Part shown: one piece after another, positions 1 through 64,000 of the stretch
Layout of the letters: each line of letters starts with the position of its first letter
How positions within the stretch are numbered: position 1 is the stretch's first letter
Notes under the pieces: generated by a model
The model's input: only the letters and a program-made list of their open reading frames with translations
The model's database searches: none
Told to the model about the DNA's origin: nothing
Source: Chryseobacterium contaminans
GTDB taxonomy: Bacteria; Bacteroidota; Bacteroidia; Flavobacteriales; Weeksellaceae
NCBI RefSeq assembly: GCF_001684955.1
Contig: NZ_MAYF01000024.1
Span: 1 to 64,000, forward strand
Direction of reading: 5' to 3'
Length of the DNA: 64,000 nucleotides
Program-made: the position numbers and the translations under genes

Positions 1-2949
1 TTTCAGCTTTTTCTTAACAGCTACTTCTTCGTAAACTTCAAGAATATCTCCGATTTCAATATCATTGTATCCTTTTAAGTTAAGACCACATTCGTAACCT
101 TTTGTTACTTCTTTTACATCATCTTTGAAACGCTTCAAACTTTCCAGTTCTCCATCAAACTTCACAATACCATCTCTTAACAAACGTACTTTAGACTGTC
201 TTGTTACTTTTCCGGTAAGAACCATACAACCTGCAATTGAACCAACTTTAGAAATTTTGAACACCTCACGGATTTCAACATTTCCGATTACCTGCTCCTG
301 AATCTCAGGAGAAAGCATTCCTTCCATTGCTTCTTTTACTTCATCGATTGCTTTATAGATAACAGAATAAGTTCTGATTTCAATTTCCTCACGGTCCGCA
401 AGTTCTTTTGCATTAGCACCAGCTCTTACGTTAAATCCAATGATAATAGCATCTGATGCTGCCGCTAAGTTGATATCAGATTCAGTGATCTGTCCTACAC
501 CTGAGTGAAGAATCTTCACGCTGATTTCTTCTGTTGATAATCTTTGCAACTGATCAGATAATGCTTCTACAGAACCATCCACGTCACCTTTAAGGATAAT
601 ATTCAATTCTTTGAATTCTCCTAAAGCAATACGTCTACCTAATTCTTCAAGTGTTGTATGCTTTTTCGTCCTGATAGAAAGCTCTCTTTGAAGCTGTTCC
701 CTCTTATTGGCAATAGCTTTACCTTCACTTTCGTCAGTATAAACACGGAATTTATCACCTGCTGTAGGAGCACCGTCCAAGCCTAAGATTGTTGCAGGAA
801 TTGAAGGACCTGCTTCCGCAAGATTCTTCCCTCTTTCATCAAGCAATGCCTTTACTTTACCATGATTTTTACCTGCTACTACATAATCACCAACTTTTAA
901 AGTCCCGGTCTGCACCAACATCGTTGCAACATAACCTCTACCTTTATCTAAAGATGCCTCAATAACAACTCCATTAGCTGAACGGTCAGGATTAGCTTTT
1001 AGTTCAAGCATCTCAGCCTGTAATAAAACTTTCTCCAATAACACATCTACATTATTACCAAATTTAGCAGAGATTTCCTGAGCCTGAACATTTCCACCCC
1101 ATTCTTCTACTAAAACCGGAGGATTTAATCCAGAAAGCTGTTGACGAATATTGTCAGGGTTTGCATTTGGTTTATCTACTTTGTTGATCGCGATAATCAT
1201 TGGTACTCCTGCAGCCTGAGCGTGAGCAATTGCTTCTTTCGTCTGTGGCATTACATCATCATCGGCAGCAATTACAATAATTGCTATATCTGTGATCTGA
1301 GCACCTCTTGCTCTCATCGCTGTAAAGGCTTCGTGACCTGGTGTATCTAAGAATGTAATTCTCTGACCATTTTCCAGTTTCACGTTATATGCTCCAATGT
1401 GCTGAGTAATACCTCCTGATTCACCAGCAATTACATTTGTTTTTCTGATATAATCCAGTAATGAAGTTTTACCGTGGTCAACGTGCCCCATTACAGTAAC
1501 TACCGGCGCTCTTGACACTAAGCTTTCTTCAGTATCGATTTCATCTTCTGCATCTGTATCTTCAAGATCCGCATCTGAGAACTCAATTTTATATCCAAAT
1601 TCATCTGCTACTAATAATAAGGTATCAGCTTCCAGTCTTTGGTTCATGGTAACCATTACCCCAAGTGAGAAACATGCAGAAATTACTTCTGTTGGAGAAA
1701 CGTTCATTAAGCTCGCTAATTCTCCTACCGTAATAAATTCTGTTACCTTCAGTGTTCTGTCTTGTGCTTCAAGCTCCTGCTGACGTTCGTCCTGTTCTCT
1801 ACGGAAAGTTCTCTTATCTTTTCTGTGTTTTGCAGATTTAGATTTACCCCCTTTATTGGTAAGTTTTTCTAAGGTTTCCTTGATCTGGTTTTTAACTTGT
1901 TCATCAGTTAATTCAACCGGCATAACTCTTTGACCAGGTCTGTTGTTTTGACCTCCTTTCTTAAATCCACCACCTTGGCCACCTTGACGGTTTCCACCTT
2001 GGTTATTTCCGAAACGGTTTCCGCCTTGACCACCTTGACCTTGCGGGCGATTTCCTTGTCCGCCCTGCCCTTGACGGTTTCCACCTTGTCCACCACCATT
2101 ATTGTTGTGCTGACGGTTTCCGCCTTGGCCACCTTGATTATTTCCAGAGTTTTGATTGTTTCCACCTTGGCCTTGGTTATTCTGACCTCCGCCTGGCTTT
2201 TCAATTCTCTTTCTTTTCTTTTTAGCACCAGCTCCTGGTTTTGGTGCAAACTGAGTTAAGTCAATTTTTTCACCTACGATCTTAGGACCGTCCAGTTTCT
2301 GATAAACAGTTTCAATTTTCTGAGGTTCCTGAGATTCAGGTTCTGCTTCCACTTTTGGAGCGTCTATTTTTTTCTCTTCTACCACTGGTTTTGGAGTTTC
2401 TTTTACAGGTTCAACCGGTTTTTCTTCTTCTTTTTTCTCCTCCATTTTTGGTTTGTCTTTTTTAACAGGTCTATTTCTAGATTCTATCTGAGACAAATCA
2501 ATCTTATCCAAAACTTTAAATTCCTGCTTTTCAGGAGCTGCTTTTACTTCCGGTTCTTCTTTCACAATTTCTTCTTTCTTTTCTTCCACCGGTGTCGCTA
2601 CAGGAGCAGCAGGGGTTTCTTCCACTTCAGGTTTAGCAGGTTCTAAATCTATCTTACCTAAAATTTTAGTTTCTGGTTTGTTTGCTTTAGCTCTTATCAC
2701 TTCAGGGGTTTTCTTCTCTTCAATTTCCAGTTTTTCTTCCGGAACTTTAGTGATCACCACCTCATGGGAAGCTTTTCTTTGTTCGCCATCTTTAGCAAAC
2801 TCAGCTTCCAATGCAGAATATGCCGATTCTTCCAATTGAGCGTTAGGATTGCTTTCAACCTCGAAACCCTTTGACTGTAAAAACTCTACTAATCTGGACA
2901 TCGAAATGTTGAATTCCTTAACCGCTTTATTTAATCTAATTTTTGGCAT
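1..2949 (-). CDS. infB: Translation initiation factor IF-2 (3' end cut by window edge)
   Basis: IF-2 is the GTPase that brings initiator tRNA to the ribosome. The frame is open from the ATG at 2949 to base 1. It starts [13 protein letters not shown], typical of the IF2 N-terminal domain. Residues about 50 to 250 are a charged Lys/Glu/Pro linker, and residues about 250 to 340 (bases about 1930-2200) are a low-complexity Gly/Asn/Gln/Arg stretch. The G domain follows, with the P-loop GHVDHGKTS near residue 490 (bases about 1455-1490). The last codons visible read AVKKKLK, which looks like the C-terminus, so probably only the stop codon and few if any residues are missing. It is the third gene of rimP-nusA-infB, with 78 bases between it and nusA. 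Identification is secure. Confidence 0.97.
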
Positions 2950-3027
2950 CTATATTATTTACTGTTTTTTAATTTTTAAAATTAAAGTATTTCCTTTTTA
3001 CTGTTTTATTAAGATTTATTTTACATC

Positions 3028-4263
3028 TTAATCCTCAAATTCTTCTCTCAGAATACGTTTAACCTCTTCAATTGTTTCCTCTTCAAGGTCAACCATATTT
3101 AAAAGACTCTCAGTTTCTTTATCCAATACTGATTTTGCAGTTGTAAGTCCTACTTTCTTAAATTCATCCAAAATCCACTGCTCAATATCGTCATTGAATT
3201 CTTTCAATTCAACATCGTCATCCTCGCTGGACTCTCTGTAAACATCAATTTCATATCCTGTCAACCAAGAAGCCAGTCTGATATTCTGACCTTGTTTTCC
3301 AATTACTTTAGAAATCTCTTCAACCGGAGTATATACTAACGCATAGCTAGTTTCCTCATTGATCTCGATTTTGTTAATCGTAACATTTCCTAAAGCTCTC
3401 TTCACCAAGATCTCAGGGTTTTTAGACCACTGAATAACATCGATGTTTTCGTTTCTCAATTCTCTTACTACTCCATGAATTCTGGATCCTTTAACCCCCA
3501 CACAAGCTCCTACAGGATCAATTCTGTCATCATAAGCATCTACTGCGATCTTCGCCTTTTCTCCCGGAATTCTCACTACTTTTTTCAAGATAATAGTTCC
3601 GTCCTGGATTTCAGGAATTTCCAGCTCTAATAATTTCTCTAGGAATTTAGGTGCAGTTCTGGAAATAATAATCTGCGGTTTTGAACCTTTAAAATCTACT
3701 GTCTCAACAATAGCTCTGATATTCTCACCCTTTTTAAAGAAATCGGATGGGATCTGGTTTTCTTTTGGTAAAATGAATTCGTTTCCTTCGTCATCTAACA
3801 AAATTACATGTTTGTGACGGATGTGGTGGATTTCTCCTACAACGATTTCCCCAATTTTATCTCTAAACTGTTCGTACAGCATTGCATTGTTATGCTCCTG
3901 AAGTTTTGTAGCCAGAATTTGCTTTAGGGTAAGGATGTTTCTTCTCCCCAACTGTGCAACAGGAATTTCCATTGTAAAGTCTTCTCCTACTTCGAAGGTA
4001 GGATCAATCTTCTTTGCTTCAGAAATTTCAATTTCCAAATCATCGTCTTCAGACATTTCGTCCTCTACAATTGTTTTATTTAAAAATATCTGAAAATCTC
4101 CTTTATCCGGGTTTACAATCACATCAAAGTGGTCATCTGAATCGAATCTTTTTCTCAAAAGAGTCTTCAGTGAATCTTCAATAATTGCCATAAGATCAAT
4201 TTTACTGATCCCTTTTTCGTCTTTAAAATCACCAAAGGATTCAATCAACGCTATATTATCCAT
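3028..4263 (-). CDS. nusA: Transcription termination/antitermination factor NusA
   Basis: NusA binds RNA polymerase and modulates pausing, termination and antitermination. The 411-residue protein has an N-terminal polymerase-binding domain (about 1-130), an S1 domain (about 135-200) and two KH domains, with GVKGSR near residue 256 and IGKQGQN near residue 321. An acidic C-terminal tail follows. The C-terminal acidic repeats of the E. coli protein are absent, as is usual outside proteobacteria. It lies 16 bases downstream of rimP and upstream of infB, the conserved gene order. In E. coli NusA represses its own operon through leader terminators; a candidate leader hairpin is present here too. 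Confidence 0.97.
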   Translation of the reverse strand: MDNIALIESFGDFKDEKGISKIDLMAIIEDSLKTLLRKRFDSDDHFDVIVNPDKGDFQIFLNKTIVEDEMSEDDDLEIEISEAKKIDPTFEVGEDFTMEIPVAQLGRRNILTLKQILATKLQEHNNAMLYEQFRDKIGEIVVGEIHHIRHKHVILLDDEGNEFILPKENQIPSDFFKKGENIRAIVETVDFKGSKPQIIISRTAPKFLEKLLELEIPEIQDGTIILKKVVRIPGEKAKIAVDAYDDRIDPVGACVGVKGSRIHGVVRELRNENIDVIQWSKNPEILVKRALGNVTINKIEINEETSYALVYTPVEEISKVIGKQGQNIRLASWLTGYEIDVYRESSEDDDVELKEFNDDIEQWILDEFKKVGLTTAKSVLDKETESLLNMVDLEEETIEEVKRILREEFED

Positions 4264-4279
4264 CTATTCTTTTTCTTTT

Positions 4280-4747
4280 TTAAAATTTAATTACTACTAA
4301 TGCCTTTTTGATTTCTGTGTAAGGAATTTCTTTTTCCTCTTCCACATCCACCTTTCCCTTCCCGATGTCTTTCGGTTTACGGTAACGCAAAACAAGAGTG
4401 ATCTTCTCTTCGTCTACCTTTGACAATTCCCCTTCAATTTTAGAAGAATCCTCCAGCATCACCTCAATCTCTCTTCCTATGTTTTTATTGAACTGTCTTG
4501 GTGTTACTAATGGCTCGCTTAATCCTGCAGACATTACCTGGAGGCTGAAATCATGCTCCTCACGATCCATATTGAATTCTATAGCACGGCTTGCATCAAG
4601 ACAATCCTGCAAAGAGACTCCATTATCACCATCTAAAATCACTGTAATATCATCCCCTGCAGAAATCTTAAGATCAATAAGGAAAAGATCTTTTCTGGTT
4701 TCAAGGAATTCATTTAATAATTCTTCAATTCTTTTTTTAAACTCCAT
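4280..4747 (-). CDS. rimP: Ribosome maturation factor RimP
   Basis: RimP helps assemble the 30S ribosomal subunit. The 155-residue product has the DUF150 layout: an N-terminal alpha/beta domain with the ISAGDDITVILD and GVSLQDCLDASR segments, then SAGLSEPL and a small C-terminal SH3-like barrel. The ATG at 4747 follows the promoter and leader on the minus strand. It is the first gene of rimP-nusA-infB. A plus-strand open frame that crosses it and runs into ugd is a shadow. Confidence 0.96.
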   Translation of the reverse strand: MEFKKRIEELLNEFLETRKDLFLIDLKISAGDDITVILDGDNGVSLQDCLDASRAIEFNMDREEHDFSLQVMSAGLSEPLVTPRQFNKNIGREIEVMLEDSSKIEGELSKVDEEKITLVLRYRKPKDIGKGKVDVEEEKEIPYTEIKKALVVIKF

Positions 4748-4775
4748 ACATTTTTTTATCTTGATTTACAGTACG

Positions 4776-4800
4776 AAAAAAGGCTTTCTTGCGAAGCCTT
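4776..4800 (-). terminator. Terminator-like hairpin in the rimP-nusA-infB leader
   Basis: Read on the minus strand, AAGGCTT, a 7-base loop and AAGCCTT form a stem that runs into six T residues (4781-4776). It lies between the predicted transcription start (about 4818) and the rimP start codon (4747), so it would act inside the leader. It could be an attenuator under NusA control or simply a leader stem. Confidence 0.5.
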
Positions 4801-4824
4801 CCCATTTTTTCCGTAAATCCATTG

Positions 4825-4855
4825 CAAATATACGCTTTTTTTCTAAAAATGCAAA
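4825..4855 (-). promoter_or_regulatory. Promoter of rimP-nusA-infB
   Basis: On the minus strand TTTG (4855-4852) is followed after exactly 19 bases by TATATTTG (4832-4825). This matches the Bacteroidota sigma consensus TTTG - about 19 - TAnnTTTG. Transcription would start near 4818, about 70 bases before the rimP start codon. It is the best promoter match in the window. Confidence 0.75.
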
Positions 4856-4929
4856 ATTATCTTATTATCAAGCAAATAGAACGAAATTCATTTACATTAA
4901 ATTAAAGAAGCATATGAAGGTATTTTTAT

Positions 4930-4937
4930 TATTTTTG
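4930..4937 (+). promoter_or_regulatory. Candidate -7 box upstream of ugd
   Basis: TATTTTTG matches TAnnTTTG. Transcription would begin near 4944, downstream of the ATG at 4914 but upstream of the TTG at 4965, which favours the TTG start. No clear -33 box is seen. Confidence 0.35.
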
Positions 4938-4964
4938 TCTTTGAATTTTAAAAACGAAAACATT

Positions 4965-6278
4965 TTGAATATAACGATTGTAGGAACAGGTTATGTGGGA
5001 TTAGTTACAGGAACTACTCTGGCAGAACTTGGCAATTCAGTATACTGTGTTGATATTGATGAAAAAAAGGTAGAAGGTATGAAAAACGGCATCGTTCCCA
5101 TTTATGAGCCGAACCTTGAAGAAATGTTCCTTAGAAACATTCAATCTGAAAGATTATTTTTCACTACCAATTTAAAAGAAGCTTTAGACAAAAGTGAAGT
5201 GATTTATCTGGCATTGCCAACACCTCCCGGAGAGGATGGTTCTGCAGATTTATCATATGTATTAAAGGTTGCAAATGATATTGGAGAAATGATGACCGAA
5301 TATAAGGTTGTTGTTAATAAAAGCACAGTTCCTGTTGGTACTGCAGACAGAGTAAGAGAAACGATATCTTCTAAAACAAGCATTCCCTTTGATGTGGTTT
5401 CCAATCCTGAATTTTTAAGAGAAGGCTTTGCTGTTGAAGATTCTATGAACCCTTCAAGAGTTGTTGTTGGAGCCAGTTCTGATAAAGCAAAAGATATTAT
5501 GGCTAAAATTTATCAGCCATTTACCAACACCGGTATTCCGATTATTTTCATGGATGAAAAGTCTTCTGAACTTACAAAATATGCAGCCAATTCATTCCTT
5601 GCTGTAAAGATTACCTTCATGAATGAAATTGCCAACTACTGTGAAAAAGTAGGAGCTGATGTAGATAAGGTAAGATTAGGAATGGGAAGTGATGACAGAA
5701 TTGGGCACAGGTTCTTGTTTCCCGGGATCGGATATGGCGGAAGCTGTTTTCCTAAAGATGTAAAAGCACTTATAAAGTCAGGAAAGCAGGAGAATTTCAA
5801 CTTCCAGATCCTTGAAGCCACTGAGAATGTAAATACTTCACAAAAGATAATTCTTGTTTCTGAAATTGAAAAATATTTTGGAGGCAGCATTAAAGGAAAA
5901 AAGATCGCGATGTGGGGACTTGCATTCAAAGCGAATACCGATGACATCAGAGAAGCTTCTTCTTTAGATAATATTGCTCTTTTATTGGAAAAAGGCGCAA
6001 CTATAATAGCTTACGATGCTGTTGCTGAAAACAATGTACAAAAACTTTTGGGAAGCAAAATTCAATACGCCAAAGGGATGTATGATGCATTAGAAGATGC
6101 AGATGCTTTATTTATTGCTACGGAATGGCCGGAATTCAAAAATCCTAATTTTGAGCTCATGGCTAAAAAAATGAAAAATAAAGTTATTTTTGACGGAAGG
6201 AATATGTATCCGCTTGAAATCCCCGAGCAAAACGGATTTTATTATAAAAGTATAGGTAGAAAGACAATCTCAAAATAA
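4965..6278 (+). CDS. ugd: UDP-glucose 6-dehydrogenase
   Basis: The enzyme oxidises UDP-glucose (or a related UDP-hexose) to the uronic acid with two NAD+. The Rossmann motif GTGYVG sits directly at the N-terminus, and the catalytic cysteine is Cys261 in GGSCFPKD. FLREG and the C-terminal UDP-binding domain are also present; length is 437 residues. I chose the TTG at 4965, giving (M)NITIVGTGYVG, because the family normally starts right at the Rossmann strand. The in-frame ATG at 4914 would add 17 mostly hydrophobic residues and lies upstream of the candidate promoter box. It opens the polysaccharide locus and is followed 4 bases later by rfbB. UDP-glucuronate is the likely product; another UDP-sugar substrate cannot be excluded. 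Confidence 0.92.
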   Translation: MNITIVGTGYVGLVTGTTLAELGNSVYCVDIDEKKVEGMKNGIVPIYEPNLEEMFLRNIQSERLFFTTNLKEALDKSEVIYLALPTPPGEDGSADLSYVLKVANDIGEMMTEYKVVVNKSTVPVGTADRVRETISSKTSIPFDVVSNPEFLREGFAVEDSMNPSRVVVGASSDKAKDIMAKIYQPFTNTGIPIIFMDEKSSELTKYAANSFLAVKITFMNEIANYCEKVGADVDKVRLGMGSDDRIGHRFLFPGIGYGGSCFPKDVKALIKSGKQENFNFQILEATENVNTSQKIILVSEIEKYFGGSIKGKKIAMWGLAFKANTDDIREASSLDNIALLLEKGATIIAYDAVAENNVQKLLGSKIQYAKGMYDALEDADALFIATEWPEFKNPNFELMAKKMKNKVIFDGRNMYPLEIPEQNGFYYKSIGRKTISK

Positions 6279-6282
6279 ATCA

Positions 6283-7362
6283 ATGAAAAATATTATTATT
6301 ACGGGAGGAGCAGGATTCATTGGATCTCATGTCGTAAGAGAATTTGTAAAAAATAATCCGCAAAGTATGATTATCAATCTTGATGCTCTTACTTATGCCG
6401 GAAATTTAGAAAACCTGAAAGATATTGAAAATGAACCTAATTATGTTTTCGAAAAAGCAGATATTACAAAGCCTGAAGAACTAAGAAAGGTTTTTGAAAA
6501 ATATAATCCGGAGGCTGTTGTACATTTAGCCGCAGAAAGCCATGTTGACAGAAGTATTACGGATCCTATGGCTTTTATCAATACCAACGTGAATGGAACG
6601 GCAAATCTTCTTAACCTTTGCAAAGAATTCTGGACCTTAAACCCAGATCACACACACGGAAGATTTCCGGATGAAAAAAGAACAAATCTGTTTTATCATG
6701 TTTCAACCGATGAAGTATACGGAAGTTTAGGAGAAACAGGATTCTTCCTTGAAACTACACCTTACGATCCACAATCCCCATATTCTGCATCCAAAGCCGC
6801 TTCAGACCACCTGGTAAGAGCTTATGGAAATACATACGGAATGCCGTTTATTGTATCGAACTGCTCAAATAACTATGGCCCTAATCATTTTCCGGAAAAA
6901 TTAATCCCCCTTTGTATCTCTAATATTATTAATGAGAGGCCCTTACCTATTTACGGAGATGGAAAATATACAAGAGATTGGTTATTTGTAATTGATCATG
7001 CAAAAGCTATCCATCAGATATTCAATGAAGCTAAAACCGGAGAAACTTATAACATCGGAGGATTCAATGAATGGCAAAATATTGATCTGGTAAAGGAATT
7101 GATTAAGCAAATGGATGCCAAACTAGGAAAACCTGAAGGGTACTCTGAAAAGCTGATCACTTTTGTAAAGGACAGACCTGGCCATGATAAACGCTATGCT
7201 ATTGATGCCAATAAATTAAACAAGGATTTAGGCTGGAAACCATCAGTAACTTTTGAAGAAGGATTAAGCAAAACGATTGACTGGTACCTTGAAAACAAGG
7301 AATGGCTGGAAAACGTAACCAGCGGAGATTATCAGAAATATTACGAAAAGCAGTACAACTAA
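6283..7362 (+). CDS. rfbB: dTDP-glucose 4,6-dehydratase
   Basis: This converts dTDP-glucose to dTDP-4-keto-6-deoxyglucose, the branch point for dTDP-deoxysugars. The 359-residue extended SDR has the NAD-binding motif GGAGFIGSH (8-16), the STDEVYG active-site segment (Thr142-Asp143-Glu144) and the catalytic YSASK (Tyr167, Lys171). It starts 4 bases after ugd, so both are probably co-transcribed, and a strong terminator follows. rmlC and rmlD are absent from the window, so the product is probably used by the FdtA/QdtA and aminotransferase genes downstream rather than for rhamnose, unless those genes lie elsewhere. Confidence 0.96.
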   Translation: MKNIIITGGAGFIGSHVVREFVKNNPQSMIINLDALTYAGNLENLKDIENEPNYVFEKADITKPEELRKVFEKYNPEAVVHLAAESHVDRSITDPMAFINTNVNGTANLLNLCKEFWTLNPDHTHGRFPDEKRTNLFYHVSTDEVYGSLGETGFFLETTPYDPQSPYSASKAASDHLVRAYGNTYGMPFIVSNCSNNYGPNHFPEKLIPLCISNIINERPLPIYGDGKYTRDWLFVIDHAKAIHQIFNEAKTGETYNIGGFNEWQNIDLVKELIKQMDAKLGKPEGYSEKLITFVKDRPGHDKRYAIDANKLNKDLGWKPSVTFEEGLSKTIDWYLENKEWLENVTSGDYQKYYEKQYN

Positions 7363-7366
7363 GAAT

Positions 7367-7412
7367 AAGTTGGCACCATCATCAAAGTTTTGATGATGGT
7401 GCCAACTTTTAT
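7367..7412 (+). terminator. Strong terminator after rfbB
   Basis: A perfect 19-base inverted repeat (7367-7385 and 7390-7408) with a 4-base loop ends in a T run. It separates ugd-rfbB from rfbA, so rfbA probably has its own promoter or depends on readthrough. Confidence 0.85.
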
Positions 7413-7484
7413 TGCATAGACCATTTTCTTGTAATAGCAAAGATCTGTTGGACTATGCCATAGAAAATACCAAATAATAAAAAG

Positions 7485-8348
7485 ATGAAAGGAATAATAT
7501 TAGCCGGAGGATCCGGGACAAGACTTTACCCTCTAACCATTGCCGTAAGCAAGCAACTAATGCCTGTTTATGACAAGCCAATGATCTATTACCCCTTGTC
7601 CACCTTGCTTTTAGCTGGAATTAAGGATATATTGATTATTACTACTCCACATGACCAAGCTGGATTTATTAAATTATTAGGTGATGGTTCTCAGATTGGC
7701 TGTAATATAGAATATGTTGTACAGCCAAGTCCGGATGGATTAGCACAAGCTTTTATCCTAGGAGAAAAGTTTATTGGTAATGATCCTGCAGCACTTGTTT
7801 TAGGAGACAATATCTTCTACGGTTCGGAAATGGGGACTTTATTAAAGAATAAAACCAATCCTGATGGAGGTGTTGTTTTCGCCTATCACGTTGCAGATCC
7901 TGAGAGATACGGCGTTGTAGAATTTGATGACAACTTTAAAGCAGTTTCTATAGAAGAAAAGCCTTTAAAGCCTAAATCTAACTACGCAGTACCTGGCCTT
8001 TATTTTTATGACAACAATGTGGTAGAAATCGCTAAAAACATTCAACCATCTGCCCGAGGAGAGCTTGAAATCACTGATGTCAACAATGTTTATCTGAACA
8101 AAGAAAAGCTTGAGGTGGGAGTTCTGGACAGAGGTACAGCATGGCTGGATACAGGAACTTTTGACTCACTTCACGATGCTTCAGAATTTGTAAGCGTTAT
8201 TGAAAAAAGACAAGGTTTCAAAATTGGATGCATTGAGGAGATTGCTTTCAGAAATAAATTCATCAACGAAGAAAAATTATTGGAAACAGCAGCAAAATAT
8301 GGAAAAAGTGGCTATGGTCAGTATTTGAAACAGCTTGTTAGTCAATAA
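7485..8348 (+). CDS. rfbA: Glucose-1-phosphate thymidylyltransferase
   Basis: The enzyme makes dTDP-glucose from dTTP and glucose-1-phosphate, the first step of the pathway that RfbB continues. The 287-residue protein starts [18 protein letters not shown], with the nucleotide-binding loop GGSGTR (8-13), and contains [10 protein letters not shown] and EEKP, all typical of RmlA. The gene lies between two terminators, so it may form its own transcription unit. Confidence 0.96.
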
Positions 8349-8370
8349 CCGCATCATTTATAAATCTTAC

Positions 8371-8402
8371 AAACTATTGGCTTTATAGTCAATAGTTTTT
8401 GT
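8371..8402 (+). terminator. Terminator after rfbA
   Basis: AAACTATTG (8371-8379) pairs with CAATAGTTT (8390-8398) across a 10-base loop, followed by further T residues. It ends rfbA before the exporter genes. Confidence 0.6.
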
Positions 8403-8496
8403 TCATAATAACAAATATCAATATATTAGTTGTTATTTTCTAGTTTATGTAAACAATAATTTACACACTAGGAAATCCGGTAAGAATTAATTATTA

Positions 8497-8504
8497 TAAA
8501 TTTG
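8497..8504 (+). promoter_or_regulatory. Candidate -7 box before the ABC exporter genes
   Basis: TAAATTTG matches TAnnTTTG, 15 bases before the permease start codon and after the rfbA terminator. No convincing -33 element is seen. Confidence 0.4.
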
Positions 8505-8519
8505 TAAAAACTTACACAG

Positions 8520-9368
8520 ATGAATGAACCACAGCAAAAGTGGACAGAAACCATTGAAGCCAGTCATTCTTTATTTGATTTAAAACTCAAGGAAGTATGG
8601 CGATATAAAGACCTTATTTACATGTTTGTAAAAAGAGATTTTATATCAAGTTTCAAGCAAACCATTTTGGGACCAATCTGGTTTTTTATTAATCCCATCT
8701 TTACAACAATCACTTATCTGATTATTTTCGGAAGGTTTGCAAAGCTACCTACCGACGGTGCTCCCGGCATCATATTTTATCTTTCCGGAGTCACTTTATG
8801 GAACTATTTTTCCGGGGCATTATTGGGGACAACGGCCACTTTTACAGGAAATGCCAATATCTTTGGTAAAGTATATTTCCCGAGATTAGTAACTCCCATT
8901 TCAATTGTCATTTCAAACCTGATGCGTTTAAGTGTTCAATTCCTTCTATTCCTGGTGGTATGGGTATATTATCTTATCAACAAAGAAGTTTCTCCTAACT
9001 GGTGGGTGCTGGCAACCCCCTTCTTACTCATCCTTATGGCTCTTTTTGCTCTAGGAGTTGGAATGATATTTTCTGCACTTACTACAAAATATAAGGATCT
9101 CAGTATGCTTTTAACATTTGGGATAAGCTTATATATGTATGCTACACCAGTTATCTATCCTGTATCTATGCTTCCGGGATATTTCAAAAAGCTGGCAAAA
9201 TTCAACCCATTAACGGGTATTTTTGAGTGCTTCAAATATGGTTGGTTAGGCGTAGGAGATTTTTCTCCGGTAATGCTGGTCGCCAGTACTGTTATTATAC
9301 TGATCCTTCTGGTAATAGGGGTGATCACCTTTAACAAAGTGGAGAAAACCTTTATGGATACAGTATAA
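8520..9368 (+). CDS. wzm: ABC-2 type polysaccharide export permease (Wzm-like)
   Basis: This is the membrane half of an ABC exporter that moves a completed lipid-linked polysaccharide across the inner membrane. The 282-residue protein has a cytoplasmic N-terminus with WRYKDLIYMFVKRDF, then six hydrophobic segments. ILGPIWFFINP and FNPLTGIFECFKYGW are typical of the ABC-2 O-antigen and teichoic acid permease family. The ATPase gene follows 43 bases later. With no Wzx or Wzy seen, the ABC-dependent route is the most likely assembly mode for this locus. Confidence 0.93.
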   Translation: MNEPQQKWTETIEASHSLFDLKLKEVWRYKDLIYMFVKRDFISSFKQTILGPIWFFINPIFTTITYLIIFGRFAKLPTDGAPGIIFYLSGVTLWNYFSGALLGTTATFTGNANIFGKVYFPRLVTPISIVISNLMRLSVQFLLFLVVWVYYLINKEVSPNWWVLATPFLLILMALFALGVGMIFSALTTKYKDLSMLLTFGISLYMYATPVIYPVSMLPGYFKKLAKFNPLTGIFECFKYGWLGVGDFSPVMLVASTVIILILLVIGVITFNKVEKTFMDTV

Positions 9369-9411
9369 TTGAAGACAAAAACACTAGAATAAAAATTTAA
9401 AACTGAAAAAA

Positions 9412-10671
9412 ATGCTAGCTTTAAAGGCAGAAAACATATCAAAACAATACCGTCTGGGTGAAGTGGGAACAGGAACTCTTTCTCATGACCTCAACAGGCT
9501 TTGGCATAAAGTAAGAGGCAAAGAAGATCCTTATTTAAAGATTGGTGAAGCCAATGACAGAGCCTCTAAAGGAAATTCCGACTATGTATGGTCGCTCCGT
9601 GATATCAACTTTGAAATTGAACAGGGAGATGCTGTAGGAATAATAGGGAGAAATGGGGCCGGAAAATCTACATTGCTAAAACTCTTAAGTAAGGTAACCA
9701 AACCTACTACAGGCAAGATCTATACAAATGGCCGAATAGCATCTCTATTAGAAGTTGGGACCGGGTTCCACCCTGAAATGACCGGCCGCGAAAATGTATT
9801 TTTAAACGGAGCCATTCTGGGGATGACCAGAAAAGAAATCAAACGTAAATTTGATGAGATTGTAGATTTTTCAGGAGTTGAAAGATATATTGACACCCCT
9901 GTTAAAAGATATTCTTCGGGAATGTATGTACGTCTTGCATTTGCAGTCGCTGCCCACCTGGAATCTGAAATTTTAATTGTAGACGAAGTTCTTGCTGTAG
10001 GAGACGCAGATTTTCAGAAAAAATGTCTGGGAAAAATGAATGATGTAGCCAAAGGAGAAGGAAGAACAATCCTTTTTGTAAGTCATAATATGACGGCTGT
10101 AAAAGAGCTTTGTAATAAAGGAATTCTTCTTACCCAAGGAACATTAGAGTATGAAGGTGATATGCTAAGCACCATCATAGAGTATCAAAAAAACAGTGCA
10201 TCTACCTCTCATTATCTGTATAATGGGAATCTGGATGATGCTATAGGAAATGAAAACATCAGAATAAAGGAGTTTTCAGTATCTGCCCAACACGGTAAAC
10301 TGATTGATATTAATTCGGGGATAAGAGTTAAATTGGTTTTCCATAATAACCGTCCCAATATCAATCTGGATGCAACTTTTGAGTTAAGGAACTATGAAGA
10401 GCTCATTGTTTTCCATGTAGGGAAGATTCTTACCAAAGATCAGGATTCTAAAACTGGAGAATATTCTATTGAGTTTGATATTCCGGCAGGATTATTAAAC
10501 GCAGGAAATTACTATTTCAAATTATTCTTTGGAAAAGACCAGACTGAAGCCTTATTTATACTTGACAATTCCGTTGGTTTTGAAGTTGAAAATGTAAAAG
10601 TGGGAAGCAAAATGCATATATACCCGGGAATTACAAGACCTAATTTTGACTATAATGTAAAAACACCATGA
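9412..10671 (+). CDS. wzt: Polysaccharide ABC transporter ATPase (Wzt-like, with C-terminal domain)
   Basis: This is the ATPase partner of the permease. The N-terminal nucleotide-binding domain has Walker A GRNGAGKS (79-86), signature YSSGM (167-171) and Walker B ILIVDE (187-192). From about residue 270 a further domain of about 150 residues follows, rich in beta strands. In Wzt proteins of the E. coli O9a type such a domain binds the capped end of the O-antigen and sets export specificity, so this exporter probably recognises a terminal modification on the glycan. The gene ends overlapping the next gene by 4 bases (ATGA). Confidence 0.93.
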   Translation: MLALKAENISKQYRLGEVGTGTLSHDLNRLWHKVRGKEDPYLKIGEANDRASKGNSDYVWSLRDINFEIEQGDAVGIIGRNGAGKSTLLKLLSKVTKPTTGKIYTNGRIASLLEVGTGFHPEMTGRENVFLNGAILGMTRKEIKRKFDEIVDFSGVERYIDTPVKRYSSGMYVRLAFAVAAHLESEILIVDEVLAVGDADFQKKCLGKMNDVAKGEGRTILFVSHNMTAVKELCNKGILLTQGTLEYEGDMLSTIIEYQKNSASTSHYLYNGNLDDAIGNENIRIKEFSVSAQHGKLIDINSGIRVKLVFHNNRPNINLDATFELRNYEELIVFHVGKILTKDQDSKTGEYSIEFDIPAGLLNAGNYYFKLFFGKDQTEALFILDNSVGFEVENVKVGSKMHIYPGITRPNFDYNVKTP

Positions 10672-11069
10672 TACCTCAGATAATACAGTTTCCGAAAATA
10701 TATGATAAACGGGGAAATCTTTCATTTCTGGAACATCCCAACCAGCTTCCTTTTGAAATTGCCCGAACCTATTGGATTTATGATGTTCCGGGTGGAGAAC
10801 TGCGAGGCAGCCATGCTTTTAAAGAACAACAGGAAGTAATTATCGCATTATCCGGAAGCCTTGATGTTGTGATACACGATGGAAAGGAAGAGAAAGTGTA
10901 CTCATTAAACCGTTCTTATTACGGATTATATATTCCTAAAATGTATTGGAGAAGGCTGGAAAATTTTTCCACCAATTCTCTGGCACTCATTGTTTCTGAT
11001 AAGTCTTATGATGAGAATGACTACATAAGAGATTTCGAAATATTTAAACAGCTTACAGATGAAAGATAG
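10668..11069 (+). CDS. FdtA/QdtA-type dTDP-sugar 3,4-ketoisomerase, copy 1
   Basis: FdtA and QdtA move the keto group of dTDP-4-keto-6-deoxyglucose from C4 to C3, preparing a 3-amino sugar. The 133-residue single-domain cupin contains RTYWIYDVPGG, RGSHAFKEQQEVI with the conserved histidine, and a C-terminal Y(D)ENDYIRDFEIF. FdtA gives the galacto and QdtA the gluco configuration; the sequence alone does not tell me which. It overlaps wzt by 4 bases and the next ketoisomerase gene by 11. The metal-type histidines are sparse: the usual RGxHAHK appears as RGSHAFK, so one His is replaced. Confidence 0.85.
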   Translation: MIPQIIQFPKIYDKRGNLSFLEHPNQLPFEIARTYWIYDVPGGELRGSHAFKEQQEVIIALSGSLDVVIHDGKEEKVYSLNRSYYGLYIPKMYWRRLENFSTNSLALIVSDKSYDENDYIRDFEIFKQLTDER

Positions 11070-11481
11070 AGTTTCAGTTTTTGATTGCAGTGTAATTGAT
11101 CTGGGTAAAGTTGGTTTTGATGAAGGAAATCTTACGGTGGTTGAAAACAATTCCCATTTCCCGTTTGATGTAAAAAGAGTCTTTTATCTGTATGACATTG
11201 CAGGTGGTGAAAGCCGGGGAGCACATTCCCATAAAGAGTGTCATCAGTTTCTGATAGCAGCCAGTGGAAGCTTTGAAGTTTCATTGGATGACGGAAAGTT
11301 TAAAAGACAGGTATTTCTAAACCGTCCTGATTTAGGATTACATATTCCTCCGGGAATCTGGGCCTCGGAAATTAATTTTTCTTCGGGGGCTATTTGTTTG
11401 GTTTTAGCGTCTCACCATTATAATGAAAAAGATTATGTGAGAGACTATGATACTTTTTTAAAGATACAGAATGAATTATAA
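11059..11481 (+). CDS. FdtA/QdtA-type dTDP-sugar 3,4-ketoisomerase, copy 2
   Basis: A 140-residue cupin of the same family as the preceding gene. It has the [16 protein letters not shown] segment, the motif [11 protein letters not shown] with two histidines, and the ending [14 protein letters not shown]. Its histidine motif is closer to the active-enzyme pattern than that of copy 1. It overlaps the genes on both sides by 11 bases, so translation is probably coupled. Adjacent family members could form a heteromer, or one could have a different substrate; the sequence does not decide. Confidence 0.85.
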
Positions 11482-11971
11482 AATACACCCTCTGGCAGAT
11501 GTCCAGTCCGAAAATATTGGTACAGATACAATGATCTGGCAGTTTTGTGTAATTCTAAAAAATGCTAAAATTGGCAGCAATTGTAATATTAACTGCAATG
11601 TTTTTATAGAAAACGATGTTGTCATTGGAGATAATGTCACCATAAAACCTGGCGTTCAGGTATGGGACGGCGTTACTTTGGAAGACAATGTTTTTATTGG
11701 TCCTAATGTAACTTTTACTAATGATTTAATTCCACGCTCTAAGCAATATCCAATAGAATTTAGCAAAACGCTTGTGAGAAAAGGAGCTTCTATTGGAGCT
11801 AATGCCACTATTGTTGCTGGTAACACCATTGGAGAAAATGCTTTAATTGGAGCAGGAAGTGTAGTCACAAAAGATGTTCCTGCCAATACAGTTTGGTTTG
11901 GAAATCCGGCCAAACAAAGGGGAACGATTAATAATAACGGAGAAATATTATATACAAAAGCTAATGATTAA
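11471..11971 (+). CDS. Left-handed beta-helix acetyltransferase (likely dTDP-3-aminosugar N-acetyltransferase)
   Basis: The 166-residue protein is a hexapeptide-repeat (LbH) acyltransferase with repeats such as IGSNCN, IGDNVT, IGANAT and IGENAL, and the ending GNPAKQRG. Related enzymes (FdtC, QdtC, WlbB) acetylate the amino group of nucleotide-linked amino sugars with acetyl-CoA. Its position between the ketoisomerases and the aminotransferase supports acetylation of dTDP-Fuc3N or dTDP-Qui3N. It overlaps the ketoisomerase by 11 bases and the aminotransferase by 8 (ATGATTAA). Confidence 0.82.
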
Positions 11972-13064
11972 GTTTTTAGATCTTCAGAAAATTAATTTAG
12001 AATACCAGCAGGAAATAGAGGCAAAACTTATAGAAGTCTTCCGTTCCGGATGGTATTTGATGGGAAAAGAACTCTCTGATTTTGAAGTTAATCTTTCACA
12101 TTATATCGGTGCAAAGCATGCCATTGGAGTAGCCAATGGATTAGATGCTCTTCGTCTTATTCTTCGTGGCTATATTGAATTAGGCATCATGAGTCCGGGT
12201 GATGAAATTATTGTTCCTTCCAATACTTATATTGCTTCTATTCTTGCCATTTCTGATAATGGATTAATCCCTGTTTTGGTGGAGCCGGAAATCAATACCT
12301 ACAATATCGATATTTCCAAAATCCAGGAAAAAATCACTTCTAAAACGAAAGGTATTCTTCTTGTTCATTTACAGGGAAGAATTGTTTTTTCGGAGCAGCT
12401 TAAGGAACTTGCTCACCAGCATCATCTTAAAATCATTGAAGATAATGCCCAGGCCATTGGTGCAGAATGGAATGGTATAAAATCCGGAAACCTTGGAGAC
12501 GCAGCAGGATTCAGCTTTTATCCGGGTAAAAATCTAGGTGCTTTAGGAGATGCCGGAGCTGTTACCACTAACGATGATGATTTAGCAAAAACCATCAGAG
12601 CATTAGCCAACTATGGTTCCAATCAGAAGTATGTTAATATTTACAAAGGATTAAACTCCAGATTAGATGAAATTCAGGCTGCAGTTTTAGATATCAAGCT
12701 GAAATATATCGATCGTGAAAATGAAATCAGAAGGACTATTGCCCAACGTTTTATCCACGAAATTACACATCCTGACATCATTCTTCCGGAATATCCTGAA
12801 AATGAAAAAGAGCATGTGTGGCATGTATTTGTCATCAGGTCATCCAGAAGGGATGAACTTCAGGCCTACCTTACGGAAAATGGAATTCAGACTCTGATCC
12901 ACTACCCTATTCCGCCTCACAAACAAGAAGCCTATAAAGAATGGGAAAACCTTTCATTCCCTATCAGTGAAAAAATACATCAGGAAGTTTTAAGTCTTCC
13001 TATCTCTTCAGTAATGAGTAAAGAAGATATCTCTATCATAATTAAAGTCATAAACAAGTTTTAA
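11964..13064 (+). CDS. DegT/DnrJ/EryC1 aminotransferase (FdtB/QdtB-like), copy 1
   Basis: A PLP-dependent sugar aminotransferase of 366 residues that would aminate the 3-keto sugar made by FdtA/QdtA. The PLP lysine is in [14 protein letters not shown] (about residue 189), with [11 protein letters not shown] for cofactor contact and [10 protein letters not shown] near the N-terminus. The start is the ATG at 11964, overlapping the acetyltransferase stop; this gives the same 366-residue length as the second copy at 17129. The two copies are very similar by eye along their whole length. Confidence 0.9.
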
Positions 13065-14300
13065 ATGATAAAAAGGAAAAAACTTTTATTTGTAACCAAT
13101 TCATTACAAAAAGCGGGATCTGAAAAATATACTTTTGAAATCGTAAAGAATATAGATAAATCGCTATTTGATGTGGAGGTATTAACCACTGCCGATGTTC
13201 ATATAAATAAAAAATTTCCTCACATTTATTATTTTGAACTCAAAAAATTAGGTATAAAGATTCATACCAACCTTTATAGACCGGGAGAAATTCAGGTGGA
13301 TTTCATGAATCGTCTTCCTTTCAAAAAAATTTCAAATTATATCCTGTTCAGAATTAACAGATACAGGAGAAGCAGTTTGTATCATAAAAGGCTGAATAAG
13401 CTTCTTAATTCTTTTGATGCTGTAATCCTGGTGGATGCTTTATTCTTTCATCATATAAAAAATAATCTTAATCCTGACATTCACTTTGAAACCCATCTGA
13501 TGTGTCATCAGGCTCAGTTTAATCCTGACTTCAAAATCTATGAAGCTTATGATAAAAATTCAACTGAATACAATTTCGTGTATGCTGATGAATATCAATT
13601 AAAAGAAATAGAAGCCCAGGAGGTTAGAATAAAAAATACCTTTGGATTCCCATTATCAATCAATGTTCATGATTTAACTCCTGTAGACTACCACAAGATT
13701 GTGGAAAAGAAAGAACTTAATATTGGGGTCTTTACCAGAATCAACAGAATTAAACCGATTGATAAAATACTGGAAGCATTTGAAATTTTAAAAAATCTGA
13801 ACTCTGAGGTAAAGCTTAAAATCTTTGGCCATATTCAGGATCCTGATTACCATTCAGAATTAATGGAGGTCATTAAAAATAAAGGGCTTATTCATCATAT
13901 TTCATTTGAGGGCCATGCCGAAAACATGTTGGAAAGCATTAAAGAAAAAAATGTTTCCCTTGCCTGGATTGTTTCTATTTATGAATATGTAGGTTATGCC
14001 GCTACTGAATTATGCATGAACAATATTCCTATTATTCTGGATAATATTGATGGAAACAATTCAATAAAGCCTATTGATAATGAAACATCTATTCCTCCTT
14101 ATTTTTATACCCCTTCAGCATTAGCGAAACATACTCATTACATATTATCCAACAATAAATTAGAAGAATTACAACAGTTGGAGACGGATCAATTTTTATC
14201 CAATCATGATCTTGAGAAAAATATAAGACACTATGAACAATATCTATTAGAGGTATTAAAAAAAGAAGAAGCAAAAAATCCAATAAACTATGAGTGCTAA
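13065..14300 (+). CDS. Glycosyltransferase, GT4-like
   Basis: A 411-residue GT-B type enzyme. It opens KKLLFVTNSLQKAGSEK, a typical GT4 start, and GVFTRINRIKPIDKILEAFE begins the donor-binding half. The usual C-terminal E-x7-E motif is weak (YEYVGYAATELCMNNIP), so the catalytic details may differ. It follows the aminotransferase directly and overlaps the next glycosyltransferase by 11 bases. Donor and acceptor are unknown. Confidence 0.8.
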   Translation: MIKRKKLLFVTNSLQKAGSEKYTFEIVKNIDKSLFDVEVLTTADVHINKKFPHIYYFELKKLGIKIHTNLYRPGEIQVDFMNRLPFKKISNYILFRINRYRRSSLYHKRLNKLLNSFDAVILVDALFFHHIKNNLNPDIHFETHLMCHQAQFNPDFKIYEAYDKNSTEYNFVYADEYQLKEIEAQEVRIKNTFGFPLSINVHDLTPVDYHKIVEKKELNIGVFTRINRIKPIDKILEAFEILKNLNSEVKLKIFGHIQDPDYHSELMEVIKNKGLIHHISFEGHAENMLESIKEKNVSLAWIVSIYEYVGYAATELCMNNIPIILDNIDGNNSIKPIDNETSIPPYFYTPSALAKHTHYILSNNKLEELQQLETDQFLSNHDLEKNIRHYEQYLLEVLKKEEAKNPINYEC

Positions 14301-15153
14301 AGTATCTGTTATCGTACCTTGCTACAATCAGGCACAGTATCTTGATGAGTGTCTTCAGTCTGTTCTTGACCAAACCCATCAAAACTGGGAATGTATCATT
14401 GTTAATGATGGCTCTACAGATAATACTGAGGAAACCGCAAAAAAATGGACTGCAAAAGATCCCCGCTTCAGCTATGTCTATAAGGAGAACGGAGGATTAT
14501 CATCAGCCAGAAATGCAGGGTTAGAAAAAGCTCAGGGAGATTACATTCAGTTTTTAGATAGTGATGATATGATTCATCGGGAAAAATTTTCCAAAAGCCT
14601 GAAACATGATTCAGAATATCCATTAATGGTAAGTCAATTTACCATTTACAGAAACCATAGTCATGATCCTGGTTATAACCGCGTTGAGCAGGAATACCTA
14701 TCCTTTGAGGGCATTGTCTTCGGATGGGATTTAAAATTCAGCATCCCCATTCACTGCTCCTTGATCTCTAAAGAACTGCTCAAAGGTTTCCTTTTTGATA
14801 CGTCCTTAAAAAGCTGTGAAGACTGGCTGATGTGGATTTATATTACCAAAGATAATCCGAAGGTTCTTCTAGTAGATGAACCGCTTGCCCATTACCGCAA
14901 GGAAGACAATAATAACAGCATGTCTTCAGACCTATACAAAATTCTTCATCAAAGAATCAAAATTCTTCCCATATTAAAAAGGCTGTATGGCGATGATCTT
15001 CATGATCGTTTAGCCTATCACATCATTGATGTACGTTCCTCTCAGTTTATTGAAATGAGATCTGAATTTAATAAAATAACAGGCGGCAGATTTATATCCG
15101 GTTATCTGAATTTCAAAAAATATTATTATAATCTTTTTCAGAAAAAAAGCTAA
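14290..15153 (+). CDS. Glycosyltransferase family 2
   Basis: A 287-residue GT-A enzyme with VSVIVPCYNQAQYLDECL, NDGSTDNT and the metal-binding FLDSDD motif, followed by a C-terminal acceptor region with CEDWLMW. It transfers a sugar from an activated donor in the cytoplasm. It overlaps the previous gene by 11 bases and ends before a gap with a hairpin. Confidence 0.9.
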   Translation: MSAKVSVIVPCYNQAQYLDECLQSVLDQTHQNWECIIVNDGSTDNTEETAKKWTAKDPRFSYVYKENGGLSSARNAGLEKAQGDYIQFLDSDDMIHREKFSKSLKHDSEYPLMVSQFTIYRNHSHDPGYNRVEQEYLSFEGIVFGWDLKFSIPIHCSLISKELLKGFLFDTSLKSCEDWLMWIYITKDNPKVLLVDEPLAHYRKEDNNNSMSSDLYKILHQRIKILPILKRLYGDDLHDRLAYHIIDVRSSQFIEMRSEFNKITGGRFISGYLNFKKYYYNLFQKKS

Positions 15154-15335
15154 TTGTACTTCAGAATAAAGGCTAATCTGAGAAATTGAACATGTATTAC
15201 TTCTATTAAACTCAAAATAAGACATTTTCATCATTTATGACTCCAGTAATTCTTCAATAGTATAAAGAGTCTGACAATAATATCCTCCTTTGGACCAAAA
15301 TAGCATTGAATTTGCTTTACAGTTCACAAAGAGCT

Positions 15336-15380
15336 ATAACACCTCTACGATGGTATCAATTGTAGAGTGTTATTTATTTA
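15336..15380 (+). terminator. Probable terminator downstream of the GT2 gene
   Basis: ATAACAC-C-TCTAC (15336-15348) pairs with GTAGAGTGTTAT (15362-15373), with one bulged C and a 13-base loop, followed by TTATTTA. It probably ends the exporter and first aminosugar unit. Confidence 0.5.
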
Positions 15381-15387
15381 TATATCC

Positions 15388-15483
15388 ATGATAAAACATA
15401 TACCATCTATTTCTTTCAATAAGATAGGCCTTGCTAAATTAAAACCCATAGCAATCAGAGCTTTTGGAGATACCACAAGTTGA
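15388..15483 (+). pseudogene. 31-residue open frame, possible remnant of a ketoisomerase gene
   Basis: The short frame starts MIKHIPSISFNKIG. The segment P-x-I-x-x-FNKIG resembles the N-terminus of the third ketoisomerase in this window (KPQIIAFNKIG). The resemblance ends after the first twenty residues and the frame then stops. It could be a decayed copy or chance. Confidence 0.2.
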
Positions 15484-15540
15484 TAAAAAAGATGTTTTTC
15501 ACATTCTAATCGTACTCCTATCTCTTAAAACAAGCTTCAG

Positions 15541-16701
15541 ATGAAAACCAAAATAAAAAACAACAAATCACTTTTCAGTTATTTTAAAAAAATAATTCTA
15601 CGAAATAAGCATAAACCCTATTCATTACAAGCCAAAATAAAAGATATTGAAAACTATAAAAGCAATATCACACAAAAGTTGATTGATAAAGGTGTATTTA
15701 AAAACTATATGCCCAGATTTTTAAATACTGATGAACAATACATTGAAACTGTTAGTCCGGAAATTTCATTGTATCAATTCCAAAATGTTCAGATTGATAT
15801 TAAATCTTCTTCAATCCTATTAAATGATGAATTAATTGTTTATCGAAGTAAGGAAGAAAGATTCAACGAAGGATTTGTAACATCCCATAATGATGAAGAG
15901 GCCCGGATAGATATAAAAGTAAAACCTGAAAAATTGGAAGATGGTTTTTTCCTGGGTGGTAACGGTTCCTGGAACTGGTTTCATTTCCTGATTGAAATAA
16001 TGCCAAAACTCACATTATTTAATGGGAACACGACTACTTTATTAGTAAATGAAATCGTGCTGGAGGTCCCAAGTATGAAAAAGATATTGGAGATTGTAGC
16101 AGGAAATAAATTTGAGATCAAATATCTAAACTCAGATAAAACTTACTTGGTACAGAATCTATATTATATCAATGATTTTAACCGTGTTCAGTTTAATCGC
16201 TTTGATGGATTAATTAAAGCAGAAGGAACATTTTATAATCATGAGGTTACCCGCAGTTTTTCTAATCTTATTTTAGACAGGCTTACCATAAAAAAAGATT
16301 TGCCTGAAAAGATATTTTTATACAGAAAAAATACCCATCGCATTGCAGAGAACCAGGATCAGATATTAGAATATCTTAAAAACTTCGGATTTGCTCCTGT
16401 TTGTCTGGAAGAGTTAAGCATAGATGAGCAGGCCAGCTATTTCCAAAACGCTAAATTTATAATAGGAATCTCCGGCGCAGCCTGGTCCAATATGTTGTTT
16501 TGCAGAAGCCGTCCTAAGGCCATTTGTTTCATTCCTGATAATGCAAAAGAATTCAGCGCATTCTCCAATCTGTCAAAAATTTTTGAGGTGAACTATTATG
16601 CTCAGCTCTACATAAATGACGGTGCACATACTAATAGCAATTTTATGATTAACTTTGACGAGTTTATAGAACTATTTAATGATCTTAATGAAAAAGAATA
16701 A
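15541..16701 (+). CDS. Glycosyltransferase family 61-like protein
   Basis: A 386-residue protein of the GT61/DUF563 type. GNGSWNWFHFLIEIMPKL holds the conserved FHxxxExxP-like segment, and the C-terminal half has IFLYRKN, then FIIGISGAAWSNMLF, where the family has its conserved G-x-H-G-A-x-x-N-like segment (here with Ser for His). It probably transfers a pentose or other sugar to the glycan. It begins a new group that continues with the third ketoisomerase, whose start codon lies inside its 3' end. Confidence 0.75.
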   Translation: MKTKIKNNKSLFSYFKKIILRNKHKPYSLQAKIKDIENYKSNITQKLIDKGVFKNYMPRFLNTDEQYIETVSPEISLYQFQNVQIDIKSSSILLNDELIVYRSKEERFNEGFVTSHNDEEARIDIKVKPEKLEDGFFLGGNGSWNWFHFLIEIMPKLTLFNGNTTTLLVNEIVLEVPSMKKILEIVAGNKFEIKYLNSDKTYLVQNLYYINDFNRVQFNRFDGLIKAEGTFYNHEVTRSFSNLILDRLTIKKDLPEKIFLYRKNTHRIAENQDQILEYLKNFGFAPVCLEELSIDEQASYFQNAKFIIGISGAAWSNMLFCRSRPKAICFIPDNAKEFSAFSNLSKIFEVNYYAQLYINDGAHTNSNFMINFDEFIELFNDLNEKE

Positions 16702-17095
16702 ACCGCAAATAATAGCTTTTAATAAAATTGGTTCTTCAGAGCTTGGTTATATTACCATTGCTGAAGAGCAAAAAAATGTACCTTTTGATATCCAGCGTGT
16801 TTACTGGACTTATTATACTCCACAAGACGTCATCCGAGGAGGCCACGCCCATAAAAAACTACAGCAGGTCATCTTTGCTGTATCCGGCGTTATTACCTTT
16901 AATACTGAAGATAAAGAAGGAAATAAGGAAACTTTTGTTTTAGACCATCCTACAAAAGGACTTTATCTTCCGGAACTGATCTGGAGAGATATAAAATTTT
17001 CCCATAGTGCAGTACTTCTATGTCTTGCCTCTGAACTCTATGACGAAAAAGATTATTTCAGAGATTTTGAAGAGTTTAAAAACTATGTCCCTTAA
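16688..17095 (+). CDS. FdtA/QdtA-type dTDP-sugar 3,4-ketoisomerase, copy 3
   Basis: A cupin of about 135 residues, homologous to the two at 10668 and 11059. It contains RVYWTYYTPQD, RGGHAHKKLQQVI with both histidines, and the ending YDEKDYFRDFEEF. I prefer the ATG at 16688 (MKKNKPQIIAF); an ATG at 16679 adds three residues. It overlaps the GT61 gene and is followed 33 bases later by the second aminotransferase, repeating the ketoisomerase-aminotransferase pairing. No second acetyltransferase accompanies it. Confidence 0.86.
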   Translation: MKKNKPQIIAFNKIGSSELGYITIAEEQKNVPFDIQRVYWTYYTPQDVIRGGHAHKKLQQVIFAVSGVITFNTEDKEGNKETFVLDHPTKGLYLPELIWRDIKFSHSAVLLCLASELYDEKDYFRDFEEFKNYVP

Positions 17096-17128
17096 TAGAA
17101 ACCGTGCTAACTTTTAATAAAAACAACA

Positions 17129-18229
17129 ATGATTAAATTTCTTGATTTACAAAAAGTAAACCTTAATTATCAACAAGAAATAGAAGACGCTTTATTACAG
17201 ACTTTCAGATCCGGATGGTATCTTCAGGGAGAAAAAAATAAGGGTTTTGAAGCCAATCTGGCACAATATATAGGGACAAAACACGCCATAGGTGTTGCTA
17301 ACGGGCTGGATGCACTCCGTCTTATTCTTCGTGGATATATTGAATTGGGTGTAATGAGTCCGGGTGATGAAATTATTGTACCTTCCAATACATATATTGC
17401 CTCTATATTAGCCGTTTCAGATAATGGTTTAGTTCCGGTATTGGTAGAACCCGAACTTAACACTTACAATATTGATATTTCTAAAATTGAAGAGAAAATC
17501 ACGTCAAAAACAAAAGGAATTCTTATTGTTCACCTTCAGGGAAGAGTTGTTTTTTCGGATCAGCTTAAAGAAATTGCAGAAAAACATAATTTAAAAATCA
17601 TTGAAGATAATGCCCAAGCCATCGGAGCAGAATGGAAAGGTCTGAAATCAGGAAATCTAGGAGATGCTGCCGGATTCAGTTTTTATCCAGGTAAAAATTT
17701 GGGTGCATTGGGTGATGCCGGTGCCGTAACTACAAACGATGATGACCTGGCACAAACCATCAGAGCTTTAGCAAACTATGGGTCTAACCAAAAATATGTG
17801 AACATTTATAAAGGTCTAAACTCAAGATTAGATGAGTTGCAGGCGGCGGTTTTGGATGTTAAACTAAAACATATTGACAAAGAGAACGAAACAAGAAGAG
17901 TTATCGCTAAAAAATTTATTGAAGAAATAAAAAATCCTGCTATCATTCTTCCTGAAAATCCTGAAAATGAAGCAGAGCATGTATGGCATGTTTTCGTGAT
18001 AAGAACTGCAAAAAGAGATGAACTTCAGGCTTATCTTACAGAAAAAGGAGTGCAAACAATTATTCACTACCCTATTCCTCCTCATCAACAACAGGCATAT
18101 AAAGAATGGAATGAACTTTCTTTTCCAATCAGTGAAAAAATGCATTCTGAAGTTCTTAGTCTTCCTATTTCTTCCGTTTTAGAAGAAGATGAAATCAATA
18201 CGATCATTAAAGCAGTAAATGAATTCTAG
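17129..18229 (+). CDS. DegT/DnrJ/EryC1 aminotransferase (FdtB/QdtB-like), copy 2
   Basis: A 366-residue PLP-dependent sugar aminotransferase with the PLP lysine Lys189 in [14 protein letters not shown] and Asp160 in [11 protein letters not shown]. It is nearly the same protein as the copy at 11964, with differences scattered mostly in the N-terminal 50 and C-terminal 100 residues. With the ketoisomerase just upstream it forms a second dTDP-3-aminosugar pair. It may make a second aminosugar or be a redundant duplicate. Confidence 0.9.
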
Positions 18230-18230
18230 C

Positions 18231-19127
18231 ATGGAATATCCATTAGTAACAGTTATTGTCATTTCTTATAATCACTCCATGTTTATAAGAGAAAACCTGG
18301 ACAGTATCAAAAATCAGACCTACAAAAATATACAGTTAATTGTTGGTGATGATGCCTCTCCAGATCATTCGGTGGAGGTTTTTGAACAGTGGTTACAGGA
18401 AAATAATTACCCTGCAGAGAAAAATTATCATACCAAAAATACAGGTATTGCAGGAATGCTTAATGAATGCATGGAACTGGTTAAGGGAAAATATGTAAAA
18501 ATTATTGCAGCTGATGACTTTTTGCATCCCGAATCTATTGAAAAGTCTGTGGTTACCCTTGAAAATCTTGGGGATGAATACGCCATGTCATATAGCCATA
18601 CTCATTTTGTGAATAATGACAGTGAGGTTATTGAAGATATTGTAGACTATGACATACTGGGCAAAGTAGACCCTTACGTCTTTAAAGATGATCTGTTAAA
18701 AAGTAATAGAATTGCAGCTTTAACGGTTTTACTGAAAACAGACGTTATTAAAGAAACCGGAAAATATGATACCCAATTTATTCTGGAAGATTATTACCGA
18801 TGGTTAAAGATCAGCCAAAAATATTTAATCGCTTATATTCCGGAAAAACTGGCGTACTACCGTTTACATACAGAAAACATCTCTAAAATAAAAGCAGACA
18901 GGGTTGAGCTTGAGGCAGCTTTGCTTCAGATGATGTTTGATAAAAAAGGAATTGCAAAAGGAAGCATCAACCATACGACTCAGAAATTTTACATATCAGG
19001 GAAAGAACTTCCTGAAGAGTACCTCAATGCTTATCGTAGCTATCCATTTCATCTGAAAAAACTGGATTTTGCTATCAAAAAGAAGCTTCCGGTTCCTGTA
19101 TATAAAATTTTAAAGAAGCTTTTTTAA
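18231..19127 (+). CDS. Glycosyltransferase family 2
   Basis: A GT-A enzyme of 298 residues with VTVIVISYNHSMFIRENL, GDDASPDHS and the acidic IIAADDFLHPES motif, and LEDYYRWLK in the acceptor half. The ATG at 18231 is 1 base after the aminotransferase stop; an ATG at 18219 would overlap it and add four residues. Substrates are unknown. Confidence 0.9.
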   Translation: MEYPLVTVIVISYNHSMFIRENLDSIKNQTYKNIQLIVGDDASPDHSVEVFEQWLQENNYPAEKNYHTKNTGIAGMLNECMELVKGKYVKIIAADDFLHPESIEKSVVTLENLGDEYAMSYSHTHFVNNDSEVIEDIVDYDILGKVDPYVFKDDLLKSNRIAALTVLLKTDVIKETGKYDTQFILEDYYRWLKISQKYLIAYIPEKLAYYRLHTENISKIKADRVELEAALLQMMFDKKGIAKGSINHTTQKFYISGKELPEEYLNAYRSYPFHLKKLDFAIKKKLPVPVYKILKKLF

Positions 19128-19189
19128 AATAAAGTTTAAATCTGCAAAAACCCTCTTCTGACAGATAAAAATTTTAATATCTTCAACCG

Positions 19190-20116
19190 ATGAAAATATC
19201 CGTGGCCCTCTGTACCTATAACGGTGAAAAATATATAGCAGAACAACTGGAAAGTATTCTCAGCCAGACGAAATCTGTAAATGAAATCATCATCTGTGAT
19301 GATGGCTCTGCCGATGATACTGTAAAGATTATCTCACATTATGGAAATCAATTCCCAGATATTATCAAAGTCTATCAAAATCCGGAAAACCTGGGCTATG
19401 TAGGCAACTTCGAAAAAGCAATGAACCTGTGTACCGGAGATCTTGTATTCCTTTGTGACCAGGATGATCGCTGGTTTACAAATAAAACCGCTGTAATTGC
19501 TGAAATTTTTGAAAAACAATCCGATATTGATATTGTATGCCATAATATTAAACTTTTCGGTGAAGCCATCAACCCTTCAGAAGAAATTACTTACTGGGAT
19601 CTAGATACTCCCAGCCCAAGTACACTCACGCAGCCACAGGATATTATCAAAAGAATTTTATATCAGGGTAATGTATTCCCCGGTATGAGTATGGCCATCC
19701 GCAATACCTTTCTGAAGAAACATCTTCCCCTGAAAAAAATCAATCCGGTTATCATCCACGATTATGAACTTTTGCTGCTTGCTGCAGATAAAAATGCCGT
19801 TTGGACAGAGGACCAAATTTTAGGAGAATACCGCATACATCCGAAACAAAGTATCGGCTATAAAACATTTTCCCATTTTAATCCCTCAGAAAGACCAATC
19901 TTCACGCGAGAAAATTTATTTACCATCTTTCAAAGGCATCCCTTTGTTAAAAAAACAATTAAAGGCCTCAGCTTAAATACAGATCTTGAAAAAGGACATA
20001 CTATATATTGCCTTGAACAGTATAAAAATTATCTCAAAAATATGTCTTTTTTCAAACGAATGATTACCAAACTCAAAATGAAATACTATTTTCATATATT
20101 TGATTACCTGAAATAA
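19190..20116 (+). CDS. Glycosyltransferase family 2
   Basis: A 308-residue GT2 enzyme with ISVALCTYNGEKYIAEQL, CDDGSADDT and FLCDQDDRW, the DQDD form seen in rhamnosyltransferase-like and related GT2 proteins of O-antigen loci. It lies alone between short gaps of 62 and 67 bases, on the same strand as its neighbours. Donor unknown. Confidence 0.9.
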   Translation: MKISVALCTYNGEKYIAEQLESILSQTKSVNEIIICDDGSADDTVKIISHYGNQFPDIIKVYQNPENLGYVGNFEKAMNLCTGDLVFLCDQDDRWFTNKTAVIAEIFEKQSDIDIVCHNIKLFGEAINPSEEITYWDLDTPSPSTLTQPQDIIKRILYQGNVFPGMSMAIRNTFLKKHLPLKKINPVIIHDYELLLLAADKNAVWTEDQILGEYRIHPKQSIGYKTFSHFNPSERPIFTRENLFTIFQRHPFVKKTIKGLSLNTDLEKGHTIYCLEQYKNYLKNMSFFKRMITKLKMKYYFHIFDYLK

Positions 20117-20183
20117 ATAATTCATATTTTTCAGATATGAAATATTGTTCCCCTTATAACACAATTAATGAAACAACTAACAT

Positions 20184-20852
20184 ATGATTATTGGCAACGG
20201 TATTATAGCAAACGCTGTAAAATCTTATGACAGAGAAGACATTATTTTTTTTGCATCAGGAGTTTCAAACTCTCTGGAAACAAGAACATCAGAATTTGAA
20301 AGAGAGCTTTCTCTTTTAAAAACAGTGTATGAAGACAACAAAGAAAAGAAACTGATCTATTTTTCTACTCTAAGCATTCACGACCAATCCAAGCAGAAAA
20401 GCCCTTATGTCATTCATAAAAAAGAAATTGAAAATTATATAGAACATAATATTGACCATTACCTCATCCTGAGAATCGGCAACATTGTAGGAAAAGGTGG
20501 AAATCCAAACACCTTGTTCAATTTTCTTAAAACCCAGATTGCCAACAACCATGAATTCACCCTTCATCTTAAGGCCAGAAGACTTCTTTTAGATATTGAA
20601 GATATATGCCGGTTTATAGACTCTCAAGGCTTACAAGCTCATAATAAAACGATCAATTTCTCCTTTCCTTATTATTATGATTTAAAGGAGATCATTAATG
20701 CCATTGAAAAAGAAACCGATCAAAAAGGACTTTATAAAGAAACCAATGAGGGTGATTTCTACAAGGTAGATTTTGACGAAGATATTATGACTTTTTTCTC
20801 TGAAAAAACACCACAGGGATATTTAGAAACTTTAACCAGAAAGTATATTTAA
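20184..20852 (+). CDS. Short SDR-like NAD(P)-dependent sugar epimerase/dehydratase family protein
   Basis: A 222-residue protein with a Rossmann-like start MIIGNGIIANAV, then FFASGVSNS, a YFSTLSI strand with Ser/Thr, and SPYVIHKKEIE carrying the Y-x3-K pair of SDR enzymes. LILRIGNIVGKGGNPNTL corresponds to the region after the active site. It is shorter than standard extended SDRs (about 320), but a stop lies directly upstream of the ATG, so the N-terminus is not cut. It probably reduces or epimerises a sugar, or is a divergent member of the family. Confidence 0.7.
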   Translation: MIIGNGIIANAVKSYDREDIIFFASGVSNSLETRTSEFERELSLLKTVYEDNKEKKLIYFSTLSIHDQSKQKSPYVIHKKEIENYIEHNIDHYLILRIGNIVGKGGNPNTLFNFLKTQIANNHEFTLHLKARRLLLDIEDICRFIDSQGLQAHNKTINFSFPYYYDLKEIINAIEKETDQKGLYKETNEGDFYKVDFDEDIMTFFSEKTPQGYLETLTRKYI

Positions 20853-20853
20853 G

Positions 20854-21795
20854 ATGGCTAGTATTTATGTTATTATTGTCACTTACAATGCCATGAAATG
20901 GGCAGAAAGGTGTTTTACCAGTTTACGAAACTCCAATATTCCCATACAGTCAATTGTTATTGATAACGGCTCTACGGATGGTACTCAAGATTATATTAAA
21001 GCCAACTTTCCTGAAGTTGATTTCACTCAGTCTCCGGAAAATTTAGGCTTTGGTAAAGCCAATAATATTGGTATTGAAAAAGCGTATAAAGAAGGAGCAG
21101 ATTTTTTTTATCTGATGAATCAGGATGCATGGATTTTTCCAGACAGTATGGAACAATTGCTGGAAGTTTATCATCATTATCCGAACAAAGAGCAAATTGG
21201 TATCCTAAGTCCGATGCATTTAGACGGAAGCGAAAAAAAATTAGATCTCCATTTTGAAAATTATCTGGGAAAATATGCCAAAACAAACCGCTTAATTTCT
21301 GACCTGTTTTTAAAACAGCAAAGCAAATGGTACGAAATAGATTTTGTAAACGCTGCACATTGGTTATTACCTAAGTCTACCATTGAAATCGTTGGTGGGT
21401 TCAATCCGTTTTATTTCCATTATGGCGAAGACTATGACTATATCAATCGTCTTTTGTATCATAAAAAGAAAATTATACTTTGCCCGGATAGCGTTGTAGT
21501 TCATGATACTAAACAGCACAAAACGTTTCAAAGTCCCGAAGCTGCCTATAAAGAAAAATGGCTTTCATTGAGGTTACAAAAACAAACCCAATTTATGAAT
21601 CCTGCATTTGAATTTGATCCAAAAAAAATAAAAAAGCAATTATTAAGGGATTTTTATAAATTCGCACTAAAAGGGTATACAAAAGAACGTATTGAGCAAC
21701 GTGAAATGAATCAGTATTTTTTACCCCGCTTGCAAGAAATTCATGAGCATCGCCAGAAAATCATCAACTCATCACACCCATTTTTAAATATCTAA
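20854..21795 (+). CDS. Glycosyltransferase family 2 (paralog A)
   Basis: A 313-residue GT2 enzyme with IYVIIVTYNAMKWAERC, IDNGSTDGTQDYI, NLGFGKANNIGIEKA and LMNQDAW, the pattern of the rhamnosyltransferase-like GT2 subgroup. NAAHWLLPKSTIEIVGGFNP is also typical. It is closely similar over most of its length to the gene at 24864. It starts 1 base after the SDR-like gene and is followed by another glycosyltransferase. Confidence 0.9.
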   Translation: MASIYVIIVTYNAMKWAERCFTSLRNSNIPIQSIVIDNGSTDGTQDYIKANFPEVDFTQSPENLGFGKANNIGIEKAYKEGADFFYLMNQDAWIFPDSMEQLLEVYHHYPNKEQIGILSPMHLDGSEKKLDLHFENYLGKYAKTNRLISDLFLKQQSKWYEIDFVNAAHWLLPKSTIEIVGGFNPFYFHYGEDYDYINRLLYHKKKIILCPDSVVVHDTKQHKTFQSPEAAYKEKWLSLRLQKQTQFMNPAFEFDPKKIKKQLLRDFYKFALKGYTKERIEQREMNQYFLPRLQEIHEHRQKIINSSHPFLNI

Positions 21796-21805
21796 AAATT
21801 TCTAA

Positions 21806-22960
21806 ATGAGTAAAAAAATTCTTTTTGTTTGTTACGGAGATTCAAACTCTCCAAAAGCCTGGTCTAATGTACCGTTCCTTTTTTCCGAAAATTTAAAAAA
21901 ACAGGGGTATGAAATTCTACGTGTAGACCTCTCGCCCATAAAAAAATACGAAACATTATGGAATAAATACCCAGGAAGAATTTTATCCCGGTTTTTCCCG
22001 AGTCAACAATATGAATTTATTAAAACTCCTATTTCAAGGATGCTAGCTTATAAAAAGATCAGGAAGGTTGTCAAAAATAACCCGGATCTTTATTTTGTTA
22101 TTATATTGAGCTTTGATTTTTATAATAAATTCAGCAACACACCATCGCTATTGTTTCACGATTGGAGCTATGACATGGTTATCTTAGATCGTCTAAAGAG
22201 GAAACCTTACTTCTTTGAAAAATGGTTTATCAAATATCAACATGAAGCATTTAACAATTCTGAATTAGTAGTTTCACTTTTTAAAGATGCACAAAAAATA
22301 ATTTCTGAACGCCATGGTAAACAGGTACATCACCTCGGCAGTAATGTTGTGAATGATATCAACTTTAATAAGCCTACTGTTCAGGAAATTCTAGATAAGA
22401 AAAAAAATTCGGAAGAACTGCTGCTTATCGGATCTATGAAATATTTATTAGGGGCGAGAAAGCTGGTAGAAGCGGTTAGAATTTTACAAAAAGATTTCCC
22501 CAATTTAACTTTAAATATCATTAATATTCCTAAAGATAGATTGTTGTTACAAAATACAGATCGAAATATCATTTGTTATGAATATTTGGATAAGGGAGAT
22601 CCGGAACAAAATACCCAATACTATAATCTTATTACGAAAGCAAAAATTCTTGTCAATCCATCCGAAATTTGGGCTGCCTATTCCAGTACCATTGAATGTA
22701 TGTTTTACTACACGCCTATCATTATAAAACCTTATGAAGCTTTTGCTTTAGATTATGGGGAGAAGAATGATTTTGGTATTTATCTTCAAAATACTGAAGT
22801 AAATGATATTGTAGATAGTATACGAAGCATTCTTACGATGAACGAAGAGGAGTATACAAAACTATGTTTAAGAGCGCATGACCTGGTAAAAGATCAAACT
22901 TGGGAAAGTTACACAAAGAAAGTAATTGAACTGATGAATAATGTCGTAAATAAAAATTAA
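21806..22960 (+). CDS. Glycosyltransferase, GT-B fold (GT4-like)
   Basis: A 384-residue protein starting KKILFVCYGDSNSPKAWSN. The C-terminal half has LLLIGSMKYLLGARKLVEAV and AKILVNPSEIWAAYSSTIE, resembling the donor site of GT4 enzymes, although the E-x7-E motif is loose. It fits a glycosyltransferase of the locus, 10 bases after its upstream neighbour. Specific donor unknown. Confidence 0.7.
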   Translation: MSKKILFVCYGDSNSPKAWSNVPFLFSENLKKQGYEILRVDLSPIKKYETLWNKYPGRILSRFFPSQQYEFIKTPISRMLAYKKIRKVVKNNPDLYFVIILSFDFYNKFSNTPSLLFHDWSYDMVILDRLKRKPYFFEKWFIKYQHEAFNNSELVVSLFKDAQKIISERHGKQVHHLGSNVVNDINFNKPTVQEILDKKKNSEELLLIGSMKYLLGARKLVEAVRILQKDFPNLTLNIINIPKDRLLLQNTDRNIICYEYLDKGDPEQNTQYYNLITKAKILVNPSEIWAAYSSTIECMFYYTPIIIKPYEAFALDYGEKNDFGIYLQNTEVNDIVDSIRSILTMNEEEYTKLCLRAHDLVKDQTWESYTKKVIELMNNVVNKN

Positions 22961-22964
22961 TCCT

Positions 22965-23753
22965 TTGAAATCACTCCCTATCAGTATTTGCATTCTTTCC
23001 TGGAAAACAGGAAAAACATTAGGAAACACATTAAGGTCCTACCGAAAATATGGTCTCCTGGACATGGTTGATGATATCGTCATTCTTTTCCAGGAAGTAA
23101 GTGAATCTGACAAAAAACTGGCAGATCAATACAATATCAGATATATAGGACTAAAAGAGAATATCGGTATTGGAAAAGGGATGAAAGCGTTGGCAGAAAA
23201 TGCGACTTGTGAAAACATTCTTTTTCTGGAGCATGACTTTGAGCTTGTTGAAAATCAAAAAACAGCATTTTCCCGCCTCAAAAGTGGATTGGAAATGCTT
23301 GATAATGGTTTTGATGTAGTTCGCTACCGAAGCAGAAACGTGCCTGGCTACCCTCTCATTTCCATCAGGCATAAAGGAAATGAGCTGAACTATTATGATG
23401 ACTGGCACGAATGTACTTCACCTCATCTTCTGGAATCTTTGCATTGGCTGGATCCTGCGGTAGAGTTTCCTGATAAAATTCAAAAGCAAGGCGAATATTT
23501 CATTACCACCTCCCGTTGGGCCAACTGGACCAATAACCCTTATCTTGTCCGAAAAAGTTTCTTACTTGAAACCATTATTCCTTTCTCAGGAGAAACCGCT
23601 TCGCTGGAAAGAAATATTGCGGCGTGGTGGGTAAAACAAAATTTCAAAATTGCCCAGGGAGAAGGGCTGTTTAAGCATAATGACCTTACCAAATATCCGA
23701 AGAAAACCATTATTCAGAAAATAGTGGGAAGACTGAAAAATATATTTAAATAA
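22965..23753 (+). CDS. Glycosyltransferase family 2-like, TTG start
   Basis: A 262-residue GT-A type protein starting (M)KSLPISICILSWKTG, with IGLKENIGIGKGMKAL and FLEHDFEL, the latter in place of the usual D-x-D. The start is the TTG at 22965, 4 bases after the previous stop. No in-frame ATG lies near enough to keep the first beta strand, which makes this non-ATG start necessary. Activity is likely but the altered acidic motif leaves doubt. Confidence 0.75.
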   Translation: MKSLPISICILSWKTGKTLGNTLRSYRKYGLLDMVDDIVILFQEVSESDKKLADQYNIRYIGLKENIGIGKGMKALAENATCENILFLEHDFELVENQKTAFSRLKSGLEMLDNGFDVVRYRSRNVPGYPLISIRHKGNELNYYDDWHECTSPHLLESLHWLDPAVEFPDKIQKQGEYFITTSRWANWTNNPYLVRKSFLLETIIPFSGETASLERNIAAWWVKQNFKIAQGEGLFKHNDLTKYPKKTIIQKIVGRLKNIFK

Positions 23754-23764
23754 CACATCCCAAG

Positions 23765-24727
23765 ATGAAGATTCTTTTCCATGAGGATGAACTCAATTAC
23801 AGAGGGACTTCCATAGCAGTATATGATTACGCAGATTTCAATGAGAGATATCTGGGCAATGAATCTATAATTGTATACAATAAAAATTCAAAAACCAACC
23901 ATCCGTTAGGGATTGAAAAATTTGAAAAAAGATTCCGTGTACATGGCTATTCGGATTTCAGTGAAGTAGATCAGCTTATCCGAGAAGATCATATAGACCT
24001 TTTTTATGCCATTAAAAATGGGAATATAGATGGAATAGATACCAAGGAATGTAAATCTGTGATCCATAGTGTTTTTAAACATTTTGAACCGCATGGAGAC
24101 GTATACGCTTATGTTTCTGAATGGCTGAGCCAGGAAATGACGGGTTCAAAATATCCTTATGTTCCCCACATGGTTAATTTTGACTCTCAAACCCATGAAG
24201 ATTTAAGAGCAGAACTTACTATTCCTAAGCATGCAAAAGTGTTTGGATATTATGGCGGCCATATCAGCTTTAATATCCTTTTTGCTCAAAAAACGATTGA
24301 AAAAATAGCTTCAAAATATAAAGACATCTATTTCATTTTTATGGGAGTAGATCCTTTTATCAAAAAGAAATGGTGGAAATCTGTTCCTTCTAACATTATC
24401 TTTCTCCCGCCAAGTTCGGATATCATAATGAAGCAAAAATTCATCAATACCTGTAATGCCTTACTTCATGCCCGCGAAAGAGGAGAAACCTTCGGGATTA
24501 CCGTAGCAGAATTTGCCATTATGGGAAAACCGGTGATTGCCTTTGCCAATCCTCCGGAAAAAGCCCATATCACTCATTTACAGGACCAGGCTTACTATTA
24601 TAATGACAGTAAAGAACTGCAAAATATTATCCTGGACGCAGACCTTACTTTATCAGCAAAAGAACTTTATGAAAAATTTCTGCCTCATCCTGTAATGGAT
24701 ACTTTTAAAAAAGTTTTTATTGATTAA
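23765..24727 (+). CDS. Glycosyltransferase, GT4-like
   Basis: A 320-residue protein, MKILFHEDELNYRGTSIAV at the N-terminus and GETFGITVAEFAIMGKPVIAF near the C-terminus, where the E-x7-E motif of retaining GT4 enzymes is visible. KVFGYYGGHISFN begins the second Rossmann half. It ends before a 136-base AT-rich gap with no clear signal. Confidence 0.78.
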   Translation: MKILFHEDELNYRGTSIAVYDYADFNERYLGNESIIVYNKNSKTNHPLGIEKFEKRFRVHGYSDFSEVDQLIREDHIDLFYAIKNGNIDGIDTKECKSVIHSVFKHFEPHGDVYAYVSEWLSQEMTGSKYPYVPHMVNFDSQTHEDLRAELTIPKHAKVFGYYGGHISFNILFAQKTIEKIASKYKDIYFIFMGVDPFIKKKWWKSVPSNIIFLPPSSDIIMKQKFINTCNALLHARERGETFGITVAEFAIMGKPVIAFANPPEKAHITHLQDQAYYYNDSKELQNIILDADLTLSAKELYEKFLPHPVMDTFKKVFID

Positions 24728-24863
24728 AGAATGCTATAAAAGATACATTATCCTCCTCTTTGCCTTTATCAAATAAATCTACTATTTTTTGTATTTTAGA
24801 ATCACGAATTTGTTATAAGATGATGGGTATTCATGAATCCGGAATAAAATATTAAAATAAAAA

Positions 24864-25787
24864 ATGCCTGATATTCAAATTATTATTGTGACCTACAACG
24901 CCATGAAATGGGCAGAAAGATGCTTCACCAGTTTAAGAAAATCTTCTGTCCCGGTACAATGCATTGTAATAGACAACGGGTCTACAGATGGAACTCAGGA
25001 ATACATACAAACAAATTTCCCGGAAGTGGATTTTACTCAATCTGAATCTAATCTCGGATTTGGAAAAGCCAACAATATAGGCATAGAGAAAGCTTATAAA
25101 AACGGAGCTGATTTCTTCTATCTGATGAATCAGGATGCATGGCTGTATGAAAACAGTATGGAAAAAATGCTTGAAGTATATAATAACCATCCCAACAAAG
25201 ACGAAATCGGTATTATAAGCCCTATTCACATTGATGGATCAGAAAAGTATCTTGATATATTTTTGGATCAGTACATTGCCAAGAATTATGAAAAAACGAG
25301 AATGATTTCGGATTTGTATTTTCAGACTTTGAAGCCTTACTATGAAATTCACTTTGTAAATGCAGCTCACTGGCTGTTACCGAAAAAAACAATAGAAACC
25401 ATAGGAGGATTTAATCCTTATTTTTTTCATTATGGGGAAGATGATGAATATGTTAACAGAGTTCATTTTCATCAAAAGAAAGTACTATTGGTTCCAGGCA
25501 GCAAGGTAGTTCATGATGGGGTGCAGCTTCTCCATAAAATAGATTTCACCAAATACGAAGATGTTCGTGTGGAAATCAATACTTTGAATCCTAGCCTCCC
25601 CAACGCTTTACAACGGGAAAAGAGATCATTAAAACAAAGTATGCTTAAGAATTTTATAACGGGAAATCTCAACAGATACAAAGAACTGTCTCTGAAGTAT
25701 AAAAAAATTGCAAGAGATAGTGAGAAATTAAGCAGCCTACGAAGTCAATTGATTCAATCAGGCCCTAGTTTTCTGAATCTGTCGTAA
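24864..25787 (+). CDS. Glycosyltransferase family 2 (paralog B)
   Basis: A 307-residue GT2 enzyme that is clearly a paralog of the gene at 20854: both share TYNAMKWAERCFTSLR, DNGSTDGTQ, LGFGKANNIGIEKAYK and FFYLMNQDAW. The C-terminal thirds diverge, so the two may use the same donor on different acceptors. It precedes the asparagine-synthase-like gene. Confidence 0.9.
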   Translation: MPDIQIIIVTYNAMKWAERCFTSLRKSSVPVQCIVIDNGSTDGTQEYIQTNFPEVDFTQSESNLGFGKANNIGIEKAYKNGADFFYLMNQDAWLYENSMEKMLEVYNNHPNKDEIGIISPIHIDGSEKYLDIFLDQYIAKNYEKTRMISDLYFQTLKPYYEIHFVNAAHWLLPKKTIETIGGFNPYFFHYGEDDEYVNRVHFHQKKVLLVPGSKVVHDGVQLLHKIDFTKYEDVRVEINTLNPSLPNALQREKRSLKQSMLKNFITGNLNRYKELSLKYKKIARDSEKLSSLRSQLIQSGPSFLNLS

Positions 25788-25834
25788 ATTAGCTGTACAA
25801 AAATTGAAAAATTAATGATGAAAAATAATATATT

Positions 25835-27631
25835 ATGTGTGGAATAGCGGGGATTATAAGCAGTAATGCCAGAAATTACCAGGAAGAGATCCAAAAGATG
25901 ACGGATGCATTGGTTCACCGCGGGCCGGATTCTTCTCATTATGAATTTTATGAAAATGCCGCACTGGGCCACCGCCGACTTTCCATTATAGATTTGTCTG
26001 AGAATGGAAAACAGCCCATGTTCTCTAGCACTAAGAATGAATGTATTGTACTTAATGGTGAAATCTATGGTTATCAGGATATCAAAAGGCAATATGCAGA
26101 ATATCCTTACCATGGAGGTTCTGATACGGAAGTTATTCTTGCCATGTATCAGAGAAAACAGGAAAACCTCATTCATGATCTTCCGGGAATGTTTGCATTC
26201 GCCATCTGGGATGAGCAGAAACAACAGTTATTCTGTGCGAGAGACCGTTTTGGGGAAAAACCTTTTTATTATGCCATTGGAAAGAATAATGAATTCATTT
26301 TTGCATCAGAAATCAAAGCCATTTTAGCTTCCGGGCTTATCCAACCTAAAGTAAGTTCCGAGGCTCTCTCCCACTATCTTCAATATGGATATGTAAGTTC
26401 TTATCAGAGTATTTACAGCAATATTCATACGCTTCCACCTGCTCATCAACTGATCTGGAAAGATGGAAAATTTACAGTTTCCCGTTATTATAGCTTACCT
26501 GCAAAAGACAGAGTGATAAGCCTTTCTGATGCGAAGGAAGAATTTCTGTACCTGTTGAAAAATGCGGTAAAAAAACAACTGATTGCAGATGTAGAAGTAG
26601 GAAGTTTCCTGAGTGGAGGATTAGATTCCTCATCTGTTGTGGCTTTAGTAGATGAATTTCTACCTCATCAGACCACCATTAGCTTCGGATACGATCACAA
26701 AGATAATGAGTTGAAATACGCAAAGGAAATTGCCGATAAGTATCAGACCAATCATATTGAAGTTCATGAAAAGAAGTCTGACCTTGTTACTTCTTTATTA
26801 AAAATATCACCATTTTTCGATGAGCCTTTTGCAGATGCTTCATTTATCCCTCACTATGAGATTTGCAGAGCCGCCAGAAAGAACCTTACAGTTGTATTGT
26901 CTGGAGATGTAGGAGATGAATTATTCGGTGGATATCATTTTTATACTGTTGAAAATAAATTAAAAAAACATTTCAGCTATAAAAATATCATAGCACAATT
27001 CGGATTAAAATTATATCAGCAAATAAAACCCACTTCATTCCTTAGCAGGAAAAATGGGGAGTTTTCATCTATTATGGATTTCCATCTGAATGATGTAAGA
27101 AATGCTTTTAATAAAAAAGAACGTGATCTCCTTGGGGTTTCTTCAGACTATCTGCAAACTTATAGCTTTACCCCTAATCCGGATTCTCTTAACGATATTA
27201 TGAGAGTAGATCTGGAAAACTATGTTCCTGCCAATATGATGGTAAAATCCGACAGAATGGCCATGGCCAATTCTCTGGAAGTAAGAACTCCATTCCTGGA
27301 TCTGGACTTTGCAGAATTTTGTATTCAATTACCGGATCAGCTGAAACTGAATGACAGCAATGATAAAATTATCCTTCGTGAAGCAATGGGCTCTTATTGG
27401 ACTGAAACCATCAGAAAACGCCATAAACAAGGGTTTGGACTTGGAGTTAAAAGTTGGTTTGCGGAAGAAAACCTGATGAATTTTTCAAATGATCTGCTGA
27501 AAGACCCGAACCATAAGGTATTTAATTTCATTGATTTTAAAGCTGCTCAGAATTTCCTTGACAAAGATGAAAGACACTGGAATCTTTTACAGCTCGCATT
27601 ATGGGCTGACAATAACAAAGCCATGTTATAA
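25835..27631 (+). CDS. asnB: Asparagine synthase (glutamine-hydrolysing)-like amidotransferase
   Basis: A 598-residue class II amidotransferase. Cys2 of MCGIAGI is the glutaminase nucleophile, and HRGPDSS and LNGEIYG complete that domain (about 1-190). The synthetase domain has the ATP pyrophosphatase loop SGGLDSSSV and later GDVGDELFGGY and KSDRMAMANSLEVRTPFLD. The family makes asparagine, but members inside O-antigen and capsule loci are thought to amidate uronic acids. With ugd in this locus, amidation of a uronic acid is plausible here. It is flanked by glycosyltransferase genes on the same strand. Confidence 0.9.
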   Translation: MCGIAGIISSNARNYQEEIQKMTDALVHRGPDSSHYEFYENAALGHRRLSIIDLSENGKQPMFSSTKNECIVLNGEIYGYQDIKRQYAEYPYHGGSDTEVILAMYQRKQENLIHDLPGMFAFAIWDEQKQQLFCARDRFGEKPFYYAIGKNNEFIFASEIKAILASGLIQPKVSSEALSHYLQYGYVSSYQSIYSNIHTLPPAHQLIWKDGKFTVSRYYSLPAKDRVISLSDAKEEFLYLLKNAVKKQLIADVEVGSFLSGGLDSSSVVALVDEFLPHQTTISFGYDHKDNELKYAKEIADKYQTNHIEVHEKKSDLVTSLLKISPFFDEPFADASFIPHYEICRAARKNLTVVLSGDVGDELFGGYHFYTVENKLKKHFSYKNIIAQFGLKLYQQIKPTSFLSRKNGEFSSIMDFHLNDVRNAFNKKERDLLGVSSDYLQTYSFTPNPDSLNDIMRVDLENYVPANMMVKSDRMAMANSLEVRTPFLDLDFAEFCIQLPDQLKLNDSNDKIILREAMGSYWTETIRKRHKQGFGLGVKSWFAEENLMNFSNDLLKDPNHKVFNFIDFKAAQNFLDKDERHWNLLQLALWADNNKAML

Positions 27632-27673
27632 TATAAAACAATTCCGTTGGAAGACAAAGTCTCATTACAATAG

Positions 27674-28615
27674 ATGAAAATGAAAACCTCAGTAATCATT
27701 CCCGTATACAATGCAGAAAAATACCTTTCAAAAGCCGTAGAATCTGCTTTACAGCTTGATGAAGTTTATGAGATCGTTTTAGTAGAAGACCAATCACCGG
27801 ATAATGCACTTCAGGTATGCCGTGAACTGACTCAAAAATACAATAGAGTAAAGCTTTTTCAGCATCCGGACAAGGGAAATCATGGTGCAGGAGCCAGCAG
27901 AAACCTGGGAATTGAAAAAGCAACCGGAGAGTTTATTGCATTTCTGGATGCAGACGATTATTATTTACCTAACCGGTTTGAAGCCGAAAAAGAACTTTTC
28001 AGGGATCCGAAAGTAGACGGAGTTTTCAATGCTATTGGCACGGAATATTTAACCGAAAAAGGAAAAGAAGAATTTCAATCTAAGTTTAAAGAGATATCTT
28101 TGAGTACCGTTAACTATCCGGCAGAGGGCGAAGAAGTCTTTAAAGGACTCTTAAGTTTAACAACTAAAACTTTCGGTACTTCTTTTCATCTTAATTCACT
28201 TACCGTAAGAAGAGCTTCATTGGCGGCACATCATCTCCAATTCAATAAAGAACTTCGGGTACATCAGGATTCGGATTTTATCATCAAACTGTCTTATCAT
28301 TGTCATTTAAAAACAGGCAATATTACAGAAGCTGTTGCCATGAGGGGTATTCATGATGATAACAGAATCACTAAAATTATAAAATACTCTCCCCAATATA
28401 ACCAAAGGCAGTTTCTTTTATGGAAATCTCTGAACGAATGGGCTATTTCCAATCAGATCCCGCCAGAAGCCAGAAAAAGAATTTATTTGCTCTATAAATC
28501 GTTTGATCTTTCGCTAAAGAAAGGCCTCATTAAATACTGTACTATTGTATGGGAAACCCTTAAAAACCCTGAGATATTAAAAACTAAATACCGTTTCACT
28601 TACTACAAACGATGA
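27674..28615 (+). CDS. Glycosyltransferase family 2, tandem copy 1 of 4
   Basis: A 313-residue GT2 enzyme: TSVIIPVYNAEKYLSKAVES, VEDQSPDNAL, GNHGAGASRNLGIEKATGEF and FLDADDYYLPNRFEAE. HQDSDFIIKLSY marks the acceptor half. It is the first of four adjacent paralogs and overlaps copy 2 by 4 bases. Copies 1 and 2 form a closer pair (both have FNAIGTEYLT and GIHDDNRITKII or GMHDDNRITKII). Confidence 0.9.
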   Translation: MKMKTSVIIPVYNAEKYLSKAVESALQLDEVYEIVLVEDQSPDNALQVCRELTQKYNRVKLFQHPDKGNHGAGASRNLGIEKATGEFIAFLDADDYYLPNRFEAEKELFRDPKVDGVFNAIGTEYLTEKGKEEFQSKFKEISLSTVNYPAEGEEVFKGLLSLTTKTFGTSFHLNSLTVRRASLAAHHLQFNKELRVHQDSDFIIKLSYHCHLKTGNITEAVAMRGIHDDNRITKIIKYSPQYNQRQFLLWKSLNEWAISNQIPPEARKRIYLLYKSFDLSLKKGLIKYCTIVWETLKNPEILKTKYRFTYYKR

Positions 28616-29556
28616 AAATGAAAATCTCTGTAATTATTCCTGTATACAATGCAGAAAAATATGTATCAAAAGCTGTAGAATCTGCCTTACAATTTGATGA
28701 AGTTTATGAAGTAATTCTGATAGAGGATCATTCTCCGGACAATGCTCTTCAGGCCTGCCGTGAACTGGTTCAAAAATATGATAAAGTAAAACTTTTCCAG
28801 CATCCGGACAAGGGAAATCATGGTGCCGGAGCCAGCAGAAACCTGGGAATTGAAAAGGCAACCGGAGATTTCATTGCATTTCTGGATGCTGATGATTATT
28901 TTCTGCCCAACAGATTTACAGCTGAAAAAGAGCTTTTTAAAGATCCAAAAATAGACGGCGTTTTTAATGCTATTGGCACGGAATATCTGACTAAAAAAGG
29001 TAAGGAAGAATTTATGTCTAATATTAATGACAGTGAACTTTTAACCGTTAACTATGCAGCAGAAGGGAAAGAAGTATTCAGAGGGCTATTGGGATTTACA
29101 CCTGAAGCTTTTGGTTCATTCTTCACATTGGATGCCCTTACCGTAAGAAGATACTCTCTTGAATCTAAAAAATTAAGATTTAATGAGGTTCTCCGCCTTC
29201 ATCAGGATTCAGATTTCATCATTAAACTTTCATACCTTTGTCATCTAAAATCCGGTATTATAGATATTCCTGTAGCAATGCGGGGTATGCATGATGACAA
29301 CAGAATTACTAAAATAATAAAGTATTCTCCACAGTATAACCAGCGGCAGTTTCTTTTCTGGAATTCCCTTTACGAATGGTCTAATACCTTATCCCTTGAA
29401 ACAGATATTGCACAACATATTTATCTTCAGAAAAAGGCATTTGAACTTTCTGGAAAGAAAGGTATTTCAAAAAAAATAGGATTGCTGGCTGCTATTTTAA
29501 AAAACCCGAATATCCTGAGAACAAAATACAGATTTACTTATTCTCATAAGGCTTGA
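28612..29556 (+). CDS. Glycosyltransferase family 2, tandem copy 2 of 4
   Basis: A 314-residue GT2 enzyme very similar to copy 1, with GNHGAGASRNLGIEKATGDF, FLDADDYFLPNRF and FNAIGTEYLTKKGKEEF. It overlaps copy 1 by 4 bases, so translation may be coupled. Differences from copy 1 cluster in the middle and C-terminal region, where the acceptor is expected to bind. Confidence 0.9.
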   Translation: MKMKISVIIPVYNAEKYVSKAVESALQFDEVYEVILIEDHSPDNALQACRELVQKYDKVKLFQHPDKGNHGAGASRNLGIEKATGDFIAFLDADDYFLPNRFTAEKELFKDPKIDGVFNAIGTEYLTKKGKEEFMSNINDSELLTVNYAAEGKEVFRGLLGFTPEAFGSFFTLDALTVRRYSLESKKLRFNEVLRLHQDSDFIIKLSYLCHLKSGIIDIPVAMRGMHDDNRITKIIKYSPQYNQRQFLFWNSLYEWSNTLSLETDIAQHIYLQKKAFELSGKKGISKKIGLLAAILKNPNILRTKYRFTYSHKA

Positions 29557-29887
29557 TAATTTATTTTGCATTTTTCTTTTGTGACTATACTTTTAAATGG
29601 AAAGACAGTCACTTTTAGCTTTCTTAGTCAAAACCGTTTGTTTTTGTACTTATCTCACCGTTTTGTGGGGAAATTTTCTGAGGAAAATAAGGCTATAGAG
29701 TAACCTAGATCATCTCACATTATAAAAAAAACAGCATTGGAATTGCTCTGATTGTACTTCTGTGTTATTTTATAGAAAAAAACGCCCTTCATTTTTAAAA
29801 GTAAAATTAAAAGCTTAAATTTCCAATTCAAAATGGTACTAATAAAACGCAATTGTAATTCTAAATTTATTGTAAAAAGGAGAAAAA
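29557..29887 (+). other. AT-rich intergenic region between GT2 copies 2 and 3
   Basis: No gene is visible in these 331 bases. A weak inverted repeat GTGACT/AGTCAC spans 29580-29612 with a long loop. The last bases carry AAGGAG five bases before the next ATG, a Shine-Dalgarno-like sequence that is rare in this window. Confidence 0.4.
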
Positions 29888-30832
29888 ATGAGGATCTCAG
29901 TAGTTATTCCCGTTTATAATGCAGAAAAGTATGTTTCCCAGGCAGTAGAGTCTGTTCTTCAGTTTGATGAAGTACACGAAATTATTCTGGTTGAAGATAA
30001 ATCCCCTGACAATGCATTGCAGATATGTCAGCAGCTTGCCGAAAAACATGAAAGAGTAAAGCTTTTCCAGCATCCGGACAAGAAGAACCATGGAGCTGGC
30101 CCAAGTAGGAATTTGGGAATTGAAAAATCAACCGGTGACTTTGTTGCTTTTTTGGATGCAGACGACTATTTTCTACCCAACAGATTCGATGCTGAAAAAG
30201 AGTTATTTAAAGATCCAAAAGTAGAAGGCGTTTACGGAGCTCTTGGAGTGCATTATTATTCCGCAAAAGCAAAAGAACAATATTATCAATTGTTTGGTGA
30301 CAGACTGACTACAGTTTATAAAAAATATGATCCTAAAGATGTTTTCCCTGGACAGCTCCATATGCTGGGAACTTTTGGGCTCTTCAGTATTGATACTTTA
30401 ACAATACGTAGGGAAGCTTTAATGAGCAAAGTAAAACCTCTTTTTAAACCTCATTTAAGACTTCATGAAGACACAGAATTTCTGTTTCGCCTTTCTTATT
30501 ATCTCGATCTTTATCCCGGAATCCTGGATGAAGCTATAGCGATAAGAGGAGTACATGAAGATAACAGAATTACAAAGGTAGACCTCCGCGTCATAGATCC
30601 TTCCGTTTCCCGCGCTATACTGTGGAAAGAAGTTGACCTTTGGTCCCAAACTGAAAGCGACATTTCCGAGGAGGTAAAGATTCACATCAAAAGGATGCAC
30701 AGGAGCTTTGAAATCGCTAAAGCACCTCTGTTGAAAAAGTGGGGAATGATTATTAAATATTTCTTTACCGATTACAAAAGCATAAGGTCCGGTTTATACA
30801 ATATCAATTTCCGGCATTCATTGATTTCATAA
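29888..30832 (+). CDS. Glycosyltransferase family 2, tandem copy 3 of 4
   Basis: A 314-residue GT2 enzyme: ISVVIPVYNAEKYVSQAVES, VEDKSPDNAL, NHGAGPSRNLGIEKSTGDF, FLDADDYFLPNRFDAEKE. Copies 3 and 4 form a close pair, sharing VEGVYGALGVHYY, LFGDRLTTVYK and FGLFSIDTLTIRR-type segments that copies 1 and 2 lack. The start is fixed by AAGGAG at 29877-29882 just upstream. Confidence 0.9.
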   Translation: MRISVVIPVYNAEKYVSQAVESVLQFDEVHEIILVEDKSPDNALQICQQLAEKHERVKLFQHPDKKNHGAGPSRNLGIEKSTGDFVAFLDADDYFLPNRFDAEKELFKDPKVEGVYGALGVHYYSAKAKEQYYQLFGDRLTTVYKKYDPKDVFPGQLHMLGTFGLFSIDTLTIRREALMSKVKPLFKPHLRLHEDTEFLFRLSYYLDLYPGILDEAIAIRGVHEDNRITKVDLRVIDPSVSRAILWKEVDLWSQTESDISEEVKIHIKRMHRSFEIAKAPLLKKWGMIIKYFFTDYKSIRSGLYNINFRHSLIS

Positions 30833-31067
30833 AATAATAACCATAGATTTACAAAACTTAGATTAAAAAACAAAAATCAAAAAACTTTGCAAATTCTTAA
30901 TTGAAGCCATCCGAAAGCATTTCGTTCGGCAGACTTTTTGAATCAGAATCTTAATAAAAAACACCTCTTTGTTTTTATGTAAAAAAATTAGAGATAAGTC
31001 TTTATAATTAACTATCTTGCAACGCTTTTAGCCACAAATGATATAAAAAAGTTAAGTAAACAAAAAA

Positions 31068-32009
31068 ATGAAAATTTCAGTAATTATTCCCGTTTACAAT
31101 GCCGAAAAATATGTTTCCCAGGCAGTGGAATCTGCTCTGCAGTTTGATGAAGTTTGCGAAGTTATTCTGGTGGAAGATAAATCGCCGGATCATGCATTAG
31201 AGGTATGTAAACAGCTTGCCAAAAAACATGAAAGAGTAAAACTTTATCAGCATCCGGATAAAGAGAATCATGGTGCAGGCCCAACAAGAAATTTGGGAAT
31301 AGAAAAGTCCAGCGGAGATTTCATTGCATTCCTGGATGCGGATGATTATTTTCTTCCTAACAGATTTGATGCTGAAAAAGAGCTTTTCAAAAACCCTGAA
31401 GTAGAAGGCGTATATGGAGCCCTTGGGGTACACTATTATACTGAAAAAGCAAAAGAACAATATTATTCTTTATTCGGAGACCGGTTAACCACCGTTTATA
31501 AAAGACATGAACCCAAAGATGTTTTTCCGGGGCAAATCTATATGCTTGGAAGTTTCGGGCTCTTCAGTATTGATGCTTTAACGATTCGTAGGGACTCTTT
31601 GATGCAAAAAATGGATTCCTTATTTAAATCCAGTCTAAGGCTGCATCAGGATACGGAATTTTTATTCAGGCTTTCTTATTATCTTAATCTTTACCCTGGA
31701 ATTTTAGATAAAGCTATTGCAGTAAGAGGTGTACATGAAGACAACAGAATTACATTGGTTGATTCAAAAAAGGTGAATCCGGCAACTACCCGTGTCCTGT
31801 TATGGAAAGAAGTGAATACCTGGGCTGAAAATGAGACTACTCTTTCTGAACATATAAAGCTTCATATCAAAAGAATGTATCGCAGTTTTCAGATTGCCAA
31901 TGCTCCTAGTTCAAAAAAATGGGGAATGATCCTGAAATATTTTCTAACAGACTATAAAAGCATCCGGTCTGGAATTTATAACATTAACTTTAGGAATAAT
32001 CTGTTCTGA
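31068..32009 (+). CDS. Glycosyltransferase family 2, tandem copy 4 of 4
   Basis: A 313-residue GT2 enzyme, the near twin of copy 3 (ISVIIPVYNAEKYVSQAVES, NHGAGPTRNLGIEKSSGDF, VEGVYGALGVHYYTEKAKE). It follows an AT-rich gap of 235 bases without a clear signal. Its stop is 7 bases from the end of the convergent SGNH gene; no terminator is seen between them. Confidence 0.9.
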   Translation: MKISVIIPVYNAEKYVSQAVESALQFDEVCEVILVEDKSPDHALEVCKQLAKKHERVKLYQHPDKENHGAGPTRNLGIEKSSGDFIAFLDADDYFLPNRFDAEKELFKNPEVEGVYGALGVHYYTEKAKEQYYSLFGDRLTTVYKRHEPKDVFPGQIYMLGSFGLFSIDALTIRRDSLMQKMDSLFKSSLRLHQDTEFLFRLSYYLNLYPGILDKAIAVRGVHEDNRITLVDSKKVNPATTRVLLWKEVNTWAENETTLSEHIKLHIKRMYRSFQIANAPSSKKWGMILKYFLTDYKSIRSGIYNINFRNNLF

Positions 32010-32016
32010 TCTTATT

Positions 32017-32934
32017 TTATTTTCCTCTATTTGCAATAATAGAATCCGCTATCTGAGAAGAAATTCTTTTACTTGATTCCTTATATAAATGATTGCCGTC
32101 TGTATAATCATATTCAGCATAATTTCCTGAGAAATCAAAAAATTTCACATTCTGTTTCCTTGCTATATCTCTTAGCAGTTTGTTAAAATGAGGATATTTG
32201 TTATTCTCTATGGCACTAAGACTTTTTGATGTAGGAAGGCGTACGAGATAGACTTTGCCTTTTGTCCTTAAGTAATTAATCATTTCATTAATGGCTTTAA
32301 GACGCTCTGGTGACAGCTCTACTGTATTGGCTAAGTCTTTGTAAAACTGTTCCTTTTTATGGGTTCTCACCGCAACAGAATCTTTATGCATATTGATTGT
32401 TACTTCCAGCCATCCATCATCATGCAGGAAAGTATTGGACCTTCCGGCTTCTTCCCTTTCGGTATAAATTTTAAACCAACTTCTTGTATAATGCTTCAAA
32501 AGATATTCATAATTAGGAGACCTGTCATAAAAGTACATATCATTCAACGGAGAATGTTCTTCCGGAAAATCTTTTTCTTTTTTTATTAGTTTATTTAATG
32601 ATAGGTTCCATGGGCTTACCGTCAATATAAAAATTCCATTTTTAGTTTCCTGATCTAATTTTCTTTTAAGGGCTTTAAAATAAACCTGTCCATAGGGTGA
32701 TTCTACGATATTCAAAGAAAAATTATCAAAATCCACAGAAAGTTTGTTTTTCAAAATTCCGGGAACCACTCCCTGAGAGCCACGGGAATCTCCCAGTATC
32801 ATATTCTTTGGCTTTTTAACCGCAAAATGCATATAGTTATCATCCGTATTACCATCTGCATAAGATCCAAGGATGGCCAGCACTATAAGCACTGCTACAA
32901 AATAAGGGACTATTTTAATTAAAAACTTCTTCAT
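32017..32934 (-). CDS. SGNH-like (DltD/AlgJ-type) accessory acyltransferase, module 2
   Basis: A 305-residue protein with one N-terminal membrane segment (FLIKIVPYFVAVLIVLAIL), then a periplasmic SGNH-like domain. The nucleophile serine is in LGDSRGSQG, and the C-terminal DGNHLYKES supplies the Asp and His of the triad. Proteins of this type (DltD, AlgJ, AlgX, PatB) work with MBOAT proteins in O-acylation of extracellular polymers. The start is the ATG at 32934, 1 base after the MBOAT stop; a longer frame back to 33015 would overlap the MBOAT gene and is not needed. Confidence 0.78.
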   Translation of the reverse strand: MKKFLIKIVPYFVAVLIVLAILGSYADGNTDDNYMHFAVKKPKNMILGDSRGSQGVVPGILKNKLSVDFDNFSLNIVESPYGQVYFKALKRKLDQETKNGIFILTVSPWNLSLNKLIKKEKDFPEEHSPLNDMYFYDRSPNYEYLLKHYTRSWFKIYTEREEAGRSNTFLHDDGWLEVTINMHKDSVAVRTHKKEQFYKDLANTVELSPERLKAINEMINYLRTKGKVYLVRLPTSKSLSAIENNKYPHFNKLLRDIARKQNVKFFDFSGNYAEYDYTDGNHLYKESSKRISSQIADSIIANRGK

Positions 32935-32935
32935 G

Positions 32936-34369
32936 CTAAAACTGAAAATAAATAAATTCATTATTCCCGAAGTTGGCATAACGGAGAATGATATACATAA
33001 CAACCCAATAGACAATACGTCTTATCCAAGGCTGGAATCTTTTAATTTCCAATCCGTGGAATCTTTCTCGGTTAATCCATTCTACGGTCATCATAAACCC
33101 AATCAGGGCCAATACTTTTACCGGTAATGTATGCGGAATAGAAAGCAGTTCACGGCTAAAAATTCTACCGATATAGTGAATGGCCTGAGTTACAGATTCA
33201 GCTCTGAAAAAAATCCATGCAACGCAGGTAATCACAAAAGTTATCAGAATTTGTAAGCATTCCCTAAAGGATGGCAGAAACTTCCCCTGCCCCGCTACTT
33301 CCATATTCTGGCGGTTTTTATTCATGATGAGCAAAGGCATAAAATACAACGCATTAAGGCCTCCCCAAACTATAAACGTCCAATTCGCGCCATGCCAGAA
33401 CCCAGACACCAGGAAAATAATAAATGTATTTCTTATTTTCATAGAAAGCCCACCTTTACTTCCTCCCAACGGAATGTACAGATAATCTCTGAACCATGAA
33501 GAAAGCGAAATATGCCATCTTCTCCAGAATTCTGCAATATCCCTGGAGAAATAAGGAAATGCAAAGTTTTTCAGTAATTCTATTCCGAACAATCTTGAAA
33601 CCCCTAATGCAATATCTGAATATCCGGAGAAATCTCCATAGATCTGAAAAGCAAACAATACAGCCCCTAACACAAGATTTCCGGGACTTTCTGTTTGATA
33701 GTTGTTAAATATTTCATTCACCAGCGGTGCACAGTTATCAGCAATAACCATTTTTTTGAAAAATCCCCAAAGAATTTGTCTCATTCCATCCACCGCCTGC
33801 TCATAATTGAATACCCTTTCCCGTTGAATCTGAGGAAGAAGATGAGTTGCTCTTTCTATGGGACCAGCAACAAGAAGCGGAAAATAACTTACAAAGACAG
33901 CATAGTCTGTAAAGCTTCTCTCCGCTTTTATTCTTTTCTTATAGACGTCTATCACATAAGACAGTCCATGGAATGTATAAAACGAAATTCCCACCGGAAG
34001 TATAACATTAAGCAGCCAGACATTTACTTTGAATCCAAAGCCACTAAGAAGGTCTGCAAAACTATCAACAAAGAAATTATAATATTTAAAGAAACCAAGA
34101 AAGCCAAGATTGATGACAATGCTCAGAGTAAGCCAGAATTTAGCTTCCCGGTTCGTCTTACTGTTCTCTATTTTAATTCCTGATACATAATCAAGACCAA
34201 TGGAAAACATCAGTAAAAAAAGAAATCTCCAATCCCAACAGGCATAAAAATAGAAACTGGCTAGCAACAGCAACCTGTTCTGTTCCTGAAATTTCCTGTT
34301 GAAAACAAACCAATAGAGACAAAATACTATTGGTAAAAAAATAAGAAATCCTATTGAATTGAATAACAT
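32936..34369 (-). CDS. MBOAT family O-acyltransferase, module 2
   Basis: A 477-residue polytopic membrane protein of the AlgI/DltB type. Characteristic segments are YFYACWDWRF near the N-terminus, PVGISFYTFHGLSYVIDVY, GYSDIALGVSRLFGI, FWRRWHISLSSWFRDYLYIP and the catalytic histidine region SGFWHGANW. It is followed at once by its SGNH partner. It moves an acyl group to an acceptor on the periplasmic side. It is a paralog of the MBOAT at 35638. Confidence 0.93.
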   Translation of the reverse strand: MLFNSIGFLIFLPIVFCLYWFVFNRKFQEQNRLLLLASFYFYACWDWRFLFLLMFSIGLDYVSGIKIENSKTNREAKFWLTLSIVINLGFLGFFKYYNFFVDSFADLLSGFGFKVNVWLLNVILPVGISFYTFHGLSYVIDVYKKRIKAERSFTDYAVFVSYFPLLVAGPIERATHLLPQIQRERVFNYEQAVDGMRQILWGFFKKMVIADNCAPLVNEIFNNYQTESPGNLVLGAVLFAFQIYGDFSGYSDIALGVSRLFGIELLKNFAFPYFSRDIAEFWRRWHISLSSWFRDYLYIPLGGSKGGLSMKIRNTFIIFLVSGFWHGANWTFIVWGGLNALYFMPLLIMNKNRQNMEVAGQGKFLPSFRECLQILITFVITCVAWIFFRAESVTQAIHYIGRIFSRELLSIPHTLPVKVLALIGFMMTVEWINRERFHGLEIKRFQPWIRRIVYWVVMYIILRYANFGNNEFIYFQF

Positions 34370-34385
34370 CGGCTGATTTTAGAAG

Positions 34386-34523
34386 TTAACGGTTATTATA
34401 CTCCCCGTGAGCCTTTATTACTTCTGCTTCAATATGGTATATCTTATAAACCAGCATAGATACAGCCTTTTTTCCTGAGAAAATTCCTGCCATTTTTAGT
34501 GGAATATTTATTATTTCATTCAT
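34386..34523 (-). CDS. Possible small protein between the two MBOAT modules
   Basis: A 45-codon frame, starting MNEIINIPLKMAGIFSG and ending HGEYNNR, fills much of the gap between the module 1 SGNH gene and the module 2 MBOAT gene on the same strand. I do not recognise it, and it could be chance in AT-rich DNA. Its position in the operon is the only support. Confidence 0.25.
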   Translation of the reverse strand: MNEIINIPLKMAGIFSGKKAVSMLVYKIYHIEAEVIKAHGEYNNR

Positions 34524-34644
34524 TAGGAGTACTTTGGATTACATATTCTTTTTCTTATTTTGATTTTCATGAATATTCCAGAAAATAAAAATAAATGATT
34601 TAAGCTAATAAATTTACAATTCTTTTAGCCAAACCTATATATGA

Positions 34645-35583
34645 TCAATGTGTTAAAATATCTTTGGCTACTACTGCTGAAAATGCTTCAACTGATTTTT
34701 CATCCAGATGAACCTCATCCAGCCATTGATACTGATTATCCATTTCATTGTAATTGATATAGGAAACTTTTGTTTTAGAGGCAACATGCTTCATGCGGCG
34801 ATCAAAATCCGGGAATGCGTTATTTTCTATTGAGTAAGGCTCTTTATTAACGGGCATTCTTACAATAATTACTTTCCCATGTTTACTCAAAAACTCAATT
34901 GTTTTTTCAAGATACAGAATCCTGTTTTCAGATGCCTTCAGTCCATTTACTCTTTCCTGAAGCAGCCTCATATTTTTCTTGTTGGACATCTTCAGTTTTT
35001 CCGGAGCTGTTTTTTTTATAATTTTCAGATAATATCTTCCGTTGTCTAAAATAACAGGAACTCCAACTATGTTTTTAGGAGGTATTATTTTTTTATTCAG
35101 TTCATGGGTAATGGAAGGTTCATAACTTTCCAGCAGATATTCAATATTGGGGTTGACAGCAACCCTTGAAGTTTTGGCAACACTCTTATCATTTTCAATA
35201 TAAAACTCCGGATTGTCCGGTTTGTTTTTATCTACCATTAAAGCTGTAGGTTCAACGGTAACAATAAAAACACCATCCTTAGTTTCAGGTTTAATTTTTT
35301 TCTCAATAGATTCCAGATATTTGGGCCCATAAGGAGAATGTGCCCAGGTAAAGGAATAGTTATACAAACGTATATTGGGAAATTTGGGATGTAAAATACT
35401 GTCAATAATAGCAGGCTCCATCAACGCAGCTCTGGAGCTCCCCAGTATAAAAGAATTCTGCTGGGGAGAGGTAAACCTTCTATAAAAATCATCTGAATTT
35501 TTTGCTAAAAAATAGACAGCGTATCCTACTACCAATAAAGGCAGTATAGAAAACAGTATCAATTTTAAAAGTGATTTTTTCAT
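34645..35583 (-). CDS. SGNH-like (DltD/AlgJ-type) accessory acyltransferase, module 1
   Basis: A 312-residue protein with an N-terminal membrane anchor (LLKLILFSILPLLVVGYAVY) and an SGNH-like periplasmic domain. The nucleophile motif is FILGSSRAALMEP, and DEVHLDEKS near the C-terminus holds the Asp-x-x-His pair. It has the same architecture as the protein at 32017 but is clearly diverged from it. It lies 54 bases downstream of the module 1 MBOAT, as DltD accompanies DltB. Confidence 0.78.
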   Translation of the reverse strand: MKKSLLKLILFSILPLLVVGYAVYFLAKNSDDFYRRFTSPQQNSFILGSSRAALMEPAIIDSILHPKFPNIRLYNYSFTWAHSPYGPKYLESIEKKIKPETKDGVFIVTVEPTALMVDKNKPDNPEFYIENDKSVAKTSRVAVNPNIEYLLESYEPSITHELNKKIIPPKNIVGVPVILDNGRYYLKIIKKTAPEKLKMSNKKNMRLLQERVNGLKASENRILYLEKTIEFLSKHGKVIIVRMPVNKEPYSIENNAFPDFDRRMKHVASKTKVSYINYNEMDNQYQWLDEVHLDEKSVEAFSAVVAKDILTH

Positions 35584-35637
35584 AATTCAAATTCTGCTTG
35601 TTCTTACAGAGTTCTTTCTATTATTTCTGATAGTAGG

Positions 35638-37074
35638 CTAAAACATGGCATATATAAATCCTTTAGGAGCAATATAAAACAGGAAAACCAGAAACACCAG
35701 CACATAATAAAAACCCCATCGTAAAACGATATTTTTCTCTACAAGAATTTCTTTAATAGCATATTCTTTATCCCTATTCCCCCACTCCAGTAATATCATA
35801 AATAAACTGACAGCTATGATTTCTTTCTGAATAGGAAAATTAGGTAACTGGAAAAATGACAATGAGAAGATTCCCTGATAATATTTCGTAGCCATTTCCA
35901 TATCTTTTGAAAAGAAAAGGACCATCAATAAAGTGAAAAGAATAAATGTTACGGGGATATTTTTCATTTCCTCCTTTGTTGGAATGAAGTTGTTAGACGT
36001 TTTTATCTTCTTATTCATTTTCCCGCTCAAAATCAATGGAATAAACATAATCCCACTTACCAGGCCATGTACAATATAATGCCATTCGGCACCATGCCAG
36101 AATCCTACAACCAGGAAATTAATGATGATGGCCATTATCAATCCATATTTATCATAATCTCTGAAGTGAATAGATAAAGGGGTAAAAACATATTCTGTTA
36201 GCCAGGAGGTTAAAGAAATATGCCATCTTCTCCAATAATCGGCAACATTCTGTGCAAACAACGGATAATTAAAGTTAGGCTGAATTTTAATCCCCAGCAG
36301 CTTAGAAATCCCAATAGCCATATCTGTATATCCTGAGAAGTCTGAATATAACTGGATAAAATACAATACAGCCCCTGCCAATAAAGCACTTCCGTTTAAG
36401 GTATGATAGGAGTCAAAGAGCTGAGAGGTAATTCCGGCAATATTATCTGCTACCACCAGTTTTTTGAAAAGCCCCCATAAAATCTGCTTCAAACCATCTG
36501 TAAACTGAGGGGAAGAAAATTCTCTTTTTATTTTCAGGTTTTTCAAAAATGGAGTTGCCCTGTCAATAGGTCCGGCAATAATACATGGGAAAAAGGCAAT
36601 AAAGACGGCATAATCCAGTAAAGATGGAATTTCCTTCAGCTTATTATTCCTGATATCCAATAAGTAACTTATCATTCTGAATGAATAGAAGCTTATTCCT
36701 ATCGGGAAAATAATCTTCAGCAATCCCAATTGATCTTTAACTCCGAAAAGATTCAGGAAATCATTAAAGTTCTCAATGAAAAAATTAAAATACTTAAAAT
36801 ACAGAAGCTGAACCAGGACCATAAAAACTCCTGATCTCAGCCACAACACTTTAGCTTTCTCCTTTTCGGCAGATTTTATTTTGTTTCCTACAAAATAGGT
36901 AACCCCTGTAGTAACAATAAGTAGTGATAAAAATTCCCAACTCCAGCTGCTGTAAAAGACATAGCTTCCTATGAGCAGAATTATATTTTGAATCTTCGAG
37001 GTTTTTCCGCAGAGATAATAAATAAAATAAAGCGCAATAAAGAAAAATATAAAGCTGTAGGAATTAAGAAGCAT
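35638..37074 (-). CDS. MBOAT family O-acyltransferase, module 1
   Basis: A 478-residue polytopic membrane protein of the DltB/AlgI type: YVFYSSWSWEFLSLL, PIGISFYSFRMISYLLDI, GYTDMAIGISKLLGI, YWRRWHISLTSWLTEYVFTP and the catalytic region VGFWHGAEWHY. It starts 5 bases after the carrier protein gene, as expected if it receives its acyl group from that carrier. DltB takes D-alanine from DltC in the same way. The acyl group here is inferred to be glyceryl. Confidence 0.93.
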   Translation of the reverse strand: MLLNSYSFIFFFIALYFIYYLCGKTSKIQNIILLIGSYVFYSSWSWEFLSLLIVTTGVTYFVGNKIKSAEKEKAKVLWLRSGVFMVLVQLLYFKYFNFFIENFNDFLNLFGVKDQLGLLKIIFPIGISFYSFRMISYLLDIRNNKLKEIPSLLDYAVFIAFFPCIIAGPIDRATPFLKNLKIKREFSSPQFTDGLKQILWGLFKKLVVADNIAGITSQLFDSYHTLNGSALLAGAVLYFIQLYSDFSGYTDMAIGISKLLGIKIQPNFNYPLFAQNVADYWRRWHISLTSWLTEYVFTPLSIHFRDYDKYGLIMAIIINFLVVGFWHGAEWHYIVHGLVSGIMFIPLILSGKMNKKIKTSNNFIPTKEEMKNIPVTFILFTLLMVLFFSKDMEMATKYYQGIFSLSFFQLPNFPIQKEIIAVSLFMILLEWGNRDKEYAIKEILVEKNIVLRWGFYYVLVFLVFLFYIAPKGFIYAMF

Positions 37075-37079
37075 ACAAC

Positions 37080-37316
37080 TTATTTTGAAGTTATAGAGTC
37101 TATCATTTCCCCTACATCATTCCAGCTTCTGATTTCCGATGAAGTAAAACGTATTCCAAATCCTTTCTCTACCGCTACAATTAATTGAATATGAGAAAGA
37201 GAATCCCATTCTTCAATATCTTCCGCTGTAGTTTCACGGGTGAGTACAATTTCATCATTATCCAGTTCTTCACGAAAAATACCAGTTAGTTTACTTAGAG
37301 TTTCATCATTATTCAT
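37080..37316 (-). CDS. Acyl carrier protein (partner of FkbH-like enzyme)
   Basis: A 78-residue carrier protein. EEWDSLSHIQLIV has the phosphopantetheine serine, Ser39, in the DSL motif, and the helices around it fit the ACP fold. It is between the FkbH-like gene (15 bases upstream) and the MBOAT gene (5 bases downstream), so it probably carries the group loaded by FkbH. It would need a phosphopantetheinyl transferase, which is not in this window. Confidence 0.9.
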   Translation of the reverse strand: MNNDETLSKLTGIFREELDNDEIVLTRETTAEDIEEWDSLSHIQLIVAVEKGFGIRFTSSEIRSWNDVGEMIDSITSK

Positions 37317-37331
37317 AATGTTTCAATGTGT

Positions 37332-39059
37332 TTATAGTTTGTTATTAATATATACGTTTTTATTTTTATAATCATCTACTGCCAATATCCACTTTTCATC
37401 CTGCCTGATAAATCCAAGCTTTTCATAGTGATCTGCAACCATTTGATTTTTAGTTGTAGGAATGTATTCTCCTACTATATATTTATATCCGTTATTTCTG
37501 GCAGTATCTACAATGGTATTCAGGGTGAAATCTTCCATTCCTCTTTTCAGGACACGACAGCTCATCAGCCATGTATCAATGAAAAGAGTTTCAGGATCCT
37601 TTTTTTCCATAACAATAACACAGATGAGCCCATTATCACCATATTTATCTTCTAAAGTAAAGGACATGGTAATATGATTATCTGAGTGTATTAAATGGTC
37701 TACATCCTGCTCACTATATCTTATTGTTCTAAGATTAAACTGATTGGAACGCTGCGTTAACTGAGATACCCTCGGCTTTGAAAAATTGTTGAAAGACTGA
37801 ACATCAGAAACCATATTCATGCTTTCAAGAAAATCTTCCACATTTGTAAAACTTTCCAGGGCAATGGCACGCTGTGCTTCAACCTGATATTGTTTGGTTC
37901 TTTCTGTATCATTCTCAGAAAAGCTGGCCGTTTCAAAAAGATTCAGGCTATATAAATATTCCAGATATTCGGCAGGATCTTCTGGAAGCTCTGGAACACA
38001 AACTTCCGGAAGATTTTCTCTTACGAGATTTCTTTCAAACGGATTATCATCTAGGAAAACCATAGAATCAAACCCTATATTTAAAATCTGCTGGATCTTT
38101 CTGATATTATCTGCTTTATTCTCCCAATTGGCTACAAATACCGCTATATCTTCCAGTTTAAGAACCATATCCGGATGTTTTTCAAAAGGCTCTTTGGCTT
38201 TATCTTCATCATTCTTACTGCAAACAGCCAGAATGATCCCTCTTTTTTGCAGAGCTTTTACCCAATATTGAAACTCTGTAAATGCTTTTCCAATTCCCAG
38301 GCTTCCAATTTGAATCTTTTCAAGGCCATCGTCACCAATAATTCCTCCCCATGTTGTATTATCCAGATCCAGAATTAGGCATTTCTTAAATTTCCCCTCC
38401 AAAGAAGAAATAATACTTACCATATGATGAGCAATAATAGGAAGCGCATCTAAAGAAAGAACCATTTCCGTATTGATATAAATATTGGGAGAAAACATAA
38501 AGTCCCGCCCCCATTTATTCTGAATGGAAACTAAATCAGCAATAAAAAAATTATCATTCTTAATGGCTAATTCTGCTGAGAGCAGGTAGTTCAGCTTATT
38601 TTGCTGAAAAACAAAGGAAGATTCTACTTTATTTGAGAAATTTCCAAAAACCTGATTGTTGATACCCGGAAAATTGCAATAAATCACTCTGCTTTTAGTC
38701 CTGCTTTGGATTGTATGATAAAGCTCAGCAATATAACTGATCTTATTGTCAGCAAAAACAGACTGCGAGTTATACGATTTATAATATTGCCCCAGCAGTT
38801 TGTGGGAGGATTCAAAAATAATGGTATAATCTGCATTAAACTCATAATATTCTGAAGAAGGATCCAGGATCTGGCGGGATATCTGCCCAAAATCCGCTTC
38901 GAAGATCTCCAGATGTATTCCCTCAGAAACAGCAGTTCCTTTTAAAGCAATATTTAAAAACTGGGTTGCAGTATCGCCTAGTAAGGCAACTTTTACAGTC
39001 TTTAATCCTTTAGATTCTTTACGAAGTTCTTTTTTAAGCTCCGAAAATGTTTTATACAT
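37332..39059 (-). CDS. FkbH-like protein (HAD-family carrier-protein loading enzyme)
   Basis: A 575-residue protein with the FkbH layout: an N-terminal SGNH-like part (VALLGDTATQF at 24-34), a HAD domain with the catalytic DLDNTTWGG (Asp231, Asp233), and a C-terminal GNAT-like part (YIVGEYIPTTKNQMV and HYEKLGF). FkbH enzymes studied in polyketide pathways take D-1,3-bisphosphoglycerate, remove phosphate and load a glyceryl group on an ACP. The ACP gene follows 15 bases later, then an MBOAT and an SGNH gene. That context points to glyceryl-ACP supply for polysaccharide acylation rather than polyketide synthesis. Confidence 0.9.
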   Translation of the reverse strand: MYKTFSELKKELRKESKGLKTVKVALLGDTATQFLNIALKGTAVSEGIHLEIFEADFGQISRQILDPSSEYYEFNADYTIIFESSHKLLGQYYKSYNSQSVFADNKISYIAELYHTIQSRTKSRVIYCNFPGINNQVFGNFSNKVESSFVFQQNKLNYLLSAELAIKNDNFFIADLVSIQNKWGRDFMFSPNIYINTEMVLSLDALPIIAHHMVSIISSLEGKFKKCLILDLDNTTWGGIIGDDGLEKIQIGSLGIGKAFTEFQYWVKALQKRGIILAVCSKNDEDKAKEPFEKHPDMVLKLEDIAVFVANWENKADNIRKIQQILNIGFDSMVFLDDNPFERNLVRENLPEVCVPELPEDPAEYLEYLYSLNLFETASFSENDTERTKQYQVEAQRAIALESFTNVEDFLESMNMVSDVQSFNNFSKPRVSQLTQRSNQFNLRTIRYSEQDVDHLIHSDNHITMSFTLEDKYGDNGLICVIVMEKKDPETLFIDTWLMSCRVLKRGMEDFTLNTIVDTARNNGYKYIVGEYIPTTKNQMVADHYEKLGFIRQDEKWILAVDDYKNKNVYINNKL

Positions 39060-39074
39060 AAATATTCTTTTTTA

Positions 39075-39191
39075 TTAAAACATCAATGTATACTTTCCTA
39101 GTGCTGACTGCACTTTTTTATTGTTTTTTCTGCTGATGGGTTGTAATATCAGATTTTCATCTGAAATATAGGTATCGGGAACTTTTCTCAT
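39075..39191 (-). CDS. Possible 38-residue protein leading the FkbH operon
   Basis: A short frame starting MRKVPDTYISDENLILQP and ending KYTLMF. It lies between a candidate promoter box (39215-39222) and the FkbH-like gene, 15 bases upstream of that gene's start. Its composition is protein-like and polar with many Lys. I do not recognise it. It could be a leader peptide, a small subunit or chance. Confidence 0.35.
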   Translation of the reverse strand: MRKVPDTYISDENLILQPISRKNNKKVQSALGKYTLMF

Positions 39192-39214
39192 TTTATAATT
39201 GTGTTGTTTGGTTA

Positions 39215-39222
39215 CAAAAGTA
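39215..39222 (-). promoter_or_regulatory. Candidate -7 box of the FkbH-ACP-MBOAT operon
   Basis: On the minus strand TACTTTTG matches TAnnTTTG. It sits 24 bases before the 38-codon frame. No -33 element is apparent. Confidence 0.4.
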
Positions 39223-39229
39223 AAAATTT

Positions 39230-40258
39230 TTATTTGATCTTCACCCTTTTCAGATAATCTCTTAATGGCTTCTCAATAAATTGATAAAACAGAATACAGG
39301 TGATGATAAGAACTACGATATAAATCCCAAATACAATATCAATGGAAAAATTATAATTCCCCCATTTTAAAACCTCTCTCAGAATGTAGAGAACAGGAAT
39401 ATGGGTAATATATACTGCATAGCTGGCCTCCCCTAAATATTCCAGAGGTTTCCATGAAAATATCCTCGTTATTGCTCCATTATTCCTGGATATTAAAATA
39501 ATGATAGGGATAAAGAGCAATGCCATCAAGCCATTATGATAGAACAGCGGAAGAAAAATCAAGGACAACAGCAAGAGTCCGAAAATAATAACTACCGGTA
39601 CATCATAATTCTTCTGACCTGAGTTTTTCATAAAATATAATCCTGCAAGATTTCCCACCAGGAATTCATTGATATGCATCAGTGGAAAATAGTACAGCAG
39701 CTCATGACTTTCCGTATGAGGCCCCTTATAATAAAATGAATCTGAATATAGACTACAAAATACCTGCGTTACAATCCAGATCAAAACAGTTATTACCCAA
39801 ATACTTTTATTTCCTTTAGAATAAAGATAATTATACAGCAAAGGAAACAACAGGTAAAAAAGAAACTCTACAGAAATAGACCAACCTGGAAAATTCAGAA
39901 TCATAGCCTCACCCGGAATCCAGCTCTGAAGCCCAAACAGATACAAAAATCCTTTATAGATACTGAAGTTGGAGTATCTGGTTACCAAATACAGCAAAAG
40001 CCCCAGTACATACAAGGGATAAATCCTTGCAAACCTGTTTTTATAATATTCAAAATACTCAATTTTATCTTTTTTGTGATAAGCCACAATCATAATAAAA
40101 CCTGAAAGAATGAAGAAGTAGCTCACTCCTACATTGGCATTCAGAAATATTTTTGAGATATAATCAATTTTATATAAAAACAGATCTTTATTGAAATGGG
40201 AGATGACAATGGCCATAGCCGCAAGAAATCTGGTAAATGTAATCTGACTTATTTTCAT
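39230..40258 (-). CDS. Acyltransferase family 3 (OafA/YrhL-like) membrane protein
   Basis: A 342-residue integral membrane O-acyltransferase. It begins ISQITFTRFLAAMAIVISHF with the family's TFxRFxAAxxVxxxHF pattern including the catalytic histidine. FFILSGFIM and NRFARIYPLY are further hallmarks, and FPGWSISVEFLFYLLFP follows. Such enzymes O-acetylate O-antigen or exopolysaccharide sugars across the membrane. It is the gene upstream of the FkbH operon on the same strand, separated by 170 bases. Confidence 0.92.
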   Translation of the reverse strand: MKISQITFTRFLAAMAIVISHFNKDLFLYKIDYISKIFLNANVGVSYFFILSGFIMIVAYHKKDKIEYFEYYKNRFARIYPLYVLGLLLYLVTRYSNFSIYKGFLYLFGLQSWIPGEAMILNFPGWSISVEFLFYLLFPLLYNYLYSKGNKSIWVITVLIWIVTQVFCSLYSDSFYYKGPHTESHELLYYFPLMHINEFLVGNLAGLYFMKNSGQKNYDVPVVIIFGLLLLSLIFLPLFYHNGLMALLFIPIIILISRNNGAITRIFSWKPLEYLGEASYAVYITHIPVLYILREVLKWGNYNFSIDIVFGIYIVVLIITCILFYQFIEKPLRDYLKRVKIK

Positions 40259-40404
40259 AAAAACCGTGTAAACAGCTGTTTAATAAATTTATACACCATT
40301 TTTTATCCAGAAATCTTTATCTTACTAGGGTTCACAGTATTTCTTATCAAATAAATTAATAAAAGGGATCAATATCTTTTTATTGGAAATAGCTCCGTTT
40401 AAAA

Positions 40405-41175
40405 TTATTTAATAAAAACACCGATGTATTTTCCTTCATATTCTACTACAGTGGTCTCTATATTATTTTTTTCACAGAAATCCTGATATGAAGAATTATC
40501 ACCAATATCATCACTGATGAAAACTCCTCCCTTTTTCAAATGCTTGTAAAGCTCCTCATATGCCCATGTCCTTCCGTTATAGCTCTTATCAGAATCATAG
40601 TGAAGAACATCGAATACAGCATTTTCAGCAAAGATTTTTGGTAATGACTCCCTGTCTGCAAAGCGGAATAGCTTCCAATGGTTTTTAAGCGTTTCGGGAA
40701 CCACATATCCTACATACTGATCTCCATCCTGAGCCAGATAAGGCATATCTGAACTGTATAGTGTCCCGTTTCTTTTTACCAATGATAAAAGGGAAGCCAA
40801 TGAAGACCATCCGTAAGCGACTCCTGTTTCCACAACATACTGAGCATTAGCAAACTCACAGGCATAGTAAATCAGTTCCAAAGCACCGGGACCTCCCATT
40901 TTCACGGGACATTGCTTTTCTCTCTGAGCAGCATTCGCTAAAATTTCCTGATAATCTTTACGAAAAGTATCTATTTCAAGCCCAAAAAGCTTTGAAACGG
41001 CTTCTTTCTGTGATACTGCCCTTTCGGCTGCCCAGGAATTTGTTTTTTCTTTTCCTTTAAAAGCATTTCCTCTGTTAACGGTATTTTTAATAATTTTCCG
41101 GCCCAATTCCGGATAAAGATCGGGTCTTTTCAAATACCCGATAAATGTTTTGAGAACTCTTGTTATTTCACCCAC
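40405..41175 (-). CDS. Class I SAM-dependent methyltransferase
   Basis: A 256-residue protein with a Rossmann methyltransferase core. YVVETGVAYGWSSLA is the SAM-binding motif I, LYSSDMPYL motif II and VFDVLHYDSDKSYNG the post-core acidic strand, with LKKGGVFISDDI following. It resembles methyltransferase-24-type enzymes that methylate sugars. In an ABC-exported O-antigen, a terminal methyl can be the chain cap read by the Wzt C-terminal domain, a possible role here by inference. It has its own candidate promoter. Confidence 0.8.
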   Translation of the reverse strand: MGEITRVLKTFIGYLKRPDLYPELGRKIIKNTVNRGNAFKGKEKTNSWAAERAVSQKEAVSKLFGLEIDTFRKDYQEILANAAQREKQCPVKMGGPGALELIYYACEFANAQYVVETGVAYGWSSLASLLSLVKRNGTLYSSDMPYLAQDGDQYVGYVVPETLKNHWKLFRFADRESLPKIFAENAVFDVLHYDSDKSYNGRTWAYEELYKHLKKGGVFISDDIGDNSSYQDFCEKNNIETTVVEYEGKYIGVFIK

Positions 41176-41195
41176 TGTGTTGTCTTTATGTAAAG

Positions 41196-41203
41196 CAAAA
41201 ATA
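41196..41203 (-). promoter_or_regulatory. Candidate -7 box of the methyltransferase gene
   Basis: TATTTTTG on the minus strand matches TAnnTTTG, 20 bases before the start codon. No -33 box is seen. Confidence 0.35.
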
Positions 41204-41234
41204 AAGTTTTTTTTTCATTTATATAAAAACAGGT

Positions 41235-41242
41235 TATATTTG
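41235..41242 (+). promoter_or_regulatory. Candidate -7 box for the 41445 glycosyltransferase group
   Basis: TATATTTG is a perfect TAnnTTTG match in the divergent gap. The leader to the ATG at 41445 would be about 195 bases and contains no convincing gene. Confidence 0.45.
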
Positions 41243-41444
41243 TGTAACTCAAGTGAAAAAAAAGCATTACCCTATCCCTATTATGAAAAATGCCAGTTTA
41301 TCATCCGGATTTCATTTTTCAATGAACAAATTTCTTTCAGTCTATTTTCTGGAATATTCATCTGTGGCAACTGATAAAAATATCAAGTCCGTTAATCATT
41401 ATAGTTTTACAGAAATTAATTGTCAATACTCTTTATAAATCAAG

Positions 41445-42284
41445 ATGAAGTTTTCCATACTTATTGCTCATTACAACAACGCTGCATTGTTTAGAGATTG
41501 CTTCGGTTCTCTACTGAAACAAACTCATACTGACTGGGAAGCAGTTATTGTAGATGACGCTTCTTCAGAAGATGAAAAAGAGCTGGTAAAAACCATTATT
41601 GCTGGAGATAAAAGATTCAGATTTTTTGAAAATGAAAAGAATTCTGGCGTAGGAGTTACCAAAAGCAGACTTATAGAATTAGCTACAGGGGAAATTTGTG
41701 GTTTTGTTGACCCAGATGATGCTATACTTCCCACAGCTATTGAAAAGGCTATTCAGGTTTTTAAAGACAAAAAGAAAGTGGTGCTCACCTATTCCCGCTT
41801 TATGGGGTGTGACCAGGATCTAAAGCCTATTGCCCCGTTTAAATCTGCAATGCAGGTAAGGAACGGCGATCCTTATTTCTTCAATTATCCTAATCAGATC
41901 AATCATTTTGTCACATTCAGAAAGGATGTTTATGAACAGACCGAAAAAATGAATCCGGAACTAAGAATTGCGGAGGATCAGGATTTGTATTTAAAAATGT
42001 ATGAAAAAGGGGACGTTTATTTTATAGATGACACCAATTATCTTTACAGGGCTCATTCGGGAGGTATTTCCCAGAATAATAACAAAGGTAAATCTTATGA
42101 TTACTTTGCTCAGGTTGTTTTAGCAACTATGAAAAGACGAAACCTTACCAGCATCAACGGAAAAAAAATCCCGGAAAAATATACCAATCACCAGGAGATT
42201 TTTGCTCTTTTGGAGTATCAGCATGGAATTTGGTACAGAATTAAAAAAAATATAGCCATCACTTTACAAAAACTATTCAGATAA
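41445..42284 (+). CDS. Glycosyltransferase family 2
   Basis: A 279-residue GT-A enzyme with FSILIAHYNNAALFRDCF, VDDASSEDEK, GVGVTKSRLIELATGEI and GFVDPDDAI, and the acceptor-side IAEDQDLYLKMYE. It begins a plus-strand glycosyltransferase pair and overlaps the next gene by 1 base. Substrates unknown. Confidence 0.9.
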   Translation: MKFSILIAHYNNAALFRDCFGSLLKQTHTDWEAVIVDDASSEDEKELVKTIIAGDKRFRFFENEKNSGVGVTKSRLIELATGEICGFVDPDDAILPTAIEKAIQVFKDKKKVVLTYSRFMGCDQDLKPIAPFKSAMQVRNGDPYFFNYPNQINHFVTFRKDVYEQTEKMNPELRIAEDQDLYLKMYEKGDVYFIDDTNYLYRAHSGGISQNNNKGKSYDYFAQVVLATMKRRNLTSINGKKIPEKYTNHQEIFALLEYQHGIWYRIKKNIAITLQKLFR

Positions 42285-43456
42285 TGTCAGAAAATAAGAA
42301 AATAAAGGTTCTTTTCAGACACCGCTCTATGGAAATGGGAGGGGTGGAAAAAGTGGTATTGAGCATGCTCAACAATCTTAATCCTGATAAATTTGAATTA
42401 ACCATATGCCTCAACATGAACCAGGGGGAACTTCGGGACGAAATCCCCAATCATGTCAAAAAGGTTTATTTTACTGAAGGCAAAGAGAATTTTTCTAAAA
42501 ATCCTTTCATCAATAAACTTCAGCTTGCCCGCAGAAGACTTAAACTGATGCGAATATTAAAAAATCCCAGAATTGCTGACCGCATCTTAGGGAATAAAAA
42601 ATTTGATATAGAGATTTCTCCTTCTTATGCTACCTTCTCAGCCGTCAATAATTCAAGCAATAAACATTCAAAAAAAGTAGGCTGGTTTCACTCTGAAATC
42701 AATTTACCAGCCCTACAGCCTGCCGTTCCTGAGATCATCAGCAACTTTCAAAAGTTTGATCATATGATTTACTGTTCGCAAAGGATCAAAGAAATGATGC
42801 ATCTTTATTATCCGGACTTAAAATATCCCGCAGAAAGTGTAGTCATCAATGCTATTCCTATTGAAGAAATTAAGAAAAAGGCAGAAGAAAAATTAAACGA
42901 TTTCCCTGAGGGACCAGTCTTTGTTTCCGTAGGCAGGCTTCATCACAGAAAAGGTTACCACAAACTTATTGATGCTCATAAGAGATTAATAGACGAAGGC
43001 TTCCACCACACCATTTTAATTCTTGGAAATGGCGAAGAAATGGAAAACCTGAAAGAACAGATCAATACCAATAATGTTCAGGACACATTTATTTTATGTG
43101 GTAATAAAATGAACCCTTATCCTTACATTAAAAATGCAGATTATTTTATTCTTCCTTCCGAATCTGAAGCATGGCCACTCGTAATTGCAGAAGCACTGAT
43201 CCTTCAAAAACCGATTATTGCAACAGATACCGGCGATGTAGGAATTATGATTAAAGACCGCGAAACGGGATACTTGATTAAGTATGAAACCAACGAAATG
43301 TATGAAGCGATGAAAAAGTTCCTTTCTGATCCGGAGTTGATTGCCAGAATCAGAAAGAACCTTCTTACCATTGAAGATCAGTTTGATAATCAGAAGATCT
43401 TCAATACCGTTGAACACATCCTTGAAGATCTCTATCAGCAAAAACGAAGTAAATGA
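42284..43456 (+). CDS. Glycosyltransferase, GT4
   Basis: A 390-residue GT-B enzyme. KVLFRHRSMEMGGVEKVVLS is the typical GT4 N-terminus, FVSVGRLHHRKGYHKLIDAH starts the donor domain, and PSESEAWPLVIAEALILQKP carries the E-x7-E motif. It is a paralog of the gene at 45324 (both have NPYPYIKNADYFI or NPYPYLKNSDFYI). The pair flanks the ACP and KAS III island that runs on the other strand. Confidence 0.93.
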   Translation: MSENKKIKVLFRHRSMEMGGVEKVVLSMLNNLNPDKFELTICLNMNQGELRDEIPNHVKKVYFTEGKENFSKNPFINKLQLARRRLKLMRILKNPRIADRILGNKKFDIEISPSYATFSAVNNSSNKHSKKVGWFHSEINLPALQPAVPEIISNFQKFDHMIYCSQRIKEMMHLYYPDLKYPAESVVINAIPIEEIKKKAEEKLNDFPEGPVFVSVGRLHHRKGYHKLIDAHKRLIDEGFHHTILILGNGEEMENLKEQINTNNVQDTFILCGNKMNPYPYIKNADYFILPSESEAWPLVIAEALILQKPIIATDTGDVGIMIKDRETGYLIKYETNEMYEAMKKFLSDPELIARIRKNLLTIEDQFDNQKIFNTVEHILEDLYQQKRSK

Positions 43457-43475
43457 TGATTATATAACCATCATT
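43452..43475. terminator. Weak hairpin between convergent genes
   Basis: AATGATG and CATCATT form a 7-base stem with a 10-base loop at the end of the GT4 gene, overlapping its stop codon. It has no strong T run. It might act in both directions between the convergent genes. Confidence 0.25.
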
Positions 43476-43710
43476 AATCATCTTCAAAATTTTCTAACCC
43501 AATAATATTCATCAGATCGGAAACCGTTTCCATATTTTTAAACTGGTCCGGATCAAGCTGCTGATTAAAATTTTCGTCTACAAAAGCTATGACGGAGAGT
43601 AAGCTTATAGAATCATAGTTTTCCAGATCCTTTAGCCTAGTGTTTCGGTGCAATGCTTGTTTTTCTTCTAATTCTTCTTGTAGTTTTTCTAAAAAAACGG
43701 AAGTTTTCAT
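43474..43710 (-). CDS. Acyl carrier protein (partner of KAS III-like enzyme)
   Basis: A 78-residue acidic carrier protein with the phosphopantetheine serine, Ser34, in ENYDSISLLSVIAFV. It differs clearly from the ACP at 37080 in its flanking helices. It lies 33 bases downstream of a KAS III-like gene on the same strand, so the pair probably makes and carries a dedicated acyl group for the glycan. Confidence 0.82.
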   Translation of the reverse strand: MKTSVFLEKLQEELEEKQALHRNTRLKDLENYDSISLLSVIAFVDENFNQQLDPDQFKNMETVSDLMNIIGLENFEDD

Positions 43711-43743
43711 ATATTTTAAATTTTGTGATTGATGATTTAAAAA

Positions 43744-44718
43744 TTAAAAGTCTATTATGGTTGCTCCCCAGGAATATCCTACCCCAAAACCAGCCAGTAA
43801 AATCCTATTTCCTTTTTGCAACAAACCTTTATCCATCATATTTTTCAGGGCAATCGGAATGGTTGCAGAGACGGTATTTCCTGTTGTTTCCATATCAATA
43901 TAGAATTTTTCGGTGGGAATTTTTGTTTTACGTCTCAGATAATTCAGCATAAAAGAATTTGCCTGGTGAAAAACAAAATAATCAATATCATCCATGGTAA
44001 GGCTATTTTCCTCCATGGTTTCTTTAATTAATCCTGGGATCTTTTCTATGGTAAAATTAAAAATTTCAGGACCGTTCATATAAAGATTCTCAGGGCCAAA
44101 CTCATGATTTGGATTTAAGGTAAAATCTGTCCTGAAGCCTCCTTTTTTTACCATCAGATTCTCAGCTCCACTGCCATCAGTTCCAAGACAAAATTTATAA
44201 TCCTCTACATCTGAATCTTTCTCAACAATTACGGAGGCTGAAGCATCTCCAAATAAGCAGCGGTTTCCTTTATCTTTGGGATGAATGTGTTTGGTATATG
44301 TTTCTGAAGTAATTAACAAAATACTGCTGCCAATTCCTGAAGCAATTAATCCTTTAGCAAAGGCCAGCCCATACACAAACCCGGAACATCCTAAATTGAA
44401 ATCTACAGCACCTATATTTTTTCTCAGCCCAAGCTTATCCTGTAAGATACAAGCCGTAGTGGGCAGAAAATAGTCCGGACTTTGAGTGCAGAAAAGAATA
44501 AAATCTATTGTATTCCTGTCATATTCCTCAAAAATCTTTTCTGATGATTGAATAGCCAGATCCAACACTGTCTCATTTTCTGAAGAAATATGACGCTGCA
44601 CGATCCCCACTTTTTCCCGGATTCTTTCAGAACTCCATTCCGGAAATTCCTTTTCCAAATCCCTATTTGTGAGAATCAATTCAGGCAAATAATATTCTAT
44701 TTTAGAAATTCTTATCAT
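43744..44718 (-). CDS. 3-oxoacyl-ACP synthase III (FabH-like)
   Basis: A 324-residue thiolase-fold condensing enzyme with the KAS III triad Cys111 (LGCSGFVYGL), His251 (VFHQAN) and Asn281 (TTGNTVSATIP). It joins an acyl-CoA starter with malonyl-ACP. FabH has a housekeeping role, but this copy sits in a polysaccharide locus with its own ACP. In Flavobacterium psychrophilum O-antigens, sugars carry hydroxylated short acyl groups, and similar genes are found in such loci; that role is inferred here. A candidate promoter box lies just upstream. Confidence 0.9.
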   Translation of the reverse strand: MIRISKIEYYLPELILTNRDLEKEFPEWSSERIREKVGIVQRHISSENETVLDLAIQSSEKIFEEYDRNTIDFILFCTQSPDYFLPTTACILQDKLGLRKNIGAVDFNLGCSGFVYGLAFAKGLIASGIGSSILLITSETYTKHIHPKDKGNRCLFGDASASVIVEKDSDVEDYKFCLGTDGSGAENLMVKKGGFRTDFTLNPNHEFGPENLYMNGPEIFNFTIEKIPGLIKETMEENSLTMDDIDYFVFHQANSFMLNYLRRKTKIPTEKFYIDMETTGNTVSATIPIALKNMMDKGLLQKGNRILLAGFGVGYSWGATIIDF

Positions 44719-44746
44719 ATAAATTCTTTTCTTTGTATGAGAAAAA

Positions 44747-44754
44747 CAAATTTA
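44747..44754 (-). promoter_or_regulatory. Candidate -7 box of the KAS III-ACP pair
   Basis: TAAATTTG on the minus strand matches TAnnTTTG, 28 bases before the KAS III start codon. No -33 element is clear. Confidence 0.45.
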
Positions 44755-44759
44755 GAATA

Positions 44760-45323
44760 ATGATATTTATATATCGTATCATATTAAAAATTCATACCAC
44801 TTATCAATACCTTATCAAGAGGATCTATCTCAAAATTTGTATTGCTAAAGGATTAAAGGTAGGAAAAAATGTTCGTTTTGTAGAAGTTCCCGAATTAGGT
44901 ACGGAACCTTTTTTAATTGAAATAGGTGACGAAACAACACTTTCTAATAATGTTAGATTCATTAATCATGATGGCGGCTACAATGCCTTACATTTTTTTG
45001 AAAAATATAAGGATGTAAGAGCATTCGGGCGCATAAAAATTGGAAAACAGTGCTTTATTGGCGCAGATACCATCATCATGCTAGGTTCAGAAATAGGCGA
45101 TAACTGTGTATTGGGAGCAGGTTCCATTTTAACTTCCTCTATGCCGAACGGAACGGTGTATGCCGGGGTTCCTGCAAAGTTTATCTGTACTATTGAAGAA
45201 TATGGGGACAAAGCATTAAAAAACAACGTCATGTATCCCCGGGAACTGGAAGCAGACAGGCCTAAACTGGAAGCTTATGTAAAAGAACATCTCCCTCATA
45301 CTTATAAACCTATAAAAAAATAA
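44760..45323 (+). CDS. Left-handed beta-helix acyltransferase
   Basis: A 187-residue hexapeptide-repeat acyltransferase with a short hydrophobic/basic N-terminus (MIFIYRIILKIHTTYQYL). The beta helix contains VGKNVRFVEV, IGDETTLSNNVRFINHDGG, IGKQCFIGADTIIMLG and GAGSILTSSMPNGTVYAGVPA, similar to WbbJ/VatB-type O-acetyltransferases. I prefer the ATG at 44760; an upstream TTG at 44733 adds nine polar residues. The next gene begins directly at its stop, so the two are co-transcribed. Confidence 0.85.
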   Translation: MIFIYRIILKIHTTYQYLIKRIYLKICIAKGLKVGKNVRFVEVPELGTEPFLIEIGDETTLSNNVRFINHDGGYNALHFFEKYKDVRAFGRIKIGKQCFIGADTIIMLGSEIGDNCVLGAGSILTSSMPNGTVYAGVPAKFICTIEEYGDKALKNNVMYPRELEADRPKLEAYVKEHLPHTYKPIKK

Positions 45324-46475
45324 ATGTCTGAAAAAAAGAAAATTCTCATTAGAATCGGTTCCCTTCGCCATGGCGGTGCAGAAAAAGTTCTGGTTAACTT
45401 TCTTAAAAACCTTCCCAAAGATAAATATGAAGTTGATTTATTGATTAACCTCTATACAGGAATGTACATCCAGGAAGTTCCGTCTTGGGTAAAACTCCAT
45501 TATCTCCTGAAAGGAGAAATGATTACCACCAATAAGCCTCATGAAATTCCGGTGAAGGCATTCAGGGTGTTGTATCAGAAAATGTTCCTGATGTTCCCTT
45601 CCCTTCTCTATAAATTTATATTAAAAAATAAAAAATACGATGTAGAAATAGCGGCTATCCATGGGATGTACAAAGAGATACTATCCAGTCCGCAAAAAGA
45701 TTCTAAAAAAATCGTATGGGTTCAGAATGATATCTTTAATCTGAAAGAATATACACCTGAAGTAATCAGGCAGTTTTTCAAATTCGACAGAATTCTGGTT
45801 ATTTCCAACAAGCTTAAAGAGGAAATGCAGAAGCTGGCCCGTAATGAAAAAGAGAAACAGGCCGTTGTTAAGATTTTCAACCCCATAGACTCTCAGGATA
45901 CACTCCAGAAAGCAGAGGCTAAGATTGATGACTACCCTTTTTCCAAAGATTTACCAACCTTTGTAACTATTGGCACCGTATATCCTCAGAAAGGTTACGA
46001 CAGGCTTTTGGATGTTCATAAGAAATTAATGGATGAAGGATTAAAACATCAGATCATCATTATTGGTGATGGTTTTGATTTTGACAATATACAGGCAAAG
46101 CTTAATCAATTGGGACTTCAGGATACAGTAAAGATGCTTGGTTTCAGAAGTAACCCTTATCCTTATCTTAAAAACTCGGACTTTTATATAATGTCATCCA
46201 GACATGAAGGATTCCCTACCATTATTGCAGAAGCTCTTATTCTTAATAAACCAGTAGTTTCCACAGATGTTTCAGGAATAAAAGACCTGCTTCAGGATGG
46301 CAAACTGGGTCTTATTACCCCTAATTCTGAAGAAGGAATTTATGAAGGAATGAAACAATTCTTAACGAACAGTGAGCTTTCCAAACAATATGAAAAGGCA
46401 ATAACAGAAACGGACCTTCCGTTTGTGCTTGAAAAATCGGTAGCGCATCTTCAGGAAATTATTGATCATGTATAA
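45324..46475 (+). CDS. Glycosyltransferase, GT4
   Basis: A 383-residue GT-B enzyme with KILIRIGSLRHGGAEKVLVN, FVTIGTVYPQKGYDRLLDVH and SSRHEGFPTIIAEALILNKP with the E-x7-E motif. It is a paralog of the enzyme at 42284. It starts right after the acyltransferase stop codon and is followed by a serine-acetyltransferase-like gene. Confidence 0.93.
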   Translation: MSEKKKILIRIGSLRHGGAEKVLVNFLKNLPKDKYEVDLLINLYTGMYIQEVPSWVKLHYLLKGEMITTNKPHEIPVKAFRVLYQKMFLMFPSLLYKFILKNKKYDVEIAAIHGMYKEILSSPQKDSKKIVWVQNDIFNLKEYTPEVIRQFFKFDRILVISNKLKEEMQKLARNEKEKQAVVKIFNPIDSQDTLQKAEAKIDDYPFSKDLPTFVTIGTVYPQKGYDRLLDVHKKLMDEGLKHQIIIIGDGFDFDNIQAKLNQLGLQDTVKMLGFRSNPYPYLKNSDFYIMSSRHEGFPTIIAEALILNKPVVSTDVSGIKDLLQDGKLGLITPNSEEGIYEGMKQFLTNSELSKQYEKAITETDLPFVLEKSVAHLQEIIDHV

Positions 46476-46486
46476 AATATTTTGTT

Positions 46487-47044
46487 ATGCCAGAGTATAC
46501 AGCAATACAGAAAGATTTTTACAGGGAAAGCGGTACATGGCTTTCCACAATTGGAATTTGGAAAAAATGCATTAACCCCAATCTCCATTATCTCTACATC
46601 TTCAGAAAGGCTCAGAAACACCAGAAAAAATCAGTTTCCGGTATGTTCTGGAGGCTTGTTTTAAGGCATTATCAGATAAAATACGGTTTCCAGATTTATC
46701 CTGAAACTCAGATTGGAGAAGGTTTATATCTGGGGCATTGGGGAGCACTGGTTATCAATCCTAAAGCTAAAATCGGTAAAAACTGTAATATTGCCCAAGG
46801 AGTAACAATCGGGCAGCAGAACAGAGGCAAAAACGAAGGTTACCCAGTTATCGGAGATGAAGTATGGATAGGCCCCAATGCCGTTATTGTTGGCAATGTA
46901 AATATAGGAAACAATGTTTTGATTGCGCCTAATGCCTATGTGAACTTTGATGTTCCTGAAAACTCTATGGTTATGGGAAATCCGGGAAAGATCTATCCTG
47001 CTGAAAATGCTACCCAAGGCTATATTAATAATAAATTATCTTAA
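46487..47044 (+). CDS. Serine-acetyltransferase-like hexapeptide acyltransferase
   Basis: A 185-residue protein with an alpha-helical N-terminus and a C-terminal beta helix (GEGLYLGHWGALVIN, IGKNCNIAQGVTIGQ, IGDEVWIGPNAVIVGNVNIG). This is the CysE/WcaB-like fold, shorter than true CysE (about 270 residues). Within a glycan locus it more likely acetylates a sugar than serine. It is the last gene of the polysaccharide locus; its stop codon overlaps the stop of the convergent truncated gene. Confidence 0.82.
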   Translation: MPEYTAIQKDFYRESGTWLSTIGIWKKCINPNLHYLYIFRKAQKHQKKSVSGMFWRLVLRHYQIKYGFQIYPETQIGEGLYLGHWGALVINPKAKIGKNCNIAQGVTIGQQNRGKNEGYPVIGDEVWIGPNAVIVGNVNIGNNVLIAPNAYVNFDVPENSMVMGNPGKIYPAENATQGYINNKLS

Positions 47045-47286
47045 TTAACTTCAAGATTCTTTTTATTAATCCAATAAGCGGCCAACAAATTGGGAAGCCA
47101 GCATAGCCAAGCTACAGCAAGATAGGATTTATCGGGATCATGAGTGATATTCTGCAACAAAGGATACCAAAGTCTTAGTGTTACCGCAGCAAAGGTACAG
47201 GCATAACTGTAAACCATAAACTGTTGGGCTTTATCATATTCCCCTTTCTGATCTGAAAAATGCCAGCCAATGTAGTAATAAGCCAT
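47041..47286 (-). pseudogene. Truncated DUF2306-like membrane protein (C-terminal remnant)
   Basis: The 81-residue frame reads QQFMVYSYACTFAAVTLRLW and then hydrophobic helices. This resembles the C-terminal part of DUF2306 membrane proteins, where RSYALTFAAVTLR is typical. The N-terminal helices are missing. The frame can be read back only eleven codons beyond the ATG (FQWRIYNAGIY) before a stop, so the gene is cut. It may still be a short expressed protein. Confidence 0.5.
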
Positions 47287-47700
47287 GTAAATCCCAGCAT
47301 TATAAATCCGCCATTGAAACTATAGGGTTAAAATCAAAGCCTTAATTTATTCATTTTTTAAAGTAAATATTATTTATTTTCAATAGATCTCATCCATTCT
47401 TTTGAAGGATAGGGAAATTTAAAAATATTTTAATCTTCACATCCTATTTTATGATTTTTACTTTGTAAATTTATCTTAGTTTTTAAACGTTTGGATTATT
47501 ATAGAACCTTTATTCATGCTAAAGCAAAGTATATAGGAATATTACATATGATTTTAAGCATATTTTAATATTAAACTTTGTTAAAAGTGGATAGTTTTTC
47601 CGTAAAAATTATATTTTTGCATAATTATTGATTCGGTCTATTGATTTTGAAAATAATTTAAACGAAATAAATAATTATAAACCTTTTTAAATTTAAAATT
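47287..47700 (+). other. Intergenic region before the carbonic anhydrase gene
   Basis: These 414 AT-rich bases hold a candidate -7 box (47612-47619). On the minus strand a short frame ending SKEWMRSIENK at 47374 looks like the tail of a lost gene but cannot be extended. This fits a region where genes have decayed at the end of the polysaccharide locus. Confidence 0.45.
47612..47619 (+). promoter_or_regulatory. Candidate -7 box of the carbonic anhydrase/SulP group
   Basis: TATTTTTG matches TAnnTTTG and would give a leader of about 75 bases before the start codon at 47701. No correctly spaced -33 box is seen. Confidence 0.35.
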
Positions 47701-48369
47701 ATGTCACAATCGTACGAAGTTATTTTTGAGAACAATAAGAAATGGGTAGAATCTAAAGTGGCACAAGACCCCAACTTCTTCCATGAGCTGGCAAAAACTC
47801 AAAATCCTGATTATCTTTATATAGGATGTTCAGACAGTAGAGCTACAGCGGAAGAATTAATGGGAGCCAAGCCGGGAGAGGTATTTGTTCACAGAAATAT
47901 TGCCAATGTTGTAAATACTTTAGACATGAGCTCCACAGCAGTTATTCAATATGCTGTAGAACATCTTAAAGTAAAACATATTGTAGTTTGTGGACATTAC
48001 AATTGCGGTGGTGTAAAAGCAGCGATGACTCCTCAGGATTTAGGATTATTGAATCCCTGGTTGAGAAATATTCGTGATGTTTACAGATTACACCAGGCAG
48101 AACTTGATTCTATCGAAGATGAAGATAAGCGTTATGACAGGCTGGTTGAGCTTAATGTTCAGGAGCAATGTATCAACGTTATCAAAATGGCCTGCGTACA
48201 GGAAAGGTATATTTTAGAAGAACAACCTGTTGTACACGGCTGGGTATTTGACCTTAGAACAGGTAAAATTATTGATCTTGAGATTGATTTTGAGAAAATC
48301 TTAAAAGACATTCAGAAGATCTACAACCTTACCGGTTCAGATTGGGTAATGAGCAGAAAGACTAAATAG
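47701..48369 (+). CDS. can: Beta-carbonic anhydrase, copy 1
   Basis: A 222-residue beta-class carbonic anhydrase that interconverts CO2 and bicarbonate in the cytoplasm. The zinc ligands are Cys43, Asp45 (with Arg47) in CSDSRA, and His99 and Cys102 in GHYNCGG. The length and the C-terminal HGWVFDLRTGKI fit the CynT/Can type. It heads a plus-strand group with a SulP transporter and a second carbonic anhydrase, suggesting bicarbonate uptake and use. Confidence 0.95.
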   Translation: MSQSYEVIFENNKKWVESKVAQDPNFFHELAKTQNPDYLYIGCSDSRATAEELMGAKPGEVFVHRNIANVVNTLDMSSTAVIQYAVEHLKVKHIVVCGHYNCGGVKAAMTPQDLGLLNPWLRNIRDVYRLHQAELDSIEDEDKRYDRLVELNVQEQCINVIKMACVQERYILEEQPVVHGWVFDLRTGKIIDLEIDFEKILKDIQKIYNLTGSDWVMSRKTK

Positions 48370-48390
48370 TTTTTCAAAAAAGAATGTGAA

Positions 48391-48690
48391 ATGAAATTCT
48401 GGAGTATTATTGTATTAACGTTTTTTCTAAATTTTACAGCGCTGCCAAGCATTGCTGCGGTGGCAGGCTGGGACATTGTCAGAACAAATATAATAGTAAA
48501 TGAAGAAGAGCCACATTCTCACCCATCCTCGTTTATAGTTTACGAAAAGACAATTCCAAAACCTTTGGATGTTTTTGACTATCTGAAGTTTTCTGAGCCT
48601 GCACCTCAATCTATGTCTTTCGTACTGGTAGATGATTCCTTTCATCTATCTCCTTTACTTACTATATTTTCTCCGCCTCCGGAAGCTTAA
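48391..48690 (+). CDS. Small secreted protein of unknown function
   Basis: A 99-residue protein with an N-terminal signal peptide (FWSIIVLTFFLNFTALPSIAA) and no cysteine after it. The mature part contains EEEPHSHPSS, with two histidines, and ends in HLSPLLTIFSPPPEA. I do not recognise a family. It lies 21 bases after the carbonic anhydrase gene and before SulP, so it is probably co-expressed; a periplasmic metal- or transport-related role is a guess. Confidence 0.7.
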   Translation: MKFWSIIVLTFFLNFTALPSIAAVAGWDIVRTNIIVNEEEPHSHPSSFIVYEKTIPKPLDVFDYLKFSEPAPQSMSFVLVDDSFHLSPLLTIFSPPPEA

Positions 48691-48837
48691 TTTTTAAAAG
48701 TAGTAGTTAGATTTTATAGTTATTCATGCCTTTTAAGGTATTGAATAAGCTGTTTATGCTTTAAAAATTAATTTTCCAATCTTTTATAATTGATTATTTA
48801 AGAATAAATCATCGGTTATACTATTTTCAAAAATATC

Positions 48838-50430
48838 ATGAAAAAAACATCATTATTAGGAGGAATCAAGGAGAATTTCCCTTCCGGACTCGTTGTATTC
48901 TTAGTAGCACTGCCTTTGTGCTTAGGAATCGCTTTAGCATCTGGAGCACCGCCATTATCCGGGGTTATTTCCGGAATTGTAGGTGGCCTTGTTGTAGGCT
49001 TTCTTAGTAATTCAAACATATCAGTTTCCGGGCCTGCCGCAGGGCTTACAGCTATCGTACTAACCGCCATTACCGACCTTGGAGCATTTGAACTGTTCTT
49101 ATGTGCCGGGATTATTGCGGGGATTATCCAATTGGTCTTAGGCTTTGTAAGAGCTGGTAGTATTTCCAATTATTTTCCCAATAATGTTATTGAAGGAATG
49201 CTTGCAGCCATCGGTATCATTATTATTTTAAAACAAATTCCTCACGCACTGGGATTTGATAAAGATTATGAAGGAAACCAGTCATTATTCAGTAATGGAC
49301 TTAATTTCGGGTATTTTACTGAACTTTTCGGAGCGATTCACCCTGGAGCTATTATTGTAACAGCAGTATCTGTAGGGATTCTTATTGCCTGGGATAAAAT
49401 TCCGGTTCTTAAAAGAATGAAAATGCTTCCGGGAGCGCTGGTAGCAGTAGTTACCGGGATATTATTAAATGAACTGTTCAAACTATCAGGAAGTTCATTG
49501 GCTATTGGTAAAGAACACCTGGTTTCACTACCTGTTCCACAATCATTGGATGACTTTAAGAATCTTATTACAATGCCGGATTTCGGTGGCTTTACCAATC
49601 CTAAAGTATGGATTGTAGGAGCAACTATTGCTATTGTAGCCTCTATAGAAACTTTACTTTGTATTGAAGCTTCGGATAGATTGGATAAGCAAAGAAGAAT
49701 TACTGATACGAATCTTGAGCTTAAGGCGCAGGGAGTTGGAAATCTTGTAAGCTCATTTATTGGTGGGCTTCCTATGACCTCAGTAGTGGTGAGAAGTTCA
49801 GCAAATGCCAATGCAGGAGCTACTTCCAAAGTATCTGCTATGATTCATGGGGTACTTCTATTAGTTTGTGTATTGAGTATTCCGGTTATTCTGAATCTGA
49901 TCCCGCTGGCAACTCTTGCTGCGGTGTTGATTCTGGTAGGGTATAAACTTGCGAAGCCTGCTACCTTCAAACATTTCTGGCATCTTGGAAAATTCCAGTT
50001 TGTACCATTTGTGGCAACTGTTGTAGCTGTTGTAGCAACCGACCTGTTAAAAGGGGTTGGAATTGGTCTTGCCATCTCTGTATTCTATATCCTGCAGGGA
50101 AATATGAAAAGAGCTTATTATCTCAGCAGAGAAAAACTGGATGATGCAGATGGAATCAAGATCAAACTGGCTGAGGAAGTATCTTTCTTAAATAAAGCAG
50201 CCATTAAAAAAACATTAAAAAACATTAAATCTAACTCTACTGTAATCATTGACGCAAGAGAAACTTCATATATCGCGACAGATGTACTGGAAATGATCCA
50301 GGATTTTGCCAATATCCGTGCAAAAGAAGAAGATATCAACGTAGAACTTCTGGGCTTTAAAACGTCATATAAAGATTATGAAAGAAGCCAGGATTCTCAC
50401 ATCTTGATTACTCATAAAAGAGCAATGTAA
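48838..50430 (+). CDS. SulP family inorganic anion transporter
   Basis: A 530-residue membrane protein of the SulP/SLC26 family: FPSGLVVFLVALPLCLGIAL at the start, SVSGPAAGLTAIV, and a C-terminal STAS domain (about 430-520) with STVIIDARETSYIATDVLEM. SulP proteins carry sulfate, bicarbonate or other anions. Two beta-carbonic anhydrase genes flank this one, which favours bicarbonate, as in BicA-type transporters; sulfate cannot be excluded. Confidence 0.94.
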   Translation: MKKTSLLGGIKENFPSGLVVFLVALPLCLGIALASGAPPLSGVISGIVGGLVVGFLSNSNISVSGPAAGLTAIVLTAITDLGAFELFLCAGIIAGIIQLVLGFVRAGSISNYFPNNVIEGMLAAIGIIIILKQIPHALGFDKDYEGNQSLFSNGLNFGYFTELFGAIHPGAIIVTAVSVGILIAWDKIPVLKRMKMLPGALVAVVTGILLNELFKLSGSSLAIGKEHLVSLPVPQSLDDFKNLITMPDFGGFTNPKVWIVGATIAIVASIETLLCIEASDRLDKQRRITDTNLELKAQGVGNLVSSFIGGLPMTSVVVRSSANANAGATSKVSAMIHGVLLLVCVLSIPVILNLIPLATLAAVLILVGYKLAKPATFKHFWHLGKFQFVPFVATVVAVVATDLLKGVGIGLAISVFYILQGNMKRAYYLSREKLDDADGIKIKLAEEVSFLNKAAIKKTLKNIKSNSTVIIDARETSYIATDVLEMIQDFANIRAKEEDINVELLGFKTSYKDYERSQDSHILITHKRAM

Positions 50431-50483
50431 GCTCAAACCAATTTTATTTTAAACTTAACAATTCAACAAACAACTAAAATTAT

Positions 50484-51119
50484 ATGAAAGCACATACATA
50501 CGAAACTCAGTCTACCATTACTCCTGAAAAAGCTTTAGAGTTTTTAAAGGAAGGAAACCAAAGATTCGTTAATAATCTTAAAGCCAACAGAGACCTTCTG
50601 GAGCAGGTAAATGCAACCCGTGAAGGGCAATGGCCTTTTGCAGTGGTTTTAAGCTGTATAGACAGCCGTACTTCTGCAGAATTAATTTTCGACCAGGGAT
50701 TGGGAGATGTTTTCAGTATCAGAATTGCCGGTAATTTTGTAAATCAGGACATTTTAGGTTCTATGGAATTTGGCTGTAACGTAGCGGGTTCCAAACTGAT
50801 CGTTGTTTTAGGACACACTAAATGCGGAGCTCTGAAGGGAGGTCTTGATGCAGCCCAAATTGAAGGGTTGGGAATGGATAACCTGAACCACCTGATCAAT
50901 CATTTCAACCCAATTATCAATGAAGTGATTGAAGAAAATGAAGAACGCTCATCAAAAAACAGTTCTCTTTTAGAAAGACTTAATCACCAGAATGTAAAAA
51001 ATGCCATTGAAGACATCCGCAAACAAAGCTCAACACTTAAAAGACTTGAAGAAGAAGGAAAAATTAAGATTGTTGGAGCTAACTACGATGTTGAAACAGG
51101 TGCAGTAACCTGGTTATAA
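50484..51119 (+). CDS. Beta-carbonic anhydrase, copy 2
   Basis: A 211-residue beta-carbonic anhydrase with Cys58, Asp60 and Arg62 in SCIDSRTSAE and His111, Cys114 in GHTKCGALKGG. It belongs to a different subgroup from the copy at 47701 (segments such as EFGCNVAGSKLIVVLG). It lies 53 bases after SulP and is followed by a strong terminator, so it is the last gene of the group. Confidence 0.94.
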   Translation: MKAHTYETQSTITPEKALEFLKEGNQRFVNNLKANRDLLEQVNATREGQWPFAVVLSCIDSRTSAELIFDQGLGDVFSIRIAGNFVNQDILGSMEFGCNVAGSKLIVVLGHTKCGALKGGLDAAQIEGLGMDNLNHLINHFNPIINEVIEENEERSSKNSSLLERLNHQNVKNAIEDIRKQSSTLKRLEEEGKIKIVGANYDVETGAVTWL

Positions 51120-51201
51120 TAATCAAGAGTCTTATTTAGCTACTTACTAAGTATCATAGAGATCAGATCAATTGATTGGAAATTAATTAAATGCATAGCA
51201 G

Positions 51202-51236
51202 AAGGCCATCGGAAATCCGATGGCCTTTATTTTTCA
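51202..51236 (+). terminator. Terminator after the second carbonic anhydrase gene
   Basis: AAGGCCATCGG (51202-51212) pairs with CCGATGGCCTT (51217-51227) across a 4-base loop, followed by TATTTTT. It ends the SulP group and faces the convergent pth gene. Confidence 0.85.
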
Positions 51237-51258
51237 GGTATAGCAAAAAAATGGCTAA

Positions 51259-51822
51259 TTATTTTCCGTTAAATGTAGACATTGTATTACTGATCCCTGC
51301 AAATACAAAGGAAAGGCTGGCTTTTGAAAAAGTTTCTATTCTTTCTGTAAGTTTTTCTGTTTCTTCTTCATTCCATGTTCCTAATACATAATCTACCTGT
51401 CGGCCTGCAGCAAAATCTGCCGAAATCCCAAAACGAAGCCTTGCGTAGTTTTGTGTCTGTAATACTTCATTGATATTCTTAAGGCCGTTGTGACCTGCAT
51501 CAGAACCCTTTCCTTTCATCCTTAAAGTACCGAAAGGTAACGCCAGATCATCTGTTATAATCAATACGTTTTCCAAAGGAATATTTTCTTTCTGCATCCA
51601 ATATCTTACAGCATTACCGGATAAATTCATATAGGTATCCGGTTTAAGAACAAAAACTTTTCTGCCTTTATACTTTCCTTCTGCTATCCAGCCGAAATTA
51701 GCAGTATTAAACGGGGCTTCCAGTTTTTCAGCTATTTTTTCAGCTACTTTAAAACCTATATTATGTCGTGTATTTTCATATTCTGAGCCTTTGTTTCCCA
51801 GCCCAACAATTAAATATTTCAT
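51259..51822 (-). CDS. pth: Peptidyl-tRNA hydrolase
   Basis: Pth frees peptides from prematurely released peptidyl-tRNA. The 187-residue protein has [20 protein letters not shown] with the catalytic His20 and Asn10, then the family segments [10 protein letters not shown] and [12 protein letters not shown]. Length matches the bacterial family. Confidence 0.97.
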
Positions 51823-51849
51823 CAGAAATTTTTTACAAAATTAAGGGAT

Positions 51850-51886
51850 AAAAAATAAAAAACTCAACCTTGGAAAGATTGAGTTT
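51850..51886 (-). terminator. Terminator of the 51908 lipoprotein gene
   Basis: On the minus strand AAACTCAATCTT and AAGGTTGAGTTT pair (with one G-U) around a 3-base loop, then a T-rich run follows. The G-U pair forms only in the minus-strand RNA, which shows its direction. Confidence 0.7.
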
Positions 51887-51907
51887 AAATATTATTGAAA
51901 AACTATT

Positions 51908-52849
51908 TTATTGTGGTTTATAAATATAGTTCACACCATAGCCTTTTGTCATGTAAGTCTGCAAGTCATATGCGTAATTTGTACTCATTACAATAGGCTG
52001 AGGGATATTTGCACTAAGATCTGTTACAGACCATCTCTTAGGGTTATTTGGAGAAAGAATCAAGCTCTCTTTAATAGTATGTTTAGTAGCTAATAATCTT
52101 GAGATTTTATATACTTTTGGTAATAGCGTGAACGGGCTGATCTGTTGATCATAAGCATAATATTCATAGCCGTATTTTTCAGTAGGTGTACCATACACAA
52201 TTGGATTATTGGATGTTACCGGCCCAGAAACATTAAGTACTTTAGATACATTATCTCCCACATACGTAAACTCTGATTTGTAATATTCTTTATAATTGAT
52301 AGGCCCGCCTATAGCCTCTTCGCCTTTAATTGTAGTGATAGACTCCAATTTTGAAGTACCGGCATTATAAGTTAGGGTATGAATATACTTTTCTGAAGCG
52401 AATAAGGTTTGAGGTCCTGGCTTAGTGGAAGGTGGAACCGGTGGCGTTCTTTTGAATACAGAGCGTGTTTCAGAAATAGACTGCAACTGGCTGTTATTTC
52501 CATAATTGAACTGTCTTTCATAAGATATACTGTCTTTATCCAGTTTTCCGTTTCCATCAAGATCAAGAAAACCTCTGAAATTAATCTGGCTGATTCTATC
52601 ACCACTGTACATTATATCTGTAATAGAAGCACTATCTGTGACAACTCTGTTCATCAGCAATCCGCTGTACTGATATTCCGCCAGAGTGGTTTTATCGGTA
52701 ATTTCTTTATATAAAGCTCTTGGGCCGCTCAGCCCTCCCGTATTATTCAGATCCAAAAGAGGATTCCCGTCTTCATCCAATAAATCTTTGCAGGAATGTA
52801 TTGAAGAAAAGCCTGCAATTAATAAGATAAAATAGAAAATTTGTTTCAT
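51908..52849 (-). CDS. Lipoprotein of unknown function
   Basis: A 313-residue protein with a lipoprotein signal peptide ending SSIHSC-K, cysteine near residue 20, followed by DLLDEDGNPLLDLNN. The body has repeated YxY-type strands (RDFLYNGNNSQ-like, EYYKSEFTYVGDNVSKV) suggesting an extracellular beta-rich protein. No known domain is recognised. It has its own promoter box and terminator. Confidence 0.75.
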   Translation of the reverse strand: MKQIFYFILLIAGFSSIHSCKDLLDEDGNPLLDLNNTGGLSGPRALYKEITDKTTLAEYQYSGLLMNRVVTDSASITDIMYSGDRISQINFRGFLDLDGNGKLDKDSISYERQFNYGNNSQLQSISETRSVFKRTPPVPPSTKPGPQTLFASEKYIHTLTYNAGTSKLESITTIKGEEAIGGPINYKEYYKSEFTYVGDNVSKVLNVSGPVTSNNPIVYGTPTEKYGYEYYAYDQQISPFTLLPKVYKISRLLATKHTIKESLILSPNNPKRWSVTDLSANIPQPIVMSTNYAYDLQTYMTKGYGVNYIYKPQ

Positions 52850-52874
52850 TTCCTGGTAATTGATTATTTTTTCA

Positions 52875-52882
52875 CAAATATA
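52875..52882 (-). promoter_or_regulatory. Candidate -7 box of the lipoprotein gene
   Basis: TATATTTG on the minus strand is a perfect TAnnTTTG match, 25 bases before the start codon at 52849. No -33 box is seen. Confidence 0.45.
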
Positions 52883-52970
52883 ATTTTTTTTTGCATAAAA
52901 ATTATACGATTATTTATATTCTGATAAGATTAACAATAATAGTTCTCCTACGATTTGTAATAGATAAACA

Positions 52971-53096
52971 TCAGATTCTGAGATCCATTATTACAATCCC
53001 TCTGAATCTTGGATGTTCCTGTACTGTTTGAAGTGAAGCCAGCAAACCGAATGGAAGAATACCAGCCAACACATGAAGAAAATAGTTTTTTACCAT
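52971..53096 (-). CDS. Possible 41-residue protein or gene remnant
   Basis: The minus-strand frame starts MVKNYFLHVLAGILPFGLL and ends IVIMDLRI. The hydrophobic start looks like a signal peptide. In the neighbouring frame over the same bases a cysteine-containing sequence ends NLMFIYYKS, which suggests a possible frameshift. I do not recognise either. Confidence 0.25.
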   Translation of the reverse strand: MVKNYFLHVLAGILPFGLLASLQTVQEHPRFRGIVIMDLRI

Positions 53097-53182
53097 ATTT
53101 TTTTAATTTGTTCAAATATAATTCAATTTTACACAACACAGGCTACACCAACCAATAAATTCATAAAGAATAGCGACAATAA

Positions 53183-53216
53183 ATAAAAAAATCTAAAAAC
53201 ATAACGCTTTTAGATT
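53183..53216 (-). terminator. Terminator of the secreted-protein operon
   Basis: AATCTAAAA (53190-53198) and TTTTAGATT (53208-53216) form a 9-base stem with a 9-base loop. On the minus strand a T-rich run follows. It lies just after the end of the last of three paralogous genes. Confidence 0.6.
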
Positions 53217-53241
53217 CTTAATTATTATATGGATATTAAAA

Positions 53242-53982
53242 TTAATAAGGCTGTAATACAGATGTTGTTAAAACAGACTGTGCCATATCACTACTAAGAA
53301 CTGATCCGTCCACTGCTCTTCCAATCCCCAGTGTTGTATTATTTAATGTCCTGTTTATGCAGGCTACTTTAACAGAATATTTATTTTTAGGAATAAGATT
53401 TTCAAGCGTTGCATTAAGATTAAATATTTTATAAGCCCCACTGTCTCCCTGCAATACATCAGTTCTCACTGCTTTAAGTTTATTATCTACAAACACACCA
53501 CATGCAAAACTTGCTGATGCTGTACCGGCAAATACTTTTTGAGCAGTGGTTTGAAATGAAAATGTCACTTTATTGGTCATATTTGTTACAGAAAATGTAT
53601 CAACAGCCTGAGGTATCACAAGCCAGCTACTTGTTAAATCATCATTTTCATTGTAAGGTACAGGATTACCATTGCTATTGAATGATATCCCTGTTTGGTC
53701 TGCAACAGTATTAATCGAAAACAAAGACATACTTCCTTGTCCATCGGCAATTTTAATACTTTTCCAATCATTGGCAGCCATTTCCGTATTATTGTGAAAA
53801 ATGTCTCCTGCGTTACCCGCTGATCCTTTTAATAAATCGGTACCTGCAGTTCTTAGCTCTTTTCTAACATTTACGTCTCCATTTACGTCCAGTTTATTAA
53901 CAGGATTAGGCGTATTAATACCGATTTGAGCGCTAGCTAACCCGACAATTAATAAAAATTGAACAAAAAATATTTTTTTCAT
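53242..53982 (-). CDS. Secreted protein with VGINT/LDVNG-type N-terminus, paralog 3
   Basis: A 246-residue protein with a signal peptide (FFVQFLLIVGLASAQ) followed by IGINTPNPVNKLDVNGDVNV. This short segment is common at the start of exported Bacteroidota proteins and resembles head repeats of phage fibres and adhesins. GSAGNAGDIFHNNTEMAAN follows, then a beta-rich body with ASFACGVFVDNKLKAVR. The family function is unknown to me. Third gene of a three-gene operon of paralogs. Confidence 0.8.
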   Translation of the reverse strand: MKKIFFVQFLLIVGLASAQIGINTPNPVNKLDVNGDVNVRKELRTAGTDLLKGSAGNAGDIFHNNTEMAANDWKSIKIADGQGSMSLFSINTVADQTGISFNSNGNPVPYNENDDLTSSWLVIPQAVDTFSVTNMTNKVTFSFQTTAQKVFAGTASASFACGVFVDNKLKAVRTDVLQGDSGAYKIFNLNATLENLIPKNKYSVKVACINRTLNNTTLGIGRAVDGSVLSSDMAQSVLTTSVLQPY

Positions 53983-53991
53983 AATTGGTTT

Positions 53992-54813
53992 TTAATTTAT
54001 TATCGTGTTAAATGCTTGTGGAACTTCATATACTTCTACCTTCAAAGAAGATTGAGCAATAAAGCTGTTAATATTGGTATTTGTATTTTTTCCTATAGCC
54101 AGTCTCCTATTAGGGGCATCTCCATAAGATGTAAGTCTTGAACATCCTACACTTACCGTATGGTCACCTTTAGAAAGGTTTTCTATAACTCCTATCTGAT
54201 TATGGGTCAGGAAAGGAAATTGGGCACTGCTTGCTTTTAGGTTGCTTTGTCTTAAATTGATCAGTTTATCGTCTACAAAAATACCACATGCATAATCTAT
54301 AGATGTATCTGTGCTTCCATTAGCGGTAAAATTAGCCTGTACTACTGTTTCAAACTGGAAATAAGCTTTACTCTCAGTACTGAACACACTGATTTTTTGT
54401 GACAGCCCGCTAATTTTTTTAAATCCTGTAAGACTTCCAAAACTTGCCCCTTTTGTAAAAGTTGCCGCCTTAGAAGTACTCATATTAGGTTCTTCCGAAT
54501 ATGATAAATCAACTCCCACTTTATCTGAAAAGGAATTATTAAAGATAAGATAAAACTTATTCGGTTCATATTCCGGAATACGAAGGGTTTTCCAGATCGG
54601 TGCATAGCCCTCACCCTGAGAAACCAGCAGCTGATCATTATTTCCAAAAGAAAGACTTTTATCTGTATCATTAAATACAGCAATTCTATCTCTCAGGTTC
54701 AGATCTCCGTTTACATCCAGTTGTGCTTTTGGAGAATTAGTATTAATACCCACCTGGGCAGAAAGCATCAATCCCGATGCGAGAAGTATAGTCGAAATTA
54801 TATTTTTCATCAC
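53992..54813 (-). CDS. Secreted protein with VGINT/LDVNG-type N-terminus, paralog 2
   Basis: A 273-residue paralog. Its signal peptide ends MLSAQ and is followed by VGINTNSPKAQLDVNGDLNL, then DQLLVSQGEGYAPIWKTL. The body shares DYACGIFVDDKLINLRQ with its neighbours (FACGVFVDNKLKAVR and FACAVFRNDKLVAVR). It lies 9 bases upstream of paralog 3 and 5 bases after paralog 1 in the direction of transcription. Confidence 0.8.
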   Translation of the reverse strand: MMKNIISTILLASGLMLSAQVGINTNSPKAQLDVNGDLNLRDRIAVFNDTDKSLSFGNNDQLLVSQGEGYAPIWKTLRIPEYEPNKFYLIFNNSFSDKVGVDLSYSEEPNMSTSKAATFTKGASFGSLTGFKKISGLSQKISVFSTESKAYFQFETVVQANFTANGSTDTSIDYACGIFVDDKLINLRQSNLKASSAQFPFLTHNQIGVIENLSKGDHTVSVGCSRLTSYGDAPNRRLAIGKNTNTNINSFIAQSSLKVEVYEVPQAFNTIIN

Positions 54814-54818
54814 TTAAG

Positions 54819-55640
54819 TTAGTTGGATTTATAAGTTACATACTCAATAACATCAATTTTCATATTAGACTCCAACGTAAATGCATTGGATGCGCCGTTG
54901 GAACTTTGAACATCACGACCGATGGCAAACTGAGAATTTACATTTGAAGTATTAATTTTTCTACATGCAATTTCAAGCTTTTGTACACCAACGGGAACAT
55001 TCAGTTCTGTATAATTAAGTGTGAAAATATAATCCTGAATACCTGCTTTTCCGCTGCTATTGGTAGATGCTATCCTGTCAGGACGTACAGCAACCAATTT
55101 ATCATTTCTGAAAACAGCGCAGGCGAATCTTACATTGTCAGAGGTAGTAGATACCGGTGCTTTCATTTCAACTCCGGTCTGAAACTGATAAGTAAGCCTG
55201 TTTTTTCCATTTTTAATGGTAAAAACATTTTTAAGCCCATCAATTTTTGCCCATTTGCCTTTGGAGGCATCATTGATATCGTCTCCAACATTATTACTGG
55301 AAACTCCATCACCTTGAACACCACCAGAAAGAGTAGTAATACCCACCTGATCCGACGACAAATAAGAATTGATTAATTTGTACTGTCCCTCTTCCATAAA
55401 GGGAACATTCAATGATTTCCAAACAGGCGGCTTTCCTTCTCCCTGAGAAACTAAGACCTGTCCGTTTAATCCTGCATTTCCTACCTGAGTGGAAGTTCCA
55501 CCTACCCTAAGTTCTCTTCTTAAAGTAGTTTTTCCATTCACATCGAGAGTTGATTTTGGTTTAGTGGTCCCGATTCCCACCTGTGCTTCTGCATAGAAGG
55601 AAAGAAATCCGACTACACAACTGAATATAATTTTTTTCAT
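54819..55640 (-). CDS. Secreted protein with VGIGT/LDVNG-type N-terminus, paralog 1
   Basis: A 273-residue paralog, first in the operon. The signal peptide (IIFSCVVGFLSFYAEAQ) is followed by VGIGTTKPKSTLDVNGKTTL and GQVLVSQGEGKPPVWKSL. The C-terminal half has RFACAVFRNDKLVAVRPDR and a conserved FAIGRD segment (AIGKN and GIGRA in the others). Likely exported to the cell surface; no enzymatic motif is seen. Confidence 0.8.
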   Translation of the reverse strand: MKKIIFSCVVGFLSFYAEAQVGIGTTKPKSTLDVNGKTTLRRELRVGGTSTQVGNAGLNGQVLVSQGEGKPPVWKSLNVPFMEEGQYKLINSYLSSDQVGITTLSGGVQGDGVSSNNVGDDINDASKGKWAKIDGLKNVFTIKNGKNRLTYQFQTGVEMKAPVSTTSDNVRFACAVFRNDKLVAVRPDRIASTNSSGKAGIQDYIFTLNYTELNVPVGVQKLEIACRKINTSNVNSQFAIGRDVQSSNGASNAFTLESNMKIDVIEYVTYKSN

Positions 55641-55651
55641 AATAAGGACTG

Positions 55652-55659
55652 CAAAGGTA
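55652..55659 (-). promoter_or_regulatory. Candidate -7 box of the secreted-protein operon
   Basis: TACCTTTG on the minus strand matches TAnnTTTG, 11 bases before the start codon of paralog 1, which would give a very short leader. Confidence 0.4.
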
Positions 55660-55927
55660 CAAATTACGAATCGAAAAAATTCCAGTCATAACACTTAAAC
55701 CTATAGAAATAAACACATTACATGGTAGAATTATTTACACGAAAAAGTAGAATTATTTCTACACACGTCTGTTTTAGAAATAAAATTAAAATTATATAGT
55801 ATGCCAAACCACTTCTATATCGTTGTTTACCCAACTCTATTTTCTCATTAAGAAGTGACTTCAGTCCCTCAAAAAGGGTGTTAATTCTCTTAAACAGGAA
55901 TATTCCGAAGAAAAAACATGATAACAA

Positions 55928-55970
55928 TCACAAAAAAACCACATAAAAATTCATTCTTTTTATGTGGTTT
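55928..55970 (-). terminator. Terminator after mfd
   Basis: AAACCACATAAAAA (55936-55949) and its complement (55957-55970) form a 14-base stem with a 7-base loop. On the minus strand a run of T residues follows, so it ends mfd transcription. Confidence 0.8.
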
Positions 55971-56013
55971 AGTATTGTTTAGAGAAAACTTAGTAATTTT
56001 TGAACACAATATT

Positions 56014-59000
56014 TTAATTATGTTCAATGATTGCTTTTAGTAAGAGATTAACCTCATCTACGTTTTTCACCTTCTCTTTTCTCATCATCAACTGATTGCC
56101 TTCTTTACCCGATTTTTCTTTAAGCTGAGCCTCCGCAGGATTTCTGGTCAAATAATTAATAATATGTCTGAACCTATCTGTCTGATAGAATTTATCCTGA
56201 GGATTGCCAGGAAAATACCCTAAAAATATTCCGTTCTTCATGACAATCTTCTCAAAACCTATATCTGCAGCAAGCCATTTCAAAGAAACGCTCTTAAGCA
56301 GATTCACGGCTTCTTTAGGCAATGCCCCGAACCTGTCAATCAGTTCAAGTTCAAACTGATGAAGATCTTGTTCATTATTAATCTCTGCTATTTTCTGGTA
56401 CAATAATAATCGTTCTTCTGTATTAGAAATATAGAAATCCGGCAACATCAGTTCCAGATCCGTGTCAATATTGACATCTTTCACAGATTTGAAGAGTTTT
56501 TGTCTGTCTTCTTCGTTTTCAAATAAATTCTCAAAATCAGCATCATCTTTCAATTCTTCCAGGGCTTCCTGCATTAGTTTCTGATAGGTTTCAAATCCCA
56601 TTTCATTGATAAAGCCACTCTGTTCTGCCCCCAATAAATCTCCTGCTCCACGAATTTCAAGATCTTTCATTGCAATCTGGAAGCCGCTTCCAAGGTCAGA
56701 AAACTGCTCGATGGCTTCCAGACGTTTTCTTGCATCAGAAGTCATCATATCATAAGGTGGTGTAATCAGGTAACAGAATGCTTTTCTATTGCTTCGTCCT
56801 ACCCTTCCTCTCATCTGGTGAAGATCTGCCATCCCAAACCTTTGCGCATCATTAATAAAGATTGTATTCGCATTCGGAACATCCACTCCACTTTCCACGA
56901 TCGTAGTAGAAACAAGCACATCATACTTCCCTTCCATGAAATCCAGTACATTTTTTTCCAGCTGTTTACCATCCATCTGGCCATGCCCTGTAATAACTCT
57001 TGCATCCGGCACCAAACGCTGAATAAGTCCGGCAATATCTTTTAGATTTTCAATCCTGTTATTAATAAAATACACCTGCCCATCCCTCTGAATTTCATAA
57101 GAAATAGCATCACGAAGGATCTCTTCATTAAACCCTATCAACTGTGTATCTACCGGCTGTCTGTTAGGCGGCGGCGTTTTGATTACAGACAAATCCCTTG
57201 CTGCCATTAATGAAAACTGTAATGTCCTTGGAATTGGGGTTGCCGTCAATGTAAGCGTATCCACATTATTTTTCAGGGTTTTTAGTTTATCTTTTACAGA
57301 AACACCAAATTTGTGTTCTTCATCAATAATCAATAATCCAAGGTCCTTAAATTTAACCGAACTGCTTACCAGCTGATGGGTTCCTATAATAATATCCACT
57401 TTCCCGTTTTTCAGATCATCCAGCGTTTCAGATTTCTGTTTAGCTGTTCTGAATCGGTTCACGTAAGAAACATTTACCGGGAAATCCTTCAGCCTTTCTT
57501 TAAAGCTTCTGTAATGCTGAAATGCCAGAATAGTGGTAGGAACCAATACAGCCACCTGCTTTCCGTCTGTAGCAGCCTTAAATGCGGCACGAATAGCCAC
57601 CTCTGTTTTACCGAAACCTACATCTCCGCAAACCAATCTATCCATCACAGTATCCGCTTCCATATCTTTTTTTACATCAACAGTAGCTTTTTCCTGATCC
57701 GGGGTATCTTCATAAATAAAGCTCGCTTCCAGCTCATTCTGCAGGTAGGAATCTGGTGTATAGGCAAATCCTTTCGCTGTTTTCCTTTGAGCATATAATT
57801 TAATAAGATCAAATGCAATCTGCTTTACCTTCGCTTTTGTTTTTTGTTTTAATGATTTCCAGGTTGGAGAACCAAGTTTGCTCAGCACAATTTCTTTTCC
57901 ATCAGGTCCGTTGTATTTTGAGATCTTATGTAATGAATGAATACTCACGTATAATAAATCTCCATTTTTATAAGTTAACTTAAAACATTCCTGAATCTTC
58001 CCGTCATTATTTACCTTCACCAGCCCCATAAATTTTCCGATTCCATGATCGATATGGGCAATATAATCTCCAATCTTAAGGCTCATCAGATCTTTCAGAG
58101 TAAGCTGTTCAGATTTTGCAAAGGTATTTTTGGCTTTATATCTCTGATAGCGGTCAAAGATCTGGTGATCAGTATACACCAACAGCTTATGTCCATTATC
58201 TACAAAGCCTTCATGGAGTTCGGATTTAAAACTTTTAAAAGGAAGCTCGTGTTCAAGCTCTTCAAAGATGGATTCCAGCCTTTCTTTCTGCTTTTCTGTG
58301 GAGAAAGAAATCCAGGTATCAAATCCGTCTTTTTGCTTTCCTTCAATATCTTCAATAAGAAGTTCAAAGTTTTTATGGAAAGAAGGCTGTGGAAGCTGCT
58401 CCATTTTGACCTCAGCCATTTCCTTCAAGCCTTCAATAGAAGCGTTTCCAAAATCAACGGTTTTAAATTTTTTGTAATCAAATAAAAATTCCTGGTCAGA
58501 AATAAAGAGTTCCTGCGGAGCTCTATGAGCAATATCTTTGCTTAAGGTTTCATATTTTTCAAGGGATTTCTCATAGAATGCTTTAATTTTCTGCATCCCT
58601 ATCATTCCGTTTTTGGAAATCACATAACTTTCTTTAGGCAACAGCTGCAATAATGAAACCCTGCTTCCTGTTACTGAGAAATTCATATTGGATACTAGCT
58701 GAAAGTCTTTCACTTTATCTACTGAAAGCTGGGTTTCTATATCGAATGTTTTAATGCTTTCTACCTCATTACCAAAGAACGTAATCCTGTAGGGCTTTTC
58801 ATAGGAATAAGAAAACACGTCAACAATTCCGCCCCTTACAGAAAACTCTCCTGGTTCTGAAACGAAATCCGTCTGCTGAAAATGATAATGATTAAGCAAT
58901 TCATCTACAAAATCAAAATCCAGCTGATCGCCTACTTTTATATGATGAGAAATGGCTTTGAAATCTTCCTTCTTTAATACCTTTTCTGATAGCGCTCCGG

Positions 59001-59382
59001 CATAGGCCACAATAACTTTTGGAGATCTCCCGGAATTAATCTTGTTAAGCACTTCAGTTCTTAACACAAGATTGGCATTCTGCGTCTTTTCCACCTGATA
59101 AGGCTCCAGGTGGGTAGCAGGGAAATATAATACTTTTTCTTTCCCAAGCAGATCTTCCATTTCCGTATTGGCATACAAGGCATCTTCCTTATCATCTACC
59201 AGGTAAAGAATATTTTTTTTCTGAACCAAAAAAAGTTCAGCCACAAAAACAGAGACTGAAGATCCGGCACTTCCCTTCACGGCAATATGCTGACTATTTT
59301 CTAACTGAGTAAAAATTTCTTTGCCGAATTCTTTTTGCAACAGGTCCGGAAGAAATTTTTCGTTGATGGATTTTAACTGCAT
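56014..59382 (-). CDS. mfd: Transcription-repair coupling factor Mfd
   Basis: Mfd removes RNA polymerase stalled at DNA damage and recruits UvrA. The 1122-residue protein has an N-terminal UvrB-homology region, the polymerase-interacting CarD-like domain (HIDHGIGKFMGL), and a RecG-like translocase with Walker A GDVGFGKTEVA, DEEHKFGV, TATPIPRTL and QMRGRVGRSNRKA. The C-terminal domain (ELELIDRFGALP) closes the protein. I chose the ATG at 59382 (MQLKSINEKFLPDLL); the frame extends to 59457, but that would lie upstream of the promoter box at 59447-59454. Confidence 0.97.
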   Translation of the reverse strand: MQLKSINEKFLPDLLQKEFGKEIFTQLENSQHIAVKGSAGSSVSVFVAELFLVQKKNILYLVDDKEDALYANTEMEDLLGKEKVLYFPATHLEPYQVEKTQNANLVLRTEVLNKINSGRSPKVIVAYAGALSEKVLKKEDFKAISHHIKVGDQLDFDFVDELLNHYHFQQTDFVSEPGEFSVRGGIVDVFSYSYEKPYRITFFGNEVESIKTFDIETQLSVDKVKDFQLVSNMNFSVTGSRVSLLQLLPKESYVISKNGMIGMQKIKAFYEKSLEKYETLSKDIAHRAPQELFISDQEFLFDYKKFKTVDFGNASIEGLKEMAEVKMEQLPQPSFHKNFELLIEDIEGKQKDGFDTWISFSTEKQKERLESIFEELEHELPFKSFKSELHEGFVDNGHKLLVYTDHQIFDRYQRYKAKNTFAKSEQLTLKDLMSLKIGDYIAHIDHGIGKFMGLVKVNNDGKIQECFKLTYKNGDLLYVSIHSLHKISKYNGPDGKEIVLSKLGSPTWKSLKQKTKAKVKQIAFDLIKLYAQRKTAKGFAYTPDSYLQNELEASFIYEDTPDQEKATVDVKKDMEADTVMDRLVCGDVGFGKTEVAIRAAFKAATDGKQVAVLVPTTILAFQHYRSFKERLKDFPVNVSYVNRFRTAKQKSETLDDLKNGKVDIIIGTHQLVSSSVKFKDLGLLIIDEEHKFGVSVKDKLKTLKNNVDTLTLTATPIPRTLQFSLMAARDLSVIKTPPPNRQPVDTQLIGFNEEILRDAISYEIQRDGQVYFINNRIENLKDIAGLIQRLVPDARVITGHGQMDGKQLEKNVLDFMEGKYDVLVSTTIVESGVDVPNANTIFINDAQRFGMADLHQMRGRVGRSNRKAFCYLITPPYDMMTSDARKRLEAIEQFSDLGSGFQIAMKDLEIRGAGDLLGAEQSGFINEMGFETYQKLMQEALEELKDDADFENLFENEEDRQKLFKSVKDVNIDTDLELMLPDFYISNTEERLLLYQKIAEINNEQDLHQFELELIDRFGALPKEAVNLLKSVSLKWLAADIGFEKIVMKNGIFLGYFPGNPQDKFYQTDRFRHIINYLTRNPAEAQLKEKSGKEGNQLMMRKEKVKNVDEVNLLLKAIIEHN

Positions 59383-59446
59383 AAATAGTAATGGTATAAA
59401 CGACAAAAGCGATTTCGGGAGTTTTCCGAAACCGTTTAATGCTATA

Positions 59447-59454
59447 CAAAGGTA
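59447..59454 (-). promoter_or_regulatory. Candidate -7 box of mfd
   Basis: TACCTTTG on the minus strand matches TAnnTTTG; transcription would start near 59440, about 58 bases before the start at 59382. It argues against a longer mfd reading frame. Confidence 0.4.
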
Positions 59455-59590
59455 CACATATTTTTTTCTTCAGTTTGAAAACGCTGAGACTTTCAGATTT
59501 AAAATGAATTACTTAACTATTTTAAATCTTAATTTTTTATTAATTTAATTAACAACCTGTTAAAAAAGATAGAATATTTTTTCATGGCAC

Positions 59591-59620
59591 AATGTTTGGC
59601 ATTTTAAATAACCAAACATT
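59591..59620. repeat. Perfect inverted repeat upstream of a lipoprotein gene
   Basis: AATGTTTGG (59591-59599) and CCAAACATT (59612-59620) are perfect complements separated by 12 bases. They lie 13 bases before the ATG at 59633. No T run follows. It may be a regulator binding site or a leader hairpin. Confidence 0.6.
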
Positions 59621-59632
59621 AAAAGTAGTATT

Positions 59633-60028
59633 ATGAAAAAAGCAATGAAAATTTTAGGAGTTTTGATGCTGTTTGTGTTTACAGCATTATCTTTTTCGTC
59701 GTGCAGCAAGGATGACGATCCTGCAGACAATGACTTTTTCGCAGGAACTTACAAAGGAAGTGTCTCCTATAAGGATGGAGGTTCTACCAACATCAGTACA
59801 GATGCAGGAAGCGTATTTGTAACAAAGATCGCCAGTGGAACCAAATACAATTTCACTTTCTCGAACAGTATTCCGAGCCTAAACGGGATAGAATTTAATA
59901 AACAGGGAGATCATACCTTAGTAATGGTTGGTTCTACAGCAACATCTTATATCAGAATTGATAATAATACATTGAAAATTTTATACATGCAGGATGGCAA
60001 AACATGGACAGCAAACTGTACACGTTAA
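59633..60028 (+). CDS. Small lipoprotein
   Basis: A 131-residue protein with a lipoprotein signal peptide (LMLFVFTALSFSSC, cysteine near residue 24) followed by SKDDDPADNDFFAGTYKGSV, the acidic stretch typical of Bacteroidota surface lipoproteins. The rest is probably a small beta-barrel-like domain. Function unknown. A terminator follows. Confidence 0.82.
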   Translation: MKKAMKILGVLMLFVFTALSFSSCSKDDDPADNDFFAGTYKGSVSYKDGGSTNISTDAGSVFVTKIASGTKYNFTFSNSIPSLNGIEFNKQGDHTLVMVGSTATSYIRIDNNTLKILYMQDGKTWTANCTR

Positions 60029-60046
60029 ACCATCTGTTATTTATGT

Positions 60047-60086
60047 AAAAACCTGTTCTCTTCAACAAGAACAGGTTTTTTTATTA
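60047..60086 (+). terminator. Terminator after the small lipoprotein gene
   Basis: AAAAACCTGTTCT (60047-60059) pairs with AGAACAGGTTTTT (60068-60080) around an 8-base loop, followed by TTTATT. Confidence 0.85.
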
Positions 60087-60208
60087 TTTTAGAAAAATGA
60101 CTTTAATTTTTTTTTAAGCTGTAATAAACTTTAGTTAAGTTTAAAAAACCAAAATTTCTAGCCTGCTTTTTGTATATCTTTATTCAACAAAAAATAAACA
60201 GTATTCTT

Positions 60209-60511
60209 ATGAAAAAATTCTTATCAGCAATGTCATTAGTTTTAGGACTAGGCCTTGCTACTGCTCAGCAGACTGCTCCCGCTACTCATACAACTCCTGC
60301 CCCTGTAAAAGCCACAGCTACTAAAGCGGCAGAAGTAAAAGCTGCCAAACCAATGGTTGCTAAAACAGCTAAGCCTGCAGAGGCTAAACCGGCTCAACCG
60401 GCCCCTGCTGCTAAAATGAAAAAAGACGGTACTCCGGATAAAAGATATAAAGAAAATAAACATCTGAAAAAAGATGGTACTCCGGACAAAAGGTATAAAG
60501 TAAACAAATAA
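60209..60511 (+). CDS. Secreted Lys/Ala/Pro-rich protein with C-terminal repeat
   Basis: A 100-residue protein with signal peptide (FLSAMSLVLGLGLATAQ), an Ala/Lys/Pro/Thr-rich middle (KATATKAAEVKAAKPMVAK) and a C-terminal repeat: KKDGTPDKRYK occurs twice, separated by six residues (ENKHL plus the repeat start). I start at the ATG at 60209; an upstream TTG at 60170 would add 13 residues. It is very basic and probably periplasmic. Function unknown. Confidence 0.8.
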   Translation: MKKFLSAMSLVLGLGLATAQQTAPATHTTPAPVKATATKAAEVKAAKPMVAKTAKPAEAKPAQPAPAAKMKKDGTPDKRYKENKHLKKDGTPDKRYKVNK

Positions 60512-60558
60512 AGCATAACATCAACATATAGTTGTTATTTTCATAATCAAATTTCGAG

Positions 60559-60594
60559 AAAAGCCGATGGATCTATTTCATCGGTTTTTTTTAT
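60559..60594 (+). terminator. Terminator after the repeat protein gene
   Basis: AAGCCGATG and CATCGGTTT (with a G-T pair) form a stem with a loop of about 9 bases, followed by a run of T residues. Confidence 0.75.
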
Positions 60595-60637
60595 GCGTTA
60601 CTCTTTAAAAATGGTTCCACAATTCTCTACTTATTTA

Positions 60638-60645
60638 TAAATTTG
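60638..60645 (+). promoter_or_regulatory. Candidate -7 box abutting the GH3 start codon
   Basis: TAAATTTG matches TAnnTTTG and ends only 4 bases before the ATG at 60650. If used, transcription would start at or near the start codon. It may be a coincidence in AT-rich DNA. Confidence 0.3.
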
Positions 60646-60649
60646 AACC

Positions 60650-62149
60650 ATGTTAAACTTCTTCAAGAAAAACGCAGCGCTTATCTGGGCAAAGAAACAT
60701 GTTCAAAAGGCAGAGGAATTCAAAAAAAATGCAGAGAAAAACCAAGAGGACCTATTGCTTTCCCTTGTGAATACAGCCCAGAAGACACTTTTCGGGCGGG
60801 AGCATGATTTTGAAAATATCTGTTCCATAAAGGATTTCCAGGACAGAGTTCCTGTAGCCGACTATGAAGATTTAAAACCATACATTGAAAGAGTAAAAAG
60901 AGGGCAGGGAAATATTCTCTGGACGGACACCCCTGAATATTTTGCGAAAACTTCGGGAACTACTTCAGGATCAAAATACATTCCTATATCTAAGGAAGGA
61001 ATGCCTTATCAGATTGCAGGAGCCCAAAGTGCCTTATTCCATTATATCAGCAAAAAAAACAATGCAGATTTCGTTAACGGAAAAATGATCTTCTTGCAGG
61101 GCAGTCCGGAATTGGAAGAAGTTTTCGGTATTAAAACCGGAAGGTTATCCGGAATTGTTGCCCACCATATCCCTAATTACCTTCAGAAAAATAGATTACC
61201 AAGCTGGGCAACCAATATAATGGAAGACTGGGAGGCAAAAGTAGACAAGATTGTTGAAGAAACAGAGCACCAGAACATGACTTTGATTTCAGGAATACCA
61301 CCCTGGCTTATCATGTATTTCGAAAAACTTACTGAGAAACACGGAAAGAAAATAAAACAGCTCTTCCCTAACCTTCAGCTTATTGTTACAGGTGGGGTAA
61401 ATTATGAACCTTACCGTGATAAAATGGAAGACTTATTAGGTGGAAAAGTAGATATCATTCAAACCTTTCCAGCTTCTGAAGGATTCTTTGCTTTTCAGGA
61501 TGATTATACAAAAGAAGGGCTTTTGCTTTTAACCAACCATGGTATTTTTTACGAATTTATACCATTGGAAGAATACGGGAAACCTGGTGCGAGAAGATTA
61601 ACTATAAAAGAAATTGAACTCAATAAAGATTATGCACTCATTTTAACCACCAATTCAGGCTTATGGGCCTATTCCATTGGTGATGTTGTAAGATTTATCG
61701 ATAAAAACCCATACAGAATTTTGGTAAGCGGAAGAACGAAACATTTTACTTCAGCTTTCGGAGAGCATGTCATAGCTTTTGAAGTAGAGGAAGCTCTGAA
61801 AGCAACCCTTGAAAAATTTCCGGCACAGATTACTGAATTTCATTTAGCACCGCAGGTTAATCCAAGTGAAGGTCTTCCTTATCATGAATGGATGATTGAA
61901 TTTGAAAAGGAACCTGAACATATAGAATCATTCAGAAATGAACTGGATCAGCAACTCAGAAACAGAAATACCTATTATGATGATCTGATTTCAGGGAATA
62001 TTCTTCAAAAGCTCCATATTACAAAACTGAAGAAAAATGCCTTTCATGAATATGCAAAGTCTCAAGGAAAACTGGGTGGCCAAAATAAGACTCCAAGATT
62101 GGCCAATGACAGAAATATCGCAGATCTGTTAGAAATTTATAAATTTTAG
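60650..62149 (+). CDS. GH3 auxin-responsive-type family protein
   Basis: A 499-residue member of the GH3 family, adenylate-forming enzymes that in plants conjugate amino acids to acyl hormones. The ATP-binding motif is KTSGTTSGSKYIP, with VTGGVNYEPYRD, TFPASEGFFAF and YSIGDVVRF as further family motifs; bacterial members of this length are common in Bacteroidota. Its substrate is unknown. The start MLNFFKKNAALIWAKKH fits the family. Confidence 0.9.
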   Translation: MLNFFKKNAALIWAKKHVQKAEEFKKNAEKNQEDLLLSLVNTAQKTLFGREHDFENICSIKDFQDRVPVADYEDLKPYIERVKRGQGNILWTDTPEYFAKTSGTTSGSKYIPISKEGMPYQIAGAQSALFHYISKKNNADFVNGKMIFLQGSPELEEVFGIKTGRLSGIVAHHIPNYLQKNRLPSWATNIMEDWEAKVDKIVEETEHQNMTLISGIPPWLIMYFEKLTEKHGKKIKQLFPNLQLIVTGGVNYEPYRDKMEDLLGGKVDIIQTFPASEGFFAFQDDYTKEGLLLLTNHGIFYEFIPLEEYGKPGARRLTIKEIELNKDYALILTTNSGLWAYSIGDVVRFIDKNPYRILVSGRTKHFTSAFGEHVIAFEVEEALKATLEKFPAQITEFHLAPQVNPSEGLPYHEWMIEFEKEPEHIESFRNELDQQLRNRNTYYDDLISGNILQKLHITKLKKNAFHEYAKSQGKLGGQNKTPRLANDRNIADLLEIYKF

Positions 62150-62192
62150 AGATATTTTTTCAATTCCAAAAACGTATATTCGAAAAAAATTA

Positions 62193-62200
62193 TAAATTTG
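62193..62200 (+). promoter_or_regulatory. Candidate -7 box of the 62219 lipoprotein gene
   Basis: TAAATTTG matches TAnnTTTG, 18 bases before the start codon at 62219. No -33 element is seen. Confidence 0.4.
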
Positions 62201-62218
62201 AAAAACTAAACGAAAATA

Positions 62219-62581
62219 ATGAAAGCATCTGTACTGTTGAAATCATCTTTATTAACGTCTTTATTTGTTATTACGTCTTGCGCTACTACAAAATACAGCG
62301 AGGATATTTCAAAAAACAACTATTCCAATCTGGAAGCCGGGAAGGTTTACAAAGTTACTATGAGAGACGGGTCTCCGAAGCAGAAAATATTATTCAGAAA
62401 TATTGTTGGAGATAATCTTGTAGGAACAGCTGGAAAAAAAGACAGTACAGAAGTAATTATTCCTAAATCTAATGTGGCAGCTGTAAAAGACAGCAGAAAA
62501 GCAAGAATTGCAGCGGGAGCTACTATTATTGGGGCAGCAGGTGTTGCAGCTATTGTATTGAGTTCTACAAGAGCAGACTAA
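62219..62581 (+). CDS. Small lipoprotein with C-terminal hydrophobic segment
   Basis: A 120-residue protein with a lipoprotein signal peptide (LLTSLFVITSC, cysteine at about residue 21, then ATTKYSED). VYKVTMRDGSPKQKILFRNI and IPKSNVAAVKDSRKA form a small domain that looks like a Sm-like or bacterial SH3-like fold. A Gly/Ala-rich hydrophobic segment (IAAGATIIGAAGVAAIVLSS) ends it, probably a membrane segment. Function unknown. Confidence 0.82.
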   Translation: MKASVLLKSSLLTSLFVITSCATTKYSEDISKNNYSNLEAGKVYKVTMRDGSPKQKILFRNIVGDNLVGTAGKKDSTEVIIPKSNVAAVKDSRKARIAAGATIIGAAGVAAIVLSSTRAD

Positions 62582-62639
62582 AATAGATTTTATCTTTTGA
62601 TATATATTTAATATATCTTTTAAAAACGGATATATAGAT

Positions 62640-62669
62640 AGCCCTAAATAAATTTTTAGGGCTATTTTT
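62640..62669 (+). terminator. Terminator after the 62219 lipoprotein gene
   Basis: AGCCCTAAA (62640-62648) pairs with TTTAGGGCT (62655-62663) across a 6-base loop, followed by ATTTTTG. It lies just before the start of the MFS gene, so that gene may overlap it on its own transcript. Confidence 0.75.
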
Positions 62670-62673
62670 GTTC

Positions 62674-63909
62674 ATGATTTCCTTTACCCCGTTACAAACA
62701 TTAAAAAATGTTGAGTTCAGAAATCTTCTTACCGGGAGATTTTTTATTGTTTTAGCTTTCAGAATGCTTGCCACTTTATTGGGATGGTGGGTATACCAAT
62801 TAACCAAAGATCCTTTTTCAATTGGTCTTATCGGACTTTCTGAGGTTATTCCTGCCGTTAGCTGTGCTTTATATGCAGGGCACGTTATTGATATGAATGA
62901 AAAAAAGAAGCTCCTGCTGATCTGTAATTACGCTTATATTTTTCTGATCGGCTTACTTTTAATTCCTGCTTTTTTCAATGTTCAAATGCATTTTACAGGA
63001 CATCAGATCACTTATTACATTTATGGAGTTATTTTTTTCACCGGAATAGCAAGGGCTTTCATTGGCCCTATTGTTCCTTCAATGATTCCTAAAATCGTAA
63101 AGAAAGAAAACCTTCCTAATGCTGTCACGCTTAATCAGGCTACATTCCTTATTTCTTCGGTATGCGGACATGCTATTGGCGGGCTTCTGATCGGATATAT
63201 TGGTATACAATGGACATTGGTTGTGATTTTATCCCTGATATTTATAGCTTCCCTGTTTTTCTGGCAACTTAATAAGCAATATTCAGAAAATAAAAAAGAA
63301 ACAGTAGATGTAGTGGAAAGCATGCGTGAAGGAATTTCTTATATCTTTAAAACAAAGGAAATTTTAGGCGCCTTATGTCTGGATATGTTTGCTGTATTAT
63401 TTGGGGGAGCAGTGGCTATGATTCCGGTATTTGCTACAGACATTCTGAACTCAGGAGCAGAAGGTTTCGGCTTACTGAATGCAGCTTCTGATATTGGTTC
63501 TATGTGCATCATTACACTTTTATCTATTGTTCCTTTACGAAAAAACCAAGGGAAAATACTTCTTGCAGTGGTTACAGGATTTGGAATTTGTATCATTGGA
63601 TTCGGGTTATCCAAACTTTACTGGCTTTCATTTATGTTTCTGGTATTAAGTGGAATGCTTGATGGTATTTCTGTAGTTATCAGAGGAACTATTGTACAGC
63701 TCAAAACCCCTGACCATATAAGAGGACGTGTATTGAGTGTAAATTCCATCTTCATTATGTCCAGCAATGAAATGGGGCAGTTTGAAAGCGGATTAATGGC
63801 TAAAGCATTAGGTGTAGTCCGCTCCGTGGTATTTGGCGGATGTATGACTGTCCTGGTTGCTCTGATTGTTGGAAGCACTAACCCTAAGCTAAGAAAGATG
63901 CAATATTGA
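62674..63909 (+). CDS. Major facilitator superfamily transporter
   Basis: A 411-residue membrane protein with about 12 hydrophobic segments. It resembles the MFS_3/EntS-like group: NLLTGRFFIVLAFRMLATLL at the N-terminus, NAVTLNQATFLISSVCGHA at the fourth helix, and RGTIVQLKTPDHIRGRVLSV near the C-terminus. Such proteins export siderophores or drugs; the substrate here is unknown. I start at the ATG at 62674; a TTG at 62668 adds two residues. Confidence 0.92.
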   Translation: MISFTPLQTLKNVEFRNLLTGRFFIVLAFRMLATLLGWWVYQLTKDPFSIGLIGLSEVIPAVSCALYAGHVIDMNEKKKLLLICNYAYIFLIGLLLIPAFFNVQMHFTGHQITYYIYGVIFFTGIARAFIGPIVPSMIPKIVKKENLPNAVTLNQATFLISSVCGHAIGGLLIGYIGIQWTLVVILSLIFIASLFFWQLNKQYSENKKETVDVVESMREGISYIFKTKEILGALCLDMFAVLFGGAVAMIPVFATDILNSGAEGFGLLNAASDIGSMCIITLLSIVPLRKNQGKILLAVVTGFGICIIGFGLSKLYWLSFMFLVLSGMLDGISVVIRGTIVQLKTPDHIRGRVLSVNSIFIMSSNEMGQFESGLMAKALGVVRSVVFGGCMTVLVALIVGSTNPKLRKMQY

Positions 63910-63967
63910 TAATCTTATCGCCAATTGATTTAAAAACACTTAAATCAATTAAAATTAAATATATACA

Positions 63968-64000
63968 AATAAGGATAGGACATTTTCTATCCTTATTTTT
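63968..64000 (+). terminator. Terminator at the right edge
   Basis: AATAAGGATAG (63968-63978) pairs with CTATCCTTATT (63987-63997) across an 8-base loop and ends in T residues at the window edge. It ends the MFS gene. Confidence 0.75.

Follow-up and report, generated by a model that had tools for sequence, protein, structure and literature searches.

Four consecutive minus-strand genes in the window (the whole 64,000-nucleotide stretch of Chryseobacterium contaminans DNA analyzed here) probably form an operon for carrier-protein-fed transmembrane acylation, in which glyceryl-ACP made by an FkbH-type loader would be used by an MBOAT protein (MBOAT1) and then a membrane-anchored SGNH protein (SGNH1) to acylate an extracytoplasmic hydroxyl. 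This operon is a new variant of MBOAT-SGNH acylation and not a Dlt system. The preliminary description had named four genes in this order (FkbH, ACP, MBOAT, and SGNH-like), and all of them were found where it placed them, with the motifs it described:

37332-39059, minus strand, FkbH-type loader (575 aa; FkbH_N, HAD, and GNAT-like C-terminal domains)
37080-37316, minus strand, ACP (78 aa; EEWDSL with phosphopantetheine Ser39 at 37200-37202)
35638-37074, minus strand, MBOAT1, carrier-dependent type (478 aa; GFWHG, catalytic His327 at 36094-36096)
34645-35583, minus strand, SGNH1, membrane-anchored SGNH acyltransferase (312 aa; GSSR with Ser50; DEVH with Asp289/His292)

The genes are arranged head to tail, with gaps of 15, 5, and 54 bases between fkbH, ACP, MBOAT1, and SGNH1, and are surrounded by a glycosyltransferase and ABC-export cluster. 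A search of the host genome returned a single FkbH and two MBOATs, both of the latter within the window; because the association also recurs across phyla, the grouping of FkbH, ACP, MBOAT, and SGNH genes is not a matter of chance. The second MBOAT is followed by its own SGNH partner:

32936-34369, minus strand, MBOAT2 (PLGGS type, FIYFQF C-terminus, no adjacent ACP)
32017-32955, minus strand, SGNH2, partner of MBOAT2

Judged by its sequence, MBOAT2 is probably a separate O-acyltransferase using acyl-CoA, that is, a neighbor outside the carrier route. This second pair (32017-34369), an AT3 acyltransferase gene at 39230-40258, and a second ACP with a KAS III at 43474-44718 were absent from the preliminary description. 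The AT3 gene was considered as an FkbH-specific component and rejected, as it adjoins MBOAT2 orthologues in genomes lacking FkbH.

FkbH proteins load a glyceryl group from 1,3-bisphosphoglycerate onto a carrier. The window protein matched FkbH_N (3.7e-69) and scored 312.8 bits against TIGR01686 FkbH, for which the cut-off is 146.65. Its HAD motif, DLDNTTWGG, spans residues 231-239 (Asp231 at 38367-38369), and the residues invariant in methoxymalonyl- and tetronate-type FkbHs were retained, including D231, D233, S281, K315, D337/D338, and C501. The invariant Cys501 (37557-37559) lies in the C-terminal part, which was predicted to adopt a GNAT-like fold, the model of the complete protein having a low pTM of 0.47. 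A close homologue, BF1531 of Bacteroides fragilis (PDB 3SLR; 59% identity in the fold match), has been solved for its N-terminal and HAD part, but it is an uncharacterized structural-genomics protein. From family chemistry and these conserved residues, FkbH would take 1,3-bisphosphoglycerate from glycolysis, remove its phosphate at the HAD center, and transfer the glyceryl group, probably through Cys501, to a thioester on the ACP phosphopantetheine. The ACP matched the PP-binding profile above its cut-off (2.9e-5), and an ACP was encoded within 3 kb of FkbH in 84 of 92 loci, supporting its role as a carrier dedicated to FkbH. The preliminary description had read the locus in this way, and that reading is further supported by the restriction of MBOAT1 to family genomes with FkbH.

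FkbH with a stand-alone ACP and the same conserved residues is also found in the FkbH/FkbJ glycerate-loading modules of polyketide and NRPS pathways (methoxymalonyl-ACP, tetronates, and suomilide), and some relatives of the operon likewise bring methyltransferase, reductase, or dehydratase genes. Whereas those modules deliver the acyl group to a polyketide synthase, a tetronate-forming KAS III, or an NRPS, the predicted handover here is to a membrane MBOAT in a surface-glycan context. The literature searched for FkbH together with MBOAT, SGNH, capsule, gellan, or sphingan yielded no described system, in agreement with the preliminary description, which knew of none with this composition. Papers in which FkbH and MBOAT appeared together concerned suomilide/aeruginosin NRPS clusters, where the MBOAT was assigned to a sugar.

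A search for FkbH beside ACP and MBOAT in other genomes had been proposed as a check, and the arrangement recurred widely. Sufficient sequence was available for 70 FkbH loci. In 49 of these, belonging to Bacteroidota, Bacillota, Spirochaetota, and further phyla, an MBOAT gene in the same orientation lay no more than 5 kb away; outside Weeksellaceae this was true of 33/54. Within that family, the MBOAT1 type was present in 6 of 150 genomes, exactly those with a full FkbH, and none of the 24 MBOATs from FkbH-less genomes had an ACP alongside. The remaining 21 of the 70 loci had no co-directional MBOAT within 5 kb, indicating that FkbH-ACP serves other ends too. FkbH-ACP pairs of this kind lend some weight to an alternative in which FkbH and ACP feed a cytoplasmic N-acyltransferase that attaches glyceroyl in amide linkage to an amino sugar of the Fuc3N, Qui3N, or Qui4N type, MBOAT1 and SGNH1 being an ordinary acetyltransferase. 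FdtA/FdtB/FdtC-like genes, assigned by reading sequences, are present in the window at 10668-13064 and 16679-18229, and such amides are known in bacterial glycans, for example, 7-N-glyceroyl pseudaminic acid in Tannerella forsythia (PMC9912281) and D-glyceroyl-Qui4N in Pragia fontium (PMC10609480). However, the co-occurrence of MBOAT1 with FkbH in the family is perfect, and in the same window the docking segment is of the carrier type in MBOAT1 and of the acyl-CoA type in MBOAT2, which makes the amide explanation unlikely.

MBOAT1 matched the MBOAT profile (4.5e-20), and its His327, within WHG, is invariant in the MBOAT alignment. Two further segments of MBOAT1 are of note:

36145-36195, minus strand, MBOAT1 docking segment (approximately residues 294-310, EYVFTPLSIHFRDYDKY), which aligns with DltB helix HC; PLGGS in carrier-free MBOATs
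35641-35658, minus strand, MBOAT1 C-terminal acyl-shuttle hexapeptide FIYAMF, with Tyr475

The acyl-shuttle motif FxYxxF, strict or near, was found in 78 of 79 MBOATs. In sequence, MBOAT1 is thus a hybrid, with the PatA-type FxYxxF C-terminus, yet no PLGG[SN] at the helix where DltB docks DltC. PLGG[SN] was present at the docking segment in all 24 carrier-free MBOATs, as well as in gonococcal PatA, and was missing from 57 of 58 scorable ACP-linked MBOATs; L088 is an exception to the correlation. Where a locus held both ACP-linked and unlinked MBOATs, the split was kept (10/10), and the site aligned with the PLGG segment is the DltC-binding helix of DltB (PMC11035591; PMC9338922). In the MBOAT tree, a 44-row clade (SH-aLRT 100) that includes MBOAT1 was ACP-associated throughout. 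The correlation is partly shared ancestry: a phylogenetically independent test gave about seven contrasts, about three of them informative, nearly all in the expected direction, and was not significant. By analogy with PatA and Dlt, and with support from the sequence, glyceryl-ACP would dock on MBOAT1 at the cytoplasmic counterpart of DltB helix HC, and His327 would move the acyl group to the protein's own FIYAMF Tyr475 on the outer side. The PLGG or docking-helix signature offers a direct, testable predictor of whether an MBOAT uses acyl-CoA or a carrier protein as its donor.

In the Dlt system (DltA-DltB-DltC-DltD-DltX), which D-alanylates teichoic acid, DltA loads D-alanine onto the carrier DltC, the MBOAT DltB passes it outside with DltD, and the microprotein DltX is the source of the shuttle tyrosine. 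The operon shares with it a carrier protein, an MBOAT, and an SGNH protein, and like DltB, MBOAT1 appears to have a non-PLGG segment at helix HC, beside an ACP gene. In contrast, the loader is FkbH rather than an adenylating ligase, the shuttle tyrosine forms part of the MBOAT itself, and the host is a Gram-negative bacterium without teichoic acid. No protein of the genome exceeded the TIGR01734 cut-off for DltA, the top matches being NRPS domains, and a profile search found no DltX (PF12459) in the genome. A true Dlt system, with an unlinked ligase charging the ACP with D-alanine or another amino acid, could draw on DltB being the best solved relative of MBOAT1 (5e-30); however, MBOAT1 reached only 179.8 bits against the DltB equivalog TIGR04091 (cut-off 375), and the ACP is near FkbH in nearly all loci. 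Membership of the Dlt system was rejected for lack of DltA and DltX and for the low DltB score, and we consider it extremely improbable. The preliminary description had proposed a Dlt-like system with FkbH replacing DltA. It was right in that export of the acyl group is most likely the task of an MBOAT/SGNH pair resembling that of Dlt, but this is not Dlt with one part swapped, given the features above and an SGNH fold nearer to PatB than to DltD.

PatA-PatB peptidoglycan O-acetylation, as well as AlgI/AlgJ/AlgX and WssH/WssI, similarly combines an MBOAT carrying FxYxxF with a membrane-anchored SGNH transferase. PatA, by contrast, draws on acetyl-CoA, carries PLGGS at the docking helix, and is accompanied by neither an ACP nor a loader; the second MBOAT of the window, MBOAT2, belongs to this type. 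According to PMC12148441, non-Dlt MBOAT-SGNH pathways use acyl-CoA and do without a carrier protein, whereas the operon has its own ACP and loader.

SGNH1 had no Pfam match above cut-off in the profile search. Its model (pLDDT 87) has a single N-terminal TM helix at residues 2-28 and matched PatB (1e-5) and then DltD (3e-4), and the anchored protein, adjacent to MBOAT1, carries a catalytic triad (S50, D289, and H292). Ser50 would accept the acyl group and pass it to an extracytoplasmic hydroxyl, which, judging from the location of the operon, is most likely on the polysaccharide of the surrounding cluster. We infer this acceptor from gene neighborhood rather than from sequence, and the nearest fold, PatB, is a peptidoglycan enzyme. 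It is thus conceivable, although somewhat unlikely, that the carrier route is correct and the acceptor is instead another component of the envelope, such as peptidoglycan, the lipid A core, a glycolipid, or a glycan on a protein. The operon lies inside a glycosyltransferase/ABC-export cluster, and in Sinorhizobium meliloti about 5 kb separate it from genes for capsule export, which are annotated as RkpR and an ABC transporter; both argue for the polysaccharide.

The acyl group itself is inferred to be glyceryl. Gellan-type exopolysaccharides carry a glyceryl ester like the predicted product (PMC4432689); the gellan substituent is L-glycerate, whereas FkbH without an epimerase is expected to give D-glyceryl. 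No linked loading or transfer genes for the gellan ester were found in the literature searched. The bare operon form seen in the window is common to 25 of 58 loci, and the other 33 contained tailoring genes, including those for a MaoC-like dehydratase with an SDR, a VOC/epimerase-like protein, a SAM methyltransferase, and a split transketolase. These additions suggest, from sequence, varied C3-derived acyl groups; in such relatives, the same-operon genes would first alter the ACP-bound group to, for example, lactyl, the other enantiomer, O-methylglyceryl, or a branched acyl.

The presence of MaoC and SDR, VOC, or methyltransferase genes in related loci also raises the question of whether the group exported here is not glyceryl, having been modified after FkbH-type loading by enzymes encoded elsewhere (to lactyl or O-methylglyceryl, for example). 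In suomilide and varlaxin, the glycerate loaded by FkbH undergoes methylation (PMC10143770), and in methoxymalonyl-ACP routes it is both oxidized and methylated (PMC7489565). A literature search on bryostatin-type lactate made through FkbH turned up no usable statement. However, the window operon is of the bare form, and the upstream methyltransferase (40405-41175) was set aside as a tailoring enzyme because 69 of the 150 family genomes encode it, and most of these have no FkbH. A modified group is accordingly improbable here.

Beyond the window, a widespread modular system of carrier-programmed glycan acylation, with FkbH supplying glyceryl-ACP, swappable tailoring genes yielding different C3 acyl groups, and a dedicated docking-segment MBOAT clade exporting them, stands at about an even chance. 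The same evenly balanced reading would assign lactyl to dehydratase and reductase, the other enantiomer to the VOC epimerase, O-methylglyceryl to the methyltransferase, and branched acyl to transketolase; some operons, such as that of L017, have two ACPs and several MBOATs, which would serve different groups. With a carrier-fed branch spread over several phyla, bacteria would have a wider choice of groups for decorating envelope sugars, and a candidate gene set would be at hand for glyceryl- and lactyl-type esters.

The four consecutive minus-strand genes claimed in the preliminary description were all found, head to tail and with intergenic gaps of 15, 5, and 54 bases. The first product was identified as FkbH by profile TIGR01686 (312.8 bits; cut-off, 146.65), and the second and third were identified by profile as a phosphopantetheine carrier (ACP) and an MBOAT (MBOAT1). 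For the fourth, SGNH1, no curated family scored above cut-off in the profile search; its AlphaFold model, built from 30 window and locus sequences, showed an SGNH fold with one N-terminal helix (pLDDT 86.8), and the top solved-structure matches were PatB (1.1e-5) and DltD (3e-4). Gly48, Ser50, and His292 were invariant in the SGNH1 alignment, and Asp289 was nearly so. The host genome contains one FkbH gene, two MBOAT genes, both inside the window, and three phosphopantetheinyl transferase genes for ACP activation.

Glyceryl loading from 1,3-bisphosphoglycerate by FkbH is accepted for polyketide/NRPS pathways (PMC7489565, PMC8949500). The window FkbH was aligned to two kinds of FkbH: one encoded in a methoxymalonyl-type operon of Streptomyces canus, where genes for a 3-hydroxyacyl-CoA dehydrogenase and an acyl-CoA dehydrogenase are also present, and others encoded in KAS III/tetronate-type operons (Streptomyces, Methylosinus, and Pseudalkalibacillus). 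Residues D231, D233, T235, S281, K315, D337, D338, C501, R502, and R506 were conserved. The N-terminal and HAD portions of the window protein matched PDB 3SLR (BF1531, Bacteroides fragilis), the C-terminal portion is GNAT-like, and Cys501 would be the acyl site.

The same gene set recurred in other genomes, where the preliminary description had suggested looking for it. Scanning bacterial genomes for FkbH relatives irrespective of neighbours yielded 80 loci, and with those from two genome samples 92 were annotated, a few genomes being counted twice (e.g., L015/L036). A co-directional ACP lay within 3 kb of FkbH at 84 loci. Among the 70 with at least 6 kb of downstream sequence, 49 had a co-directional MBOAT within 5 kb, as did 33/54 outside Weeksellaceae; the hosts of FkbH loci include Bacteroidota, Clostridia, Treponema, Verrucomicrobiota, Omnitrophota, and Desulfovibrio. 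The FkbH-MBOAT association is not due to chance. Plasmid records from Rhodobacteraceae showed the order ACP-FkbH-MBOAT-hypothetical-VOC, and Sinorhizobium meliloti pSymB the order VOC-MBOAT-second gene-ACP-FkbH, with capsule export genes about 5 kb away. The second gene, annotated as a TonB-dependent receptor, looks like an SGNH protein from its single N-terminal hydrophobic stretch, GGST, and DPGH. In the S. meliloti 1021 record (L151, 7614-9676), the FkbH frame is broken into two overlapping frames, so that either the frameshift is genuine or the record is in error; in other strains, the 2011 record included, FkbH matches in one piece. After FkbH-ACP, Niveispirillum (L149, 6791-11271) carries a WcbI-like protein, putatively a polysaccharide acetyltransferase, together with an SDR in place of MBOAT-SGNH; the loaded carrier may have a different user here.

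Of 150 genomes from the host's family, MBOAT1-type enzymes (at least 47% identity) occurred in six, exactly those in which FkbH scored in full; the remaining family genomes lacked them. All six had an ACP near the MBOAT, whereas an ACP adjoined none of the 24 MBOATs inspected in genomes without FkbH. In a tree of 105 MBOATs, MBOAT1 fell inside a 44-member clade (SH-aLRT 100), 42 of which were scored as ACP-linked; of the others, L034 is a gene-call artefact in which the ACP overlaps the FkbH call, and L040 was scored as unlinked, yet an ACP is present in the same operon. Bacteroidota glycans contain glyceroyl amides (PMC9912281), and the main rival to an exported ester is an amide formed in the cytoplasm, which leaves the co-occurrence of MBOAT1 with FkbH unexplained.

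DltC rests on DltB helix HC via Met302, Val305, Ile306, and Met309 (PMC11035591); equivalent residues are also given in PMC9338922. We located this docking segment after the WHxSL motif, with positions computed from the MBOAT alignment. In carrier-free MBOATs it was occupied by PLGG[SN]: in 24/24 from FkbH-less genomes, in a Neisseria gonorrhoeae MBOAT, which is PatA to judge from its C-terminus FIYANF, and in five other plasmid-borne MBOATs. The motif was absent from 57 of the 58 scorable ACP-linked MBOATs (exception, L088; L022 was excluded as unscorable), and a Bacillaceae DltB-like protein had a hydrophobic-basic segment there, FMRFVFLMKKKRW. At all ten loci holding both a linked and an unlinked MBOAT, the window included, the linked enzyme lacked PLGG and the unlinked one carried it. 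Shared ancestry explains much of this correlation, and the phylogenetically independent test was not significant because only seven contrasts were available (tree built without the segment), on average three as expected, 0.1 opposite, and four uninformative.

In PatA, the tyrosine within a C-terminal peptide, FxYxxF, carries the acetyl group; in Dlt this motif sits on the separate protein DltX (PMC12148441). MBOAT1 ends in FIYAMF, and 75 of the 79 complete MBOATs carried FxYxxF, three YIYAQF, and one (L092) LMYGNF. The window locus joins a PatA-type MBOAT to a carrier.

Loci with a downstream MBOAT (n = 58) differed in their additional genes: 25 were bare, as in the window, and 13 had a MaoC-like dehydratase and an SDR. 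A VOC protein was present in eight, VOC with a SAM methyltransferase in five, and split transketolase subunits with MaoC in two, the remainder being mixtures. From the chemistry, the dehydratase and SDR would convert glyceryl-ACP to enol-pyruvyl and then lactyl, and a VOC protein could invert C2 of the carrier-bound group, for which methylmalonyl-CoA epimerase is a precedent. Methylation has precedents in suomilide and varlaxin (PMC10143770). In L061 and L060, the transketolase subunits and MaoC-like protein lie between FkbH and MBOAT, hinting at a branched acyl group built on the carrier. L017 combines a single FkbH with two ACPs and three MBOATs; one ACP adjoins an MBOAT1-type enzyme and ACP-MaoC-SDR adjoins another, as expected if distinct acyl groups go to distinct transferases.

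Other features of the window were as follows:
32017-34369, second MBOAT-SGNH pair, PLGGS type, without ACP
43474-44718, second carrier protein adjoining KAS III
27674-32009, four highly alike family 2 glycosyltransferase genes in a row
10668, 11059, and 16679, duplicated FdtA-like genes
11874 and 17129, duplicated FdtB-like genes

MBOAT2, from the second pair, shares 39% identity with MBOAT1 and grouped in the MBOAT tree with FkbH-less genomes, in the other large group; its orthologues adjoin AT3 acyltransferase genes in FkbH-less relatives, and the pair probably serves a separate O-acetylation. The second carrier shares only 25% identity with the operon ACP, and in relatives a similar ACP is found about as far from FkbH, in some cases accompanied by an SDR. 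Together with KAS III, the second carrier may produce a longer hydroxyacyl group of the sort present in Flavobacterium psychrophilum as dihydroxyhexanoyl-Qui4N (PMC10609480). The glycosyltransferase, FdtA-like, and FdtB-like copies point to recent duplication within the cluster. Elsewhere in the host genome, contig C344 (~25900-68000) holds a single open frame of 14,747 codons with about twelve carrier domains and an equal number of adenylation domains, a giant NRPS gene.

Taken together, a carrier-fed MBOAT-SGNH route is well supported as the operon's mechanism. This part of the proposed Dlt-like system stood, but three defining Dlt features were not found; MBOAT/SGNH pathways other than Dlt are stated to have no carrier protein (PMC12148441), whereas the operon has one. 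We therefore class it apart within MBOAT-SGNH transmembrane acylation. The open-access literature searched contained no description of a system composed in this way. Both the acyl group, predicted to be glyceryl, and the acceptor are inferred. The surrounding cluster, as annotated from sequence, includes numerous glycosyltransferases as well as dTDP-sugar genes and an ABC exporter (8520-10671), and exopolysaccharides with glyceryl and lactyl substituents are known (PMC4432689). Because the operon lies inside a glycan cluster and such substituents are known, an ester on the polysaccharide of the surrounding cluster is plausible.
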